Assembly: GCA_018806915.1 (NCBI GenBank)
Contig: JAGKQI010000034.1
Span: 806,001-870,000, forward strand
Origin: Phytophthora colocasiae
Taxonomy: Eukaryota > Oomycota > Peronosporomycetes > Peronosporales > Peronosporaceae
Reading direction: 5' to 3'
DNA: 64,000 bases
Positions 1-64,000 of this stretch are shown here, piece after piece. The first letter of the stretch is position 1; each line of letters starts with the position of its first letter. The notes under the pieces were generated by a model. The model had not been told where the DNA came from, did not search any database, and saw nothing but the letters and a program-made list of their open reading frames with translations. Made by a program: the position numbers and the translations under genes.

Positions 1-182
1 CTTCTATGTGGGCTTACTCAAGCCATATCGGGACCCCGCGGGGGTGAGCGCGGAGGCGCTGACGCCGACGGCGCGCGCGCGGTCTGCATCATCTGCAACA
101 GCAACGTCACCTGACCCCGCAGCTCCGCGAGCTGAAGCTCCTACTGGTGCAGGCGAGCGGCCAAGGACCGAGGCTCCTCGAG
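1..182 (+). pseudogene. Ty3/Gypsy integrase C-terminus fragment
   Basis: The plus strand opens with a reading frame FYVGLLKPY, the conserved block that ends the GPY/F region of Ty3/Gypsy integrases; family H has FYVGRLKPY at the matching place. The frame then runs into an Ala/Pro/Arg-rich low-complexity tail. About base 182 the sequence switches to minus-strand RNase H code. The fragment is cut by the window edge and belongs to a Ty3 lineage not otherwise present here. No complete domain remains. Confidence 0.5.
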
Positions 183-260
183 GCGACTGCGTCGCTGTGC
201 GTAGTGACGCATGATCCGTGTAGATCACAAACGGCTTGGAGCCGAGCAGGTGAACTAGGC
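183..260 (-). pseudogene. Ty3/Gypsy RNase H fragment
   Basis: On the minus strand a short frame reads VIYTDHASLRTATQSP, the conserved segment of the Ty3-type RNase H; family H has VVYTDHASLRTA. Only about 25 codons survive between two unrelated junctions, so this is a recombination scrap and not a gene. Confidence 0.6.
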
Positions 261-548
261 TCAGTTCAAGTAAGATCTGCGATCTGTCCAGCCAAATGCT
301 TTTTCAATCCGGCGATCCAAACCTCTTCGTCTTAAGCACATCTAATCCGATCAACCCGCATCTCTCGGATCAGTTCTTCTCGCAGGGCGGGGGCGCTAGG
401 CCGCGCCCGAACTGCACGCAATATCACTGCTGAGACTCGTACTGTGCGATCCACAGTCCGCTAGACCAGTATTTCATCGAGTCGATTCAGGGTGATTAGA
501 TATCGCCGACCGGCCTTATTATGGATCTTGATCCCGCTTTCCCACTGC
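261..548 (-). pseudogene. Family G RNase H to integrase fragment
   Basis: Minus-strand sequence matches the stretch of family G pol between the second RNase H and the integrase zinc finger. It contains EELIREMRVDRI and, after a stop, EEVWIAGLKKHLAGQIADL, which G1 shows near 44770-44880. Several substitutions create stops (the RAQ position reads as a stop), so it is decayed. It abuts the truncated H LTR at 549. Confidence 0.65.
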
Positions 549-689
549 TGTAATGAGTCTACCTAGACCTATTAGGTGGCGTACACGTGCGCTTACGTGT
601 ATGAGGAAGTGTGCAATTAGAATAGACTTAATTTAAGTATATTTATTTAAATAAGTATAATTAAATCGAATATAACTAAATTAAACTGC
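549..689 (-). repeat. Truncated LTR of family H element H3
   Basis: The 141 bp match the first part of the 460-bp LTRs at 13606, 15391, 22849 and 29372, starting TGTAATGAG. At 689 the sequence jumps to the leader that normally follows the LTR, so about 320 bp of LTR plus the polypurine tract are deleted. In element orientation (minus) this is the 3' LTR remnant of H3. Confidence 0.85.
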
Positions 690-1644
690 AATCTCGATAC
701 GTCAATCAACAGAACTTGACAAGACCGTCGTCGACGACGTCGCCGCTGAGGTTGTCTTTGAGTCCGAGACTCAAAGACGCGACAACTATATCGGGCTCTT
801 CCATGATCTCCGATACTATTCAGCGAAGAAGACTTCGCGCAAGAGCAAAATGCCAGAGTGGCAGGCACTTTGTCAGTCGTGGAATGCCTTTGTTGAAAAC
901 TTCAACAAAGACCCGAAGGCATATCGCGAGCGCGTTGCTGTGGCTCGCGATCGCTACTACACTTACACTACACGTGATAAGTGTGAACGCCTCCATGATC
1001 AGTCCATGGAAGCGGGGATTCCATGTGCCGTTCCCTTCGGCACACCCTGCCCGTGGCAACACGTCTCTCAGAAAGTGATCTCCAGGGGTACACGGTTGTC
1101 CGTGTACCCGATCACATCAAGGAGCTCCGTGGTCGTATTGTGCCACGCGAAGCTCCGAGTGCTGTGGCTGACCGCAGCACTCCTCGTGCAGGGCTTACCC
1201 CTGCAAGTTATGGTGGGCTTCGTACGCCAGCACCATTTCCGGAACGTCCTCCATCAGGACGTTCCGCGGCTCCCATGTATCTCGATGGGGAGGAAATCAT
1301 CTCCAACGAATACGAAAACGAACCCCTTGAGAGTTCGTTCTCTTATGAGCCACGATCCGCTCCACAATCCAGCGGATCGCTCCACGCGCGTCGCGCAACG
1401 GCGGCGGAGGGGGTGGGAACACTCCCTCCGCATGGTCAACGCTATGACCATGACGATCGTGCCCTGCACGATCGAGTTGCTGCGCTGGAGCAGACACAGA
1501 GCGCTGAGATAGCTGCTCTGAAGCAGGAGGTTCGTGTCCTCCGTGCTGAGGTCTGCGAGGCAGCTCAAACTGCCTCGAACCTCTCTTCCGGTCTCGGGAC
1601 GAGAGTGAACCGGTTGGTCGACCGTGTCGACGGTCTCGAGAAGG
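690..1644 (+). pseudogene. H3 antisense third gene, broken, 5' part
   Basis: This plus-strand stretch is a damaged copy of the antisense gene seen intact in H2 (14166-15390 plus 23314-23636). The leader survives at 690-720, then roughly 600 bp including the start codon are missing. The central conserved block (around 780-1050) and the C-terminal coiled-coil segment (around 1440-1640) remain in shifted frames. The gene is then split by a family G solo LTR at 1645. The opposite strand at about 1297-1644 still encodes part of the pol chromodomain (RWIVERIVAHKR), so the two coding regions overlap here as in H1. Confidence 0.7.
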
Positions 1645-2734
1645 TGTGGTGAAGCGAACGAGAATCTTTCCCGGAGAGGCGATATCAGCCACGAACCCGA
1701 ATAGAGTCGGAACGGTCCCAAGTGAGCACGATCGGCTCACCCCGGCGTCCCGAAGTCTTCTAACAGCATGATCCTACTTCCCCGGGCGGCGACGAAGCGG
1801 GATCACGCAGTGATCCTCTCCCGTTTAAGTACGAGATCAGCTCCAGATCAAGCTCAGCCCCAGGCGCGACGCAGACTCTTCTGGTGGCCTGATCCGGATT
1901 CTCCGAAGGATTACCAAGCGGGATCAGGCAGCGATCAAGTCCCGATTAAGTGCGAGATCAAGCTTCGGTTAAGTACGAGATCAAGCTTCGGTTAAGTACG
2001 GAATCGGCTCACGATCAGGGTTAGGGGAACCAAGCTAGGGGTCAGCTATGTAGCCAGTGTCATGTGATCGTAGGATAGTAAATCAGGATGGGATTAGTAG
2101 GCATAGGAATAACCATAAACAGACTCGAATTTGCCCTGAACCACTCAAGTGTCTTCGCTACGCCTGGAACCGGGAACTACATTGGCCCTACGAGCGTCAG
2201 GAAGGTAGGGATACGTGACCTAGTATAGCTGGATAATATATTGGCCAGCTTTGCCCTTTCTAGTGAACTATCCTTTAAGTGCATACATCGGATCGGAAGG
2301 AATTGGTTGTTTAGCCCAAGGATCCTGTCGAATCTCGCCCCCTCAAGACCCCCGCTATCGGAAACGGAAAACAACGGAAAGAAAGGGACTGAATCCCGAA
2401 CATTGGACTATTGGAAGACCTGGATCAAGAACCAGGCACCCGGATCAAGGCTCGAGAACTCGCCTACGACCGGGATCAAGCACCCCGAGGTGGAGTGAAG
2501 AATTTCCACGCCGCCTCAAACCCCTGCGTCACCCAAGACTTTCTTCTCGTCCCAATACATCTTCAGAAGTCACCTGGAAGAGCGTAACCCGCCTACCGAC
2601 GGGTACACAAGGTGAACACTACACGCAGCAAGATCACGGATCATCGGGGGACCCCCTCCGTTAGTCGGTGTCTGGGCGCAAGTGGCGATCGCGATCGGCC
2701 TCAACCAGATTTTGGCCAGATCCGCTCCACCACA
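1645..2734 (+). mobile_element. Family G solo LTR inserted in H3
   Basis: The 1090-bp sequence starts TGTGGTGAAGCG and ends GCTCCACCACA, matching the LTR termini of G1 (31209-32582 and 49527-50922). No internal domain follows, and the H3 antisense gene resumes directly after it. The flanking 4 bp, AAGG at 1641-1644 and 2735-2738, form a target-site duplication. It is shorter than the G1 LTRs because of a deletion after the first 60 bp or so and fewer copies (two) of the 23-bp repeat near 1950-2010. LTR-LTR recombination is the usual origin of such a solo LTR. Confidence 0.9.
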
Positions 2735-5508
2735 AAGGCCTTCCAGGCCTCTCGCACTCCTCAGTCGGACTACCAACCCTAGGTAGTCCGTGCTGCACGT
2801 ACGGCTTCAACCGCCCAGCGTAGAAGGTCGGGTGGAGCCTCATGCTGGACGGTATGTCCAGCCGGTACGCGTTGCCGTGCCGTTCAAGTACTTTGAATGG
2901 CCCAATGAATCTTGGAGCAAGTTTGCTTGCTCCAAAGTCAGACACTGCATGTTTAGGCAGGTTTTGTGTAGCTAACAAAACCAATGAACCCAATTTGAAT
3001 TCATTTATGTTGCCCCTACCAACATTATCAGCGTTCAGCTTCTGTCGATCGACAGAAGCTGCGATAGCATCCTGGACAAACCGTATGACGGCTTGTCTTC
3101 GCTGGACAAAGTCTATCGCGCCCGAGCTGAATCCTTTCAGCTTGTCGCCCTTGTCAGCAGCAGGCCCTGCCTGCTCGCTATCATCTCTCATGTCTGTGCC
3201 CGGTACAGACATCGCGCGCTCGTTCCTGCTCGAACGAGACGTCGCACGCGTCACAGCAGCTGATAGTGTGCTGCTATCAGTTGCATTCTGCGGTTGTTCG
3301 GACGCAACCGTAGATCCTCCCCCACTTAAGGAGGAAGCTACCCCACCGAGCATGCTCGGCAAACGTGGATGCCTCGTGGCATTCACGTAGAACGGTGTAT
3401 GCCCTGCGAGGCATGCACCGAGTTGTTGATGGCAAACTCTGCCATCAGCAAGCACTCGCTCCAATGCGGGAACGAGTGAGCGTAGCTCTTCAGCGTGTCA
3501 CCCAGTACGCGGTTGACACGTGCGGTTTGTCCGTCCGTCTGCGGATGATCCGCAGTCGACATTGATAACTGTGAACCAAGAAGTGTAAACACTTCTTGTC
3601 AGAACCGCGCTGTGAAGCGTGGATCACGGTCCGACACAATGTCGAGCAGCATGCCATGATGTTTGAACACCATGTCAACAAACAGTCGCGCAGTCTGCGC
3701 GGCTGTAACAGTAGCCGGGACGGCAGCAAGATGAACCATCTTGCTGAATCGGTCCACAAAGACAACGATGCCCGTCCTCCGCTTGCTGTCAGGCGGAAGA
3801 CCGAAGACAAAGTCCATGGACATGGACTGCCAACACTCCGACGGAGTCGGAAGTGATTGAAGAGGAGCCTGCGAGAACTGCGCAGGCTTCACACGTTGAC
3901 AAACCTCGCAAGCACGTACGTACTTGCGCACCCACTTGTACTGGTGGTGCCAGTAGAAGTCACGCGTGAGAAGAGTGTACGTCTTCTTATGACCCGGATG
4001 CCCTGCCGTAGGGGCATCGTGATACTCGAACATGATCCTCAACCGAAGGTCATGATCATTCGGAACGACAATGCGATCCGCATTGACGTCTACTGCACTG
4101 TACAACAGTAGGCCTTCGTGTACACGATAGCGGTGTACACGAGCTCGAAGATTAGGGGTTAGCTTCCGACGTGCCACGTCGGAAGGTGGTGCGAGGAACT
4201 GCAGCAGCCCCTTCGCGTCTGCATCCCTTGCATACGCGTTCTTCACGTCGTCAATCAACGTTGACGACGGCACACTTGTCCTCACGACGCCAACAGCGTT
4301 GGCGTCGACCGTCTCTGTATAGTCAGGTCGACGCGATAACGCGTCGGCCACTACATTGAGTCTTCCGGGTTTGTACTCCACCCGGAAGTTGTACTCCGCG
4401 AAGAAGGACAACCATCTCGCCATACGTTGCGAGATGTGCGGCGACTTAGTCGCCGTACGCAATGATGCGTGGTCCGTATAGACCACGAACGGTCTACTCC
4501 CAAGTAGATACACTCGGAACTTTGCGAGTGCATACTTCATGGCAAGGAGCTCCTTGTCATGTACGGGATAGTTACGCTCAGCTGGTTTCAGCTGACGCGA
4601 TTGATAGTAGACTACACGATCACGCCCTTCGTGATCGTGTTGCATCAATGCACATCCGATTGCAAAGTCGGATGCATCGCACACTACGTGGAATGGACGA
4701 TCTTGGTCCGCCACGGCCAAGATCGGCGCTTCAGTCAAGCCCTGCTTGACTGCACCGAATGCATCCTCGCACTCGGTCGTCCAAATCCACTCAGCTTCTT
4801 TCTTAAGAAGCTGTGACAACGGGCGAATCTTGCCCGCATAGTTCTCCACGTACTTGCACAAGTACGTGGCAAGCCCAAGGAACTGCCTCAGTTCCTTCAC
4901 ATTTGATGGCGTGGGCCATTCAATTATCACTCTGACCTTCTCTGGGTCAGGGCGCACGCCGTCTTTCCCCACGAGACATCCCAACACGGGTATCTCGCTC
5001 GACCCGAAGATACACTTCTTCAGGTTCGCATAGAGCTTATGTTTCCTCATACGCTCTAGCAGCTTCCGGAGATGAACCTTGTGCGTCTCAATGTCCGTCT
5101 TCCCGTTCACAGCCCGGCTGTGGACGAACACGTCGTCGAAGTAGCTCGGTGCGAAGTCGCGCACCGAGCGCAATAGATGTGTCACGCATCTATTGAACGT
5201 CGCAGGGGCGTTCTTAAGCCCCTGTGGCATGACGAGCCACTCCCAAAGCATACCGCTTGGAGTGCTTACCGCTGTGAGAGGGATGTCCCTCTCACGCATG
5301 AGGATCTGATAGAATCCATCACGCAGATCTAGAGCACTGAAGATAGTGCTCAAGGCCATCGAATCGATGATAACATCTTTTCGCGGTATCGGCGTCTGCG
5401 CCGGTATCGTCGCATCGTTCAGCTTGTTATACGCATGAACGATGCGCCAACCGCCCTGTGGTTTCTTAACAGAACGTTGGGGGCACTGTGCGGGGACTTT
5501 GACTCCCG
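2661..5508 (-). pseudogene. pol: H3 pol, broken (RT, RNase H, integrase)
   Basis: Minus-strand Ty3/Gypsy pol, homologous to H1 pol. Reading from high to low coordinates it holds reverse transcriptase with the SYFDDVF catalytic box (near 5130), RNase H (VVCDASDF, VVYTDHASLRTA), integrase with H-H-C-C zinc finger and D-D-E core, and GPY/F block (FYAGRLKPY). One frame is open from 5533 to 3599. There a TGG-to-TGA change stops it just after the second integrase Asp, and a 1-bp deletion near 3407 shifts it again. The last frame, 3464-2661, runs into the solo LTR. The protease part is missing because the element is fused to family G sequence at about 5509. Confidence 0.9.
2735..2782 (+). pseudogene. 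H3 antisense third gene, 3' tail
   Basis: These bases continue the reading frame interrupted at 1644 and end in the stop TAG at 2780-2782, as in H1 (stop 16952-16954) and H2 (stop 23634-23636). After the duplicated AAGG is removed, the join restores the sequence found in the other copies. Confidence 0.75.
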
Positions 5509-6732
5509 CAGATCCCGGATTTCCTACTTGCAAATCTTCAATCCGGACTTCTTCAGTGGTGGAAATCTGGATTTCTGGTACTACCGCGAGATTATCGGTC
5601 AGATCTTCGGCCGAAAATCGCCGCTTTCGTGTGAGTGGGTCCGATCGGCGTTTTCGATCCCTTCAGGAGATGTCGGATCGGGTTCGTTCGTTGATGGATC
5701 ATGAATTTTGTCGTCCTTGACCGTCAGGATCGGAGTGTCCTCGCCCGCGGGGACGGCGTCAGCGTCGGATGCATGTTTGATCTCGATTTGAAAATCCGGA
5801 GTTTTTGTTTCTTTCTCGATCTCTTCTTCGCATGTCCGATCTGTCCGATCTGGGGCCTGATCTGGCAAGCTCACATCCGTCTCAGTCTCACTGCCCCCAG
5901 CTTCGCCACTCGGGGTCCTGTCGGAACTGATCGTGACCGGTGGGGTGTCCATGGGATCCGGTTGGTGACTGCGGCCGCATCGGCTGATCGAGCTGGAGGT
6001 CGGGGCTCCAATTTCGATATCGATGCGGGAGTGGGGTCGATCCTGGTCGCCCCACCTCGGCGGAGTATAGATCGCGGCGTAACGTAGGTCAGCCTTTCGA
6101 CCGACGGTAAGGGGGTTTTCACAGATTCCTGAGGTTCTGGTCTTACGTCCACTGTCGCTTCCAGAGCCAGATTCTGCCATTCCATGTAGCGCCGAGATCC
6201 GACCGACACAAAACCGGGGAATCGAGGCACTTTCTCTTGATCAAGTACCATTCCGACATGTAATCGGTGATCCAATCGTAAAATCTTCTCGCTCAAATTC
6301 GTGATCACTAAGTACCGAGTTCGGCCGGGTCCATCTACCACAGTAGGTACCCATCGATCGCCTCTGGTCACCCACAATTTCTCCACCGCCGATAGTTTCA
6401 CTCTTAACGCGATCTCTTCGGATCCTCCGACCGGGATATGTAGATCCTCCTCCAGTGTGACTGATCTTACCTTCTCTCCATACAATCTCTTACGACCATT
6501 AAGTGGGATCCCCACTTCATTAGGTAGGCACATCGATCCCTTCGCTAGATCCATCCGGACCCCAGCCGGGATCATGAAATCCATACCTAGGATCGCATCT
6601 TGTCCGGTTAGATCTCCGATCCAAATATCGAAAAAGTAAACCAAGTATCCTGCAAGCGTGATCTTGATCCTCGTTCTCCCTTCGGTGGTATACACATTGT
6701 CACCGATCCCAACACACTCCTGTCTCTGATTG
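5509..6732 (-). pseudogene. Family G protease region fragment fused to H3
   Basis: Minus-strand sequence matches the G2 interval from after the protease catalytic Asp (GQDAILGMDFMIPAG flap and core region near 6560) through the acidic Pro/Asp/Glu-rich linker to the motif DLQVGNPG, just before reverse transcriptase. The protease frame (6818-5871) and linker frame (6180-5599) differ, showing an indel. The catalytic DTG segment itself is absent: homology starts at QRQECVGIG. At 5509 the sequence changes abruptly to H3 reverse transcriptase. There is no LTR or target duplication at the join, which points to recombination or template switching. Confidence 0.8.
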
Positions 6733-6871
6733 GCTTGCGGGCTGGAAAGCCCGGGTCTCGCAGTTCTTTGTTTTGCGTGCATTCGCCTCCCAAATATCAA
6801 AAGGGATGTATGAACCATAGGTTCTTCAATTTTGAAAATACCAGGCGTGATGTGCGTACCTGGGCCCCAGT
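6733..6871. other. Unassigned spacer
   Basis: Between the family G fragment and the long hairpin I recognise no gene, LTR end or repeat. The sequence is less GATC-rich than its left neighbour. Confidence 0.4.
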
Positions 6872-6973
6872 AGTAATTCTTTGATGCTTCTTTTGCACCT
6901 CAGGACGTTCTTCATGGCGCAATTTAAACGTGAAGAACGTCCTAAGGTGCAAAAGAAGCATCAAAGAATTACT
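6872..6973. repeat. 102-bp near-perfect inverted repeat (foldback)
   Basis: Two 43-bp arms (6872-6914 and 6931-6973) are reverse complements with one mismatch, separated by a 16-base spacer. The outer ends read AGTAATTCTTTG and CAAAGAATTACT. Such a structure could be a foldback or MITE-type transposon, a fused pair of DNA-transposon ends, or a small-RNA precursor. I see no clear target duplication. It lies just upstream of the trihelix-like ORF and near a PIF-like remnant, so a DNA-transposon origin is plausible. Confidence 0.9.
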
Positions 6974-7064
6974 TCATAGTTCAATGAATTCACGCCTTCT
7001 CGTAATGCGATAGTTCATACTTGCTTGTACGACTTACAGGCTCTCCGCGCTCTTCTGTGCGACT

Positions 7065-7604
7065 TTGGGGCTAAAGTTCTCGCGTGGGGACTGTACGCTG
7101 TACTTCGAGACGGTAGGGAAGTTTTGCGGGTGTGTCGCTGCTATCGAGCAGCTTAATCAGAGCGGAAAGACTGATGACGACAAAATCCAAGATGCAATCA
7201 CCATGTACGAGGTCGAGCAAGACGAGCAATTCGAGTTCTTGGAAGCTTGGCGAGAGCTTCGTAAAGAGCCAAAGTGGAAGGCGCTACCAGATGCACGATC
7301 GTCGCGGAAACGCTGCGCCAACCACGGCGAAGAGCAGTCTAAAGACACGCATGGATCAACCGGATCCCTTGACCCATCATGCAAAGACGACCGTCCAGCA
7401 GGCATAAAGAAGCAAAAAGCAGCGCGATCTCACGAAATGAGTAGCCAACAGCTAGCAGACGCTGCAGTTGAGATTTCAAGATCTTCACAGCGTACGGCTC
7501 AACTTGAAGAACAACGCCTGAAACTTTTGGAAGAGCGAGAGCAAAATCGCATTATTTTCGCAACACTGGATGGGTTAAAGATGATATTTCTGCGCGCATT
7601 TTGA
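7065..7604 (+). CDS. NAM-associated/trihelix-like protein, N-terminally truncated
   Basis: This 179-residue frame has the order seen in 'no apical meristem-associated C-terminal domain' proteins. A KFCGCVAAIEQLNQSG segment comes first, then a D-rich stretch, then the hallmark F-x-x-x-W-x-x-L-R-x-x-P-K-W (FLEAWRELRKEPKW, residues about 65-78). A charged linker and a C-terminal helix rich in Glu/Arg/Leu (LEEQRLKLLEEREQN) follow. The usual N-terminal Myb/SANT-like DNA-binding domain is not seen, so the gene is partial or its first part is in another frame. These proteins commonly accompany PIF/Harbinger transposons, and a PIF-like C-terminus lies nearby on the other strand. It could also be a domesticated gene. 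Confidence 0.6.
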   Translation: MGLKFSRGDCTLYFETVGKFCGCVAAIEQLNQSGKTDDDKIQDAITMYEVEQDEQFEFLEAWRELRKEPKWKALPDARSSRKRCANHGEEQSKDTHGSTGSLDPSCKDDRPAGIKKQKAARSHEMSSQQLADAAVEISRSSQRTAQLEEQRLKLLEEREQNRIIFATLDGLKMIFLRAF

Positions 7605-7795
7605 TGATAAAAAGGAGAACATATTGAAGCAAATGCAAGATGAACTCATCGTGGTTTCGGGCATAGCAACCAGTGATACGACGAGTGAAAACTGCGCAAC
7701 AGGCAACTCCAATTTTATCGCAGAAGGTATGAAAGTTTTGTTTGCCTGTTGAAATATCTCTAGGCTGAACTAGTTGTTTTCTTTCCTTTTATTTT
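7605..7795. other. AT-richer spacer, no gene seen
   Basis: Short intergenic stretch after the trihelix-like ORF, locally AT-rich (a T-run near 7770-7800). No recognised motif. Confidence 0.4.
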
Positions 7796-7996
7796 TCACA
7801 AGTGGTTGACGAGCGCCTGCTTTAGAATGCCATGGTTTCTCTCGGATCGGATCATGTGCCGTCTTGCAATGAACTCCCTCACGTCGATCTGTTCCTCATC
7901 TGCACGAACACCGTTGTTTCTGACACGCGTAGATGCCAGCACGTGGGTATTCCCTTCAGGAAGCTTCTCTAAACCTTCAACCCCCCACTCATCCAC
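7796..7996 (-). pseudogene. Possible PIF/Harbinger transposase C-terminus
   Basis: A 66-codon minus-strand frame ends with REFIARRHMIRSERNHGIL followed by KQALVNHL. That is the style of the C-terminus of PIF/Harbinger transposases, where an Arg-rich helix and an N-H-x-x-L-K...L...H-L ending are common. The DDE catalytic region is not present upstream within the window, so only a remnant could be here. The assignment rests on one short segment plus the neighbouring NAM-associated ORF, so it is tentative. Confidence 0.35.
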
Positions 7997-8417
7997 GCTC
8001 CTGCTTCATGGCATTTCATTACCGGGACGCGATTATGTCCAGCTCACCCAGTGTTCGGTCAGCACTCGATGCTGTCTGTGCAGCGGCGTCTGAAGATGCA
8101 GATGTGCAGACACGCCTAAAGAAGAACAGAGCATTTACATACCTCGATAAGCTAGAGCTCTCACAGGTAAACATAACAGCGAACGCATAGTACCTTATAG
8201 TCTCGTTCAGATTGTACTCGACGCAAACCGGAATGGTGACCGCCGTAGTCTTAGAGAGCGAACCGTGCTTTAGATAGTAATACAGATGCGAGAGTGTGCG
8301 CTTGCCGTACAGTGGAGTGCGCATCTTACGCGTAGGCGTCAACATTCTGCCTGCAGCCGACAATGTTCTTGTTGTATCGCTGCCACTCGCAAGGAGCATC
8401 ACCGCAGTAGCTACACA
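7997..8417. other. Unclassified island with weak coding signals on both strands
   Basis: Two weak candidates overlap. On the plus strand ATG at 8035 opens MSSSPSVRSALDAVCAAAS and continues to a CAG|GTAAAC splice-donor-like site near 8165-8175, as a small first exon would. On the minus strand a 127-codon frame (8402-8019) contains KRTLSHLYYYLKHGSLSKT. I recognise neither product. The island ends at about 8418, where family G sequence begins. Confidence 0.3.
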
Positions 8418-11158
8418 CTACTGTGGGTCCTCAGGCGTGTTGTAGGCTGGATCCCCCACTTGGAGATCCTCGATCTTCACTTCGACCGTCGCCGTCACAA
8501 CCTCTGGCAACACCGCCATTTCCTTCTCGAGATCCTCCGCGTAGGATCCACCATTCTCGTGGACAAACACTCCATCGTCGACGTGATCTTCTGCGGTACT
8601 AGGATCCGGTCGAGTCTCAGCAACGGGATCCGCTGCCCTGACGGCATGTTCTGACTGGGTAGCGGATCCAGGATCCGGCCGGGCACCAACCTCGCGATCC
8701 GGCTGGGACTCAGCCACGAGATCCTTGTCTGAGGCGAACTTATGATTTCCATATCCTGACGCCGGTGACGGATCCTCACTTGTCTCCACTCTGGGCGGAT
8801 CACTGGCTGATACATGGCTACCAGGATCCAGCTTTCTTGTGGCCGGATCCGGTCCACGAGCGGCACCTCCCTCGGCAGGTCTTCCGACTTCGCTCCCCGC
8901 TTCCAAACCGGATCCAACAGCAGGATCACCCTTCGGCGCACCACGTCCAGTTCTCGGATCGTCTTCGCCGCGTCCACGTACGTCGCCGTCCCTTGGTCCA
9001 GCTCGTCTTGTGCCGTCACGCCTTGATCCGGATCCCCTGGCGCCCCTGAGTCTTTAATCTTGCCTTGGCGCGCACCATCATCTTCGTCTTGCGGAGGCGC
9101 ATCCGTAGCACCCTTGGTACACGCGTAGATCGCCCTGGGTGCCTTGCAATCGGCGGCGCCCTTCCTGCGGGCCGTCTCCGCCGTTCGCTCGCATTTGTGC
9201 GAACATGAGGAGCACAGATCCCCACTAAGTGCGGAATCAGACGACTGTTCAGACCTGCCCCGTCCTTGACCCCTGTCGGTGTCAGGTTGGGATCCGACTT
9301 TGTTTGTAGGCGTCGGTGTGGGGCGTGGGGCACCTCATTGGAAAGGTCTTGAGCAGGCGCGTATAATGAGCGCTCCCCGAGCTCCGGGGCATTCCAGTGA
9401 GCTTCAGGGCACTCCGAAAGCTTGGATCCGACTGTGCCATCTGAGTGATGGTCACCTGTCTCATGATTACGGGGCGACCCTTCGACCTCATTGTCCCGGC
9501 TCTGCGCAGAGACAGGGCAGCCCTCCGGATCTTCAAGGAGGCGCGTCGACATGGGCCCTTCGGCTTCTAGGGCTCCGTTTGAGGCATGCGATGGCTCGTT
9601 AGACGCGCCTCGCTTCGCGCTGCATGTCCATACCAACCTCGGCAACGGGGCATTCATATTCGCTCCAGGGCGCCCCAAAACGTCATCTCCGACTGATTTG
9701 TCGGAGTGATGGTCGTCGCCCGTCGCATGGACATGCTGCCGATCCTCAACGGTGGCGTCCAGTCTCTGGCCAGAGACAATACACGTTGCCGGATCTTCAA
9801 TCAGACAAGCTGAAGAGGATCCGGAGGATCCTTGAGCCTGTGGATCTCGGATCCGGGCGTGTGAGGACGCCCCTCGATACGATGAGCCTGGCGCAGCATC
9901 CTTTGCGACCTCTGGTCCAAATTGGACACGGCGGTGCGCTTGGAGCTTAGACGTCGTCGGATCGGATCCGTCGGACTGGATCCTGTCTCGCCAGTCGACC
10001 GTTCCTTCAAGGATCCGGTCCGACGTAGGTGGCGAGCCGGGGCAGCGTGACGCGACAGCGGTGTGGACGGGGCGCTTCAGGATCCCTCTCGGTTCTGCGT
10101 ACTTCGGCCGATCCACCGCCGGCTCAAGCTCCCAAGGCTCCTTCGGACGCGGTGGCGGCGGGATCTCCGTCGTTGCGCTCACGGCAAGGTTCTGCCACTC
10201 GTTGTAGCGTCGGGATCCGACGGAAATGAAGCCCGGGGTGCGAGGAACGTGATCCCCGGCCAGCCACATGCCGATCTCCTCGTTGTGGTTGAGGGAGACC
10301 GCTTTCTCACCGACATTGGTAAGTTGTAGATAGCGGATCTTGTCTGGACCTTGTGCTAACGTTGGTACCCATTGCTTGCCTCTGCGTAGCCACAGCTTCT
10401 CGTACTCCTTGAGATGGATCCGATCCGGATGCTCGAAGATCTCGCCGGGTTCCAGCCGTATGCCTTCTTGGAGGAGTAGCGGGCGAGCCCGGCCGCTGAA
10501 GATCTGCCGTCGTCCATGGAGTCGCACGCGGATCTCGTCATGCAAGCACACGGACCCGTCGCCCAAGTCGAGTCGGATTCCGGGGCCGGTACCATGAAGT
10601 CCATACCGAGGATCGCGTCGCAGTCGGGTGGAAGATCCTCGCCGACCCAGACATTGCAGAAGTATACCAAGTACCCAGCCAAGATAACTTTAATCCTTGT
10701 TTTGCCTGCTGCAATATACAACTGCTCACCAATTCCGAGGCATTCTTGTTTTGTTTGACTAGTGTCAATCTGGGATCCAACCTTACGAGCAAAGGCGGCA
10801 TCGATTATCGACACCTCGGATCCCGAGTCAAGAAGCACGGTGGACTTGGCATTGTTGATCTTGCACGTTGCCTTGGCCTGCTTGAAGGGTTTGCTGGGGA
10901 CATGGTACTTCCAGTACCCGCGTGACTCTCCAGGCATGAGATCCAAGGACATAGCGATCTCGGATCTCTAGTACTCATCGTCTGTAGAGCGGAAACTTGC
11001 AACTCTAGCCGTACGTTTCCCATGAAGTTCACATGTATTATCCAATAGATCCGTTCGCTCATTGCTAACTTGATCCATGGCCTTCTTGTTCACATATGCA
11101 TAGATGTAAGACGTTGAACGCTCGTCTCGTACCGGATTCAAACCCGGCGAGCGTCCTA
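8418..11158 (-). pseudogene. pol: G3 pol N-terminus: protease and acidic linker, broken
   Basis: After the frameshift site the -1 frame leads to a retropepsin-like aspartic protease. STVLLDSGSEVSIIDAAF (about 10850-10800) carries the D-S-G catalytic triad and CDAILGMDFMVP the Ile-Leu-Gly/flap region. A frameshift near 10575 moves the frame to 10566-9016, which holds KLWLRRGKQWVPTL, the TPGFISVGSRRYNEWQN block shared with G1/G2, and a long low-complexity linker with an internal repeat (DDHHSD and NHETGDHHSD units near 9450-9730). Another shift leads to 8906-8418, ending at DLQVGDPAYNTPEDP. Homology stops exactly before reverse transcriptase. Confidence 0.8.
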
Positions 11159-11165
11159 GTTTAAC
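11118..11165 (-). promoter_or_regulatory. G3 gag-pol -1 frameshift site
   Basis: The minus strand reads ATG TTA AAC TAG: the heptamer G TTA AAC (11159-11165) directly precedes the gag stop (11156-11158). Downstream, ACGCTCG (11148-11154) pairs with CGAGCGT (11118-11124), and between them lies an inner hairpin, CCGG...CCGG (11132-11147). Slipping back one base opens the pol frame (LGRSP...). The same layout occurs in G1 and G2 with compensating changes in the inner stem. Confidence 0.8.
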
Positions 11166-13264
11166 ATCTTATCGGCAGCTTCCGGAAGCATGTGCTTGCT
11201 CGGATCAAACCACTGTCGGATGAGGTTGTAGAACTCCTCCATCTGACACTTGCCGTGATCATGAAGCTCTCCGCCGCGACATACGAAGAAGCAGCGATCC
11301 GACGGATGACCCTGCCCTTCGTTGGAGAAACGTGGTCGACGATCTTGTGGCGTTGGATCCGAGCTGGCTTGGGTTGGATCCGGATCTTTCTTAGGATCCG
11401 AAGTTCCTGTCTTGGTCTCTGCTGATCCGGCTGTCGTCGAGGTAACCGGTCGCTCACTCGAGGCTGCTACGTATGCTCTGCGAAGCTCACCATCGGATCC
11501 CTCAGATTCTACAACTTGCATGGAACGGATCGCACGCGTTGGACCGGTTGGCTGCGGGGCCGTCGTGGTCTTCGGCCGGAACTTGCTGGATCCTGACGAC
11601 GGCTTCTTCTGTCTGGATCTCGCGCGATCTCGGGCCCGCAGTACGTCTTCGAGTTGATCCGCGTCCGTAAGTCGGAGTAATGTCAGTTGGTCTGCCAGAT
11701 CCGCATCCCCAAGCGTCTCGATGAAGTGTTCGACGTGCTCGCGGCGAGCTTTGGCATCTCCATCCTTGATCATCACTCTCGTACGAAGACCTGCTACGTT
11801 GAAACGGTACAGGTATTCCAGTGGCGATCTCTTGCGAGCATGGTAGTATTGCCACGCCACCGAGACTCCAAGGCCACAGTACTGCGTCTGGAAGGCTTTC
11901 AGCAGATCACTCCACTTCAGTCTTGTGGATCGACTGAGTTGTCTGTACCAGTTTCGCGCTGGACCAGTGAGGAGATCTCCGAAGGTAAGGCACTTTTCTT
12001 CGTCCGATGCTTGATCTCTCGTGAAGGCTGACTTGACTTTACTAATCCATGACCTTGCTCGTTCCTCGTCGTGATCCTTGCCCGTGAACTCCTTCAGGTC
12101 CGATATTGCAGAGATCCGGATCCGTTGAATCGTGCTGGATCCTGCCGTAACGGATGCAGCGGTGGTCATCGCCGTACGCCGGGGAGCCAATCCGTCAAGG
12201 TCGTCAGGGTCATACTCCCAGTTCTCGGTGTGTGATCCTACTGACTCCATCTCGACGTCTTGGTATACAGGATCCGAAGCGCGCGTCGTGGCTCTTGGGA
12301 CCGTAGTCATCTGCCGCTCCTTCAAGAACTTGTCCATGGCTGATTGGAAGTAGGCTTGCAGTCCCTTGGTGGATGTATGCGGCCGGTCCACGTCACGGGA
12401 TCGATCCGGCGCCGGGATGTCCAGCGATCGAGTCGGCTTGGCATCCAGGATGTCAGTCGACACGCGGGTTGTCAGCATAGCGGCACCTGCGGGACCGAGA
12501 GCCATACGTCGGGGTTCCGACGAGCTGTCGGATCCTGCTTCGGACTCCGCCGAAGCGTATCGCGAGGATCCTGTCTGGTACTCTGGGGACTGCGCTAGCT
12601 TGGACATCGGATCTCGGATCACTCGTCGCTCACCGACGAGGGGCTTCAGTCGGCTGAAGAGCGAGGCCGCTGCGATACGGATCCTGTCGTGATCCAAGCG
12701 GAAGAGGGTATCTCCGTCGAAAGCACCCGCAGTAAAACCAGCTTCCTCGAGCAGGCGTAGGAGATCCAAAGCGCTGTCCAAACTGTTCGTAGACTGAGCC
12801 GGTGCAGTGATCGGGCCGGTGAGGGATCCAAGCAACTGGGGTTGTAGGATCCTCATCACAGGGTCTTCCCGGAGGAAGTCCTCGAGCGCGATCCGGCGAT
12901 ACGAAGCCTCCAACTGGGTCGACGACCATTCTGATTTCACTACCGGCTTCTCGTCGACATCAGATCCTGGTGCCCTCAGCTTTTTCCGCGCAGTCTTCGT
13001 CTTCTTCTTCGACGTTTTACCTCCTGAGATCTGCGCGGGGGTGGTGGTGGTGGATGAAGATCCAACAGCTTTCGCTGCTGAATCCTCACCCGGCGGATCG
13101 GAACTCGCGTTCCGATCCGTGGGGGTCCCCGAAGGGACCTGGGGAGGAGGGGGAGGTTTATCTTCCGAGTCTGTTGCCCGACTCGCCTCCTTCCTGTCGA
13201 CAGAACTCCTCCCAGGGCTCTGTCGATCCGTGGATCTAGCGTTCAGCGGACGGCGATCCAACAA
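11156..13264 (-). CDS. gag: G3 gag polyprotein
   Basis: Open 702-codon frame encoding the structural capsid/nucleocapsid protein of a Ty3/Gypsy element. The N-terminal third is Lys/Ser/Pro-rich and disordered-looking (KKKTKTARKKLR). The central retrotransposon-gag domain is at about residues 370-560 (ISDLKEFTGKDHDEERARSW, KCLTFGDLLTGPARNWYR, YCGLGVSVAWQYYHARKR). The C-terminus has lost canonical zinc knuckles: G1/G2 have three CCHC-like boxes, while here only HPSDRCFFVCRGGELHDHGKC-type remnants exist and the second Cys of the last box is Gly. Unlike G1 and G2, this copy has no frameshift at the NWYR position. It ends LN-stop at the frameshift heptamer. Confidence 0.9.
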   Translation of the reverse strand: MLDRRPLNARSTDRQSPGRSSVDRKEASRATDSEDKPPPPPQVPSGTPTDRNASSDPPGEDSAAKAVGSSSTTTTPAQISGGKTSKKKTKTARKKLRAPGSDVDEKPVVKSEWSSTQLEASYRRIALEDFLREDPVMRILQPQLLGSLTGPITAPAQSTNSLDSALDLLRLLEEAGFTAGAFDGDTLFRLDHDRIRIAAASLFSRLKPLVGERRVIRDPMSKLAQSPEYQTGSSRYASAESEAGSDSSSEPRRMALGPAGAAMLTTRVSTDILDAKPTRSLDIPAPDRSRDVDRPHTSTKGLQAYFQSAMDKFLKERQMTTVPRATTRASDPVYQDVEMESVGSHTENWEYDPDDLDGLAPRRTAMTTAASVTAGSSTIQRIRISAISDLKEFTGKDHDEERARSWISKVKSAFTRDQASDEEKCLTFGDLLTGPARNWYRQLSRSTRLKWSDLLKAFQTQYCGLGVSVAWQYYHARKRSPLEYLYRFNVAGLRTRVMIKDGDAKARREHVEHFIETLGDADLADQLTLLRLTDADQLEDVLRARDRARSRQKKPSSGSSKFRPKTTTAPQPTGPTRAIRSMQVVESEGSDGELRRAYVAASSERPVTSTTAGSAETKTGTSDPKKDPDPTQASSDPTPQDRRPRFSNEGQGHPSDRCFFVCRGGELHDHGKCQMEEFYNLIRQWFDPSKHMLPEAADKMLN

Positions 13265-13345
13265 CCGTCGGCACTTCTTCTCCCGGTTCTTCCTTCACTT
13301 GTACAGTCTCTTCGGACTCACGGTGATATCCGCCGTCCCCAAAAG

Positions 13346-13363
13346 ATCCGGGCACGCGCACCA
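13346..13363 (-). other. G3 tRNA primer-binding site
   Basis: The minus strand reads TGGTGCGCGTGCCCGGAT, one base inside the 5' LTR end. TGG start and 18-nt length fit a site complementary to a tRNA 3' CCA end. It is identical in G1, G2 and G4. Confidence 0.75.
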
Positions 13364-13364
13364 T

Positions 13365-13605
13365 TGTGGTGTAGTGGATCCGCTGGAATGAGCAGAGATC
13401 CAACGTTCACACACGGCGCCCAGACACTGACTAACGGAGGGGGTACTCCGATAACCATGGGGTTGCTGATGCTCACCTTGTGTACCCGTCAGTGGGCGGG
13501 ATCTGTTTGAGAGTGTACACAGGCGTGAGGGCTTGAACGTCCTTGGCGGGGACTTGGGAGGTTGGACTTGCGTGAGTATTCCTGCACACAGGTCCTGGTT
13601 GGGGG
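13365..13605 (-). repeat. G3 5' LTR, inner piece
   Basis: Inner (U5-side) 241 bp of the G3 LTR, starting TGTGGTGTAG on the plus strand and cut at GGGGG by H2. It resembles the 3' end of the other family G LTRs (GGAGGGGGTACTCCGATAAC, GTGTACCCGTC). Confidence 0.8.
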
Positions 13606-14064
13606 TGTAATGGGTCTACCTAGACCTATTAGGTGGCGTACACGTGCGCTTACGTGTATGAGGAAGCGTGCAATTAGAATAGACTTAATTTAAGTATACT
13701 TATTTAAATAAGTATAATTAAATCAAATATAACTAAATTAAACTGCAAAATACCGTAAAATGAGAACTGTTATTGAATTTGGCATAAGCCAATTATGGAC
13801 CTCCTAAACTGTTTGTTATCTATTTCTAAAGGGTCTGCCAACGTGTGGTTGGCAGAAACTCTGCTCAGTGATTGGTAGAAATCCATTACTTTCTACCAAT
13901 AATATGCACAAATGCACACGAACCACCCAATAATGTGGTTCGCCAATGTATCCTTTGGTGTGTACAGCACACCAAGGTCTGAGGCCCAATTCCAACCTCT
14001 AACAGTTATCCTAACTGTTAGAGTTACAAGTGGTACAACCACTTGTACGTGTAACCCCGTTACA
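13606..14064 (-). repeat. H2 3' LTR
   Basis: 459 bp, TGTAATGGG...CCCCGTTACA on the plus strand. The last 190 bp are a chain of small inverted repeats, for example TTGGTAGAA...TTTCTACCAA, CGAACCAC...GTGGTTCG and TACAAGTGGT...ACCACTTGTA. It differs from the H2 5' LTR at about three positions. Confidence 0.95.
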
Positions 14065-14074
14065 CCATCCCCCC
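14065..14074 (-). other. H2 polypurine tract
   Basis: On the minus strand GGGGGGATGG abuts the 3' LTR, the expected plus-strand primer of a retrotransposon. It fixes the element orientation as minus. The same tract is at 15851-15860 in H1. Confidence 0.8.
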
Positions 14075-14165
14075 GTTAAGATTCGACGTATCGGTCTCGA
14101 TACGTCAATCAACAGAACTTGACAAGACCGTCAAGTTCCCGAGAGAAATCCGAGTTCATTTCGCA

Positions 14166-15390
14166 ATGGACTCGCCAACGCCCACGTCTCCGTCCGCTTC
14201 TGCGGACGCGCAAGCCTCACCTGCTGCCTCTGCAGCAGGAACAACGACCTCAGCAGTGCCCACTAGCACTGCTGCTTCCAGCGGTCCGACAGAGAAGCTC
14301 TCTGTCACCAAGTACCATGCTCTCCATAAGGAGAAGCATGAGAAGAAGAAGAAGTCTTCTTCTCTAGCAGAGATTAAGAATCCTGCTGTCCCTCTCAAAG
14401 AACTCTTTGGAGAGGACTACGAAGACATCCTCGACTACGAGGAGGATGTCGAGGAGGGGGAGGTTGATGTCAAGGCTCCCGCTCCCGTGTCTTCGTCTGA
14501 AGACACGTCAGACCCTCCCGTGGGATCTCGACGACCTCGTGATGAGGCCTCGGACGCTTCAAGCTCGAAGCGTCCGCGCAGTGATGATGAAGCGTCCCCC
14601 ATGTCGAGGGCGCTCACTGCCCCGCGCACTGATCCGCCAGTGCGCACACCATGGATGCCTACTGAGGCAGAAATCCATGACCGGTTCGGTGCTAGTTCAC
14701 CACCGAACCCGATACTGTTGTACTCATGCAACAGTATCAACGACGACGACGTCGCCGCTAAGGTTGTCTTTGAGTCCGAGACTCAAAGACGCGACTACTA
14801 TATCGGGCTCTTCCATGAGCTCCGATACTATGCAGCGAAGAAGACTTCGCGCAAGAGCAAAGTGCCCGAGTGGCGGGCACTTTGTCAGTCGTGGAACGCC
14901 TTTGTTGATAACTTCAACAAAGACCCGAAGGCATATCGCGAGCGCGTTGCTGCGGCTCGCGATTGCTACTACACTTACACTACACGTGGTAAGTGTGAAC
15001 GCCTCCATGATCAGTCCATGGAAGCGGGGATCCCATGTGCCGTTCCCTTTGGCACACCCTGTCCGTGTTGCCCACCCTTGGCAACACGCCTTACCGAAAG
15101 TGATCTCCTGGGGTACACGGTCGTCCGTGTACCCGATCACATCAAGGAACTCCGTGGTCGTATTGTGCCACGCGAAGCTCCGAGTGCTGTGGCTGACCGC
15201 AGCACCCCTCGTGCAGGGTTTAACCCTGCAAGTTATGGTGGACTTCGTACGCCCTCACCATTTCCGGAACGTCCTCCATCAGGACGTTCCGCGGCTCCCA
15301 TGTATCTCGATGGGGAGGAAATCCTCTCCAACGAATACGAAAACGAACCCCTTGAGAGTTCGTTCTCTTATGAGCCACGATCCGCTCCAC
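14166..15390 (+). CDS. H2 antisense third gene, exon-like first part (interrupted by H1)
   Basis: Plus-strand gene opposite to gag-pol, starting at ATG 14166, 102 nt inside the LTR. If H1 and one TCCAC copy are removed, 14166-15390 joins 23314-23636 in frame to give 515 codons plus stop, so the gene was intact when H1 landed. The N-terminus is Ser/Thr/Ala/Pro-rich, followed by acidic and Lys-rich stretches. Next comes a conserved block with FHELRYYAAKKTSRKSKV and a Cys/His cluster (GKCERLHD...GIPC...TPCPCC, residues about 275-305). The C-terminal part beyond the H1 insertion is a heptad coiled coil. There is no transmembrane segment or signal peptide. Function unknown; the RYY...W block resembles one in the family G antisense protein. 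Confidence 0.75.
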
Positions 15391-15850
15391 TGTAATGGGT
15401 CTACCTAGACCTATTAGATGGCGTACACGTGCGCTTACGTGTATGAGGAAGCGTGCAATTAGAATAGACTTAATTTAAGTATACTTATTTAAATAAGTAT
15501 AATTAAATCAAATATAACTAAATTAAACTGCAAAATACCGTAAAATGAGAACTGTTATTGAATTTGGCATAAGCCAATTATGGACCTCCTAAAACTGTTT
15601 GTTATCTATTTCTAAAGGGTCTGCCAACGTGTGGTTGGCAGAAACTCTGCTCAGTGATTGGTAGAAATCTGTTACTTTCTACCAATAATATGCACAAATG
15701 CACACGAACCACCCAATAATGTGGTTCGCCCATGTATCCTTTGGTGTGTACAGCACACCAAGGTCTGAGGCCCAATTCCAACCTCTAACAGTTATCCTAA
15801 CTGTTAGAGTTACAAGTGGTACAACCACTTGTACGTGTAACCCCGTTACA
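15391..15850 (-). repeat. H1 3' LTR
   Basis: 460 bp, TGTAATGGG...GTTACA on the plus strand. It shares the diagnostic variants TTAGATGG and AATCTGTTAC with the H1 5' LTR and not with H2. Confidence 0.95.
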
Positions 15851-15951
15851 CCATCCCCCCGTTAAGATTCGACGTATCGGTCTCGATACGTCAATCAACA
15901 GAACTTGACAAGACCGTCAAGTTCCCGAGAGAAATCCGAGTTCATTTCGCA

Positions 15952-16954
15952 ATGGACTCGCCAACGCCCACGTCTCCGTCCGCTTCTGCGGACGCGCAAG
16001 CCTCACCTGCTGCCTCTACAGCAGGAACTACGACCTCAGCAGTGCCCACTAGCACTGCTGCTTCCAGCGGTCAGACAGAGAAGCTCTCTGTCACCGACTA
16101 TCATGCTCTCCACAAGGAGAAGCAAGCGAAGAAGACTTCTTCTTCGCTAGCAGGGATCAAACACCCTGCTGGCGTATCGCGAGCGCGTTGCTGCAGCTCG
16201 CGATCGCTACTACACTTACACCACTCGTGGTAAGTGTGAACGCCTCCATGATCTGTCCATGGAAGCGGGGATCGCATGTGCCGTTCCCTTTGGCACACTC
16301 TGCCCGTGTTGCCAACCCTTGGCAACACGCCTCTCTGAAAGTGATCTCCTGGGGTACACGGTCGTCCGTGTACCCGATCACATCAAGGAGCTTCGTGGTC
16401 GTATTGTGCCACGCGAACCTCCGAGTGCTGTGGCTGACCGCAGCACTCCTCGTGCAGGATTTAACCCTGCAAGTTATGGTGGACTTCGTACGCCCTCACC
16501 ATTTCCGGAACGTCCTCCATCAGGACGTTCCGCGGCTCCCATGTATCTCGATGGGGAGGAAATCCTCTCCAACGAATACGAAAACGAACCCCTTGAGAGT
16601 TCGTTCTCTTATGAGCCACGATCCGCTCCACAATCCAGCGGATCGCTCCACGCGCATCGCGCAACGGCGGCGGAGGGGGTGGGAACACTCCCTCCGCATG
16701 GTCAACGCTATGACCATGACGATCGTGCCCTGCACGATCGAGTTGCTGCGCTGGAGCAGACACAGAGCGCTGAGATAGCTGCTCTGAAGCAGGAGGTTCG
16801 TGTCCTCCGTGCTGAGGTCTGCGAGGCAGCTCAGACTGCCTCGAACCTCTCGTCCGGTCTTGGGACGAGAGTGAACCGGTTGATCGACCGTGTCGACGGT
16901 CTCGAGAAGGCCTTTCAGGCCTCTCGCACTCCTCAGTCGGACTACCAACCTTAG
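15952..16954 (+). pseudogene. H1 antisense third gene, internally deleted
   Basis: Starts at ATG 15952 with the same N-terminus as H2 (MDSPTPTSPSASADAQ). At about 16171 it jumps from the KHPAG region to RERVAAARDRYY, deleting roughly 540 nt and shifting the frame (first frame stops at 16233). The downstream frame 16259-16954 is open to the normal stop and includes the coiled coil (ALKQEVRVLRAEV) and tail TPQSDYQP. Bases 16461-16954 overlap the pol 3' end on the other strand, including the chromodomain, so both strands are coding here in the intact family. Confidence 0.75.
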
Positions 16955-19853
16955 GTAGTCCGTGCTGCACGTACGGCTTCAACCGCCCGACGTAGAAGGT
17001 CGGGTGGAGCCTCATGCTGGACGGTATGTCCAGCCGGTACGCGTTACCATGCCGTTCAAGTACTTTGAACGGCCCAATGAATCTTGGAGCAAGCTTGCTT
17101 GCTCCAAAGTCAGACACTGCATGTCTAGGTAGGTTTTGTGTAGCTAACAAAACTAATGAACCCTTTTCGAATTCATTTGTGTTGCCTCTACCAACAGTAT
17201 CAGCGTTCAGCTTCTGTCGATCGACAGAAGCTGCGATAGCATCCTGGACAAACCGTATGACGGCTTGTCTTCGCTGGACAAAGTCTAGCGCACCCGAGCT
17301 GAATCCTTTCAGCTTGTCGCCCTTGTCAGCAGCAGGCCCTGCCTGCTCGCTATCATCTCTCATTTCTGTGCCCGGCACAGACATCGCGCGCTCGTTCCTG
17401 CTCGAACGAGACGTCGCACGCGTCACCGCAGCTGATAGTGTGCTGCTATCAGTTGCATTCTGCGGTTGTTCGGACGCAACCGTAGATCCTCCCCCACTTA
17501 AGGAGGAAGCTACCCCGCCGAGCATGCTCGGCAATCGTGGATGCCTCATGGCGTTCACGTAGAACGGTGTATGCCCTGTCGAGGCATGCACCGAGTTGTT
17601 GATGGCAAACTCTGCCATCGGCAAGCACTCGCTCCAATGCGGGAACGAGTGAGCGTAGCTCTTCAGCGTGTCACCCAGTACGCGGTTGACACGTTCGGTC
17701 TGTCCGTCCGTCTGCGGATGATCCGCAGTCGACATTGATAACTGTGAACCAAGAAGTGTAAACACTTCTTGCCAGAACCGCGCTGTGAAGCGTGGATCAC
17801 GGTCCGACACAGTGTCGAGCGGCATGCCATGGTGTTTGAACACCATGGCAACAAACAGTCGCGCAGTCTGCGCGGCTGTAACAGAAGCCGGGTCGGCAGC
17901 AAGATGAACCATCTTGCTGAATCGGTCCACAAAGACAACGATGCCCGTCCTCCGCTTGCTGTCAGGCGGAAGACCGAAGACAAAGTCCATGGACATGGAC
18001 TGCCAACACTCCGACGGAGTCGGTAGTGATTGAAGAGGAGCCTGCGAGAACTGCGCAGGCTTCACGCGTTGACAAACCTCGCAAGCACGTACGTACTTGC
18101 GCACCCACTTGTACTGGTGGTGCCAGTAGAAGTCACGCGTGAGAAGAGTGTATGTCTTCTCACGACCCGGATGCCCTGCCGTGGGGGCATCGTGATACTC
18201 GAACATGATCCTCAACCGGAGGTCATGATCATTCGGAACGACAATGCGATCCGCATTGTCGTCTACTGCACTGTACAACAGTAGGCCTTCGTGTACACGA
18301 TAGCGGTGTACACGAGCTCGAAGATGAGGGGTTAGCTTCCGACGTGCCACGTCGGAAGGTGCTGCGAGGAACTCCAGCAGCCCCTTCGCGTCTGCATCCC
18401 TTGCATACGCATTCTTCACGTCGTCAATCAACGTTGACGACGGCACACTTGTCCTCACGACGCCAACGCTGTTGGCGTCGACCGTCTCCGCATAGTCAGG
18501 TCGACGCGATAACGCGTCGGCCACTACATTGAGTCTTCCGGGTTTGTACTCCACCCGGAAGTTGTACTCCGCGAAGAAGGACAACCATCTCGCCATACGT
18601 TGCGAGATGTGCGGCGACTTAATCGCCGTACGCAATGATGCGTGGTCCGTATAGACCACGAACGGTCTACTCCCAAGTAGATACACTCGGAACTTTGCGA
18701 GTGCATACTTCATGGCAAGGAGCTCCTTGTCATGTACGGGATAGTTACGCTCAGCTGGCTTCAGCTGACGCGATTGATAGTAGACTACACGATCACGAAG
18801 GGCGTGATCGTGTTGCATCAATGCACATCCGATTGCAAAGTCGGATGCATCGCACACTACGTGGAATGGACGATCTTGGTCCGCCACGGCCAAGATCGGC
18901 GCTTCAGTCAAGCCCTGCTTGACTGCACCGAATGCATCCTCGCACTCGGTCGTCCAAATCCACTCAGCTTCTTTCTTAAGAAGCTGTGACAACGGGCGAA
19001 TCTTGCCCGCATAGTTCTCCACGTACTTGCACAAGTACGTGGCAAGCCCAAGGAACTGCCTCAGTTCCTTCACATTGGATGGCGTGGGCCATTCATTGAT
19101 CACTCTGACCTTCTCTGGGTCAGGGCGCACGCCGTCTTTCCCCACGAGACATCCCAACACGGGTATCTCGCTCGACCCGAAGATACACTTCTTCAGGTTC
19201 GCATAGAGCTTATGTTTCCTCATACGCTCTAGCAGCTTCCGGAGATGAACCTTGTGCGTCTCAATGTCCGTCTTCCCGTTCACAGCCCGGCTGTGGACGA
19301 ACACGTCGTCGAAGTAGCTCGGTGCGAAGTCGCGCACCGAGCGCAATAGATGTGTCACGCATCTATTGAACGTCGCAGGGGCGTTCTTAAGCCCCTGTGG
19401 CATGACGAGCCACTCCCAAAGCATACCGCTTGGAGTGCTTACCGCTGTGAGAGGGATGTCCCTCTCACGCATGAGGATCTGATAGAATCCATCACGCAGA
19501 TCTAGAGCACTGAAGATAGTGCTCAAGGCCATCGAATCGATGATAACATCTTTTCGCGGTATCGGCGTCTGCGCCGGTATCGTCGCATCGTTCAACTTGT
19601 TGTACGCATGAACGATGCGCCAGCCGCCCTGTGGTTTCTTAACACAGAACGTTGGGGCACTGTGCGGGGACTTTGACTCCCGCACTTGACCTGCAAGACG
19701 ACGACTTTCAAAGAAGTCGTCGATCGCTTGAACTTGTTCACGCGGCAGTGGCCACTGCCGTGTAACAGTACTTCGTGCCCGGCACGAGATCAATCTCGTG
19801 CTGTACGCCCTTGTCCTTCGGAAGCTCCGAAGGAATCTCGTCCGGGAGTACAT
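16461..19853 (-). CDS. pol: H1 pol: RT, RNase H, integrase, chromodomain
   Basis: 1130-codon frame of a Ty3/Gypsy chromovirus. Reverse transcriptase: residues about 60-240, catalytic SYFDDVF at residues 179-185 (YFDD at 19305-19316). RNase H: about 330-450 (VVCDASDFAIGC, HDKELLAMKYAL, VVYTDHASL). Integrase zinc finger: HDAPTAGHPG...CEVCQRVKP. Catalytic core: SMDFVFGLP, VSDRDPRFTARF and DGQTERVNRV (D, D, E). GPY/F block: FYVGRLKPYV. C-terminal chromodomain: RWIVERIVAHKR...RIRWRGFPPHRDTWEP. About the first 30 codons are out of frame because of a CA loss near 19759; the true frame continues from the protease ORF as H2 shows. The chromodomain presumably targets insertion to particular chromatin, as in other chromoviruses. 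Confidence 0.95.
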   Translation of the reverse strand: MYSRTRFLRSFRRTRAYSTRLISCRARSTVTRQWPLPREQVQAIDDFFESRRLAGQVRESKSPHSAPTFCVKKPQGGWRIVHAYNKLNDATIPAQTPIPRKDVIIDSMALSTIFSALDLRDGFYQILMRERDIPLTAVSTPSGMLWEWLVMPQGLKNAPATFNRCVTHLLRSVRDFAPSYFDDVFVHSRAVNGKTDIETHKVHLRKLLERMRKHKLYANLKKCIFGSSEIPVLGCLVGKDGVRPDPEKVRVINEWPTPSNVKELRQFLGLATYLCKYVENYAGKIRPLSQLLKKEAEWIWTTECEDAFGAVKQGLTEAPILAVADQDRPFHVVCDASDFAIGCALMQHDHALRDRVVYYQSRQLKPAERNYPVHDKELLAMKYALAKFRVYLLGSRPFVVYTDHASLRTAIKSPHISQRMARWLSFFAEYNFRVEYKPGRLNVVADALSRRPDYAETVDANSVGVVRTSVPSSTLIDDVKNAYARDADAKGLLEFLAAPSDVARRKLTPHLRARVHRYRVHEGLLLYSAVDDNADRIVVPNDHDLRLRIMFEYHDAPTAGHPGREKTYTLLTRDFYWHHQYKWVRKYVRACEVCQRVKPAQFSQAPLQSLPTPSECWQSMSMDFVFGLPPDSKRRTGIVVFVDRFSKMVHLAADPASVTAAQTARLFVAMVFKHHGMPLDTVSDRDPRFTARFWQEVFTLLGSQLSMSTADHPQTDGQTERVNRVLGDTLKSYAHSFPHWSECLPMAEFAINNSVHASTGHTPFYVNAMRHPRLPSMLGGVASSLSGGGSTVASEQPQNATDSSTLSAAVTRATSRSSRNERAMSVPGTEMRDDSEQAGPAADKGDKLKGFSSGALDFVQRRQAVIRFVQDAIAASVDRQKLNADTVGRGNTNEFEKGSLVLLATQNLPRHAVSDFGASKLAPRFIGPFKVLERHGNAYRLDIPSSMRLHPTFYVGRLKPYVQHGLPKVGSPTEECERPERPSRDRRHGRSTGSLSSQDRTRGSRQSELPRRPQHGGHEPPASEQLSQRSVSAPAQQLDRAGHDRHGHSVDHAEGVFPPPPPPLRDARGAIRWIVERIVAHKRTNSQGVRFRIRWRGFPPHRDTWEPRNVLMEDVPEMVRAYEVHHNLQG

Positions 19854-21855
19854 CCTTGTACTCCCGCAGAATCTCGTAATAGGGACTCGACTTCAACGAG
19901 TCCCAACTCTGCTCCTCGAAGCGTTGCTTCTTGGTCTTCGCACTGAGGGGGTCAACGCCCTCAGTGATGCCATCGACGACGAGCTGCTTCAGCTCCTCGG
20001 CTTCGCGATCCACTCTCTCGATATCCGAGAGAATGCAAATTTGTTCGATGCGTCCATCGTACAAGTCCCGCGCGAAGCGCTTCCAACTCATCGTTGGAAG
20101 TGCGATCAACGCCGACGCACTCGTCGGCGGATTCTCCAACCGCATCCTCTGGTACTGTAACCCAGTACCAGTACGTGTCAAGACGTTCAACGTCTCGACA
20201 CTCGGTGTCTGCCCTGCAGACACACCCGTCTCAGTCCCGGACTGAGACTCACACAGCTCACTGAGCTGGTGCCGCGCGCTCTGATACTGTACCGCAGTAT
20301 CAGTTCGTGTCAAGACGTCCAACGCCTTGACACTCGGTGTCTGCACCGCAGACACACCCTCCACAGTCATGGACTGAGACTCGCAAAGCTTCCTGAGCTT
20401 GCGCCGCGAAGGTCTGCCATGGGGCTCAGCTCCAGGCGCTCCACGTCCAAGGCATCCCACCTTGGACAGGACTTTATCGCCATCGTCAGCGGATTCCTTC
20501 CGCTGACTCGCCCATTCAAGCACTGCTTGTGTGCCGCTCATCGCGTGCAGCACCGCTGCACGTGAGCTCGCAGGTTTATCTGGTGCTGGGCGTTTGCAAC
20601 CGCCAGCACTTCCTGCCGCACAGTCGGTTCCCTGAACCGCTGCGCCTCCATCCGCTCCTACGGATGGAGCAACTTCACCCGCTACTACGGATGAAGCAAC
20701 CGCATCGTCGACTCCCGGAGTCGACGTGCTCTCGCTAGCTTCCTGCGCTAGCGAGTGTTCGCTTGTACACATATCATCCGTTCCCAGAGCGGATGTACGA
20801 TCGCTAGTTCCCGGAACTAGCAGCGGCTGTTCGCCTATACACGTCTCATCAGCTCCCGGAGCTGATGACCGATCGCTAGTTCCCGGAACTAGCAGCGAAG
20901 CGCCAGTGGCGTCAGCTCCCAGAGCTGACGCACGCCTTTCGGTTCCCCGAATATTATTTGCTTCGTCAACTCCCAGAGTTGACGCGACGTCGTCGGCGCG
21001 ACCCTTGGGGGCTTGAAGTACCTCCAAGGATACCGGTAATACCGGTATTTTACCTTCTCTCAGGTGAATGCGATTCACCTGACCATCACTCATGTGACAA
21101 ACATCATTCAGATGTTTACGCGTCAGGTGATTCACATTCACCTGACCATCACTCATGTGACCGCGACCCTTCGGCTCAGATTTCTGAGTCGACACACATT
21201 TTCTCCCAACGACTCCCTGAGTCGCTGGCGGTCGCCGGCGGCGATCGGAGGCAGCGGCGGCCGCTGCTGCCTCAACTGGGGATCCACATGCACCGGCCGG
21301 TGCATGTGCAGCACTGACAGGGCCATCGCTCTCTGTCGCGCATGTGTTGTTGAAGCGTACGAGCGTACGCTTCTCCCAGTTGATCACCGGGTCATGCCGT
21401 GCAAGCCACGGCATGCCTAATACCAAGTCAAACTTATCGTCTAGATCCAAGACGATAAGATCTTCTACAAACGTCCTTCGTTTGTAAGAGAAGCGCACAC
21501 GGACTACGCGCTTCTCAGTCCTCACGGTGGCACCCGTTGCCAACCGCACCTCCAACACGCTGCGAGGCGTGTCGGCCTCTTCGAAGTCAAGTCTTCGAAG
21601 ACTTCCCTGTCGAACAAAGTTGTTCGACGCGCCCGAGTCCACTAGGGCACGAAGAGAGTTTACTCTCTTCGACATCACGTTCAGGATGACAAGGCCTGGC
21701 TTGTCATCTTGCACCTCGCAGCGAGAAACCTTCTCGCTGGGGGCAGCAGCCTTCAACGTCGCGTGTCCGAGTTCGACACGCGAGACTGCATTACCAGTAG
21801 GACGCCCCGCGCCTACTGGTCCTTGGCGTTTTTTGAACGCCCGCCCGCTGTGCAC
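19738..21855 (-). CDS. pol: H1 pol N-terminus: aspartic protease and repeat-rich linker
   Basis: 705-codon frame in the -1 frame relative to gag. The listed ATG (21855) lies inside the gag overlap; expression is more likely by frameshifting at 21828-21834. The retropepsin domain is about residues 50-165, with ALVDSGASNNFVRQG (D-S-G) and FDLVLGMPWLARHDP. A long linker then holds imperfect repeats (LVPGTSDRSSAPGADE, LVPGTSDRTSALGTDD), each written with strong inverted repeats in the DNA. It also holds a duplicated block (CESQS...VQTPSVK..DVLTRTD) present once in H2. The end (LPDEIPSELPKDKGVQHEID) is the normal lead into reverse transcriptase, cut by a 2-bp deletion. Confidence 0.9.
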   Translation of the reverse strand: MHSGRAFKKRQGPVGAGRPTGNAVSRVELGHATLKAAAPSEKVSRCEVQDDKPGLVILNVMSKRVNSLRALVDSGASNNFVRQGSLRRLDFEEADTPRSVLEVRLATGATVRTEKRVVRVRFSYKRRTFVEDLIVLDLDDKFDLVLGMPWLARHDPVINWEKRTLVRFNNTCATESDGPVSAAHAPAGACGSPVEAAAAAAASDRRRRPPATQGVVGRKCVSTQKSEPKGRGHMSDGQVNVNHLTRKHLNDVCHMSDGQVNRIHLREGKIPVLPVSLEVLQAPKGRADDVASTLGVDEANNIRGTERRASALGADATGASLLVPGTSDRSSAPGADETCIGEQPLLVPGTSDRTSALGTDDMCTSEHSLAQEASESTSTPGVDDAVASSVVAGEVAPSVGADGGAAVQGTDCAAGSAGGCKRPAPDKPASSRAAVLHAMSGTQAVLEWASQRKESADDGDKVLSKVGCLGRGAPGAEPHGRPSRRKLRKLCESQSMTVEGVSAVQTPSVKALDVLTRTDTAVQYQSARHQLSELCESQSGTETGVSAGQTPSVETLNVLTRTGTGLQYQRMRLENPPTSASALIALPTMSWKRFARDLYDGRIEQICILSDIERVDREAEELKQLVVDGITEGVDPLSAKTKKQRFEEQSWDSLKSSPYYEILREYKDVLPDEIPSELPKDKGVQHEIDLVPGTKYCYTAVATAA
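21793..21834 (-). promoter_or_regulatory. H1 gag-pol -1 frameshift signal
   Basis: In the gag frame the minus strand reads TCA AAA AAC GCC, the canonical slippery heptamer A AAA AAC (21828-21834). Seven bases downstream a 9-bp perfect stem forms between 21812-21820 and 21793-21801 (ACCAGTAGG/CCTACTGGT), overlapping the gag stop at 21813-21815. Slipping -1 gives KKRQGPVGAG, the start of the protease ORF. Confidence 0.9.
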
Positions 21856-22799
21856 TTGCGTGCATAGTGACCGATGTTACCACACAGGTAACATCGAACC
21901 TTGACGTTCTTACGCTGCTGTTGACCAGCAGTCGTAGCACTCGAGAGGTCCATTGGTTCCGGACCTCCCGTCTTCGCAACAGGACGCGCCGGCTTCGGCG
22001 CGTTCGCATGGAGTTTAGCTTGACGTCGGCTAAACTCCTCTTGCATCGCAAGGCTGATCGCCTCCTCGAGAGTATTCGGATACTCTCGGAAGAGATATGT
22101 TTTGACTGCACCATCTCTTAGTCCCTTCATGAACGTGACGACCTTGGTCGCCTCGTCGATCGGGTTGGCCACTATGTTCGATACCAAGTATCGAGCACGC
22201 TGGGCAAAGGTGTGAACATCATCCTTGCCCTGTTGCAGATCGAGAAACTCCGCTCTCGATCTGAACTCGTTCTTCGGAGGCTCAAACGCAAGCTTGAGTT
22301 CCTCCTTGAACTCCTCGTACGTGCTGAAGCACGTAGGATCCGAGAGTCGGCGCCCATAGGCCCAACTCCTCGCACGTCCGCCAAGACATGACATGGCGAA
22401 CGCGACCTTCGACATCGGATCGACGATACGTCGAGCCGCAACGGCTGTGTCAAGTTCGACAAGCCAACGAAGGAGGGTCTCGTCCTCCTTCCCCGTGTAG
22501 GTACTCACGTGGAGTTTCAACGACTCCACGCGTGGCTTCGGAGAAGCCACCGAGGCAGCAACATCTCGTTGCTCCTTAACAATGTACCCCAGAGCAACAC
22601 CATGTTGATCTGTCGGCGATAGCGTACGAAGCATCGTCGCTACCGCTGCCTCTCCAATGACTTGCGAAAGTCTTTGGAGAGCTTCCCACTCTGGGTCCGA
22701 CAGGTGGGCACAGTCCGTGCGCGTCACGGACATGTGTGGGGTCCCAGTGGATCCCTGATCCATTGGGGAGTTCTCGACCCCGCGTTCGTATGACTCCAT
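21813..22799 (-). CDS. gag: H1 gag polyprotein
   Basis: Intact 328-codon gag. The retrotransposon-gag domain occupies about residues 90-260 (KLHVSTYTGKEDETLLRWLV, VAFAMSCLGGRARSWAYGR, FRSRAEFLDLQQGKDDVHTF). A basic segment and a CCHC zinc knuckle, CYLCGNIGHYARKC (about residues 302-315), follow and bind nucleic acid in such proteins. The start ATG at 22799 is the first in frame after the primer site. It ends KDQ-stop just past the slippery site, overlapping the pol frame by 43 nt. Confidence 0.95.
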   Translation of the reverse strand: MESYERGVENSPMDQGSTGTPHMSVTRTDCAHLSDPEWEALQRLSQVIGEAAVATMLRTLSPTDQHGVALGYIVKEQRDVAASVASPKPRVESLKLHVSTYTGKEDETLLRWLVELDTAVAARRIVDPMSKVAFAMSCLGGRARSWAYGRRLSDPTCFSTYEEFKEELKLAFEPPKNEFRSRAEFLDLQQGKDDVHTFAQRARYLVSNIVANPIDEATKVVTFMKGLRDGAVKTYLFREYPNTLEEAISLAMQEEFSRRQAKLHANAPKPARPVAKTGGPEPMDLSSATTAGQQQRKNVKVRCYLCGNIGHYARKCTAGGRSKNAKDQ

Positions 22800-22827
22800 A
22801 CGAACGAACTGCAGTCGGTCGTGGGAC

Positions 22828-22846
22828 GGACTACAAAGTGCTACCA
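22828..22846 (-). other. H1 putative primer-binding site
   Basis: Two bases inside the 5' LTR the minus strand reads TGGTAGCACTTTGTAGTCC. The TGG start and position fit a tRNA 3'-end complement; I cannot name the tRNA. The same sequence is at 29351-29369 in H2. Confidence 0.6.
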
Positions 22847-22848
22847 GG

Positions 22849-23308
22849 TGTAATGGGTCTACCTAGACCTATTAGATGGCGTACACGTGCGCTTACGTGT
22901 ATGAGGAAGCGTGCAATTAGAATAGACTTAATTTAAGTATACTTATTTAAATAAGTATAATTAAATCAAATATAACTAAATTAAACTGCAAAATACCGTA
23001 AAATGAGAACTGTTATTGAATTTGGCATAAGCCAATTATGGACCTCCTAAAACTGTTTGTTATCTATTTCTAAAGGGTCTGCCAACGTGTGGTTGGCAGA
23101 AACTCTGCTCAGTGATTGGTAGAAATCTGTTACTTTCTACCAATAATATGCACAAATGCACACGAACCACCCAATAATGTGGTTCGCCCATGTGTCCTTT
23201 GCTGTGTACAGCACACCAAGGTCTGAGGCCCATTTCCAACCCCTAACAGCTATCCTAACTGTTAGAGTTACATGTGGTACAACCACTTGTACGTGTAACC
23301 CCGTTACA
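22849..23308 (-). repeat. H1 5' LTR
   Basis: 460 bp. It differs from the H1 3' LTR at six positions, all within about 23205-23275 (for example TTTGCTGTG versus TTTGGTGTG, and CCATTTCC versus CCAATTCC). Confidence 0.95.
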
Positions 23309-26300
23309 TCCACAATCCAGCGGATCGCTCCACGCGCGTCGCGCAACGGCGGCGGAGGGGGTGGGAACACTCCCTCCGCATGGTCAACGCTATGACCATG
23401 ACGATCGTGCCCTGCACGATCGAGTTGCTGCGCTGGATCAGACACAGAGCGCTGAGATAGCGGCTCTGAAGCAGGAGGTTCGTGTCCTCCGTGCTGAGGT
23501 CTGCGAGGCAGCTCAGACTGCCTCGAACCTCTCGTCCGGTCTTGGGACGAGAGTGAACCGGTTGATCGACCGTGTCGACGGTCTCGAGAAGGCCTTCCAG
23601 GCCTCTCGCACTCCTCAGTCGGACTGCCAACCCTAGGTAGTCCGTGCTGCACGTACGGCTTCAACCGCCCGACGTAGAAGGTCGGGTGGAGCCTCATGCT
23701 GGACGGTATGTCCAGCCGGTACGCGTTACCATGCCGTTCAAGTACTTTGAACGGCCCAATGAATCTTGGAGCAAGCTTGCTTGCTCCAAAGTCAGACACT
23801 GCATGTTTAGGTAGGTTTTGCGTAGCTAACAAAACCAATGAACCCTTTTCGAATTCATTTATGTTGCCCCTACCAACAGTATCTGCGTTCAGCTTCTGTC
23901 GATCGACAGAAGCTGCGATAGCATCCTGGACAAACCGTATGACGGCTTGTCTTCGCTGGACAAAGTCTAGCGCACCCGAGCTGAATTCTTTCAGCTTGTC
24001 GCCCTTGTCAGCAGCAGGCCCTGCCTGCTCGCTATCATCTCTCATGTCTGTGCCCGGCACAGACATCGCGCGCTCGGTCCTGCTCGAACGAGACGTCGCA
24101 CGCGTCACCGCAGCTGATAGTGTGCTGCTATCAGTTGCATTCTGCGGTTGTTCGGACGCAACCGTAGATCCTCCCCCACTTAAGGAGGAAGCTACCCCGC
24201 CGAGCATGCTCGGCAATCGTGGATGCCTCATGGCGTTCACGTAGAACGGTGTATGCCCTGTGGAGGCATGCACCGAGTTGTTGATGGCAAACTCTGCCAT
24301 CGGCAAGCACTCGCTCCAATGCGGGAACGAGTGAGCGTAGCTCTTCAACGTGTCACCCAATACACGGTTGACACGTTCGGTCTGTCCGTCCGTCTGCGGA
24401 TGATCCGCAGTCGACATTGATAACTGTGAACCAAGAAGTGTAAACACTTCTTGCCAGAACCGCGCTGTGAAGCGTGGATCACGGTCCGACACAGTGTCGA
24501 GCGGCATGCCATGGTGTTTGAACACCATGTCAACAAACAGTCGCGCAGTCTGCGCGGCTGTAACAGTAGCCGGGACGGCAGCAAGATGAACCATCTTGCT
24601 GAATCGGTCCACAAAGACAACGATGCCCGTCCTCCGCTTGCTGTCAGGCGGAAGACCGAAGACAAAGTCCATGGACATGGACTGCCAACACTCCGACGGA
24701 GTCGGTAGTGATTGAAGAGGAGCCTGCGAGAACTGCGCAGGCTTCACACGTTGACAAACCTCGCAAGCACGTACGTACTTGCGCACCCACTTGTACTGGT
24801 GGTGCCAGTAGAAGTCACGCGTGAGAAGAGTGTATGTCTTCTCACGACCCGGATGCCCTGCCGTGGGGGCATCGTGATACTCGAACATGATCCTCAACCG
24901 GAGGTCATGATCATTCGGAACGACAATGCGATCCGCATTGTCGTCTACTGCACTATACAGCAGTAGGCCTTCGTGTACACGATAGCGGTGTACACGAGCT
25001 CGAAGATGAGGGGTTAGCTTCCGACGTGCCACGTCGGAAGGTGCTGCGAGGAACTCCAGCAGCCCCTTCGCGTCTGCATCCCTTGCATACGCGTTCTTCA
25101 CGTCGTCAATCAACGTTGACGACAGCACACTTGTCCTCACGACGCCAACAGCGTTGGCGTCGACCGTCTCCGCATAGTCAGGTCGACGCGATAACGCGTC
25201 GGCCACTACATTGAGTCTTCCGGGTTTGTACTCCACCCGGAAGTTGTACTCCGCGAAGAAGGACAACCATCTCGCCATACGTTGCGAGATGTGCGGCGAC
25301 TTAATCGCCGTACGCAATGATGCGTGGTCCGTATAGACCACGAACGGTCTACTCCCAAGTAGATACACTCGGAACTTTGCGAGTGCATACTTCATGGCAA
25401 GGAGCTCCTTGTCATGTACGGGATAGTTACGCTCAGCTGGCTTCAGCTGACGCGATTGATAGTAGACTACACGATCACGAAGGGCGTGATCGTGTTGCAT
25501 CAATGCACATCCGATTGCAAAGTCGGATGCATCGCACACTACGTGGAATGGACGATCTTGGTCCGCCACGGCCAAGATCGGCGCTTCAGTCAAGCCCTGC
25601 TTGACTGCACCGAATGCATCCTCGCACTCGGTCGTCCAAATCCACTCAGCTTCTTTCTTAAGAAGCTGTGACAACGGGCGAATCTTGCCCGCATAGTTCT
25701 CCACGTACTTGCACAAGTACGTGGCAAGCCCAAGGAACTGCCTCAGTTCCTTCACATTGGATGGCGTGGGCCATTCATTGATCACTCTGACCTTCTCTGG
25801 GTCAGGGCGCACGCCGTCTTTCCCCACGAGACACCCCAGCACGGGTATCTCGCTCGCCCCGAAGATACACTTCTTCAGGTTCGCATAGAGCTTATGTTTC
25901 CTCATAAGCTCTAGCAGCTCCGGAGATGCACCTTGTGCATCTCAATGTCCATCTTCCCGTTCACAGCCCGGCTGTGGACGAACACGTCGTCGAAGTAGCT
26001 CGGTGCGAAGTCGCGCACCGAGCGCAATAGATGTGTCACGCATCTATTGAACGTAGCAGGGGCGTTCTTAAGCCCCTGTGGCATGACGAGCCACTCCCAA
26101 AGCATACCGCTTGAGTGCTTACCGCTGTGAGAGGATGTCCCTCTCACGCATGAGATCTGATAGAATCCATCACGCAGATCTAGAGCACTGAAGATAGTGC
26201 TCAAGGCCATCGAATCGATGATAACATCTTTTCGCGGTATCGGCGTCTGCGCCGGTATCGTCGCATCGTTCAACTTGTTGTACGCATGAACGATGCGCCA

Positions 26301-26345
26301 GCCGCCCTGTGGTTTCTTAACACAGAACGTTGGGGCACTGTGCGG
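23309..26345 (-). pseudogene. pol: H2 pol, broken (RT, RNase H, integrase; chromodomain cut)
   Basis: Homologous to H1 pol. The part 25905-23309 is one open frame from the end of reverse transcriptase (MRKHKLYANLKK) through RNase H, integrase and the Pro-rich linker before the chromodomain. There the H1 insertion cuts it, so the frame runs into the H1 LTR (to 23137). The RT core 25911-26345 has at least five single-base deletions relative to H1, all in short homopolymers, leaving the catalytic YFDD region in a small separate frame (26273-25911). The chromodomain's last part lies on the other side of H1, at 15390 and below. Confidence 0.9.
23314..23636 (+). CDS. H2 antisense third gene, second part
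   Basis: Continuation of the gene interrupted at 15390; removing H1 plus one TCCAC restores the frame. It encodes Q-S-S-G-S-L-H, then a Gly-rich turn, then a heptad-rich coiled coil (about residues 440-490 of the joined protein: ALKQEVRVLRAEV) and the tail, stopping at 23634-23636. It lies opposite the 3' end of H2 pol. Confidence 0.7.
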
Positions 26346-28378
26346 GACTTTGACTCCCGCACTTGACCTGCAAGACGACGACTTTCAAAGAAGTCGTCGA
26401 TCGCTTGCACTTGTTCACGCGGCAGTGGCCACTGCCGTGTAACACAGTACTTCGTGCCCGGCACGAGATCAATCTCGTGCTGTACGCCCTTATCCTTCGG
26501 AAGCTCCGAAGGAATCTCGTCCGGGAGTACATCCTTGTACTCCCGCAGAATCTCGTAATAGGGACTCGACTTCAACGAGTCCCAACTCTGCTCCTCGAAG
26601 CGTTGCTTCTTGGTCTTCGCACTGAGGGGGTCAACGCCCTCAGTGATGCCATCGACGACGAGCTGCTTCAGCTCTTCGGCTTCGCGATCCACTCTCTCGA
26701 TATCCGAGAGAATGCAAATTTGTTCGATGCGTCCATCGTACAAGTCTCGCGCGAAGCGCTTCCAACTCATCGTTGGAAGTGCGGTCAACGCCGACGCACT
26801 CGTCGGCGGATTCTCCAACCGCATCCTCTGGTACTGTAACCCAGTATCAGTACGTGTCAAGACGTTCAACGTCTCGACACTCGGTGTCTGCACTGCAGAC
26901 ACACCCGTCTCAGTCCCGGACTGAGACTCGCGCAGCTCCCTGAGCTTGCGCCGCGAAGGTCTACCATGGAGCCCGGCTCCAGGTGCTCCACGTCCAAGGC
27001 ATCGCACCTTGGACGGGACGTTATCGCAATCGTCAGCGGATTCCTTCCGCTGACTCGCACTATCAAGCCCGGCTTGAGTGCCGCTCATCGCGTGCAGCGC
27101 TGCTGCACGTGAGCACGCAGGTTGTTCGGGTGCTGGGCGTTTGCAACCGCCAGCACCTACTGCCGCGCAGTCGGTTCCCTGAACCGCTGCGCCTCCATCC
27201 GCTCCCGGAGCGGATGAAGCAACCGCTTCGTCGACTCCCGGAGTCGACGTGCTCTCGCTAGCTTCCTGCGCTAGCGAGTGTTCGCTTGTACACATATCAT
27301 CCGTTCCCAGAGCGGATGTACGATCGCTAGTTCCCGGAACTAGCAGCGACTGTTCGCCTATACACGTCTCATCAGCTCCCGGAGCTGATGACCGATCGCT
27401 AGTTCCCGGAACTAGCAGCGAAGCGCCAGTGGCGTCAGCTCCCAGAGCTGACGCACGCCTTTCGGTTCCCCGAATATTATTTGCTTCGTCAACTCCCAGA
27501 GTTGACGCGACGTCGTCGGCGCGACCCTTGGGGGCTTGAAGTACCTCCAAGGATACCGGTAATACCGGTATTTTACCTTCTCTCAGGTGAATGCGATTCA
27601 CCTGACCATCACTCATGTGACAAACATCATTCAGATGTTTACGCGTCAGGTGATTCACATTCACCTGACCATCACTCATGTGACCGCGACCCTTCGGCTC
27701 AGATTTCTGAGTCGACACACATTTTCTCCCAACGACTCCCTGAGTCGCTGGCGGTCGCCGGCGGCGATCGGAGGCAGCGGCGGCCGCTGCTGCCTCAACT
27801 GGGGATCCACATGCACCGGCCGGTGCATGTGCAGCACTGACAGGGCCATCGCTCTCTGTCGCGCATGTGTTGTTGAAGCGTACGAGCGTACGCTTCTCCC
27901 AGTTGATCACCGGGTCATGCCGTGCAAGCCACGGCATGCCTAATACCAAGTCGAACTTATCGTCTAGATCCAAGATGATAAGATCTTCTACAAACATCCT
28001 TCGTTTGTAAGAGAAGCGCACACGGACTACGCGCTTCTCAGTCCTCACGGTGGCACCTGTTGCCAACCGCACCTCCAACACGCCGCGAGGCGTGTCGGCC
28101 TCTTCGAAGTCAAACCTTCGAAGACTTCCCTGTCGAACAAAGTTGTTAGACGCGCCCGAGTCCACTAGGGCACGAAGAGAGTTTACTCTCTTCGACATCA
28201 CGTTCAGGATGACAAGGCCTGGCTTGTCATCTTGCATCTCGCAGCGAGAAACCTTCTCGCTGGGGGCAGCAGCCTTCAACGTCGCGTGTCCGAGTTCGAC
28301 ACGCGAGACTGCATTACCAGTAGGACGCCCCGCGCCTACTGGTCCTTGGCGTTTTTTGAACGCCCGCCCGCTGTGCAC
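26270..28378 (-). CDS. pol: H2 pol N-terminus: protease, linker and RT start
   Basis: 702-codon frame parallel to 21855-19738 in H1. The protease carries ALVDSGASNNFVRQG. The linker has the LVPGTSDR repeats but one copy only of the CESQS/VQTPSVE block that H1 has twice. Unlike H1, the frame runs on into reverse transcriptase (CVTRQWPLPREQVQAIDDFF), showing that protease and RT form one polyprotein in the intact family. A 1-bp deletion near 26346 then ends it. Confidence 0.9.
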   Translation of the reverse strand: MHSGRAFKKRQGPVGAGRPTGNAVSRVELGHATLKAAAPSEKVSRCEMQDDKPGLVILNVMSKRVNSLRALVDSGASNNFVRQGSLRRFDFEEADTPRGVLEVRLATGATVRTEKRVVRVRFSYKRRMFVEDLIILDLDDKFDLVLGMPWLARHDPVINWEKRTLVRFNNTCATESDGPVSAAHAPAGACGSPVEAAAAAAASDRRRRPPATQGVVGRKCVSTQKSEPKGRGHMSDGQVNVNHLTRKHLNDVCHMSDGQVNRIHLREGKIPVLPVSLEVLQAPKGRADDVASTLGVDEANNIRGTERRASALGADATGASLLVPGTSDRSSAPGADETCIGEQSLLVPGTSDRTSALGTDDMCTSEHSLAQEASESTSTPGVDEAVASSAPGADGGAAVQGTDCAAVGAGGCKRPAPEQPACSRAAALHAMSGTQAGLDSASQRKESADDCDNVPSKVRCLGRGAPGAGLHGRPSRRKLRELRESQSGTETGVSAVQTPSVETLNVLTRTDTGLQYQRMRLENPPTSASALTALPTMSWKRFARDLYDGRIEQICILSDIERVDREAEELKQLVVDGITEGVDPLSAKTKKQRFEEQSWDSLKSSPYYEILREYKDVLPDEIPSELPKDKGVQHEIDLVPGTKYCVTRQWPLPREQVQAIDDFFESRRLAGQVRESKSRTVPQRSVLRNHRAAGASFMRTTS
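28316..28357 (-). promoter_or_regulatory. H2 gag-pol -1 frameshift signal
   Basis: Same slippery heptamer A AAA AAC (28351-28357) and 9-bp hairpin (28335-28343 with 28316-28324) as in H1, unchanged. Confidence 0.9.
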
Positions 28379-29322
28379 TTGCGTGCATAGTGACCGATGT
28401 TACCACACAGGTAACATCGAACCTTGACGTTCTTACGCTGCTGTTGACCAGCAGTCGTAGCACTCGAGAGGTCCATTGGTTCCGGACCTCATGTCTTCGC
28501 AACAGGACGCGCCGGCTTCGGCGCGTTCGCATGGAGTTTAGCTTGACGTCGGCTAAACTCCTCTTGCATCGCAAGGCTGATCGCCTCCTCGAGAGTATTC
28601 GGATACTCTCGGAAGAGATATGTTTTGACTGCACCATCTCTTAGTCCCTTCATGTACGTGACGACCTTGGTCGCCTCGTCGATCGGGTTGGCCACTATGT
28701 TCGATACCAAGTATCGAGCACGCTGGGCAAAGGTGTGAACATCATCCTTGCCCTGTTGCAGATCGAGAAACTCCGCTCTCGATCTGAACTCGTTCTTTGG
28801 AGGCTCAAACGCAAGCTTGAGTTCCTCCTTGAACTCCTCGTACGTGCTGAAGCACGTAGGATCCGAGAGTCGGCGCCCATAGGCCCAACTCCTCGCACGT
28901 CCGCCAAGACATGACATGGCGAACGCGACCTTCGACATCGGATCGACGATACGTCGAGCCGCAACGGCTGTGTCAAGTTCGACAAGCCAACGAAGGAGGG
29001 TCTCGTCCTCCTTCCCCGTGTAGGTACTCACGTGGAGTTTCAACGACTCCACGCGTGGCTTCGGAGAAGCCACCGAGGCAGCAACATCTCGTTGCTCCTT
29101 AACAATGTACCCCAGAGCAACACCGTGTTGCTCTGTCGGCGATAGCGTACGAAGCATCGTAGCTACCGCTGCCTCTCCAATGACTCGCGAGAGTCTTTGG
29201 AGAGCCTCCCACTCTGGATCAGACAGGTGGGCGCAGTCCGTGCGCGTCACGGACATTTGAGGGGTCCCAGCGGATCCCTCATCCATTGGGGAGTTCTCTA
29301 CCCCGCGTTCGTATGACTCCAT
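28336..29322 (-). pseudogene. gag: H2 gag with nonsense codon
   Basis: Nearly identical to H1 gag. At 28489-28491 the codon after AKT is TGA (H1 has GGA), truncating the protein at 277 residues, before the zinc knuckle CYLCGNIGHYARKC that is still encoded downstream. The stop lies upstream of the slippery site, so it should also abolish gag-pol synthesis. Confidence 0.9.
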
Positions 29323-29371
29323 ACGAACGAACAGCAGTCGGTCGTGGGACGGACTACAAAGTGCTACCAGG

Positions 29372-29831
29372 TGTAATGGGTCTACCTAGACCTATTAGGT
29401 GGCGTACACGTGCGCTTACGTGTATGAGGAAGCGTGCAATTAGAATAGACTTAATTTAAGTATACTTATTTAAATAAGTATAATTAAATCAAATATAACT
29501 AAATTAAACTGCAAAATACCGTAAAATGAGAACTGTTATTGAATTTGGCATAAGCCAATTATGGACCTCCTAAAACTGTTTGTTATCTATTTCTAAAGGG
29601 TCTGCCAACGTGTGGTTGGCAGAAACTCTGCTCAGTGATTGGTAGAAATCCGTTACTTTCTACCAATAATATGCACAAATGCACACGAACCACCCAATAA
29701 TGTGGTTCGCCAATGTATCCTTTGGGGTGTACAGCACACCAAGGTCTGAGGCCCAATTCCAACCTCTAACAGTTATCCTAACTGTTAGAGTTACAAGTGG
29801 TACAACCACTTGTACGTGTAACCCCGTTACA
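29372..29831 (-). repeat. H2 5' LTR (with primer site 29351-29369)
   Basis: 460 bp with the variants TTAGGTGG and CGCCAATG shared with the H2 3' LTR. The primer site TGGTAGCACTTTGTAGTCC (minus) lies two bases inside it. Confidence 0.95.
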
Positions 29832-30789
29832 GGGGGGATCTTGGTCTTGGACTCGAAGATCTTGTGGATCCTTGGATCCGGGGTTGCCTTTGTGGGTGTG
29901 GGGTCCTTTTCCTTTCCTTTACTGTCTTGCTTGCCGCCTCCTGTAGCGGTTGGTCTTGAGGGTGTTGAGAGGTCGAGGGATCCTACGGTTAAGCAATCAA
30001 CACCGTTGGATCCGGGGTCTTAGGTAAGCCGGCCAAATCGGGGATCCGGTCTTAGCTGTAGCTAGGTATGCGAAGAAACTTGCAGGAGCACTAAGGGGAG
30101 GCCAATACACTATCCTCTTCCCTTGTCTGAGGTCCTGAAGAAAACCACTTGCGCACTAGAAGGTAAATTCGACTCTCTGATTTATGGTTATCCAGTTCCT
30201 TATCCTGTACCCTATCTTTCCCATCGCAAATCTCTATCTTGGATCATGCTGGCTCTCCTGCAACTTCTCCACTATGTCGATGTCTTGGATCTTGAGGATC
30301 CGAGTTCGGATCCGAGGATCCTGGATCTGGATCTCTGGATCTTAGATCTTGGGGATCCGGCTTCAGGATCCGAGGATCTTGGATCTTGGGGATCCGACTT
30401 AGGACCGCGGGATCCGCACTTAGGACTGCTGGATCCACACTTAGGACTGCCGGATCCGCAATTAGGACTGCCGGATCCGCAATTAGGACTGCCGGATCCG
30501 CACTTAAGACTGCCGGATCCGCACTTAGGACTGCCGGATCCGCACTTAGGACCACCGGATCCGCACTTGGGACCACCGGATCCGCACTTGGGACCGGGGA
30601 ATCCGCACTTAGAACTGTGGGATCCGAACTTAGGTCAGCTAGGCCAAGTGGGTCCTAACTTAGGGTCCGCCCTAGAGTAGGTACCCAGTTCCAGGGACCT
30701 GTCCTTATCGTAGCACCACTGTCGCACGTCACCCATCATCGTGGTCGTTCTGCGTCGTATCCGGTTTGATTTGAATCCACTTCACCACA
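29832..30789 (-). repeat. G3 5' LTR, outer piece
   Basis: Continues the G3 LTR after the H2 insertion and ends CTTCACCACA (30780-30789), the reverse complement of the family G LTR start. It is divergent from the G1/G2 LTRs and very rich in GGATCC. It contains the 21-bp tandem array at 30390-30635. I see no gene in it; frames across the array are by-products of the repeat. Confidence 0.8.
30390..30635. repeat. 21-bp tandem array inside G3 LTR
   Basis: About twelve imperfect head-to-tail units of the type GGATCCGCACTTAGGACTGCC, each containing a GGATCC palindrome. Units differ by single substitutions and the spacing stays at 21 bp throughout. Because 21 is a multiple of three, both strands stay open across the array. 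Confidence 0.9.
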
Positions 30790-31208
30790 ACACTGGACCG
30801 GATAGTTCTCCGATCTGGCGAGCCTGTATGATCGTCAGGACGGGGTCCTGGAGCAGGATCTCACTCCGGTAATACGACATCTCGATTGCATCGTTCTTGA
30901 TCCTTGACCTTGACTTAACAACGTCTTCGGATCCTGAATCTGGGGCTTTCAGTTTCGCTCGGGTGTTCTTGATCTTCTTCTTCTTCGTCGATCTTGAAGC
31001 AGCCGTGGACTTGGTGAGCGGATTATTTTTCGGATTCGCTGATTCCTTATCGCTCGTTTGCGGATCTCGATTCTCATCGAAATCCGCGGTTGCCCCCGAA
31101 GGGGCCTTGGGAGGAATTCGAGGTTTTTCTTCGACATCTGAATCGTGATCCAGGTCTGCCTCATGTCTGTCAGTAGAGATCCTCCCAGAACTCTGCTGAT
31201 CTGTGGAT
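30790..31208 (-). pseudogene. gag: G4 gag N-terminal fragment
   Basis: Minus-strand code for the N-terminal disordered part of family G gag (AFNF... on the opposite reading, KKKIKNTRAKLKAPDSG in frame), equivalent to 32700-33150 in G1. It is bounded by the G3 LTR at 30789 and the G1 LTR at 31209, each inserted into it. The matching 5' part of G4 (leader, primer site, LTR) is at 50923-52314. Confidence 0.75.
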
Positions 31209-32582
31209 TGTGGTGAAGCGGACGAAAAATTTTTCCCGGAGAGGCGATGTCAGCCACGAACCCGAATAGAGTCGGAACGAGCGACAGGGGGGGACCTGTG
31301 ATCGCCAGATCTGGGTCGAATCAGACGAAGGTACGATGGGTCCCGCCGGGAACAGGCAACGGAGACACCGGCGAAGAAGCAGGTGGAGCGGTGTTCGTGG
31401 GTGATCCGAATCCTGCCGTGGTGTTCGTGGGTGATCCGAATCCTGCCGGAGGAAGAATGGGGAAATCAAGGATGTTCTCGCGCGATCAACGATGACGGGG
31501 CCCCAAGCGAGCATGATCAGCTTACCCTGGCGCCCCGAAGCCTCTAACAGCACGATCCAACTTCCCCGGGCGGCGACGAAGCGAGATCACGCAAGATCGC
31601 GCAATGATCCTCTCCCGTATAAGTACGAGATCAGCTCCGGATCAAGGTCAACCCCAGGCGCGACGCAAACTCTTCTTGTGGCCTGATCCGGATTCTTTGA
31701 AGGATCACCAAGCGGGATCAGGCAGTGATCAAGTCCCGATTAAGTACGAGATCAAGCTCCGGTTAAGTGCGAGATCAAGCTTCGGTTAAGTGCGAGATCA
31801 AGCTTCGGTTAAGTGCGAGATCAAGCTTCGGTTAAGTACGGAATCGGCTCAAGATCAGGGTTAGGGGAACCAAGCTAGAGATCAGCTATGTAGCCAGTGT
31901 CATGCGATCGTAGGATAGTAAATCAGGATGGGACCAGTAGGCATAGGAATAACCATAAACAGAATCGAATTTGCCCTGAACCACTCAAGTGCCTTCGCCA
32001 CGCCTGGAACCGGGAACTACATTGGCCCTACAAGCGTCAAGAAGGTAAGGATACGTGACCTAGTATAGCGGTTAAGTCTGGATAATATATTGGCCAGCTT
32101 TGCCCTATCTAGTGAACTATCCTTTAAGTGCATACATCGGATCGGAAGGAATTGGTTGTTTAGCCTAAGGATCCCGTCGAATCTCGCCCCCTCAAGACCC
32201 CCGCTATCGGAAGCGGAAAACAACGAAAGGAAGGGACTGAATCCCGAACATTGGACTATTGGAAGACCTGGATCAAGAACCAGGCACCCGGATCAAGGCT
32301 CGAGAACTCGCCTACGACCGGGATCAAGTACCCCGAGGTGGAGTGAAGAACTTCCACGCCGCCTCAAACCCCTGCGTCACCCAAGACCTTCTTCTCGTCC
32401 CAAGACATCTTCAGAAGTTACCTGGAAGAGCGTAACCCGCCTACCGACGGGTACACAAGGTGAACACTACACGCAACAAGATCACGGATCATCGGGGGAC
32501 CCCCTCCGTTAGTCGGTGTCTGGGCGCAAGTGGCGATCGCGATCGGCCTCAACCAGATTTTGGCCAGATCCGCTCCACCACA
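31209..32582 (+). repeat. G1 5' LTR
   Basis: 1374 bp, TGTGGTGAAGCG...TCCGCTCCACCACA. It contains a duplicated 28-bp block near 31395-31450 (GTTCGTGGGTGATCCGAATC) and four copies of a 23-bp repeat (GTGCGAGATCAAGCTTCGGT...) at about 31743-31840. About ten substitutions separate it from the 3' LTR besides the repeat number. Confidence 0.95.
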
Positions 32583-32583
32583 A

Positions 32584-32601
32584 TGGTGCGCGTGCCCGGA
32601 T
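32584..32601 (+). other. G1 primer-binding site
   Basis: TGGTGCGCGTGCCCGGAT, one base after the LTR. It fits a complement of a tRNA 3' end whose T-stem and acceptor would read ATCCGGGCACGCGCACCA. Confidence 0.75.
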
Positions 32602-32672
32602 CTTCTGGTGACTTCGGATATCACCGTGAGTCCCAAGAAGATGTCAAGATTAAAGAAGAATAAGGCGAAGAA

Positions 32673-33799
32673 GTGCCTACGAAGGTTGGATCAACGGAGG
32701 CACTGCTTAAAACGGAAAGATCCACAGATCAGCAGAGTTCTGGGAGGATCTCTACTGACAGGCACGAGGCAGACCTGGATCGCAATCCAGATCTCGAAGA
32801 AAAACCTCGAATTCCTTTCAAGGCCCCTTCGAGGGCCATTGCGGATCTCGATGAGAATCGAGATCCGCACACGAGCGATAAGGAATCAGCAAAGCTGAAA
32901 CCTAACCTGCTCACCAAGTCCACTGTTGCCTCAAGATCGACCAAGAAAAAGAAGATCAAGAGCACCCGGACGAAATTGAAAGCTCCAGACTCAGAGCCAG
33001 AAGATGTGATCAACCCAGGATCAACGATCACCAAGGACGCGATCGAGCAGGCCTACTACAGGAAGAGGCTAAGCGAGACCTTGCTTAACGATCCTGTTCT
33101 TACGATCATACAAGTCCGTCAGATCGGTAACCTTACAGGCCCAGTGTCGAAACCCCAGATTAGCTCGGACCGCCTGCAGACTGGATCGTCATGCTACGCG
33201 TCAGCGACCTCGGAACCAGACTCAGATAGCCCGAGAAGGCTGCAACGCATGTCGTTGGGGCCCTCCGGCGCCAAGTTCCTGAAATCGCGTATGAAGAAAC
33301 AAGATACACGATCGGTGGGCACGAAACTGGAGGCTAAGACACCTGATCAGCAAGAAAATCGCCGGATCCGGACAGATCAGACCGCGCCGACGACTAATTC
33401 CACTGGATCGAGCAACAAGTTGGACGACTACTTTCAGATGGCGATGGATCGTTTCTTAAAAGAACGGAATCTCGCGACACCCTGATCGCCGATCAAAGGG
33501 GAGTTGGATGTTGAAATGGAGTCCGTTACGGCCTCGGATCCGGATGCATGGAAATACGATCCGGACGATATGGGCATACCAAGTTCCGGTGGACAGACGT
33601 CGAGCCGAGCAGCGATCGCATCCGCGGCGATCGGTCAAGGAGGATCGTCAATGATCCAGCGGGTCCGGATCTCAGCGATCTCGGATCTGAAAGATTTTGC
33701 GGGTAAAGATCTGGACGAAGATCGCGCTCGGGCCTGGATCAGTAAAGTCAAGTCAGCATTTCAGCGCGATCAGGCTACGGAAGAAGAAAAATGCCTCAC
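32673..33799 (+). pseudogene. gag: G1 gag, N-terminal part (cut by C1)
   Basis: Encodes the Lys/Ser-rich gag N-terminus (KKKKIKSTRTKLKAPDSEP) and the beginning of the gag core (ISDLKDFAGKDLDEDRARAW). A CGA-to-TGA change stops the frame at 33483-33485 (G2 reads on through RSPIKG). The same frame continues from 33486 until the Copia element C1 enters at 33805, in codons for CLTF. The remainder is at 39868-40797. Confidence 0.9.
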
Positions 33800-33804
33800 A
33801 TTTG

Positions 33805-34086
33805 TGTTGCAGGTGATCCAATACGATCCCGCAATGATTACGGTAAGATGTTTACGCCACCGATGATTAGACGAGTAGGATGATTGGACGAGTACAGAAT
33901 GATGGTGATTGGATGCACCAAATGATTGGATGCAGACCAGGTAGAGAAAACAGTGTAAGCTCATATCAATCAATCACTTCTGAATTTCCATTCTACCCCT
34001 CAAGTGACTTCCCTCGCCTCGGCCTCCTCGCCCCAAGCTTCGGCAGTCCTCCCCTCGCAAGACAACCTCTACCACGACCTTCTTCA
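33805..34086 (+). repeat. C1 5' LTR
   Basis: 282 bp, TG...CA ends. It appears identical to the 3' LTR at 39581-39862, which would imply a recent insertion. Confidence 0.95.
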
Positions 34087-34090
34087 GGTT

Positions 34091-35100
<1,010 letters not shown>

Positions 35101-36130
35101 AGTGATTCTGCCCAACCGGAGTGTGCGCGACGTCCGAATCGAAGATGCTCTCTACGTGCCGAGTATGAACAAGAACCTGCTATCTGTGCCTCAGATCAAC
35201 CGAAGTGGAGACTTCAAGGTGGTGTTTGACGGCTCCGAGATGCACATTGCGCGCAAGTCGTCGAAGAAGATCGTTGCTTCCGCAGACCTGATCGACGGAC
35301 TCTACTGGCTACGAGTACCAAAGGGTTCTGCCAATTCGACGACTACGGTCTCGATCAACAGTGTCGATCTTCATGCGCGGATGGGTCATGCTCCGAACGA
35401 CGTGCTACGGAAGATGGTTTCGAGCGGCATGGTGACGGGCGCAAAAATGCCGACCTCGTCAAAGAACTCAAGCGGATGCCGCGGGTGTCAGCAAGGAAGA
35501 TGGTCCAAAACCCTTTCCGAGTAACCCGGACAAGCCCAAGTACAAGCCATTCGAGTTCCTGCACTTCGACCTTTGTGGCCCCATGGAGAAAGAGTCGCTT
35601 GGTGGCAGCAAGTATCTACTGCTGATCACTGACGAAGCCAGCGGCTGCATGACGGGATTCTGTTTGCGCGCCAAGTCGGAGAGTGAAGACTGTCTGCGCA
35701 AGTTCATCGCTAAAGTGGAGCGCCAATTCGATGCCAGGGTCAAGTTCGTGCGTCATGACGGTGCCAAGGAGTTCGCGACCAACTCGCTCAAGGCCTTTTA
35801 CGACAATCATGGCATTGAAGTCCAGCCGACGGTTCGATATGCGCATCAGACGAATGCTACTGCGGAACGCGCCACCCGGACGATTGTGACTATCAGGCGC
35901 AGCATGCTTCACTTCGCACGTTTGGACAAGACGTTTTGGGCGGAAGCGGCGATGACGGCAATTTACATCAGAATCGACTGCCGTCACCCAAGGTCCCAGG
36001 AAAGACGCCGTTTGAGATTGTGTACAAGAGGAAGCCCAACATGAAGCACATGCGCGTTTTTCGGGTGCAAGGCCTACGTCCTGACGCCGAAGGAGAAGCG
36101 ACTCAAGTGGGACCCCAAGGCTCGTGAAGG
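35101..36130 (+). pseudogene. pol: C1 integrase, frameshifted
   Basis: Contains the pre-integrase domain with H-H-C-C (LHARMGHAPNDVLRKM...CRGCQQG, 35367-35500). After a shift the integrase core follows, with FLHFDLCGP, VKFVRHDGAKEF and NATAERATRTI (D, D, E; 35555-35885). The C-terminal part (KTPFEIVYKRKPNMKHMRVF) is in yet another frame near 36000-36060. Order integrase before reverse transcriptase identifies the element as Ty1/Copia. Confidence 0.85.
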
Positions 36131-36498
36131 AATTTTCATGGGCTATGAAGAGCGTTCGAAGGCGTATCGCGTTTATGACATCGAGGCGGGCCAGGTAGTG
36201 ATTTCTCGCGATGTCACTTTCGACGAATCGACCTTCGACGACGCCAATGTTGTTGTGGATGATGATGAAGATGTCGAAGATGCTGCGGATATCGCTTGAA
36301 GACCTCGAGATTTCGAACGACCATGGAACGCGTGAATTCAAGCAGGCGGGAAACGCAAGGCTCGTTCTAATGCTGAGGATCGTGAACATGTTCGTCGACC
36401 GCGTCGCAGCGCTGGATTAGAAGAAGCAAGCGCTCCGGACTCCTGACCATCAAGAAGCCAAATCTGAAGACAATGATGATGATGACTCGACTCAGCCG

Positions 36499-38098
36499 AT
36501 GTACTGGCGTGCGAGTGCCAATGCAGTGGAGACGAGTGACAGCGCCGAGCCGAAGACGTTCCAAGATGCTGTGAGCGGCGAAGACCAAGTCCACTGGCGG
36601 AAGGCGATCCGAGCAGAACTCAAGTCGATGCGACTTCGTGGAGTGTTTCGTGGCGCCAAATTACCGAACAACCAACGCGCGGTCGGAACCAAGTGGAGTG
36701 TTCAAGATCAAGCGTAAAGCCGACGGGTCCATCGAGAAGTACAAGGCTCGACTCGTCGCGAAAGGATTTGTGCAGAAGTATGGCATCGACTACACCGAGA
36801 CGTTTTCGCCGGTGGTCAAGTACGTCACGCTGCGAATGATCATCGCTGTGGCCAAGTTCTTCAATTGGCCCCTCGACCAACTTGATGTTGTCACGGCGTT
36901 CCTGTACGGCTTGATGAAGGAGAAGGTGTTCTGCAGTGTTCCAGAAGGCGTGGAACTTGATGACGGCTACGACTGCGTGGAACTGCTCAAGGCGATCTAC
37001 GGTCTCAAGCAAGCTTCTCGAGTGTGGAATGAGACTTTTGACGAGTATGTGCGCTCCATCGGATTTCGCGTTTCGAGCTACGATCCGTGCCTCTACATCA
37101 AGATTGTCGATGGTGACTGCGTTCTGATGCTGGTGTACGTCGACGATGTTTTGGTGACCGGAAGCTCTTCGACGATCATTGCTGAAGTCAAGAAACAGCT
37201 CAAGGCACGATTCGAGATGACCGACAGCGGCAAATGTTCCTTCATTTTGGGGATTGAGGTGGTCGACAATGCGGATGGCAGTGTCACATTGAGTCAAGCT
37301 CGCTACATCAACGACATCCTGGAGCGCTTTGGCATGCAGAACTGCAAACCTGCTGCCAGTCCAGTCGACCTCAGCATGAAGCTCGTTGCCAGTGACGTCT
37401 CGACCAAGTTGGATGCGCCGTTCCGCGAAGCTGTCGGTGCTCTCATGCACTTGATGACGTCGACTCGCCCGGACATTGCTTTTTGCAGTTGGTTACGTTT
37501 CGCGCTTCATGGAGAATCCTCAAGTCGAGCACTGGATTGCAGTCAAGCGCATCTTCCGTTACCTTCAGGGCACCAAGTCGCATGGACTCCGTTTTTCGCC
37601 GACCAAGGGAATCGACTTTCGTGGCTATTCGGATGCAGACTGGGCTGGTGACCACAGTGACCGCAAGTCGACTTCAGGCTACCTGTTTCAAGTTCTTGGC
37701 GGACCTGTGTCGTGGGGATCCAAGAAGCAATCGAGTGTGTCTCTTTCCACGAGTGAAGCTGAGTACATTGCGCTCAGTCTGGCAATCCAAGAAGGCAAGT
37801 GGGTGCACAAGCTTCTGTGTGAGATCCTTGACGCTGCAGGCGAAGACATCCCGGATCTGAAGATTTTCGAGACAATCAGTCGTGCATCCAGATGACGAAG
37901 AACCCTGTGAACCATGGCCGCGCGAAGCACATCGACATCAAGTACCACCACATCCGTGATGAAGTCAAGCGCGGTGAAGTGATCGTCGAGTACTGCGAGA
38001 CCACGACCATGCTGGCCGACATCTTGACCAAGGGACTCGGCGGACCTCGTCACAAGGACTTAACGACGGCTCTTGGCGTTCAAGCGTGTTCGCATTGA
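36499..38098 (+). pseudogene. pol: C1 reverse transcriptase and RNase H
   Basis: RT starts near the HWRKAIRAELKSM segment (36595) and then KARLVAKGFVQKYGIDYTET. The catalytic box is MLVYVDDVLVTG (about 37128-37163). Then comes ARYINDILERFGMQNCKPAA, an extra T near 37483, and RNase H with YSDADWAGD (37628), STSEAEYIALSLA (37750) and KHIDIKYHHIRDEV (37930). The stop is at 38096-38098, seven bases before the middle LTR. Three small frameshifts separate the blocks. Confidence 0.9.
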
Positions 38099-38104
38099 GA
38101 GGGC

Positions 38105-38380
38105 TGTTGCAGGTGATCCAATGATCCCGCAATGATTACGGTAAGATGTTTACGCCACCGATGATTAGACGAGTAGGATGATTGGACGAGTACAGAATGA
38201 TGGTGATTGGATGCACCAAATGATTGGATGCAGACCAGGTAGAGAAACAGTGTAGCTCATATCAATCAATCACTTCTGAATTTCCATTCTACCCATCAAG
38301 TGACTTCCCTCGCCTCGGCCTCCTCGCCCCAAGCTTTCGGCAGTCCTCCCTGCAAGACAACCTCTGCACGACCTTCTTCT
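38105..38380 (+). repeat. C1 middle LTR, damaged
   Basis: Matches the 282-bp LTR with several 1-2 bp losses and without the final A. It is joined at about 38381 to RT sequence corresponding to 36911 onward. Confidence 0.9.
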
Positions 38381-38384
38381 TCGA

Positions 38385-39573
38385 GCCTGATGAAGGAGAA
38401 GGTGTTCTGCAGTGTTCCAGAAGGCGTGGAACTTGATGACGGCTACGACTGCGTGGAACTGCTCAAGGCGATCTACGGTCTCAAGCAAGCTTCTCGAGTG
38501 TGGAATGAGACTTTGACGAGTATGTGCGCTCCATCGGATTTCGCGTTTCGAGCTACGATCCGTGCCTCTACATCAAGATTGTCGATGGTGACTGCGTTCT
38601 GATGCTGGTGTACGTCGACGATGTTTTGGTGACCAGGCTCTTCGACGATCATTGCTGAAGTCAGAAACAGCTCAAGGCACGATTCGAGATGACCGACAGT
38701 GGCAAATGTTCCTTCATTTTGGGGATTGAGGTGGTCGACAATGCGGATGGCAGTGTCACATTGAGTCAAAGCTCGCTACATCAACGACATCCTGGAGCGC
38801 TTTGGCATGCAGAACTGCAAACCTGCTGCCAGTCCAGTCGACCTCAGCATGAAGCTCGTTGCCGAGTGACGTCTCGACCAAGTTGGATGCGCCGTTCCGC
38901 GAAGCTGTCGGTGCTCTCATGCACTTGATGACGTCGACTCGCCCGGACATTGCTTTTGCAGTTGGTTACGTTTCGCGCTTCATGGAGAATCCTCAAGTCG
39001 AGCACTGGATTGCAGTCAAGCGCATCTTCCGTTACCTTCAGGGCACCAAGTCGGCATGGACTCCGTTTTTCGCCGACCAAGAATCGACTTTTTCGTGGCT
39101 ATTCGGATGCAGACTGGGCTGGTGACCACAGTGACCGCAAGTCGACTTCAGGCTACCTGTTTCAAGTTCTTGGCGGACCTGTGTCGTGGGGATCCAAGAA
39201 GCAATCGAGTGTGTCTCTTTCCACGAGTGAAGCCGAGTACATTGCGCTCAGTCTGGCAATCCAAGAAGGCAAGTGGGTGCACAAGCTTCTGTGTGAGATC
39301 CTTGACGCTGCAGGCGAAGACATCCCGGATCTGAAGATTTTCGAAGACAATCAGTCGTGCATCAAGATGACGAAGAACCCTGTGAACCATGGCCGCGCGA
39401 AGCACATCGACATCAAGTACCACCACATCCGTGATGAAGTCAAGCGCGGTGAAGTGATCGTCGAGTACTGCGAGACCACGACCATGCTGGCCGACATCTT
39501 GACCAAGGGACTCGGCGGACCTCGTCACAAGGACTTAACGACGGCTCTTGGCGTTCAAGCGTGTTCGCATTGA
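38385..39573 (+). pseudogene. pol: Second, partial C1 RT/RNase H copy
   Basis: Repeats 36911-38098. Nearly all differences from the first copy are single-base insertions or deletions: loss in GACCAGGCTC, loss in GTCAGAAAC, gain in AGTCAAAGC, gain in GCCGAGTG. The RNase H part (39090-39573) is open to the stop. A second LTR (39581-39862) follows. Confidence 0.9.
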
Positions 39574-39580
39574 GAGGGGC

Positions 39581-39862
39581 TGTTGCAGGTGATCCAATAC
39601 GATCCCGCAATGATTACGGTAAGATGTTTACGCCACCGATGATTAGACGAGTAGGATGATTGGACGAGTACAGAATGATGGTGATTGGATGCACCAAATG
39701 ATTGGATGCAGACCAGGTAGAGAAAACAGTGTAAGCTCATATCAATCAATCACTTCTGAATTTCCATTCTACCCCTCAAGTGACTTCCCTCGCCTCGGCC
39801 TCCTCGCCCCAAGCTTCGGCAGTCCTCCCCTCGCAAGACAACCTCTACCACGACCTTCTTCA
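39581..39862 (+). repeat. C1 3' LTR
   Basis: 282 bp, ends CTTCTTCA, followed by the ATTTG duplication and resumption of G1 gag. Confidence 0.95.
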
Positions 39863-39867
39863 ATTTG

Positions 39868-40797
39868 CAGATCTAATGGTGGGCCGGCAAAGAACTGGTA
39901 CAGAAGCTCAGTCGAACGACGAAAACCAAGTGGGCGGATCTGCTGGACAGTTTCCAGACCCAGTATTGTGGGTTGGGTATGTCGGTCGCGTGGCAATACT
40001 ATCACGCTCGCAAGCGATCGGAAGAAACTCCCCTTGATTACCTCTACCGGCTCAACGTGGCGGCTTTACGTGCTAGACTGAAGATCAAGGATGGGAGCCC
40101 TAAGGCCCGCCGGGAACATGTAGACCACTACATCGAGACATTGAGAGATCCGGAGTTAGCTGATCGGCTGACCCTACTCCGACTGAGCGACGTCGATGAA
40201 CTGGAGGAGGTACTTCGTGCCCGGGAACGGGCGAAAAGCAGGCAGCGTAAATCTGCGTTTGGATCGAAGTACAGACAAAAGGCACCGGCCAGTGCCCCGG
40301 CAGCTCCCACCCGAGCGGTGGTACGGGCGATCTAAACTCAAGATCCGAGCTCAGAATCAATGGAAATATCCGGATCGGATGGATCCGATTCTGAAGGCGA
40401 TCTCCGGAGGATATATCTTGCCGCGTCGGAAGACAAGCAGATCGGCACTGGGGGCGTTCCCCACCAACAGGATCAGTCGCGATCGCAGGTAAACGTGCAG
40501 GACCGAGGCCGGACCACGGATCGCAGGGGTACGTCAGACCACGATCGAGGTCGCTGTTCACACTGTGGATCGCGGAAGCATACGGATCTGGACTGCTGGA
40601 GACGTCTAACCTGTGAAAAGTGCGGGAAGAGGGGTCACCCAACGGATCGCTGTCTGTATACCTGCCGTGGTTGTGGGGAGATCCATGAAGCTGGAGAATG
40701 CCCCATGGAAGAATTCTACAACCAGATCCGCAAGTGGTACGACCCGACCCGACATGCCGGATTGTTTCCCGAGAAGGTGGAAAAGATGTTAAACTAG
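39868..40797 (+). pseudogene. gag: G1 gag, C-terminal part
   Basis: Resumes gag after C1. Relative to G2 it lacks one base near 39886. Like G2 it lacks one base at the NWYR position (39897-39910). The core YCGLGMSVAWQYYHARKR is encoded from 39963. A TAA at 40333-40335 interrupts the linker. The C-terminus keeps three zinc-knuckle-like boxes: CSHCGSRKHTDLDC, CEKCGKRGHPTDRC and CRGCGEIHEAGEC. It ends at the frameshift heptamer with stop 40795-40797. Confidence 0.9.
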
Positions 40798-40835
40798 GAC
40801 GCTCGCCGGTTTGGAAACCGGTACGAGCCGAGCGT
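40788..40835 (+). promoter_or_regulatory. G1 gag-pol -1 frameshift signal
   Basis: ATG TTA AAC TAG: heptamer G TTA AAC (40788-40794) immediately before the stop. The outer stem pairs 40799-40805 with 40829-40835 (ACGCTCG/CGAGCGT). The inner stem is CCGGTTT/AAACCGG with a two-base gap. A -1 slip continues as LGRSPVWKPV in the protease frame. Confidence 0.85.
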
Positions 40836-43800
40836 TCTGAGTACTGCATCTATGCATATGTGAACAAGAAATCGAGAGATCAAGATAGGGAGAATTCGGA
40901 TCTGCGCGGTAATACATGTAAGTTGCATTCGTATACTGCTAAGATCGCGAGTCTTCACCGGATCGATGAGTTCTCTCGATCTGGTGCGGAAGTGGCTCTG
41001 GATCTCAAGGAAGGAAAGTCCAGGGGGTATTGGAAATACCACGCACCCGGAAAATGGTTCCGCCAAGCCAAGATCTCAGGCAAGATCAATCACGAAAGAG
41101 CGATCTTGCTCCTGGACACTGGCGCCGAGGTATCCATCTTGGATACCACCTTTGCTCGTAAGGTTGGGTGCCACTTTGACACTAGTCAGAGACAGGAGTG
41201 TGTTGGGATCGGTGACAATGTGTACACCACCGAGGGAAGAACGAGGATCAAGATCACGCTTGCGGGATACTTGGTCTACTTTTTCGATATTTGGATCGAG
41301 GGATCTATCCGGGCAAGATGCGATCCTGGGTATGGATTTCATGATCCCGGCTGGAGTCCGGATGGATCTGGCGAAGGGATCGCTGTGCTTACCTAATGAA
41401 GTGGGGATCCCACTTAGTGGTCGCAAGAGATTATACGGGAAGAAGGTAAGATCGGTAAAATTGGAGGAAGATCTACATATCCCAGTTGGGGGATCTGAAG
41501 AGATCGCATCGAGAGTGAAATTATCGGCGACAGAGAAATTGTGGGTGACCAGAGGCGACCAATGGGTACCTACAGTGGTGAATGGACCCGGCCGAAATCG
41601 GTACTTAGTGATCACGAATTTGAGCGAGAAGATTTTACGACTGGATCACAGATTACATGTTGGAATGGTACTTGATCAGGAAAAAGTGCCTCGATTCCCC
41701 GGGTTTGTGTCGATCGGATCCCGACGTTACATGGAGTGGCAGAATCTAGCTCTAGAAGCGACTGTGGACGCAAGACCAGAACCTCAGGAATCCGTGGAGA
41801 TCCCCTTACCGTCGGTCGAACGGCCGACCTACGTTACGCCGCGATCCATACTCCGCCGAGGTGGGGCAACCAGGACCGACCCTGATCCTGCACCAATATC
41901 GACATTGGAACCGCGATCACCGACCGATACGGCCGAAGTCAAGGTCGCATTCATCGATCCCCAACCGGATCCCATGGATACCCCACCGATCACGATCAGT
42001 TCCGACAAGGCCCCGAGTGGCGAAGCTGGGGGCGGTGAGACTGAGACGAATGGTGAGACTGAGACGAATGAGAGCTTGCCAGATCAGGCCCCAGGTCGGA
42101 CAGATCGGACATGTGAAGAGGAAATCGAGGTAAAAACAGAAAAACCAGATTTTCAAATCGAGATCCAACATGTATCCGACGCCGATGCCGTCCCCATGGT
42201 TAAAGACACCCCGATCTTGACAGCCAAGGACGATAGGCTGCGTGATCAATCAACGGATGAACCGGATCCGACATCTCCTGAAGGGATCGAGAACGCTGAT
42301 CAGACCCACTTACACGAAAGTGGCGATTTTTCGGCCGAAGATCTAGCCGATAATCTCGCAGTAGTACCGGAGATCCAGATTTCCACCACTGAAGAAGTCA
42401 GGATCGAAGATCTGCAAGTAGGAAATCCGGGATCGGCTACCCCGGAGGAGATCGAGAAACTTCGACAGATTATTTGGAAGAAGCGACATCTCCTGATCGG
42501 AAAGGGAAACGCACTTCCTCCAGCGGCCAAGGGTGTTATATGCGATATCGACGTGGGTGACGCAAAGCCGATCGCACAACGAGTCCGAAAGGTGGCGCCA
42601 CAGTTCCGCGAGAAAGTATCGGATCTCATCAAAGGACTCCTAGCTGCCAAGATCATCCGGCCATCGACCTCGCCATGGGCATCGCCGATCGTGGTGATCA
42701 TCAAGAAGAACGGTGTAGACATCCGACTATGTATCGATTATCGGCTGGTGAACGGTCTCACGAGGCTGATGATCTACCCAATGCCTCTGATCAATGACCT
42801 GTTAGAAGATCTTGACAAAGTTCTGTGGTACTGTTCATTAGACATGGCAAGAGGATCCTGGGTCGTATCAATGACCGATCGAGCTCGCGCGATCTTAGCT
42901 TTCATCACCCCGTTCGGCCTCTTCGAGTGGAATCGCATGCCGTTCGGGCTGAAGAACGCCCCTCAGATCTATCAACGTCTTGTGGACAACGCCCTATATG
43001 GATTTTTGAAGATCTCCCAGTCAGGGAATACGAAAGACTCTACAGATGTGTTTGAATCAGGGGTCCCGGAAGATCCTGGTCGCCCGTCGGTTCTAGGACG
43101 GAGATCTTACATCGACGATATCTTGATCACGGCTGGAACATGGGATCAAATGTGCGATCGGGTGGAAGACCTATTGGAGGCCTGTGATAAGTGGAATCTC
43201 TCGATCAGTGTGGCGAAGAGCTTCTGGGGCATGGATAAGGTGGAATATCTCGGACACAAAGTGTCGATCGACGGATTGGAGGCAAACCCGAAAGACCTGA
43301 AGTCTCTGACAGATCTGCCATTCCCTGGGTCGCTCCGATCCATGCAATCGTTCCTGGGAAGTTTGAATTACTATAGTCGGTTCATCGAGGATTATGCGAT
43401 CTATGCATCGGTCCTATATGAACTACGTGAAGTGGAGTTCGCAGAACTGAAGAAGCGACCAGATCTACGAAAGATCATGGATAGCATGGACCCGATCAAT
43501 CGAGATCCCGTTGCGCTTAAGTCGAATCAGGATGGATCACCCGACACCTTGACTCAAAAGGGGAATAGTACGCCGGATCTTAACTTGGGGGCGACGCCTC
43601 CCCCCTGTTCAAGCAAGGTCGGAGCCAATCTGGCCCAAAGAGCTGGCGACGAAAGGTGGGGTAGGGCACACAGGGCGTTTACAGCCTTGAAAACCAAGAT
43701 CGCGTCGACCCCGATCCTTCGTCACTTCGACATGACAAAGTTACCCGTGGTGATCGTGTATGCCAGTGACTGGGCGATTTCCGCCGCACTAATGCAGGAA

Positions 43801-46398
43801 CACGACCAGATCTACCACCCGGTCGCGTTTGCCAGCCGAACCTTGAAGACGAACGAGTTAAACAATAATGTTGCCGAAAAGGAGGTGTTGGCTCTACTTC
43901 GGATCCTGGATCTACACTACACCCTGTTGGTGGGACGTCGGATCAAGGTCCTAACCAGACACTTCACGCTTGCCTGGCTGTTCAGGTCTGCCGGCCTTCA
44001 AGGGCGTCTGGGACAATGGTCTGCTCTCCTGTCCCCATGGACACTCGAGATCACGAAGTGTACGAAGGGAGAGGATGAGATACTGGGGGCGATCGCAGCT
44101 AATATAACGCCTAGATCGGAGATCGACGAAGCCCTGATCGCGATCGCGCCACAGAAGGAACCAAGGCGTAAGATCCAGATGCCGATTCCCACCGTAGATC
44201 CAGGCGAGGAGCTATGGGTGGTAAGTTTCGACGGTTCGGCACGCGTGAAACGAGGAGGAGGCGCTTTCAGCGCGATCGTGTGGAGTTTGCCGGAGTGGAA
44301 AGTGATCAAAGCTAGATCAGACTATGCGGAGAGTCTTACTGTCAATGAAGCGGAATACCGTGGGCTCTTGCTAGGTCTTGGCATGATCGCACAGTTAGAA
44401 CGCCGCCGTTTGGTCATTTGTGGCGATTCGAACCTAGTGATCCGACAAGTCCGGGGCGAGATCGACTGCAAGGCGCCAGGATTGACGTTACTGAAACAGA
44501 AGGTGCTAGATCACTTGCGGAATTGGGGAGATCATGAGCTAGTCCATGTGAAGAGAGACTGGCATGGGAGCGCAGACAGCTTGGCGAGTGCCGCGCTGCA
44601 GCGAGGAAGCGGGATCGAGGTCCACGATGAAGCAGATCGGTGTGATCTGGTCACCCTAAATCGGCTTGATGAGGTGTTGATCCCTCGAGTTGAAGATCGA
44701 ACGGTGCAAGTGTCGGCCGTAGCCACGGGTGCAGCCCGAGCGCGACCCGATGCCGCCGTCCTGCGAGAGGAACTGATCCGGGAGATGCGAGTGGATCGGA
44801 TCAGGCGAGCCCAGGACGAGGAGGTCTGGATCGCCGGACTAAAGAAGTACCTGGCTGGGCAGATCGCGGATCTTACTCGAGCCGAGTCTGGATCCTACGC
44901 CAAGATCGCTTCCGAGTACGAGGTAGATGAACAGGATCTGTTGTTTTATTGCCCACCAGGGCCGAGATCAAGAGGTGATCGCGACCGCCTGATGAGACTC
45001 GTGGTTCCAGAAACGCTACAGCAGGATGTCCTCCACCACTACCATACGACTCTGGAAGGGGGACATCAAGGGATCGGACGCACTTATCAGCGGATCCGAG
45101 ATCATTTCCACTGGAGGGGATTATATCGGAGCGTGCAGCGATACGTAGGCGAGTGTGTAGATTGTGAGACCGGGAAGGGGAGACCCACGATCCGGGGCGA
45201 GTCGCCGGGGAATCTGCAGGCGACATACCCATTCCAGATCATAGCAATGGATCACATACCTTCTCTGCCCAGATCCAACAAAGGCAACACCGAACTACTG
45301 ATCTGGGTAGATCTGTTCACGGGATATGTGATCGCAAAGGCTAGTTCCTCCCGATCGGCCCAGACCGTCGCGGAATCTTATGAAGAATGCGTGTTCCGCA
45401 GATTTGGCGCTAGCGAGATGATCAGGCACGATCGAGAGCCGGGCTTCATGTCCGACTTCTTCAGATCGTTTAATAGGATCCTGGGGCAGCGACAACGGGC
45501 GACGATGGCCTACCGACCACAGGCCAATGGGACTGCGGAACGGATGGTGCAAACGGCCACTAGGGCAATCAGGATGTATGTTCAAGATCTCGATCAAAAG
45601 GACTGGGATGAATATGCGGAGAGATTGACTTTCGCCATTAACACGGCTCACGATCGAGATACCCCTCACTATTTGGTACACGGATGGGATCCAAGATCGA
45701 CGTTGGAAGCAACGATCCCGATCGGGTCGACCAGACGCCACGATCGCGATCCAAGACGGTGGAGATATCGCGTTCAGAGATACTACCAGCAGTCGAGAGA
45801 ACAGGTCAACGCTAAGCTGCGAGAGGCGATCGCGGACCGAGCTGATCGGCACAATGAGGATGTCGATCCGCATCAGATCGAAGCTGGATCACGAGTTTGG
45901 CTATACCTAGATCGTGTGAAGGAAGGGTATGCCCGTAAACTCGCCCACCTTTGGCATGGCTCGTTCCGTGTTGCAGAGAAGCTCAATGAATTCACGATCA
46001 AGCTGGAGATCGCGGGCTCTGATTACCATATCTTTCCGGTGGTTCTTGTTTCTAAGCTAAAGCTGGTACGGAATTTCCCAGATCGACCGCGGATCGAGTT
46101 GACGGTAGATGAAGCAGATCGGCTCGATTTCGATGAGATCCTCCTTCCGGAGGACAGTTGGGTTCCAGATCTGGATGCCGATGAGTACGAAGTCGAACGG
46201 ATCTCGGACATGCGAAGTGGGAAACGAACTCGCTACGGCCGGATCTATCGTGAGTTCCTGGTGCACTGGGTCGGTTATGATGAGCCAACGTGGGTCGACG
46301 AAGCTGATCTTAACTGTGGGGCCATATTGAGCGCGTTCCTACGTGACTACGCTAATCGGAACCGGTTCGGCGTGATGCAGTCGCACGAAGAAGTGTAA
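40795..46398 (+). CDS. pol: G1 pol: protease, RT, two RNase H domains, integrase, chromodomain
   Basis: The protease frame carries AILLLDTGAEVSILDTTF (about 41100-41150) and shifts at about 41297 by a 1-bp insertion. From there one frame is open to 46398. Reverse transcriptase is at about 42590-43200 (SPIVVIIKKNGVDIRLCIDY, RSYIDDILIT with YIDD at 43108-43119). The Ty3 RNase H follows at 43700-44060 (VIVYASDWAISAAL). A second, RNase HI-type domain is at 44205-44610 (VSFDGSARVKRGGG, NEAEYRGLLLGL, VICGDSNLVIRQ). The integrase zinc finger is HYHTTLEGGHQG...CVDCETGKG, with core residues MDHIP, RHDREPG and GTAERM. The C-terminal chromodomain is at about 46186-46330 (REFLVHWVGYDEPTWVDE). Dual RNase H is known from plant Tat and oomycete Ty3/Gypsy elements. 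Confidence 0.95.
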
Positions 46399-46750
46399 GG
46401 GAAGCCAGGCGAGGTGACAGGGTTACCTCGCCGGGATCGAAGAAGCTGATGTGGAGGAGAATCCAGATCAAAGCGAGAGTTTTATATTTGTGTATATGCA
46501 TGTGCGTAGGGAATTTGACGGTGGAAGATGGTGATCCGGGATGTCGAGATGGAGATGAAAGGGGATCACATTCCTAAAATGATAGAGTACGAGGGAATGA
46601 CTGTGAGAATGGAGATTACGGATTACGGGTGGAGATTATGAGAATTACGAATGGAGATGGAAGAATGTAGAACGGCCCTGGAAGGGGTTCCGAATCCGAA
46701 CTCGGGGAGAAGCCCCGAGCCTTGCTGCAAGTGATCGAAGTTCGCACGAC
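46399..46750. other. G1 spacer between converging pol and antisense gene
   Basis: 353 bp where the two genes' 3' ends meet. It begins with a small inverted repeat (GGCGAGGTGACAGGGTTACC, with GCGAGGT pairing ACCTCGC) just after the pol stop. It has a TATATTTGTGTATATGCATG segment and a purine-rich GGAGATTA repeat stretch near 46610-46660. It may hold polyadenylation signals for both transcripts. G2 has a comparable spacer at 61760-62133. Confidence 0.5.
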
Positions 46751-49423
46751 TTACGGAGAAGCGGCCCCAGCGGGAGGAGGATTGAACTTGCCGATAACTC
46801 GGGGAATCCTGGTAGCGGGATGGTTGACCGGGTCTTGCCGATACTGGTTACGCCACGGATCCGCCTCGTCACACTCCTCCAGAGCCTCGATCAGGTTCGC
46901 CGGCTCTGGGACGTTCGCGTTGGGATCCGCCAGGTTGGCACGCCGAGAGACCACGCCGGGATACCAACGAACCACATCCACCGACGGAATGGGGAGGTGA
47001 AGGAAGAACGGATCCAGCAGGATGTCGAGATCGAACCACTGATTGCGCATTATGGGGGGGAAGGAGGCGAGGAATTGGCGCCAAGCAGACCCAGCCCGAC
47101 TCCGCCGGGCCTTGCGAGCAACGTAATACCGCTGCAGTTCAAGATCCGCATCCTGCATGGCAGAGGTGATCTCGAAGTTGTGGGTGGCCTCCCAAAATGC
47201 TTGACGGTGCCGTTCCTCCAGAACGCGATAGGTGGCGGCCACGGCCGCGAGGGGTGTTCCCTCCCTCTCATGCAGATCGAGGTCGAACGTAAGGGGACCC
47301 GGGTTCGCGAAGTCGTTCCACGGCTCCAGAGCCAGCAGATCAAGCACGTTCACGCCCGTGATCAACTCGTGGAGGTATTCGGTGCGGGGGGTCGGTGCAG
47401 GCCCAGCCTGTATCTGGGAAGGGAACAGCCAACCCGAAGGAATCAACAACCGTTTGCCCAGAGAACTGGCGATCAGACCCACGATGGAATACTGCCCGAT
47501 CACCTGCGGATCCCACGGCACGATGTCAGCGGCCGCGAAGGTACGCTGCCGATCGTACCCTGGAATGAAAGAGGCGACCGGGAACAGGGGTGGTCGGAGC
47601 CCGGGGGGCGAGGAACCGCCGGAAGGAGGTGGCGGCGGTGACGGGGAACCCGGAGGTGATCCTGGAGACGGCGGGCCTGATCCATCTGGAGATGGGCTTG
47701 AGCCGTCCGGAGACCCCGATCCACGGGTGCCAGAAGGTCCGGATCTCGGAACCTGACCGGACTCGCGCCGGTGCGTCGAGATAGACCGTTGGCGGCCCAT
47801 GTGTAGAGTCTCGTCCTCCTCGGAGTCCTCCGCCTCGTTGGAACGTTCCGATTCGGCTTCAGAACTAGTTCCATTGCTGGGTTCTGGGCTTTCGTCCTCT
47901 TCGGACGGCGATGAGAATGGGTGCTGGGGATCGTAGTCGGAGTCTTCCTCGTCCTCATCCGGCGAATCACCCTCGGCGGGAAGCGATCCGGACTGATCCG
48001 TAGGCGCTGGGGTCGAATCAGGGCTGGAGTGTCGGTTTCCTCCTCCGGCTTGCCCAGAAGCTTGATCCGCCAACAGATCCAGCGGACTCGCCGTTGATCC
48101 TGCCGGGGTCGGGACCACCGTGGGTGTGACAGGCTGGGTTGACCCGGGAGCTTCGGTAGCTGCAGGTTTTAGATCACGGGGAGCTGAGGTGCTCCGAGCC
48201 GGACGCTTGCGTGAGGAAGGAGGAACGGCCGGGGAAGCGGAGGCGCTTCGAGATCTTTTGGTGGCACGAGCTGCCCGTCGATCCGCGATCCACGAGGACA
48301 ACCGAGCAGAGGAATCCTCGGCGTGGTGCAGCTGTTGCTCGGCTTCGGCATAATCAGCGTCCAGCTCTTGGTGAGCCTGTCGAAGCTCCGCGTTCTGTCG
48401 CTGGAGTTGGTCGAGTTCCTGTGTCGCCGCATCCCGGGCGGAACGAGCCACGTCAAGGTCTGCGAGGGCAGACAAACGATCTTGGGTGGCATCGTCCAGG
48501 TCGACCTGGATTCGATCACGGTCTGCCGTTACTCGATTGAGATCTTGCATTGCCTGATCCCGGTCGAGGCGGGCCTGACCCAGGTCTGCGACGGCCTGAT
48601 CCCGCTCGGCAATGGCGGCACGATGCTGGACGGAGAGCTGCTCCAAGGCGAGGTGTGCCCGAGCAAGTTCAGCCTGGTGATCCTCTGCCTCGCGTTCCAG
48701 GTACGCGACTTCGGCTCGAGCGGCGAGCAACTCCGCTTGGGTCCGCGTCAACTCCAACCTCAACCGAGCTTCCTCTGCTGTCGGGCGAGCCTGATCAGCA
48801 GGCATGGCCATAGCCGCTTGTGGACCTTGGGAGGAATCGTTCCTCTGCCAGCGATCAAGGCTACGCTGAGTGAGGGTCAGGTCATGACGCACGGCGGCGA
48901 GCTCCCGTTCGCGATCCTGAAGCTCATCCCGGAGTTCAATCTCCGTCTCCCCGGCTATGCGAAGTTCGGCCAGCCGGAAGTCGAGATCCTCGAGCGCAGA
49001 GTCTAGCCGCGCCTGGATCCGGGCCAGTCGCTGCTCAGACTCCCGTCGTTCGGCGTCGTGCTGGGCCCGCTGATCCTGCAAGGCGGCGATCGCGTCCCCA
49101 CCGATAGCATCTCCGGTTCCCGATCGCAGATGAGCGATTTCGGCGTTCAGCCGCAAAATCTCCTCCGCTTGGTCGTCCCGGAAGCGCTCCATATCCTCCA
49201 TGTCGGATCGCAACCGGCGAACGGTGTCGTCCAGGTGGTCCCGATCGCGACTCAAGGTCTCGCGCATCCGTTGGCTATGGGCCAGCCTCGCTTGCAAGGT
49301 GACCAGCTCAGGGTTTACCCCGGGGGTTGAGAAGCGGGAGGCCGTGGATCGGGCGGATCGGAGCGAGTGCTCGCTCGAGGGCGTTCTCGGCGTCAAGGGG
49401 GGCGAGGAAGGCGGATCGGACAT
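46751..49423 (-). CDS. G1 antisense third gene: coiled-coil protein with conserved C-terminal domain
   Basis: Minus-strand frame of about 890 codons from ATG 49423 (an upstream in-frame ATG at 49507 adds 28 codons), opposite to gag-pol and ending 353 nt after it. Residues about 30-400 are a long heptad coiled coil rich in Arg/Asp/Glu/Leu (RDRDHLDDTVRRLRSDMEDM). Next are a Ser/Pro/Glu-rich low-complexity region and a Gly/Ser/Pro tract. The last 260 residues or so form a conserved domain: IPGYDRQRTFAAADIVPWDP, PLTFDLDLHEREGTPLA, LQRYYVARKARRSRAGSAW, LLDPFFLHLP and EADPWRNQY. G2 carries a homologous protein. No transmembrane segment, zinc knuckle or polymerase motif is evident. The ATG is 104 nt from the 3' LTR, so a promoter in the LTR reading outward-in is likely. 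Confidence 0.8.
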   Translation of the reverse strand: MSDPPSSPPLTPRTPSSEHSLRSARSTASRFSTPGVNPELVTLQARLAHSQRMRETLSRDRDHLDDTVRRLRSDMEDMERFRDDQAEEILRLNAEIAHLRSGTGDAIGGDAIAALQDQRAQHDAERRESEQRLARIQARLDSALEDLDFRLAELRIAGETEIELRDELQDRERELAAVRHDLTLTQRSLDRWQRNDSSQGPQAAMAMPADQARPTAEEARLRLELTRTQAELLAARAEVAYLEREAEDHQAELARAHLALEQLSVQHRAAIAERDQAVADLGQARLDRDQAMQDLNRVTADRDRIQVDLDDATQDRLSALADLDVARSARDAATQELDQLQRQNAELRQAHQELDADYAEAEQQLHHAEDSSARLSSWIADRRAARATKRSRSASASPAVPPSSRKRPARSTSAPRDLKPAATEAPGSTQPVTPTVVPTPAGSTASPLDLLADQASGQAGGGNRHSSPDSTPAPTDQSGSLPAEGDSPDEDEEDSDYDPQHPFSSPSEEDESPEPSNGTSSEAESERSNEAEDSEEDETLHMGRQRSISTHRRESGQVPRSGPSGTRGSGSPDGSSPSPDGSGPPSPGSPPGSPSPPPPPSGGSSPPGLRPPLFPVASFIPGYDRQRTFAAADIVPWDPQVIGQYSIVGLIASSLGKRLLIPSGWLFPSQIQAGPAPTPRTEYLHELITGVNVLDLLALEPWNDFANPGPLTFDLDLHEREGTPLAAVAATYRVLEERHRQAFWEATHNFEITSAMQDADLELQRYYVARKARRSRAGSAWRQFLASFPPIMRNQWFDLDILLDPFFLHLPIPSVDVVRWYPGVVSRRANLADPNANVPEPANLIEALEECDEADPWRNQYRQDPVNHPATRIPRVIGKFNPPPAGAASP

Positions 49424-49517
49424 TTCGAGAGAGTGGTGGCGCTTGAACGACTTGTGTTCCAGGTGGTGAATGTGGAAATAAACCCGAAGTGAGCTGCGGC
49501 AGCTCAACTTACGTGCT

Positions 49518-49526
49518 GGGGGCGGA
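49518..49526 (+). other. G1 polypurine tract
   Basis: GGGGGCGGA immediately upstream of the 3' LTR, the expected plus-strand primer. It lies in the leader of the antisense gene. Confidence 0.65.
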
Positions 49527-50922
49527 TGTGGTGAAGCGGACGAAAAATGTTTCCCGGAGAGGCGATGTCAGCCACGAACCCGAATAGAGTCGGAACGAGC
49601 GACAGGGGGGACCTGTGATCGCCAGATCTGGGTCGAATCAGACGAAGGTACGATGGGTCCCGCCGGGAACAGGCAACGGAGACACCGGCGAAGAAGCAGG
49701 TGGAGCGGTGTTCGTGGGTGATCCGAATCCTGCCGTGGTGTTCGTGGGTGATCCGAATCCTGCCGGAGGAAGAATGGGGAAATCAAGGATGTTCTCGCGC
49801 GATCAACGATGACGGGGCCCCAAGCGAGCATGATCAGCTTACCCTGGCGCCCCGAAGCCTCTAACAGCACGATCCAACTTCCCCGGGCGGCGACGAAGCG
49901 AGATCACGCAAGATCGCGCAATGATCCTCTCCCGTATAAGTACGAGATCAGCTCCGGATCAAGGTCAACCCCAGGCGCGACGCAGACTCTTCTTGTGGCC
50001 TGATCCGGATTCTTTGAAGGATCACCAAGCGGGATCAGGCAGTGATCAAGTCCCGATTAAGTACGAGATCAAGCTTCGGTTAAGTGCGAGATCAAGCTTC
50101 GGTTAAGTGCGAGATCAAGCTTCGGTTAAGTACGAGATCAAGCTTCGGTTAAGTGCGAGATCAAGCTTCGGTTAAGTACGGAATCGGCTCAAGATCAGGG
50201 TTAGGGGAACCAAGCTAGGGATCAGCTCTGTAGCCAGTGTCATGTGGTCGTAGGATAGTAAATCAGGATGGGATTAGTAGGCATAGGAATAACCATAAAC
50301 AGACTCGAATTTGCCCTGAACCACTCAAGTGTCTTCGCTACGCCTGGAACCGGGAACTACATTGGCCCTACAAGCGTCAGGAAGGTAAGGATACGTGACC
50401 TAGTATAGCGGTTAAGTCTGGATAATATATTGGCCAGCTTTGCCCTATCTAGTGAACTATCCTTTAAGTGCATACATCGGATCGGAAGGAATTGGTTGTT
50501 TAGCCTAAGGATCCCGTCGAATCTCGCCCCCTCAAGACCCCCGCTATCGGAAGCGGAAAACAACGAAAGGAAGGGACTGAATCCCGAACATTGGACTATT
50601 GGAAGACCTGGATCAAGAACCAGGCACCCGGATCAAGGCTCGAGAACTCGCCTACGACCGGGATCAAGTACCCCGAGGTGGAGTGAAGAACTTCCACGCC
50701 GCCTCAAACCCCTGCGTCACCCAAGACCTTCTTCTCGTCCCAAGACATCTTCAGAAGTTACCTGGAAGAGCGTAACCCGCCTACCGACGGGTACACAAGG
50801 TGAACACTACACGCAACAAGATCACGGATCATCGGGGGACCCCCTCCGTTAGTCGGTGTCTGGGCGCAAGTGGCGATCGCGATCGGCCTCAACCAGATTT
50901 TGGCCAGATCCGCTCCACCACA
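49527..50922 (+). repeat. G1 3' LTR
   Basis: 1396 bp, same ends as the 5' LTR. It has five copies of the 23-bp repeat at about 50058-50180 where the 5' LTR has four, which accounts for the length difference. Confidence 0.95.
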
Positions 50923-51063
50923 GGATCTTTCTGTTTTCAGCGGCGCCTCCGTCGATCCAACATTCGTAGGCACTTCTTCCCCTTGTTCTTCTTTTACCTT
51001 GACATCTTCTTGGGACTCACGGTGATATCCGAAGTCACCAGAAGATCCGGGCACGCGCACCAT
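50923..51063 (-). pseudogene. gag: G4 leader, primer site and gag start
   Basis: Minus-strand sequence matching the G1 interval 32583-32710: primer site TGGTGCGCGTGCCCGGAT at 51045-51062 (minus), then leader and the first gag codons (VGSTEAPLKTERS). It is interrupted by G1 after GGAT and continues at 31208-30790. Confidence 0.8.
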
Positions 51064-52314
51064 TGTGATGGAGCGGACCAGGCCAAAATCTTGTTGAGGC
51101 CGATCGCGATCGCCACTTGCGCCCAGACACCGACTAACGGAGGGGGTCCCCCGATGATCCGTGATCTTGTTGCGTGTAGTGTTCACCTTGTGTACCCGTC
51201 GGTAGGCGGGTTACGCTCTTCCAGGTGACTTCTGAAGACGTCTTGGGATGAGAAGAAGGTCTTCTGGGACACAGGGGTGTGAGATAGCGTGGGAATACTT
51301 CACTCTACCTCGGAGGGGTTGATCCGGGTCACAGGCGAGTTCTCGAGCCTTGATCCGGGTGCCTGGTACTTGATCCAGGTCTTCCAATAGTCCAATGTTC
51401 GGGATTCAGTCCCTTCCTTTCCGTTGTTTTCCGCTTCCGATAGCGGGGGTCTTGAGGGGACGAGGTTCGACGGGATCGTTAGGCCAAACAACCAATTCCT
51501 TCCGATCCGATGTATGCACTTAAAGGATAGTTCACTAGATAGGGCAAAGCTGGCCAATATATTATCCAGACTTAACCGCTATACTAGGTCACGTATCCTT
51601 ACCTTCTTGACGCTTGTAGGGCCAATGTAGTTCCCAGTTCCAGGCGTGGCGAAGGCACTTGAGTGGTTCAGGGCAAATTCGATTCTGTTTATGGTTATTC
51701 CTATGCCTACTGGTCCCATCCTGATTTACTATCCTACGATCGCATGACACTGGCTACATAGCTGATCTCTAGCTTGGTTCCCCTAACCCTGATCGGGAGC
51801 TGATCTCGCACTTAACCGGGAGGTGATCGTCGCGTGATCCCACTTGGTCACTGCCTGAGGAACCAGGATCAAGCCGGTAGAAGTGTCCACGCCAAGTCTG
51901 GGGCTGGGCTTGATCCGGACTTGATCTCGTACTTAAACGGGAGAGCACCACACCGCGATCCTGCTTCGTCGCCGTCTCAAGAATCGGGATCAGGTTGTTA
52001 GAAGGTTCCAAGGTGCCGGGGTGAGTCGTGAGCCAAGATCGTGCCCACTTGGGACCCCGCCATCGCCAATCGCGCGAGAACACCCTTGATCTTCTTACTC
52101 TTCCACCCGGTAGAACTCAGATAACCAACGAACGCCGCTCCACTAGACCTTCCGCAGGTGTCTCCGTTGCCTGTTCCCCGGCGGGACCCCTCATACCTTC
52201 GTCTGATTCGACTCAGATCTGGGTATCACAGGTCCCCCTGTCGCTTGTTCCGGCTCTCTTCGGCTTTGTGGCTGGTACTGCTTTCCGGGAAATATTCTCG
52301 TTCGCTCTACCACA
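51064..52314 (-). repeat. G4 5' LTR
   Basis: 1251 bp. On the plus strand it starts TGTGATGGAGCGG and ends GTTCGCTCTACCACA, the reverse complement of family G LTR ends with a few substitutions. The rest of G4 beyond its gag N-terminus is not visible, because G3 interrupts it at 30790 and the left side of G3 is deleted or rearranged. Confidence 0.85.
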
Positions 52315-52687
52315 TGTCCGATTTCGTGGGGGTTCTGGTGTCGAGTTGCTTCCTCATCGCCGCAAGCTCGCTTTGAAGTTGTCTGATTTGCTGCAATTGG
52401 CCGTGTAGCTCCATCGTTTCACGCTCGGACTGATCGAAGTGAAGGTCGTCAGGCAGTCCTAGCGCGTTCGGTCGTAAACCTTCACGCGCTTCAGCAAAGA
52501 CGTCAGCACCTCGTGTATTTATGTCTTCGCCTTGTTCTTCGACGTCGCCTCGCGACATGGTTGAAATTGCCACTGGTCGCAGTTGGGCTCATAACCAAAT
52601 GGAATCGGTGATTCTCGCGCCTCGCGCTGTTGTCTGCTGTAGTGCCTCGCACTTGGTAAGATTGAGAATGAATAAAGGTTGGTGTTG
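52315..52687 (-). mobile_element. C2: Copia 5' fragment (LTR end, primer site, gag start)
   Basis: On the minus strand GGTTATGAGCCCAA (about 52582-52595) matches the C1 primer site exactly. Upstream of it is an LTR-like end, and downstream an ATG opens MSRGDVEEQGEDINTRGADV with a Leu/Gln/Arg heptad stretch (HGQLQQIRQLQSELAAMRKQ). The fragment is cut by the G4 LTR on the left and the G2 LTR on the right. Gag is not recognisable as the C1 type, so the Copia label rests mainly on the primer site. Confidence 0.45.
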
Positions 52688-54022
52688 TGTGGTGAAGCGC
52701 GAATAAGAAATCCGAGAAAAGGCAACGTCAGGCCCAGAGAGAGTCGGATCAAGCGACAGGGGCCTCTGGCGAAGCAAGATGTCAGTTGATGACCCCAGAT
52801 TGCGCGAACGATGGCTGACGAATGGATCCAGATCGATGTTCGTCTGGATCTCGCCAGCGATGAATGGATGGCGTCTTGGTCGAGTGAGACTAAGTGATTG
52901 GAGAACCCGCCGTGCGGTCCCGCGTGGCGGCTCAGGGTCGGAGGAGAAAAGGGCGCCTTGCCTGAGATCGCATGAGAAGGAGATCAAGGCGGCAGAGGGT
53001 CGGGATCGGTGTGACTTTTTGGTGGGCCGGTGACAACATAACCGTGAGATGCTGCCGAGGGGACCTGATGGCAGTGTTAGTCGCATGGGGAGTGGTGATC
53101 AAGTCTGGGAAGCTCAAGACCTGGAATGTTGACGACGCAGGCACGCGAGATCAAGTATGAAGGCTGCTGATCGGGATCATTGTTCAAGACGGTGGACCAA
53201 GATCGATGACCGAGATGGTTGATCGAGATCGGCTGATCGCCAGATCGGCTGATCGCCAGATCGGCAGATCGAGATCGCGATCAGGGGTTAGGTGAGATCA
53301 AGATCGAAGATCGGAAGGGCAGCTGTGTAGCCGGATGTCAGGTAATCGTAAGATAGCAGATGAGGATGGGGCTAGTAGACATAGGAATAACCATAAACAG
53401 AATCGAATTTGCTCTGGACCTCACAAGTGCCTTCATCCAAGACTGGGACCGGGAATTACATTGGCCCACCAGTATCAAGAAGGTAAGGAGAAGAGATCTA
53501 GCATAGAGGTTAATTCTGGATAATACATTGGCCAGTTTTACCCTATCTAGTGATCTATCCTTTACGCGCGAACTACGGATCGGAAGGAATTGGCTGCTTG
53601 GCCTGACGATCTCGTCGACTCTCAACCCATCAAGACACCCGCTATAGGAAGCGGCAAGCATCGTAAAGGAAGGGATCAGATCCCCAACATTGGACCTTTG
53701 GAAGACCTGGATCAAAGACCAGGCGACTGGATCAGGGCTCGAGAACTCGCCTACGACCCGGATCAACCCCTCCGAGGTAGAGTGAAGTATTCCCACGCTA
53801 TCTCATCACCCCTGCGTCACCCAAGACATTCTTCTCGCCCCAAGACATCTTCAGAAGTTACCTGGAAGAGCGTAACCCGCCTACCGACGGGTACACAAGG
53901 TGAACACTACACGCAACAAGATCACGGATCATCGGGGGACCCCCTCCGTTAGTCGGTGTCTGGGCGCAAGTGGCGATCGCGATCGGCCTCAACCAGATTT
54001 TGGCCAGATCCGCTCCACCACA
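52688..54022 (+). repeat. G2 5' LTR
   Basis: 1335 bp, TGTGGTGAAGCGCG...GCTCCACCACA. The first 1.1 kb is clearly diverged from the G1 LTR, while the last 200 bp or so are almost identical to it. Several GATCGCCAGATCGGC-type repeats lie near 53215-53285. Confidence 0.9.
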
Positions 54023-54129
54023 ATGGTGCGCGTGCCCGGATCTTCTGGTGACTTCGGATATCACCGTGAGTCCCAAGAAGATGTCAAGATTAAAGAAGAA
54101 CAAGGGGAAGAAGTGCCTACGAATGTAGT

Positions 54130-56174
54130 TTGACGGAGGCACCACTGAAAACGGAAAGATCCACAGATCAGCAGAGTTCTGGGAGGATCTCTACTGACAG
54201 GCACGAGGCAGACCTGGATCGCAATCCAGATCTTGAAGAAAAACCTCGAATTCCTCCCAAGGCCCCTTCGAGGGCCACCGCGGATCTCGATGAAAATCGA
54301 GATCCGCACACGAGCGATAAGGAATCAGCAAAGCTGAAACCTAATCTGCTCACCAAGTCCACTGTTGCCTCAAGATCGACCAAGAAAAAGAAGATCAAGA
54401 GCACCCGGACGAAATTGAAAGCTCCAGACTCAGAGCCAGAAGATATGATCAGCCCAGGATCGACGATTACTAAGGACGCGATCGAGCAGGCCTATTACAG
54501 GAAGATGCTAAGCGAGACCTTGCTTAACGATCCCGTTCTTACGATCATACAAGTCCGCCAGATCGGTAACCTCACCGGCCCAGTGTCGAAACCCCGGATT
54601 AGCTCGGACCGCCTGCAGACTGGATCGTCATGCTACGCGTCAGCGACCTCGGAACCAGATTCCGACAGCCCGAGAAGGCTGCAACGCATGTCGTTAGGCC
54701 CCTCCGGTGCCAAATTCCTGAAATCGCGTATGAAGAAACAAGATACACGATCGGTGGCCACGAAACTGGAGGCTAAGACACCTGATCAGCAAGAAAATCG
54801 CCGGACCCGGACAGACCAGACCGCGCCGACGACTAATTCCACTGGATCGAGCAACAAGTTGGACGACTACTTTCAAATGGCGATGGATCGTTTCTTAAAA
54901 GAACGGAATCTCGCGACACCCCGATCGCCGATCAAAGGGGAGTTGGATGTTGAAATGGAGTCCGTTACGGCCTCGGATCCGGATGCATGGAAATACGATC
55001 CGGACGATATGGGCATACCAAGTTCCGGTGGACAGATGTCGAGCCGAGCAGCGATCGCATCCGCGGCGATCGGTCAAGGAGGATCGTCGATGATCCAGCG
55101 GGTCCGGATCTCAGCGATCTCGGATCTGAAAGATTTTGCGGGTAAAGATCTGGACGAAGATCGCGCTCGGGCCTGGATCAGTAAGGTCAAGTCAGCGTTC
55201 CAGCGTGATCAGGCTACGGAAGAAGAAAAATGCCTCACGTTTGCAGATCTGATGGTGGGACCGGCAAAGAACTGGTACAGAAGCTCAGTCGAACGACGAA
55301 AACCAAGTGGGCGGATCTGCTGGACAGTTTCCAGACCCAGTATTGTGGGTTGGGTATGTCGGTCGCGTGGCAATACTATCACGCTCGCAAGCGATCGGAA
55401 GAAACTCCCCTTGATTACCTCTACCGGCTCAACGTGGCGGCTTTACGTGCTAGACTGAAGATCAAGGATGGGAGCCCTAAGGCCCGCCGGGAACATGTAG
55501 ACCACTACATCGAGACATTGGGAGATCCGGAGTTAGCTGATCGGCTGACCCTACTCCGACTGAGCGACGTCGATGAACTGGAGGAGGTACTTCGTGCCCG
55601 GGAACGGGCGAAAAGCAGACAACGTAAATCTGCGTTCGGATCGAAGTACAGACAAAAGGCACCGGCCAGTGCCCCGGCGGCACCCACCCGAGCGGTGGTA
55701 CGGGCGATCCAAACCCAAGATCCGAGCTCGGAATCAGAGGAAGTATCCGGATCGGACGGATCCGATTCTGAAGGCGATCTCCGGAGGATATATCTTGCCG
55801 CGTCGGAAGACAAGCAAATCGGCGCTGGGGGCGTTCCCCACCAACAGGATCAGTCGCGATCGCAGGTGAACGCGCAAGATCGAGGCCGGATCGCGGATCG
55901 CAGGGGTACGTCAGACCACGATCGAGGTCGCTGTTCACACTGTGGATCGCGGAAGCATACGGATCTGGACTGCTGGAGACGTCTAACCTGTGAAAAGTGC
56001 GGGAAGAGGGGTCACCCAACGGATCGCTGTCTGTATACCTGCCGTGGTTGTGGGGAGATCCATGAAGCTGGAGAATGCCCCATGGAAGAATTCTACAACC
56101 AGATCCGCAAGTGGTACGACCCGACCCGACATGCCGGATTGTTTCCCGAGAAGGTGGAAAAGATGTTAAACTAG
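54130..56174 (+). pseudogene. gag: G2 gag with one frameshift
   Basis: The N-terminal and central gag frame runs from 54130 to about 55280 (ISDLKDFAGKDLDEDRARAW, CLTFADLMVGPAKNWYR) and then loses one base. The rest is in the frame 55230-56174 (LSRTTKTKWADLLDSFQTQY). Zinc-knuckle boxes CSHCGSRKHTDLDC, CEKCGKRGHPTDRC and CRGCGEIHEAGEC are intact. The true initiation codon is uncertain because a TAG precedes 54130 in the leader. G1 has the same 1-bp loss, while G3 has an extra base and an open frame. Confidence 0.9.
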
Positions 56175-56212
56175 GACGCTCGCCGGTTTGGAAACCGGTA
56201 CGAGCCGAGCGT
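56165..56212 (+). promoter_or_regulatory. G2 gag-pol -1 frameshift signal
   Basis: Heptamer G TTA AAC at 56165-56171 followed by TAG. Outer stem 56176-56182 with 56206-56212; inner stem 56183-56189 with 56192-56198. Same sequence as G1. Confidence 0.85.
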
Positions 56213-57649
56213 TCTGAGTACTGCATCTATGCATATGTGAACAAGAAATCGAGAGATCAAGATAGGGAGAATTCGGATCTGCGCGGTAATACATGTAAGT
56301 TGCATTCGTATACTGCTAAGATCGCGAGTCTTCACCGGATCGATGAGTTCTCTCGATCTGGTGCGGAAGTGGCTCTGGATCTCAAGGAAGGAGAGTCCAG
56401 GGGGTATTGGAAATACCACGCACCCGGAAAATGGTTCCGCCAAGCCAAGATCTCAGGCAAGATCAATCACGAAAGAGCGATCTTGCTCCTGGACACTGGC
56501 GCCGAGGTATCCATCTTGGATACCACCTTTGCTCGTAAGGTTGGGTGCCACTTTGACACTAGTCAGAGACAGGAGTGTGTTGGGATCGGTGACAATGTGT
56601 ACACCACCGAGGGAAGAACGAGGATCAAGATCACGCTTGCGGGATACTTGGTCTACTTTTTCGATATTTGGATCGGGGATCTATCCGGGCAAGATGCGAT
56701 CCTGGGTATGGATTTCATGATCCCGGCTGGAGTCCGGATGGATCTGGCGAAGGGATCGCTGTGCTTACCTAATGAAGTGGGGATCCCACTTAGTGGTCGC
56801 AAGAGATTATACGGGAAGAAGGTAAGATCGGTAAAATTGGAGGAAGATCTACATATCCCAGTTGGGGGATCTGAAGAGATCGCATCGAGAGTGAAATTAT
56901 CGGCGACAGAGAAATTGTGGGTGACCAGAGGCGACCAATGGGTACCTACAGTGGTGAATGGACCCGGCCGAAATCGGTACTTAGTGATCACGAATTTGAG
57001 CGAGAAGATTTTACGACTGGATCACAGATTACATGTTGGAATGGTACTTGATCAGGAAAAAGTGCCTCGATTCCCCGGGTTTGTGTCGATCGGATCCCGA
57101 CGTTACATGGAGTGGCAGAATCTAGCTCTAGAAGCGACTGTGGACGCAAGACCAGAACCTCAGGAATCCGTGGAGATCCCCTTACCGTCGGTCGAACGGC
57201 CGACCTACGTTACGCCGCGATCCATACTCCGCCGAGGTGGGGCAACCAGGACCGACCCTGATCCTGCACCAATATCGACACTGGAACCGCGATCACCAAC
57301 CGATACAGCCGAAGTCAAGGTCGCATTCATCGATCCCCAACCGGATCCCATGGATACCCCACCGATCACGATCAGTTCCGACAAGACCCCGAGTGGCGAA
57401 GCTGGGGGCGGTGAGACTGAGACGAATGAGAGCTTGCCAGATCAGGCCCCAGATCGGACAGATCGGACATGCGAAGAAGAGATCGAGAAAAAAACAGAAA
57501 AACCAGATTTCCAAATCGAGATCAAACATGAATCCGACGCCGATGCCGTCCCCAGGGTTAAAGACACCCCGATCTTGACAGCCAAGGACGATAGGCTGCG
57601 TGATCAATCAACGGATGAACCGGATCCGACATCTCCTGAAGGGATCTAG
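56172..57649 (+). CDS. pol: G2 pol N-terminus: protease and acidic linker
   Basis: Entered by -1 frameshifting, and open upstream to 56075 in that frame. The protease core has AILLLDTGAEVSILDTTF (about 56480-56530), the flap region ITLAGYLVYFFDIWIGDLSG and QDAILGMDFMIPAG (56690-56735). A conserved block of unknown role follows (KLWVTRGDQWVPTV, FPGFVSIGSRRYMEWQN), then an acidic Pro/Thr/Asp/Glu linker. A GAG-to-TAG change at 57647-57649 stops the frame; G1 reads through here. This is the best protease copy in the window. Confidence 0.9.
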
Positions 57650-58891
57650 AACGCTGATCAGACCCACTTACACGAAAGTGGCGATTTTTCGACCGAAGAT
57701 CTAGCCGATAATCTCGCAGTAGTACCAGAGATCCAGATCTCCACCACCGAAGAAGTCAGGATTGAAGATCTGCAAGTAGGGAATCCGGGATCGGCTACCC
57801 CGGAGGAGATCGAGAAACTTCGACAGATTATTTGGAAGAAGCGACATCTCCTGATCGGAAAGGGAAACGCACTTCCTCCAGCGGCCAAGGGTGTTATATG
57901 CGATATCGACGTGGGTGATGCAAAGCCGATCGCACAACGAGTCCGAAAGGTGGCGCCACAGTTTCGCGAGAAAGTATCGGATCTTATCAAAGGACTCCTA
58001 GCTGCCAAGATCATTCGGCCATCGACATCGCCATGGGCATCTCCGATCGTGGTGATCATCAAGAAGAACGGTGTAGACATCCGACTATGTATCGATTATC
58101 GGTTGGTGAACGGCCTCACAAGGCTGATGATCTACCCGATGCCCCTGATCAATGACCTGCTAGAAGATCTTGACAAGGTTCTGTGGTATTGTTCATTAGA
58201 CATGGCGAGTGGATTCTGGGTTGTATCAATGACCGATCGAGCTCGCGCGATCTCGGCTTTCATCACTCCATTCGGCCTTTTCGAGTGGAATCGCATGCCG
58301 TTCGGGCTGAAGAACGCTCCCCAGATCTATCAACGCCTTGTGGACAATGCCCTATATGGATTTCTGAAGATCTCCCAGTCCGGAGATGTGGAAGGCTCTG
58401 CGGATGTGTTCGAATCAGGGATCCCGGAAGATCCCGGTCGCCCGTCGGTGCTAGGACGGAGATCATACATCGACGATATCCTGATCACGGCTGGATCATG
58501 GGATCAAATGTGCGATCGGGTGGAAGGCCTATTGGAGGCCTGTGATAAGTGGAATCTCTCGATCAGTGTGACAAAGAGCTTCTGGGGCATGGATAAGGTG
58601 GAATATCTCGGACACAAAGTGTCGATCGATGGATTGGAAGCAAACCCGAAAGACCTGAAGTCTCTGACGGATCTACCATTCCCTGGATCACTCCGATCCA
58701 TGCAATCGTTCCTTGGAAGTTTGAATTACTATAGTCGGTTCATCGAGGATTATGCGATCTATGCATCGGTCCTATATGAACTACGTGAGGTGGAGTTCGC
58801 AGAACTGAAGAAGCGACCAGATCTACGAAAGATCATGGATAGCATGGACCTGATCACTCAAGATCCCGTCGCGCTTAAGTCGGATCGATAG
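57650..58891 (+). CDS. pol: G2 pol: reverse transcriptase
   Basis: The same frame continues after the nonsense codon. It carries VRKVAPQFREKVSDLIKGLL, SPIVVIIKKNGVDIRLCIDY, LPFGL-type MPFGLKNAPQIYQRLV, and the catalytic RSYIDDILIT (YIDD near 58466-58477). An insertion of about 30 residues sits between the QIYQRLV helix and YIDD, as in G1. The thumb/connection includes VEYLGHKVSIDGLEANPKDL and SLNYYSRFIEDYA. Stops appear in the variable linker at 58889-58891, before RNase H. Confidence 0.9.
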   Translation, partial: NADQTHLHESGDFSTEDLADNLAVVPEIQISTTEEVRIEDLQVGNPGSATPEEIEKLRQIIWKKRHLLIGKGNALPPAAKGVICDIDVGDAKPIAQRVRKVAPQFREKVSDLIKGLLAAKIIRPSTSPWASPIVVIIKKNGVDIRLCIDYRLVNGLTRLMIYPMPLINDLLEDLDKVLWYCSLDMASGFWVVSMTDRARAISAFITPFGLFEWNRMPFGLKNAPQIYQRLVDNALYGFLKISQSGDVEGSADVFESGIPEDPGRPSVLGRRSYIDDILITAGSWDQMCDRVEGLLEACDKWNLSISVTKSFWGMDKVEYLGHKVSIDGLEANPKDLKSLTDLPFPGSLRSMQSFLGSLNYYSRFIEDYAIYASVLYELREVEFAELKKRPDLRKIMDSMDLITQDPVALKSDR

Positions 58892-58940
58892 ATCACTAGA
58901 TATCCCGACTCAAAGAAGCGATAGTACAACGGATCCTGAC

Positions 58941-60521
58941 TTGGGGGCGATGTCTTCACCCTGTTCAAGCGAGATCGGAGCCAACCTGGGCCTAAAGACT
59001 GGTGACGAGAGGTGGGGTAGGGCATACAGGGCATTTACAGCCTTGAAGACCAAGATCGCGTCGACCCCGATCCTTCGCCACTTCGACACGACGAAGTTAC
59101 CCGTGGTGATCGTGTACGCTAGTGACTGGGCGATTTCCGCCGCACTAATGCAGGAACACGACCAGATCTACCACCCGGTCGCGTTTGCCAGCCGAACCTT
59201 GAAGACCAACGAGCTGAATTATAATGTTGCCGAAAAGGAGGTGTTAGCTCTACTTCGGATCTTGGATCTACACTACACCTTGTTGGTGGGACGTCGGATC
59301 AAGGTCCTAACCCGACACTCGACGCTTGCCTGGCTGTTCAAGTCTGCCGGCCTCCAAAGACGTCTGGGACAATGGTCTGCTCTTCTGTCCCCGTGGACAC
59401 TCGAGATCACGAAGTGTACGAAGGGGGAGGATGAAATACTGGGGGCGATCGCAGCTAACATAACGCCCCGATCGGAGATCGACGAAGCTCTGATCGCGAT
59501 CGCGCCGCGAAAGGAGCCAAAACGTCGGATCCAGATGCCGATCCCCACTGTAGACCCAGATGAGGGGTTGTGGGTTATAAGTTTCGACGGATCGGCACGC
59601 GTGAAACGAGGAGGAGGCGCTTTCAGCGCGATCGTGTGGAGTTTACCAGAGTGGAAGGTGATCAAGGCTAGATCGGATTATGCTGAAAGCCTCACTGTCA
59701 ATGAAGCGGAATACCGTGGACTCTTGCTAGGTCTTGGCATGATCGCACAGTTAGAACGCCGCCGTTTGGTCGTTTGTGGCGATTCGAATCTAGTGATCCG
59801 ACAAGTCCGGGGCGAGATCGACTGCAAGGCGCCAGGATTGACGTTACTGAAACAGAAGGTGCTAGATCACTTGCGGAATTGGGGAGATCATGAGCTGGTC
59901 CATGTGAAGAGAGACTGGAATGGGAGCGCAGATAGCTTGGCGAGTGCCGCGCTGCAGCGAGGAAGCGGGATCGAAGTCCACGATGAGACAGATCGATGCG
60001 ATCTGATCACCCTGAATCGGCTTAATGAGGTGTTGATCCCTCGAGTTGAAGATCGATCTGTGCAAATGTCGGCAGTAGCCACGCGTGCAGCCCGAGCGCG
60101 ACCTGGCGCCACTGTCTTGCGAGAGGAACTGATCCGGGAGATGCGGGTTGATCGGATCAGGCGAGCCCAGGACGAGGAGGTCTGGATCGCAGGACTAAAG
60201 AAGTACCTGGCTGGGCAGATCGCGGATCTTACTCGAGCCGAATCCGGATCCTACGCCAAGATCGCCTCCGAGTATGAGGTAGATGAACAAGATCTGTTGT
60301 TTTACTGCCCACCAGGGCCGAGATCAAGAGGTGATCGCGATCGCCTGATGAGACTTGTAGTTCCAGAAACGCTACAGCAGGATGTCCTCCACCACTATCA
60401 TACGACTCTGGAAGGAGGACATCAGGGGATCGGACGCACTTATCAGCGGATCCGAGATCATTTCCACTGGAGGATTATATCGGAGCGTGCAGCGATACGT
60501 AGGCGAGTGTGTAGATTGTGA
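58941..60521 (+). CDS. pol: G2 pol: two RNase H domains and integrase zinc finger
   Basis: First RNase H (Ty3 type): VIVYASDWAISAALMQEHDQ, FASRTLKTNELNYNVAEKEV. Second, RNase HI-like: VISFDGSARVKRGGGAFSAI, LTVNEAEYRGLLLGLGMI, VVCGDSNLVIRQ and VKRDWNGSADSLAS, giving the D-E-D-D set. The integrase N-terminus follows (HYHTTLEGGHQGIGRTYQRI) until a 2-bp deletion near 60476 shifts the frame before the C-C half of the zinc finger. Confidence 0.9.
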   Translation: MGAMSSPCSSEIGANLGLKTGDERWGRAYRAFTALKTKIASTPILRHFDTTKLPVVIVYASDWAISAALMQEHDQIYHPVAFASRTLKTNELNYNVAEKEVLALLRILDLHYTLLVGRRIKVLTRHSTLAWLFKSAGLQRRLGQWSALLSPWTLEITKCTKGEDEILGAIAANITPRSEIDEALIAIAPRKEPKRRIQMPIPTVDPDEGLWVISFDGSARVKRGGGAFSAIVWSLPEWKVIKARSDYAESLTVNEAEYRGLLLGLGMIAQLERRRLVVCGDSNLVIRQVRGEIDCKAPGLTLLKQKVLDHLRNWGDHELVHVKRDWNGSADSLASAALQRGSGIEVHDETDRCDLITLNRLNEVLIPRVEDRSVQMSAVATRAARARPGATVLREELIREMRVDRIRRAQDEEVWIAGLKKYLAGQIADLTRAESGSYAKIASEYEVDEQDLLFYCPPGPRSRGDRDRLMRLVVPETLQQDVLHHYHTTLEGGHQGIGRTYQRIRDHFHWRIISERAAIRRRVCRL

Positions 60522-61759
60522 GACCGGGAAGGGAGACCCACGATCCGGGCGAGTCGCCGGGGAATCTGCAGGCGACATACCCATTCCAGATCATAGCAAT
60601 GGATCACATACCTTCTCTGCCCAGATCCAACAAAGGCAACACCGAACTACTGATCTGGGTCGATCTGTTCACGGGATATGTGATCGCAAAGGCCAGTTCC
60701 TCCCGATCGGCCCAGACCGTCGCGGAATCTTATGAAGAATGCGTGTTCCGCAGATTTGGTGCTAGCGAGATGATCAGGCACGATCGAGAACCGGGTTTCA
60801 TGTCCGACTTCTTCAGATCGTTCAATAAGATCCTGGGGCAGCGACAACGGGCGACGATGGCCTACCGGCCGCAAGCCAACGGGACTGCGGAACGGATGGT
60901 GCAAACGGCGACTAGGGCGATCAAGATGTATGTTCAAGATCTCGATCAGAAGGACTGGGATGAATACGCGGAGAGACTGACGTTCGCCATTAACACGGCT
61001 CACGATCGGGTTCGGGGAGATACCTCTCATTACCTGGTACATGGATGGGATCCGAGATCGACGTTGGAGGCAACGATCCCGATCGGATCGACCAGACGCC
61101 ACGATCGCGATCCAAGACGGTGGAGGTATCGGGTTCAGAGATACTACCAGCAGTCGCGAGAGCAGGTCAACGCTAGACTACGAGAGGCGATTGCAGATCG
61201 AGCCGATCGGCACAATGAGGATGTCGATCCGCATCAGATCGAAGCTGGATCACGAGTTTGGCTATACCTAGATCGTGTGAAGGAAGGGTATGCACGTAAA
61301 CTCGCTCACCTTTGGCACGGCCCGTTCCGTGTTGCAGAGAAGCTCAACGAATTCACGATCAAGCTGGAGATCGCGGGATCTGATTACCATATCTTCCCAG
61401 TGGTCCATGTTTCTAAGCTAAAGCTGGTGCGGAATTTTCCGGATCGACCGCGGGTCGAGTTGACTGTGGATGAAGCAGATCGGCTAGATTTCGATGAGAT
61501 CCTCCTTCCAGAGGACAGTTGGGTCCCAGATCTGGATGCCGACGAGTACGAGGTCGAACGGATCTCGGACATGCGAAGTGGGAAACGGACTCGCTACGGC
61601 CGGATCTATCGTGAATTCCTGGTGCACTGGGTCGGTTATGATGAACCAACTTGGGTCGATGAAGCTGATCTTAACTGTGGAGCCATACTGAGCGCGTTCC
61701 TACGTGATCATGCTAACCGAAATCGGTTTGGCGTGATGCAGTCGCACGAAGAGGTGTAG
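60518..61759 (+). CDS. pol: G2 pol: integrase core and chromodomain
   Basis: Restored frame after the deletions near 60476-60550. Core motifs AMDHIPSLPRSNKG, MIRHDREPGFMSDFF and QANGTAERMVQTATRA give D-D-E. The GPY/F-like region includes RKLAHLWHGPFRVAEKLNEF and FPVVHVSKLKLVRNFPDRP. The chromodomain ends the protein (YEVERISDMRSGKRTRYGRI, REFLVHWVGYDEPTWVDE). It is nearly identical to G1. Confidence 0.95.
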   Translation: MRPGRETHDPGESPGNLQATYPFQIIAMDHIPSLPRSNKGNTELLIWVDLFTGYVIAKASSSRSAQTVAESYEECVFRRFGASEMIRHDREPGFMSDFFRSFNKILGQRQRATMAYRPQANGTAERMVQTATRAIKMYVQDLDQKDWDEYAERLTFAINTAHDRVRGDTSHYLVHGWDPRSTLEATIPIGSTRRHDRDPRRWRYRVQRYYQQSREQVNARLREAIADRADRHNEDVDPHQIEAGSRVWLYLDRVKEGYARKLAHLWHGPFRVAEKLNEFTIKLEIAGSDYHIFPVVHVSKLKLVRNFPDRPRVELTVDEADRLDFDEILLPEDSWVPDLDADEYEVERISDMRSGKRTRYGRIYREFLVHWVGYDEPTWVDEADLNCGAILSAFLRDHANRNRFGVMQSHEEV

Positions 61760-62133
61760 ACGCAGAGAAGGCGACGTGACCGGGTCACAACGCCGAGATC
61801 GCGGATGCTGATCTGGATGTCTATCTGGATAAAGTGTGGAGATCTTATATTTTTCGTGGAGATTTTATATTTTTCTTGTATATGCATGTGAAACCGGAGT
61901 GATTGGATGGAAGGTGTGGAGATTTCGAAGATGCTAAGTGGGATCGAAACTGTGGAGTAAGTATGGAGAAGAACGCTGGTTTTTGAAGCTGGAAAGATTA
62001 CGTGGAATTGAAAAGAGGCTAGGCTGGAGTCAGGATCGCGTGGCGAAGTACCGGATCGTGATAGAGAATATGTAAGCGTGCTGACCGACTCCAGGCTCAG
62101 CTGATCACCTCCGGACTGGTCGAGATCGCGGGA
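61760..62133. other. G2 spacer between pol and antisense gene
   Basis: 374 bp, AT-richer, with TTATATTTTTC repeated at about 61844 and 61866 and the TGTATATGCATGTG segment also present in G1 (46490). Probable shared 3' end region of the converging genes. No ORF of note. Confidence 0.5.
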
Positions 62134-63801
62134 TCAGGGAGTCCCAGGAGGTGTAGGTGGAGCAGGCGGGTTAAACTTGTTTTCGAGCCGTGGGATCTGC
62201 CGGGACGGGTGATCTGCCGGCCGATCGCGGTAATGGTTGCGCCAAGGGTCCTCCTGATCGCATTCTGCCAACGCAGAGATCAGATCGGTGGGCTCCGGTC
62301 GGTTCAGAGTCGGCTGGGCCAAGTTAGCCATTCGGGAGGCCGATCCGGGGTACCAGTATACCCGATCACGGATAGTAGGGAAGTGCAGGAAGTAGGGATC
62401 GAGCAGAAGATCGATGTCCGCCCACATCGCCCTCATCATGGGCAGGAATCGTCCCAACAGCAGCCGCCAACGTTCTCCGGTACGGCTACGCCGTTGCCGA
62501 CGCTCGAGGTAATACCGACGGAGATCAGGATCAGCTTCATACATCGCCTTCGTGATCTCGAGATAATGGGTCGATTCCCAGTAGGCCTGCAGGTGATCTG
62601 ACTCGAAGGCGGCGTAGGCATCCGCGATCTGCCCCAGCAGCGTTCCAGCACGACGATGTAGACCGAGATCGAAGGTGAGGGGGGCCGGTCGGTTGCGGAG
62701 CACCTCCCAAGGTCGGGTAGCAAGTAGGGCCTGCACGTTGGGCCCAGTGATCAGGCCAACCAACCAACCGACCCCAGCTCGGGAAGGGCGATTAGCCGGT
62801 GATCTCGCTGGGTAAAGGAATCCGGGAGGTAGCAGCAGCCTCTTGGACAATGTGGAGAGGATCATACCGACGATCGCCAAAGTTCCGACGAACATCGGAT
62901 CCCACGGGAAGACATCACCAGCCGCAAACTGCCGGACGTTCGCATATCCGGGAATAGACGAGCTGATTGCGAACAGGGGAGGGTGCAGCTGGGGGCGTGG
63001 CGAGCCGCCGGGAGAGCCGCCACCCGGAGATCCCCCACCGGGAGGGCTCCCGCCAGCTGGACTACCCCTCGGGGACCCCTGAGGAGAAGTGATCAGAGTC
63101 TGTGGGGAACTGCCGCCCGGAGGTGTCGGCTGCGCCGGAGGCGTCGATGGAGCAGGCCCCCCTTGATCACCGGATGCTGGAGGAGGATTTCCATGCCGGC
63201 GGTGCCACGACAGCGATCGGAGTATCGTAGCCCGAAGAGCGTCGTCGGATCCAGCGCCAGAATCCTCCGCGTCATCGTCATGCTCTGGATCGGGTTTACG
63301 TTTGGACCGATCCGAGCCACCCTTCTTCGGGGAAGGTGCTTCCACGGTCACTTGCGAGGTGGCCTGGGTGCGATCTGCTTCCTCCGCATCCGGCCCAGTC
63401 GGGATCGCGGGTTCAGGACCCAGATCGAAGGGGTCTGGGCTTTCCTCGTGCTTTTCTTCGAGCTCGGTCGCCTGGGCCTGGCCACCGGGTTGGTCTCCAG
63501 CGGGAACATCAGGTGGGGCCGCGTCGTGATCGGCCGGGGGAGGCTCCGTCCGCGAGGTCTTGTGCGGGGGCGATGTAGCAGGAGATGGGGGCGGACTGAG
63601 AGCACGTTTGACCCCCCGTTCATCTTGAGCAGCGCGGAGCCGAGACACCATTTCGGTCAGGACGTTGGTGGTCGCCATTACGTCACCTTCTGCCTGATCG
63701 TAGTTCTCCTGCAATGCCTGAATGCTCGCTTCTAACTCCTGCACTTCGGCATGGGTACCGATCAGATCATCCTCTACGACAAACAGAATATGAGTGATCA
63801 T
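62134..63801 (-). CDS. G2 antisense third gene, C-terminal part
   Basis: 555-codon minus-strand frame homologous to the C-terminal 60% of the G1 antisense protein. A short helical N-terminus is followed by a Pro/Glu/Ser linker, a Gly-Ser-Pro repeat tract (GGSPPGGGSPGGGSPGGSPR) and a conserved domain of about 260 residues: SIPGYANVRQFAAGDVFPWDP, PLTFDLGLHRRAGTLLG, LRRYYLERRQRRSRTGERW, LLDPYFLHFP and QEDPWRNHY. Spacing between blocks is kept while many residues differ from G1, so this is a conserved protein and not chance. The frame probably continued upstream into 63820-64000 before a lesion. Confidence 0.8.
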   Translation of the reverse strand: MITHILFVVEDDLIGTHAEVQELEASIQALQENYDQAEGDVMATTNVLTEMVSRLRAAQDERGVKRALSPPPSPATSPPHKTSRTEPPPADHDAAPPDVPAGDQPGGQAQATELEEKHEESPDPFDLGPEPAIPTGPDAEEADRTQATSQVTVEAPSPKKGGSDRSKRKPDPEHDDDAEDSGAGSDDALRATILRSLSWHRRHGNPPPASGDQGGPAPSTPPAQPTPPGGSSPQTLITSPQGSPRGSPAGGSPPGGGSPGGGSPGGSPRPQLHPPLFAISSSIPGYANVRQFAAGDVFPWDPMFVGTLAIVGMILSTLSKRLLLPPGFLYPARSPANRPSRAGVGWLVGLITGPNVQALLATRPWEVLRNRPAPLTFDLGLHRRAGTLLGQIADAYAAFESDHLQAYWESTHYLEITKAMYEADPDLRRYYLERRQRRSRTGERWRLLLGRFLPMMRAMWADIDLLLDPYFLHFPTIRDRVYWYPGSASRMANLAQPTLNRPEPTDLISALAECDQEDPWRNHYRDRPADHPSRQIPRLENKFNPPAPPTPPGTP

Positions 63802-63819
63802 GGTCAGGTGGAGGGGGAT

Positions 63820-64000
63820 CTAGACTATATGCGCACCTAGACGAGTGGATCGTTGTCGCTCGGCGCTGAGATCCGCCTGTGCTCTGTCACGATCTGCGAA
63901 CGCTTGGTCTCGTTCCACGAGTAGGCGATCCCGCTCCGAAGTGACTCGGTTCAGTTCGGAGTTAGCGTGGGCGAGTTGATCGGTGGCTAGGTCACGTTCA
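63820..64000 (-). pseudogene. G2 antisense gene, coiled-coil part (partial)
   Basis: The minus strand reads ERDLATDQLAHANSELNRVT, SERDRLLVERDQAFADRDRA and so on to a TAG at 63820-63822. It matches the coiled coil of the G1 antisense protein (DLNRVTADRDRIQVDLDDAT). It is cut by the window edge and separated from 63801 by a lesion or unrecognised intron. Confidence 0.6.

Follow-up and report, generated by a model that had tools for sequence, protein, structure and literature searches.

Two Ty3/Gypsy elements of Phytophthora colocasiae, here called G1 and G2, carry a long third gene on the strand opposite gag-pol, in the interval from pol to the 3' LTR, and patterns of substitution indicate that this antisense frame encodes a real, selected protein. 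Both elements lie in a 64,000-nucleotide stretch of contig JAGKQI010000034.1 (the window), and all positions below are counted from its first letter, those above 64000 being window-equivalent positions read from adjoining contig sequence. In G1 the minus-strand frame is open throughout 46751-49507, and from the ATG at 49423 it encodes 890 codons, with no intron needed, in a gene (46751..49423, defined by the open frame and by selection) that sits tail to tail with pol. An earlier note on this DNA had described a frame of about 890 codons opposite gag-pol in G1, which is present as described, and a homologue in G2 at 62134-63801. The proteins are homologous, with 42% identity over 488 columns (E 8e-105 in a single comparison) and the conserved blocks named in the note in the same order, but the extent given for G2 did not hold, as its gene reaches window-equivalent 64722 and includes a candidate intron.

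The G1 C-terminal domain had at least 139 matches in the 92.5-Mb assembly (135 of 623 candidates scored), and 121 of the 139 listed lack an in-frame stop. Given these numbers, and substitutions that follow the antisense frame, we conclude that the G1 frame is not a chance reading. The earlier note had asked whether any other element carries the frame intact, and many other copies proved to be open. We also compiled 131 matches to the 3' end of G1 pol, found independently of the antisense gene (131 of 1824 candidates scored). The gene lies downstream of pol on the opposite strand at no fewer than 107 of these 131 listed pol ends, 70 with a G1-type and 37 with a G2-type domain, counting domains up to 3.3 kb downstream of the pol end, start to start. 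None of the 131 has a listed same-orientation copy near pol, and 24 have no listed antisense domain nearby. By these counts, position and orientation beside pol are fixed in this genome. Such regularity argues against a passenger origin, whether as a host gene that the element captured or as what is left of a nested element, as do the existence of two cassette types, the selection described below, and the lack of a recognised host homologue among the protein matches, which are known as proteins alone. A domain without a family match could have a distant origin, as such a passenger might, but we regard this explanation as improbable.

To assess selection we used 30 rows per family, made up of the window copy and the 29 protein matches ranked next below it, and treated variants common to two or more copies as shared. 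Shared-variant omega was 0.14 in the G2 domain (6 nonsynonymous to 21 synonymous), 0.26 in the G1 domain (15 to 30), 0.28 in the G2 linker, 0.33 in the middle part of G1, which is almost wholly outside the search query, and 0.33 in G2 exon 1, also outside the query (27 of 30 rows; the value was 0.82 before removal of three non-homologous copies). Because copies were chosen by protein score these ratios are biased downward, the parts outside the query being less affected. Singletons are expected to be nearer neutral than shared variants; their omega was also low, at 0.40-0.54 in both domains, the G1 middle part and G2 exon 1, and was 0.99 in the G2 linker. Pairwise dN/dS among G1-type C-terminal domains averaged 0.17 (range 0.09-0.74, 45 pairs) in a set of G1 and nine divergent copies with 78-92% identity (L070, which has two stops, was left out). 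The dN/dS comparison proposed in the earlier note thus agrees with its claim of a selected protein, since this mean and the shared-variant range of 0.14-0.33 are both far below 1. Selection is weaker on the antisense gene than on pol, where shared-variant omega at the pol end was 0.09 in G1 and 0.04 in G2 (28 of 30 rows, two copies dropped).

Of the six frames, the antisense one had the lowest omega in both families; four of the other five were at or above 0.93 in both, and the fifth, at 0.29 and 0.43, has third positions in common with the antisense frame. This result bears on the alternative that the antisense transcript itself is functional, with convergent transcription producing dsRNA by which the element limits its own copy number and the frame arising as a by-product. 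The whole of the gene is antisense to the presumed genomic RNA, and such a role has been discussed for plants in the accessible portion of one study (PMC7264820). However, amino-acid constraint is strongest in the antisense frame, the pairwise dN/dS is low, and the domain is kept across species while linkers differ. We therefore think it unlikely that the transcript is the sole functional product, although RNA and protein may both act.

The elements that host this gene are Chronos-like, an assignment made from pol domain order, which matches the description of Chronos in PMC5348765. G1 pol (40864..46398, plus strand) encodes by Pfam a reverse transcriptase (RT), RNase H (RT_RNaseH, residues 957-1057), a second RNase H (RVT_3, residues 1122-1244), integrase and a chromodomain (PF00385, residues 1775-1825), the last at 26.0 bits against a cut-off of 25.1. 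The same order was found in G2, where pol (56075..61759, plus strand) is divided among several frames that encode protease, RT, RNase H, second RNase H, integrase and a chromodomain scoring 30 bits. G2 also has a gag region in two frames (54130..56174, plus strand), with CCHC motifs recognised by eye in the second, and a 5' LTR at 53326..54022 (plus strand, start approximate) that is 99.7% identical to its 3' LTR at window-equivalent ~65487-66182, outside the window. G1 is 5'-truncated; its similarity to G2 begins within the gag region, at 39864, corresponding to 55240 in G2. Its 3' LTR, located by G1/G2 comparison, is at 50229..50922 (plus strand, start approximate). The antisense gene occupies the region of ~3.8 kb from pol to the 3' LTR, and before the LTR there is a tandem repeat, of 23 bp in 5.4 copies in G1 (50057..50180, plus strand) and of 16 bp in 2.9 copies in G2.

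Several neighbouring arrangements were observed. Just before the G2 5' LTR, the sequence at 53280-53325 corresponds to the 3' end of the internal region of a G2 element, and two tandem elements may therefore share this LTR. The end of the G1 3' LTR is adjoined, at 50923-52238, by an inverted LTR that has flanking internal sequence on either side, which makes a large palindrome-like arrangement. At 36909-39816 there is a tandem duplication of a stretch of about 1.4 kb, its period being ~1475 bp and its identity 99-100%; judged by eye from its coding text, this unit looks Copia-like.

The G2 gene is read on the minus strand as two exons. Exon 1 spans window-equivalent 63837-64722, of which 63837..64000 is inside the window, and exon 2, containing the linker and C-terminal domain, spans 62134..63773, as indicated by protein alignment and shared-variant omega. 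One in-frame stop separates them, and it is covered by a candidate 63-nt GT-AG intron at 63774..63836 on the same strand (GTGCGC...CTGAC...TAG). Conceptual splicing yields a continuous 841-aa protein. Exon 1 is in the same frame and starts MSQQGSDPGS where G1 starts MSDPPSSPP, and a P. megakarya protein (P0010, AAQLDDDL) aligns across the exon junction (STRLEDDL). Of 29 rows (28 loci plus the window copy), all have the acceptor AG and 28 the donor GT (one has AT), and donor position 3 is a purine in 29 of 29. Deletions of 1-2 nt occur inside the candidate intron in five of these rows. Among 25 G2 copies, a set that excludes four with unrelated or rearranged parts (L010, L022, L034, L037), frameshift-size deletions per kb numbered 3.19 in the intron, an excess that rests on five deletions, 0.42 in exon 2 and 1.36 in exon 1, at a similar substitution density of 15-17 per kb across all three. 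Many G2 copies have evidently decayed, as exon 1 has 30 frameshift-size deletions in 11 of the 25. The candidate intron would be readable only on the antisense strand; as the genomic RNA has the opposite orientation, the segment would not be spliced out of that RNA and could thus survive retrotransposition. The 63-nt segment offers a simple transcript readout, spliced or not.

Comparison of G1 and G2 along their length suggested a history of exchange. DNA identity in 250-column blocks is 88-100% from gag to near the end of pol, falls to 71% in the block over the pol stop, and is 52-66% onward to the LTR, where the first ~540 nt are 79-89% identical and the last ~180 nt are 100% identical. Pol fragments are 94-97% identical as protein, consistent with the near-identity of pol reported in the earlier note. 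Synonymous divergence (dS) is 0.03 in the protease region, 0.20 in RT, 0.25 in RNase H, 0.23 in integrase and 0.36 at the pol end, and in the antisense domain it is 2.97, which is saturated; the contrast indicates that the sequence from the end of pol to the LTR has a separate, older history. A tree of 60 pol ends is divided by a single branch (support 99/99) into the two cassette types, and thus one cassette exchange suffices. The earlier note had proposed that the antisense gene either evolves much faster than pol or was exchanged. With saturated antisense dS beside low pol dS and a close LTR, the sequence comparison favours cassette exchange over fast evolution: the lineage of G1 or of G2 would have received a different version of the antisense gene by recombination between pol and the LTR. 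Template switching during reverse transcription would fit both the identical LTR tail and the identity in the 5' part. The gag-protease part (39864-42100 in G1, 55240-57470 in G2) is 96-100% identical, and the low protease dS relative to that of RT through the pol end (0.20-0.36) suggests a second, more recent exchange on the 5' side.

The longer members of the protein family have in common a low-complexity start, a charged stretch poor in proline, basic clusters, a linker that is acidic or rich in serine, and the C-terminal domain. In G1 the charged stretch (residues ~35-400; 48224..49321, minus strand) is coiled-coil-like by composition and profile matches; coiled-coil PDB chains match the N-terminal part of the protein profile, and its SMC matches are generic and far below curated cut-offs. 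The conserved C-terminal domain, of which 270 aa were modelled (46784..47593, minus strand), is recognised from alignments and the model, and contains the motifs IPGY, WEATH, RRSRAG..W and DLDILLDPFFLH. Family alignments show nearly invariant positions in W, WE..H, R...R and D.D..LD..FL..P, and alignment with proteins of other species shows that the domain is kept while linkers differ. The AlphaFold2 model is mostly helical (pLDDT 78.3, pTM 0.78) and had no significant match in PDB or BFVD; the G1 and G2 domains had no match in Pfam at E up to 10, and nothing in these family and fold searches (Pfam, PDB, BFVD) indicated an activity. A protein search yielded relatives in three genera of Peronosporales, known as proteins alone: eight named Phytophthora species (P. 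megakarya, P. palmivora, P. cinnamomi, P. fragariaefolia, P. ramorum, P. sojae, P. rubi and P. nicotianae), Nothophytophthora, and Peronospora matthiolae. Many Phytophthora "hypothetical proteins" share the C-terminal domain, and their annotation could be changed to that of element genes.

Retroviruses have env where these elements have their third gene, and the long coiled-coil-like part of its product might also suggest a structural or transmission protein of an Env-like or Gag-like kind. We consider such a role very unlikely, since the antisense orientation is unlike that of env, G2 has a separate gag region with CCHC motifs, and no clear transmembrane segment was evident in 13 proteins, where the highest 19-residue Kyte-Doolittle mean was 0.87-1.65 and G2 was borderline. 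Pfam found no CCHC knuckle in the antisense proteins (25 of 29 families shown), nor in the G2 gag frame where CCHC motifs are visible. The chromodomain in pol, the basic clusters, and the SMC-type coiled-coil matches, although below cut-off, would be compatible with a targeting or chromatin factor that, together with the chromodomain, steers integration or shields copies from silencing; the coiled-coil matches are generic, and we regard this role in particular as improbable.

Candidate promoter elements were found upstream of the gene. INR-like motifs, as defined by YCAYTYY in the accessible part of PMC3599244, occur at -69 and -80 in G1 and G2; the motif in G1 is TCACTTC at 49486..49492 (minus strand), 69 nt upstream of the antisense ATG. 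A 24-bp block (49515..49538, minus strand) is identical upstream of the two ATGs, at -115 and -138 in G1 and G2, within otherwise mostly unalignable sequence. It is exact in 22 of 30 G2 loci, and the genome has 266 sites with at most one mismatch, compared to 0 for a reversed control; among G2 copies the block is not visibly more conserved than its surroundings. We consider the block and the INR-like motifs to be candidates for promoter elements. The block also repeats every 3913 bp in a manner resembling a tandem array (C9:2223572, 2227485 and 2231398; C5:624515 and 628428), and a 701-base sample from there contained a degraded G1-type antisense start.

Taken together, these features suggest a self-contained accessory gene in the form of an exchangeable cassette, expressed from an antisense mRNA near the 3' LTR and encoding a nuclear coiled-coil protein, an explanation that we consider reasonably probable. 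Transcription would start close to the 3' LTR, near the 24-bp block that lies 115-138 nt before the ATG, and the antisense mRNA would form independently of the genomic RNA. The product would self-associate through its coiled coil and enter the nucleus by means of its basic clusters, where the C-terminal helical domain would act on element DNA, the integration complex or chromatin. The outcome would be regulated expression or aid to the nuclear steps of transposition.

Most descriptions of antisense genes in LTR retrotransposons concern flowering plants, and what these genes do is treated as unsettled in the accessible parts of two studies (PMC7264820, PMC11963269). Within the literature searched, which covered part of the journals and mostly below full-text level, no antisense gene of oomycete retrotransposons was found. 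For Chronos, the accessible text of PMC5348765 gives the pol order RT, RNase H, second RNase H, integrase, chromodomain; G1 and G2 have both the dual RNase H (by the Pfam RVT_3 match) and a chromodomain after integrase. A figure legend there names ORF1 and ORF2, and the word "antisense" is absent from the main text as accessible. Boty of Botrytis cinerea is an element with an antisense ORF. HBZ has a zipper and is spliced. The deltaretrovirus proteins HBZ (HTLV-1) and APH-2 (HTLV-2) are nuclear and are expressed from an antisense promoter in the 3' LTR, as summarised in parts of PMC7264820 and PMC11963269; in contrast, the oomycete protein is much larger and its promoter would be in the internal region near the LTR.

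Grande, RIRE2 and Retand are all members of the Tat lineage. Like the plant aORF-3R of these elements (Grande gene23, RIRE2, Retand TRP28), the oomycete gene is between pol and the 3' LTR in antisense orientation, and both are present in most copies (PMC7264820 and PMC11963269, in part). According to the accessible text on Retand, 97% of clusters have a TRP28 antisense protein and some show SMC-like matches; about half of the elements contain tandem repeats in this region, and the pol-3' LTR region measures 2.9-6.6 kb, compared to ~3.8 kb here (PMC11963269). Grande gene23 is described, in partial sources, as having its own antisense promoter and a nuclear product. The oomycete elements differ in their hosts, in a pol with a chromodomain, and in the candidate intron of G2. 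The antisense genes of Tat and of the oomycete elements have no detected sequence relation: TRP28 (PF04195) was not found in four oomycete antisense proteins at Pfam E up to 10, nor in 42 members among the 25 of 29 families shown. Tandem repeats precede the 3' LTR in both. A second, archaeal-like RNase H was gained independently by plant Tat and oomycete Chronos, according to the part of PMC10508981 that was accessible. It is conceivable, though we put it forward tentatively as the less likely case, that an antisense coiled-coil gene, as an exchangeable cassette, and a dual RNase H are parts of one convergent solution, which may concern, for example, reverse transcription or integration at a step in the nucleus; such a convergence of Tat and Chronos antisense genes was not stated in the literature searched, mostly below full-text level. 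By analogy, the oomycete gene resembles the known plant aORF arrangement and is of the same kind in another lineage. It thereby provides an independent comparison, in which the gene is under strong selection, stands beside pol in more than 100 copies in one genome, and shows both a candidate antisense intron and a natural swap of cassettes.
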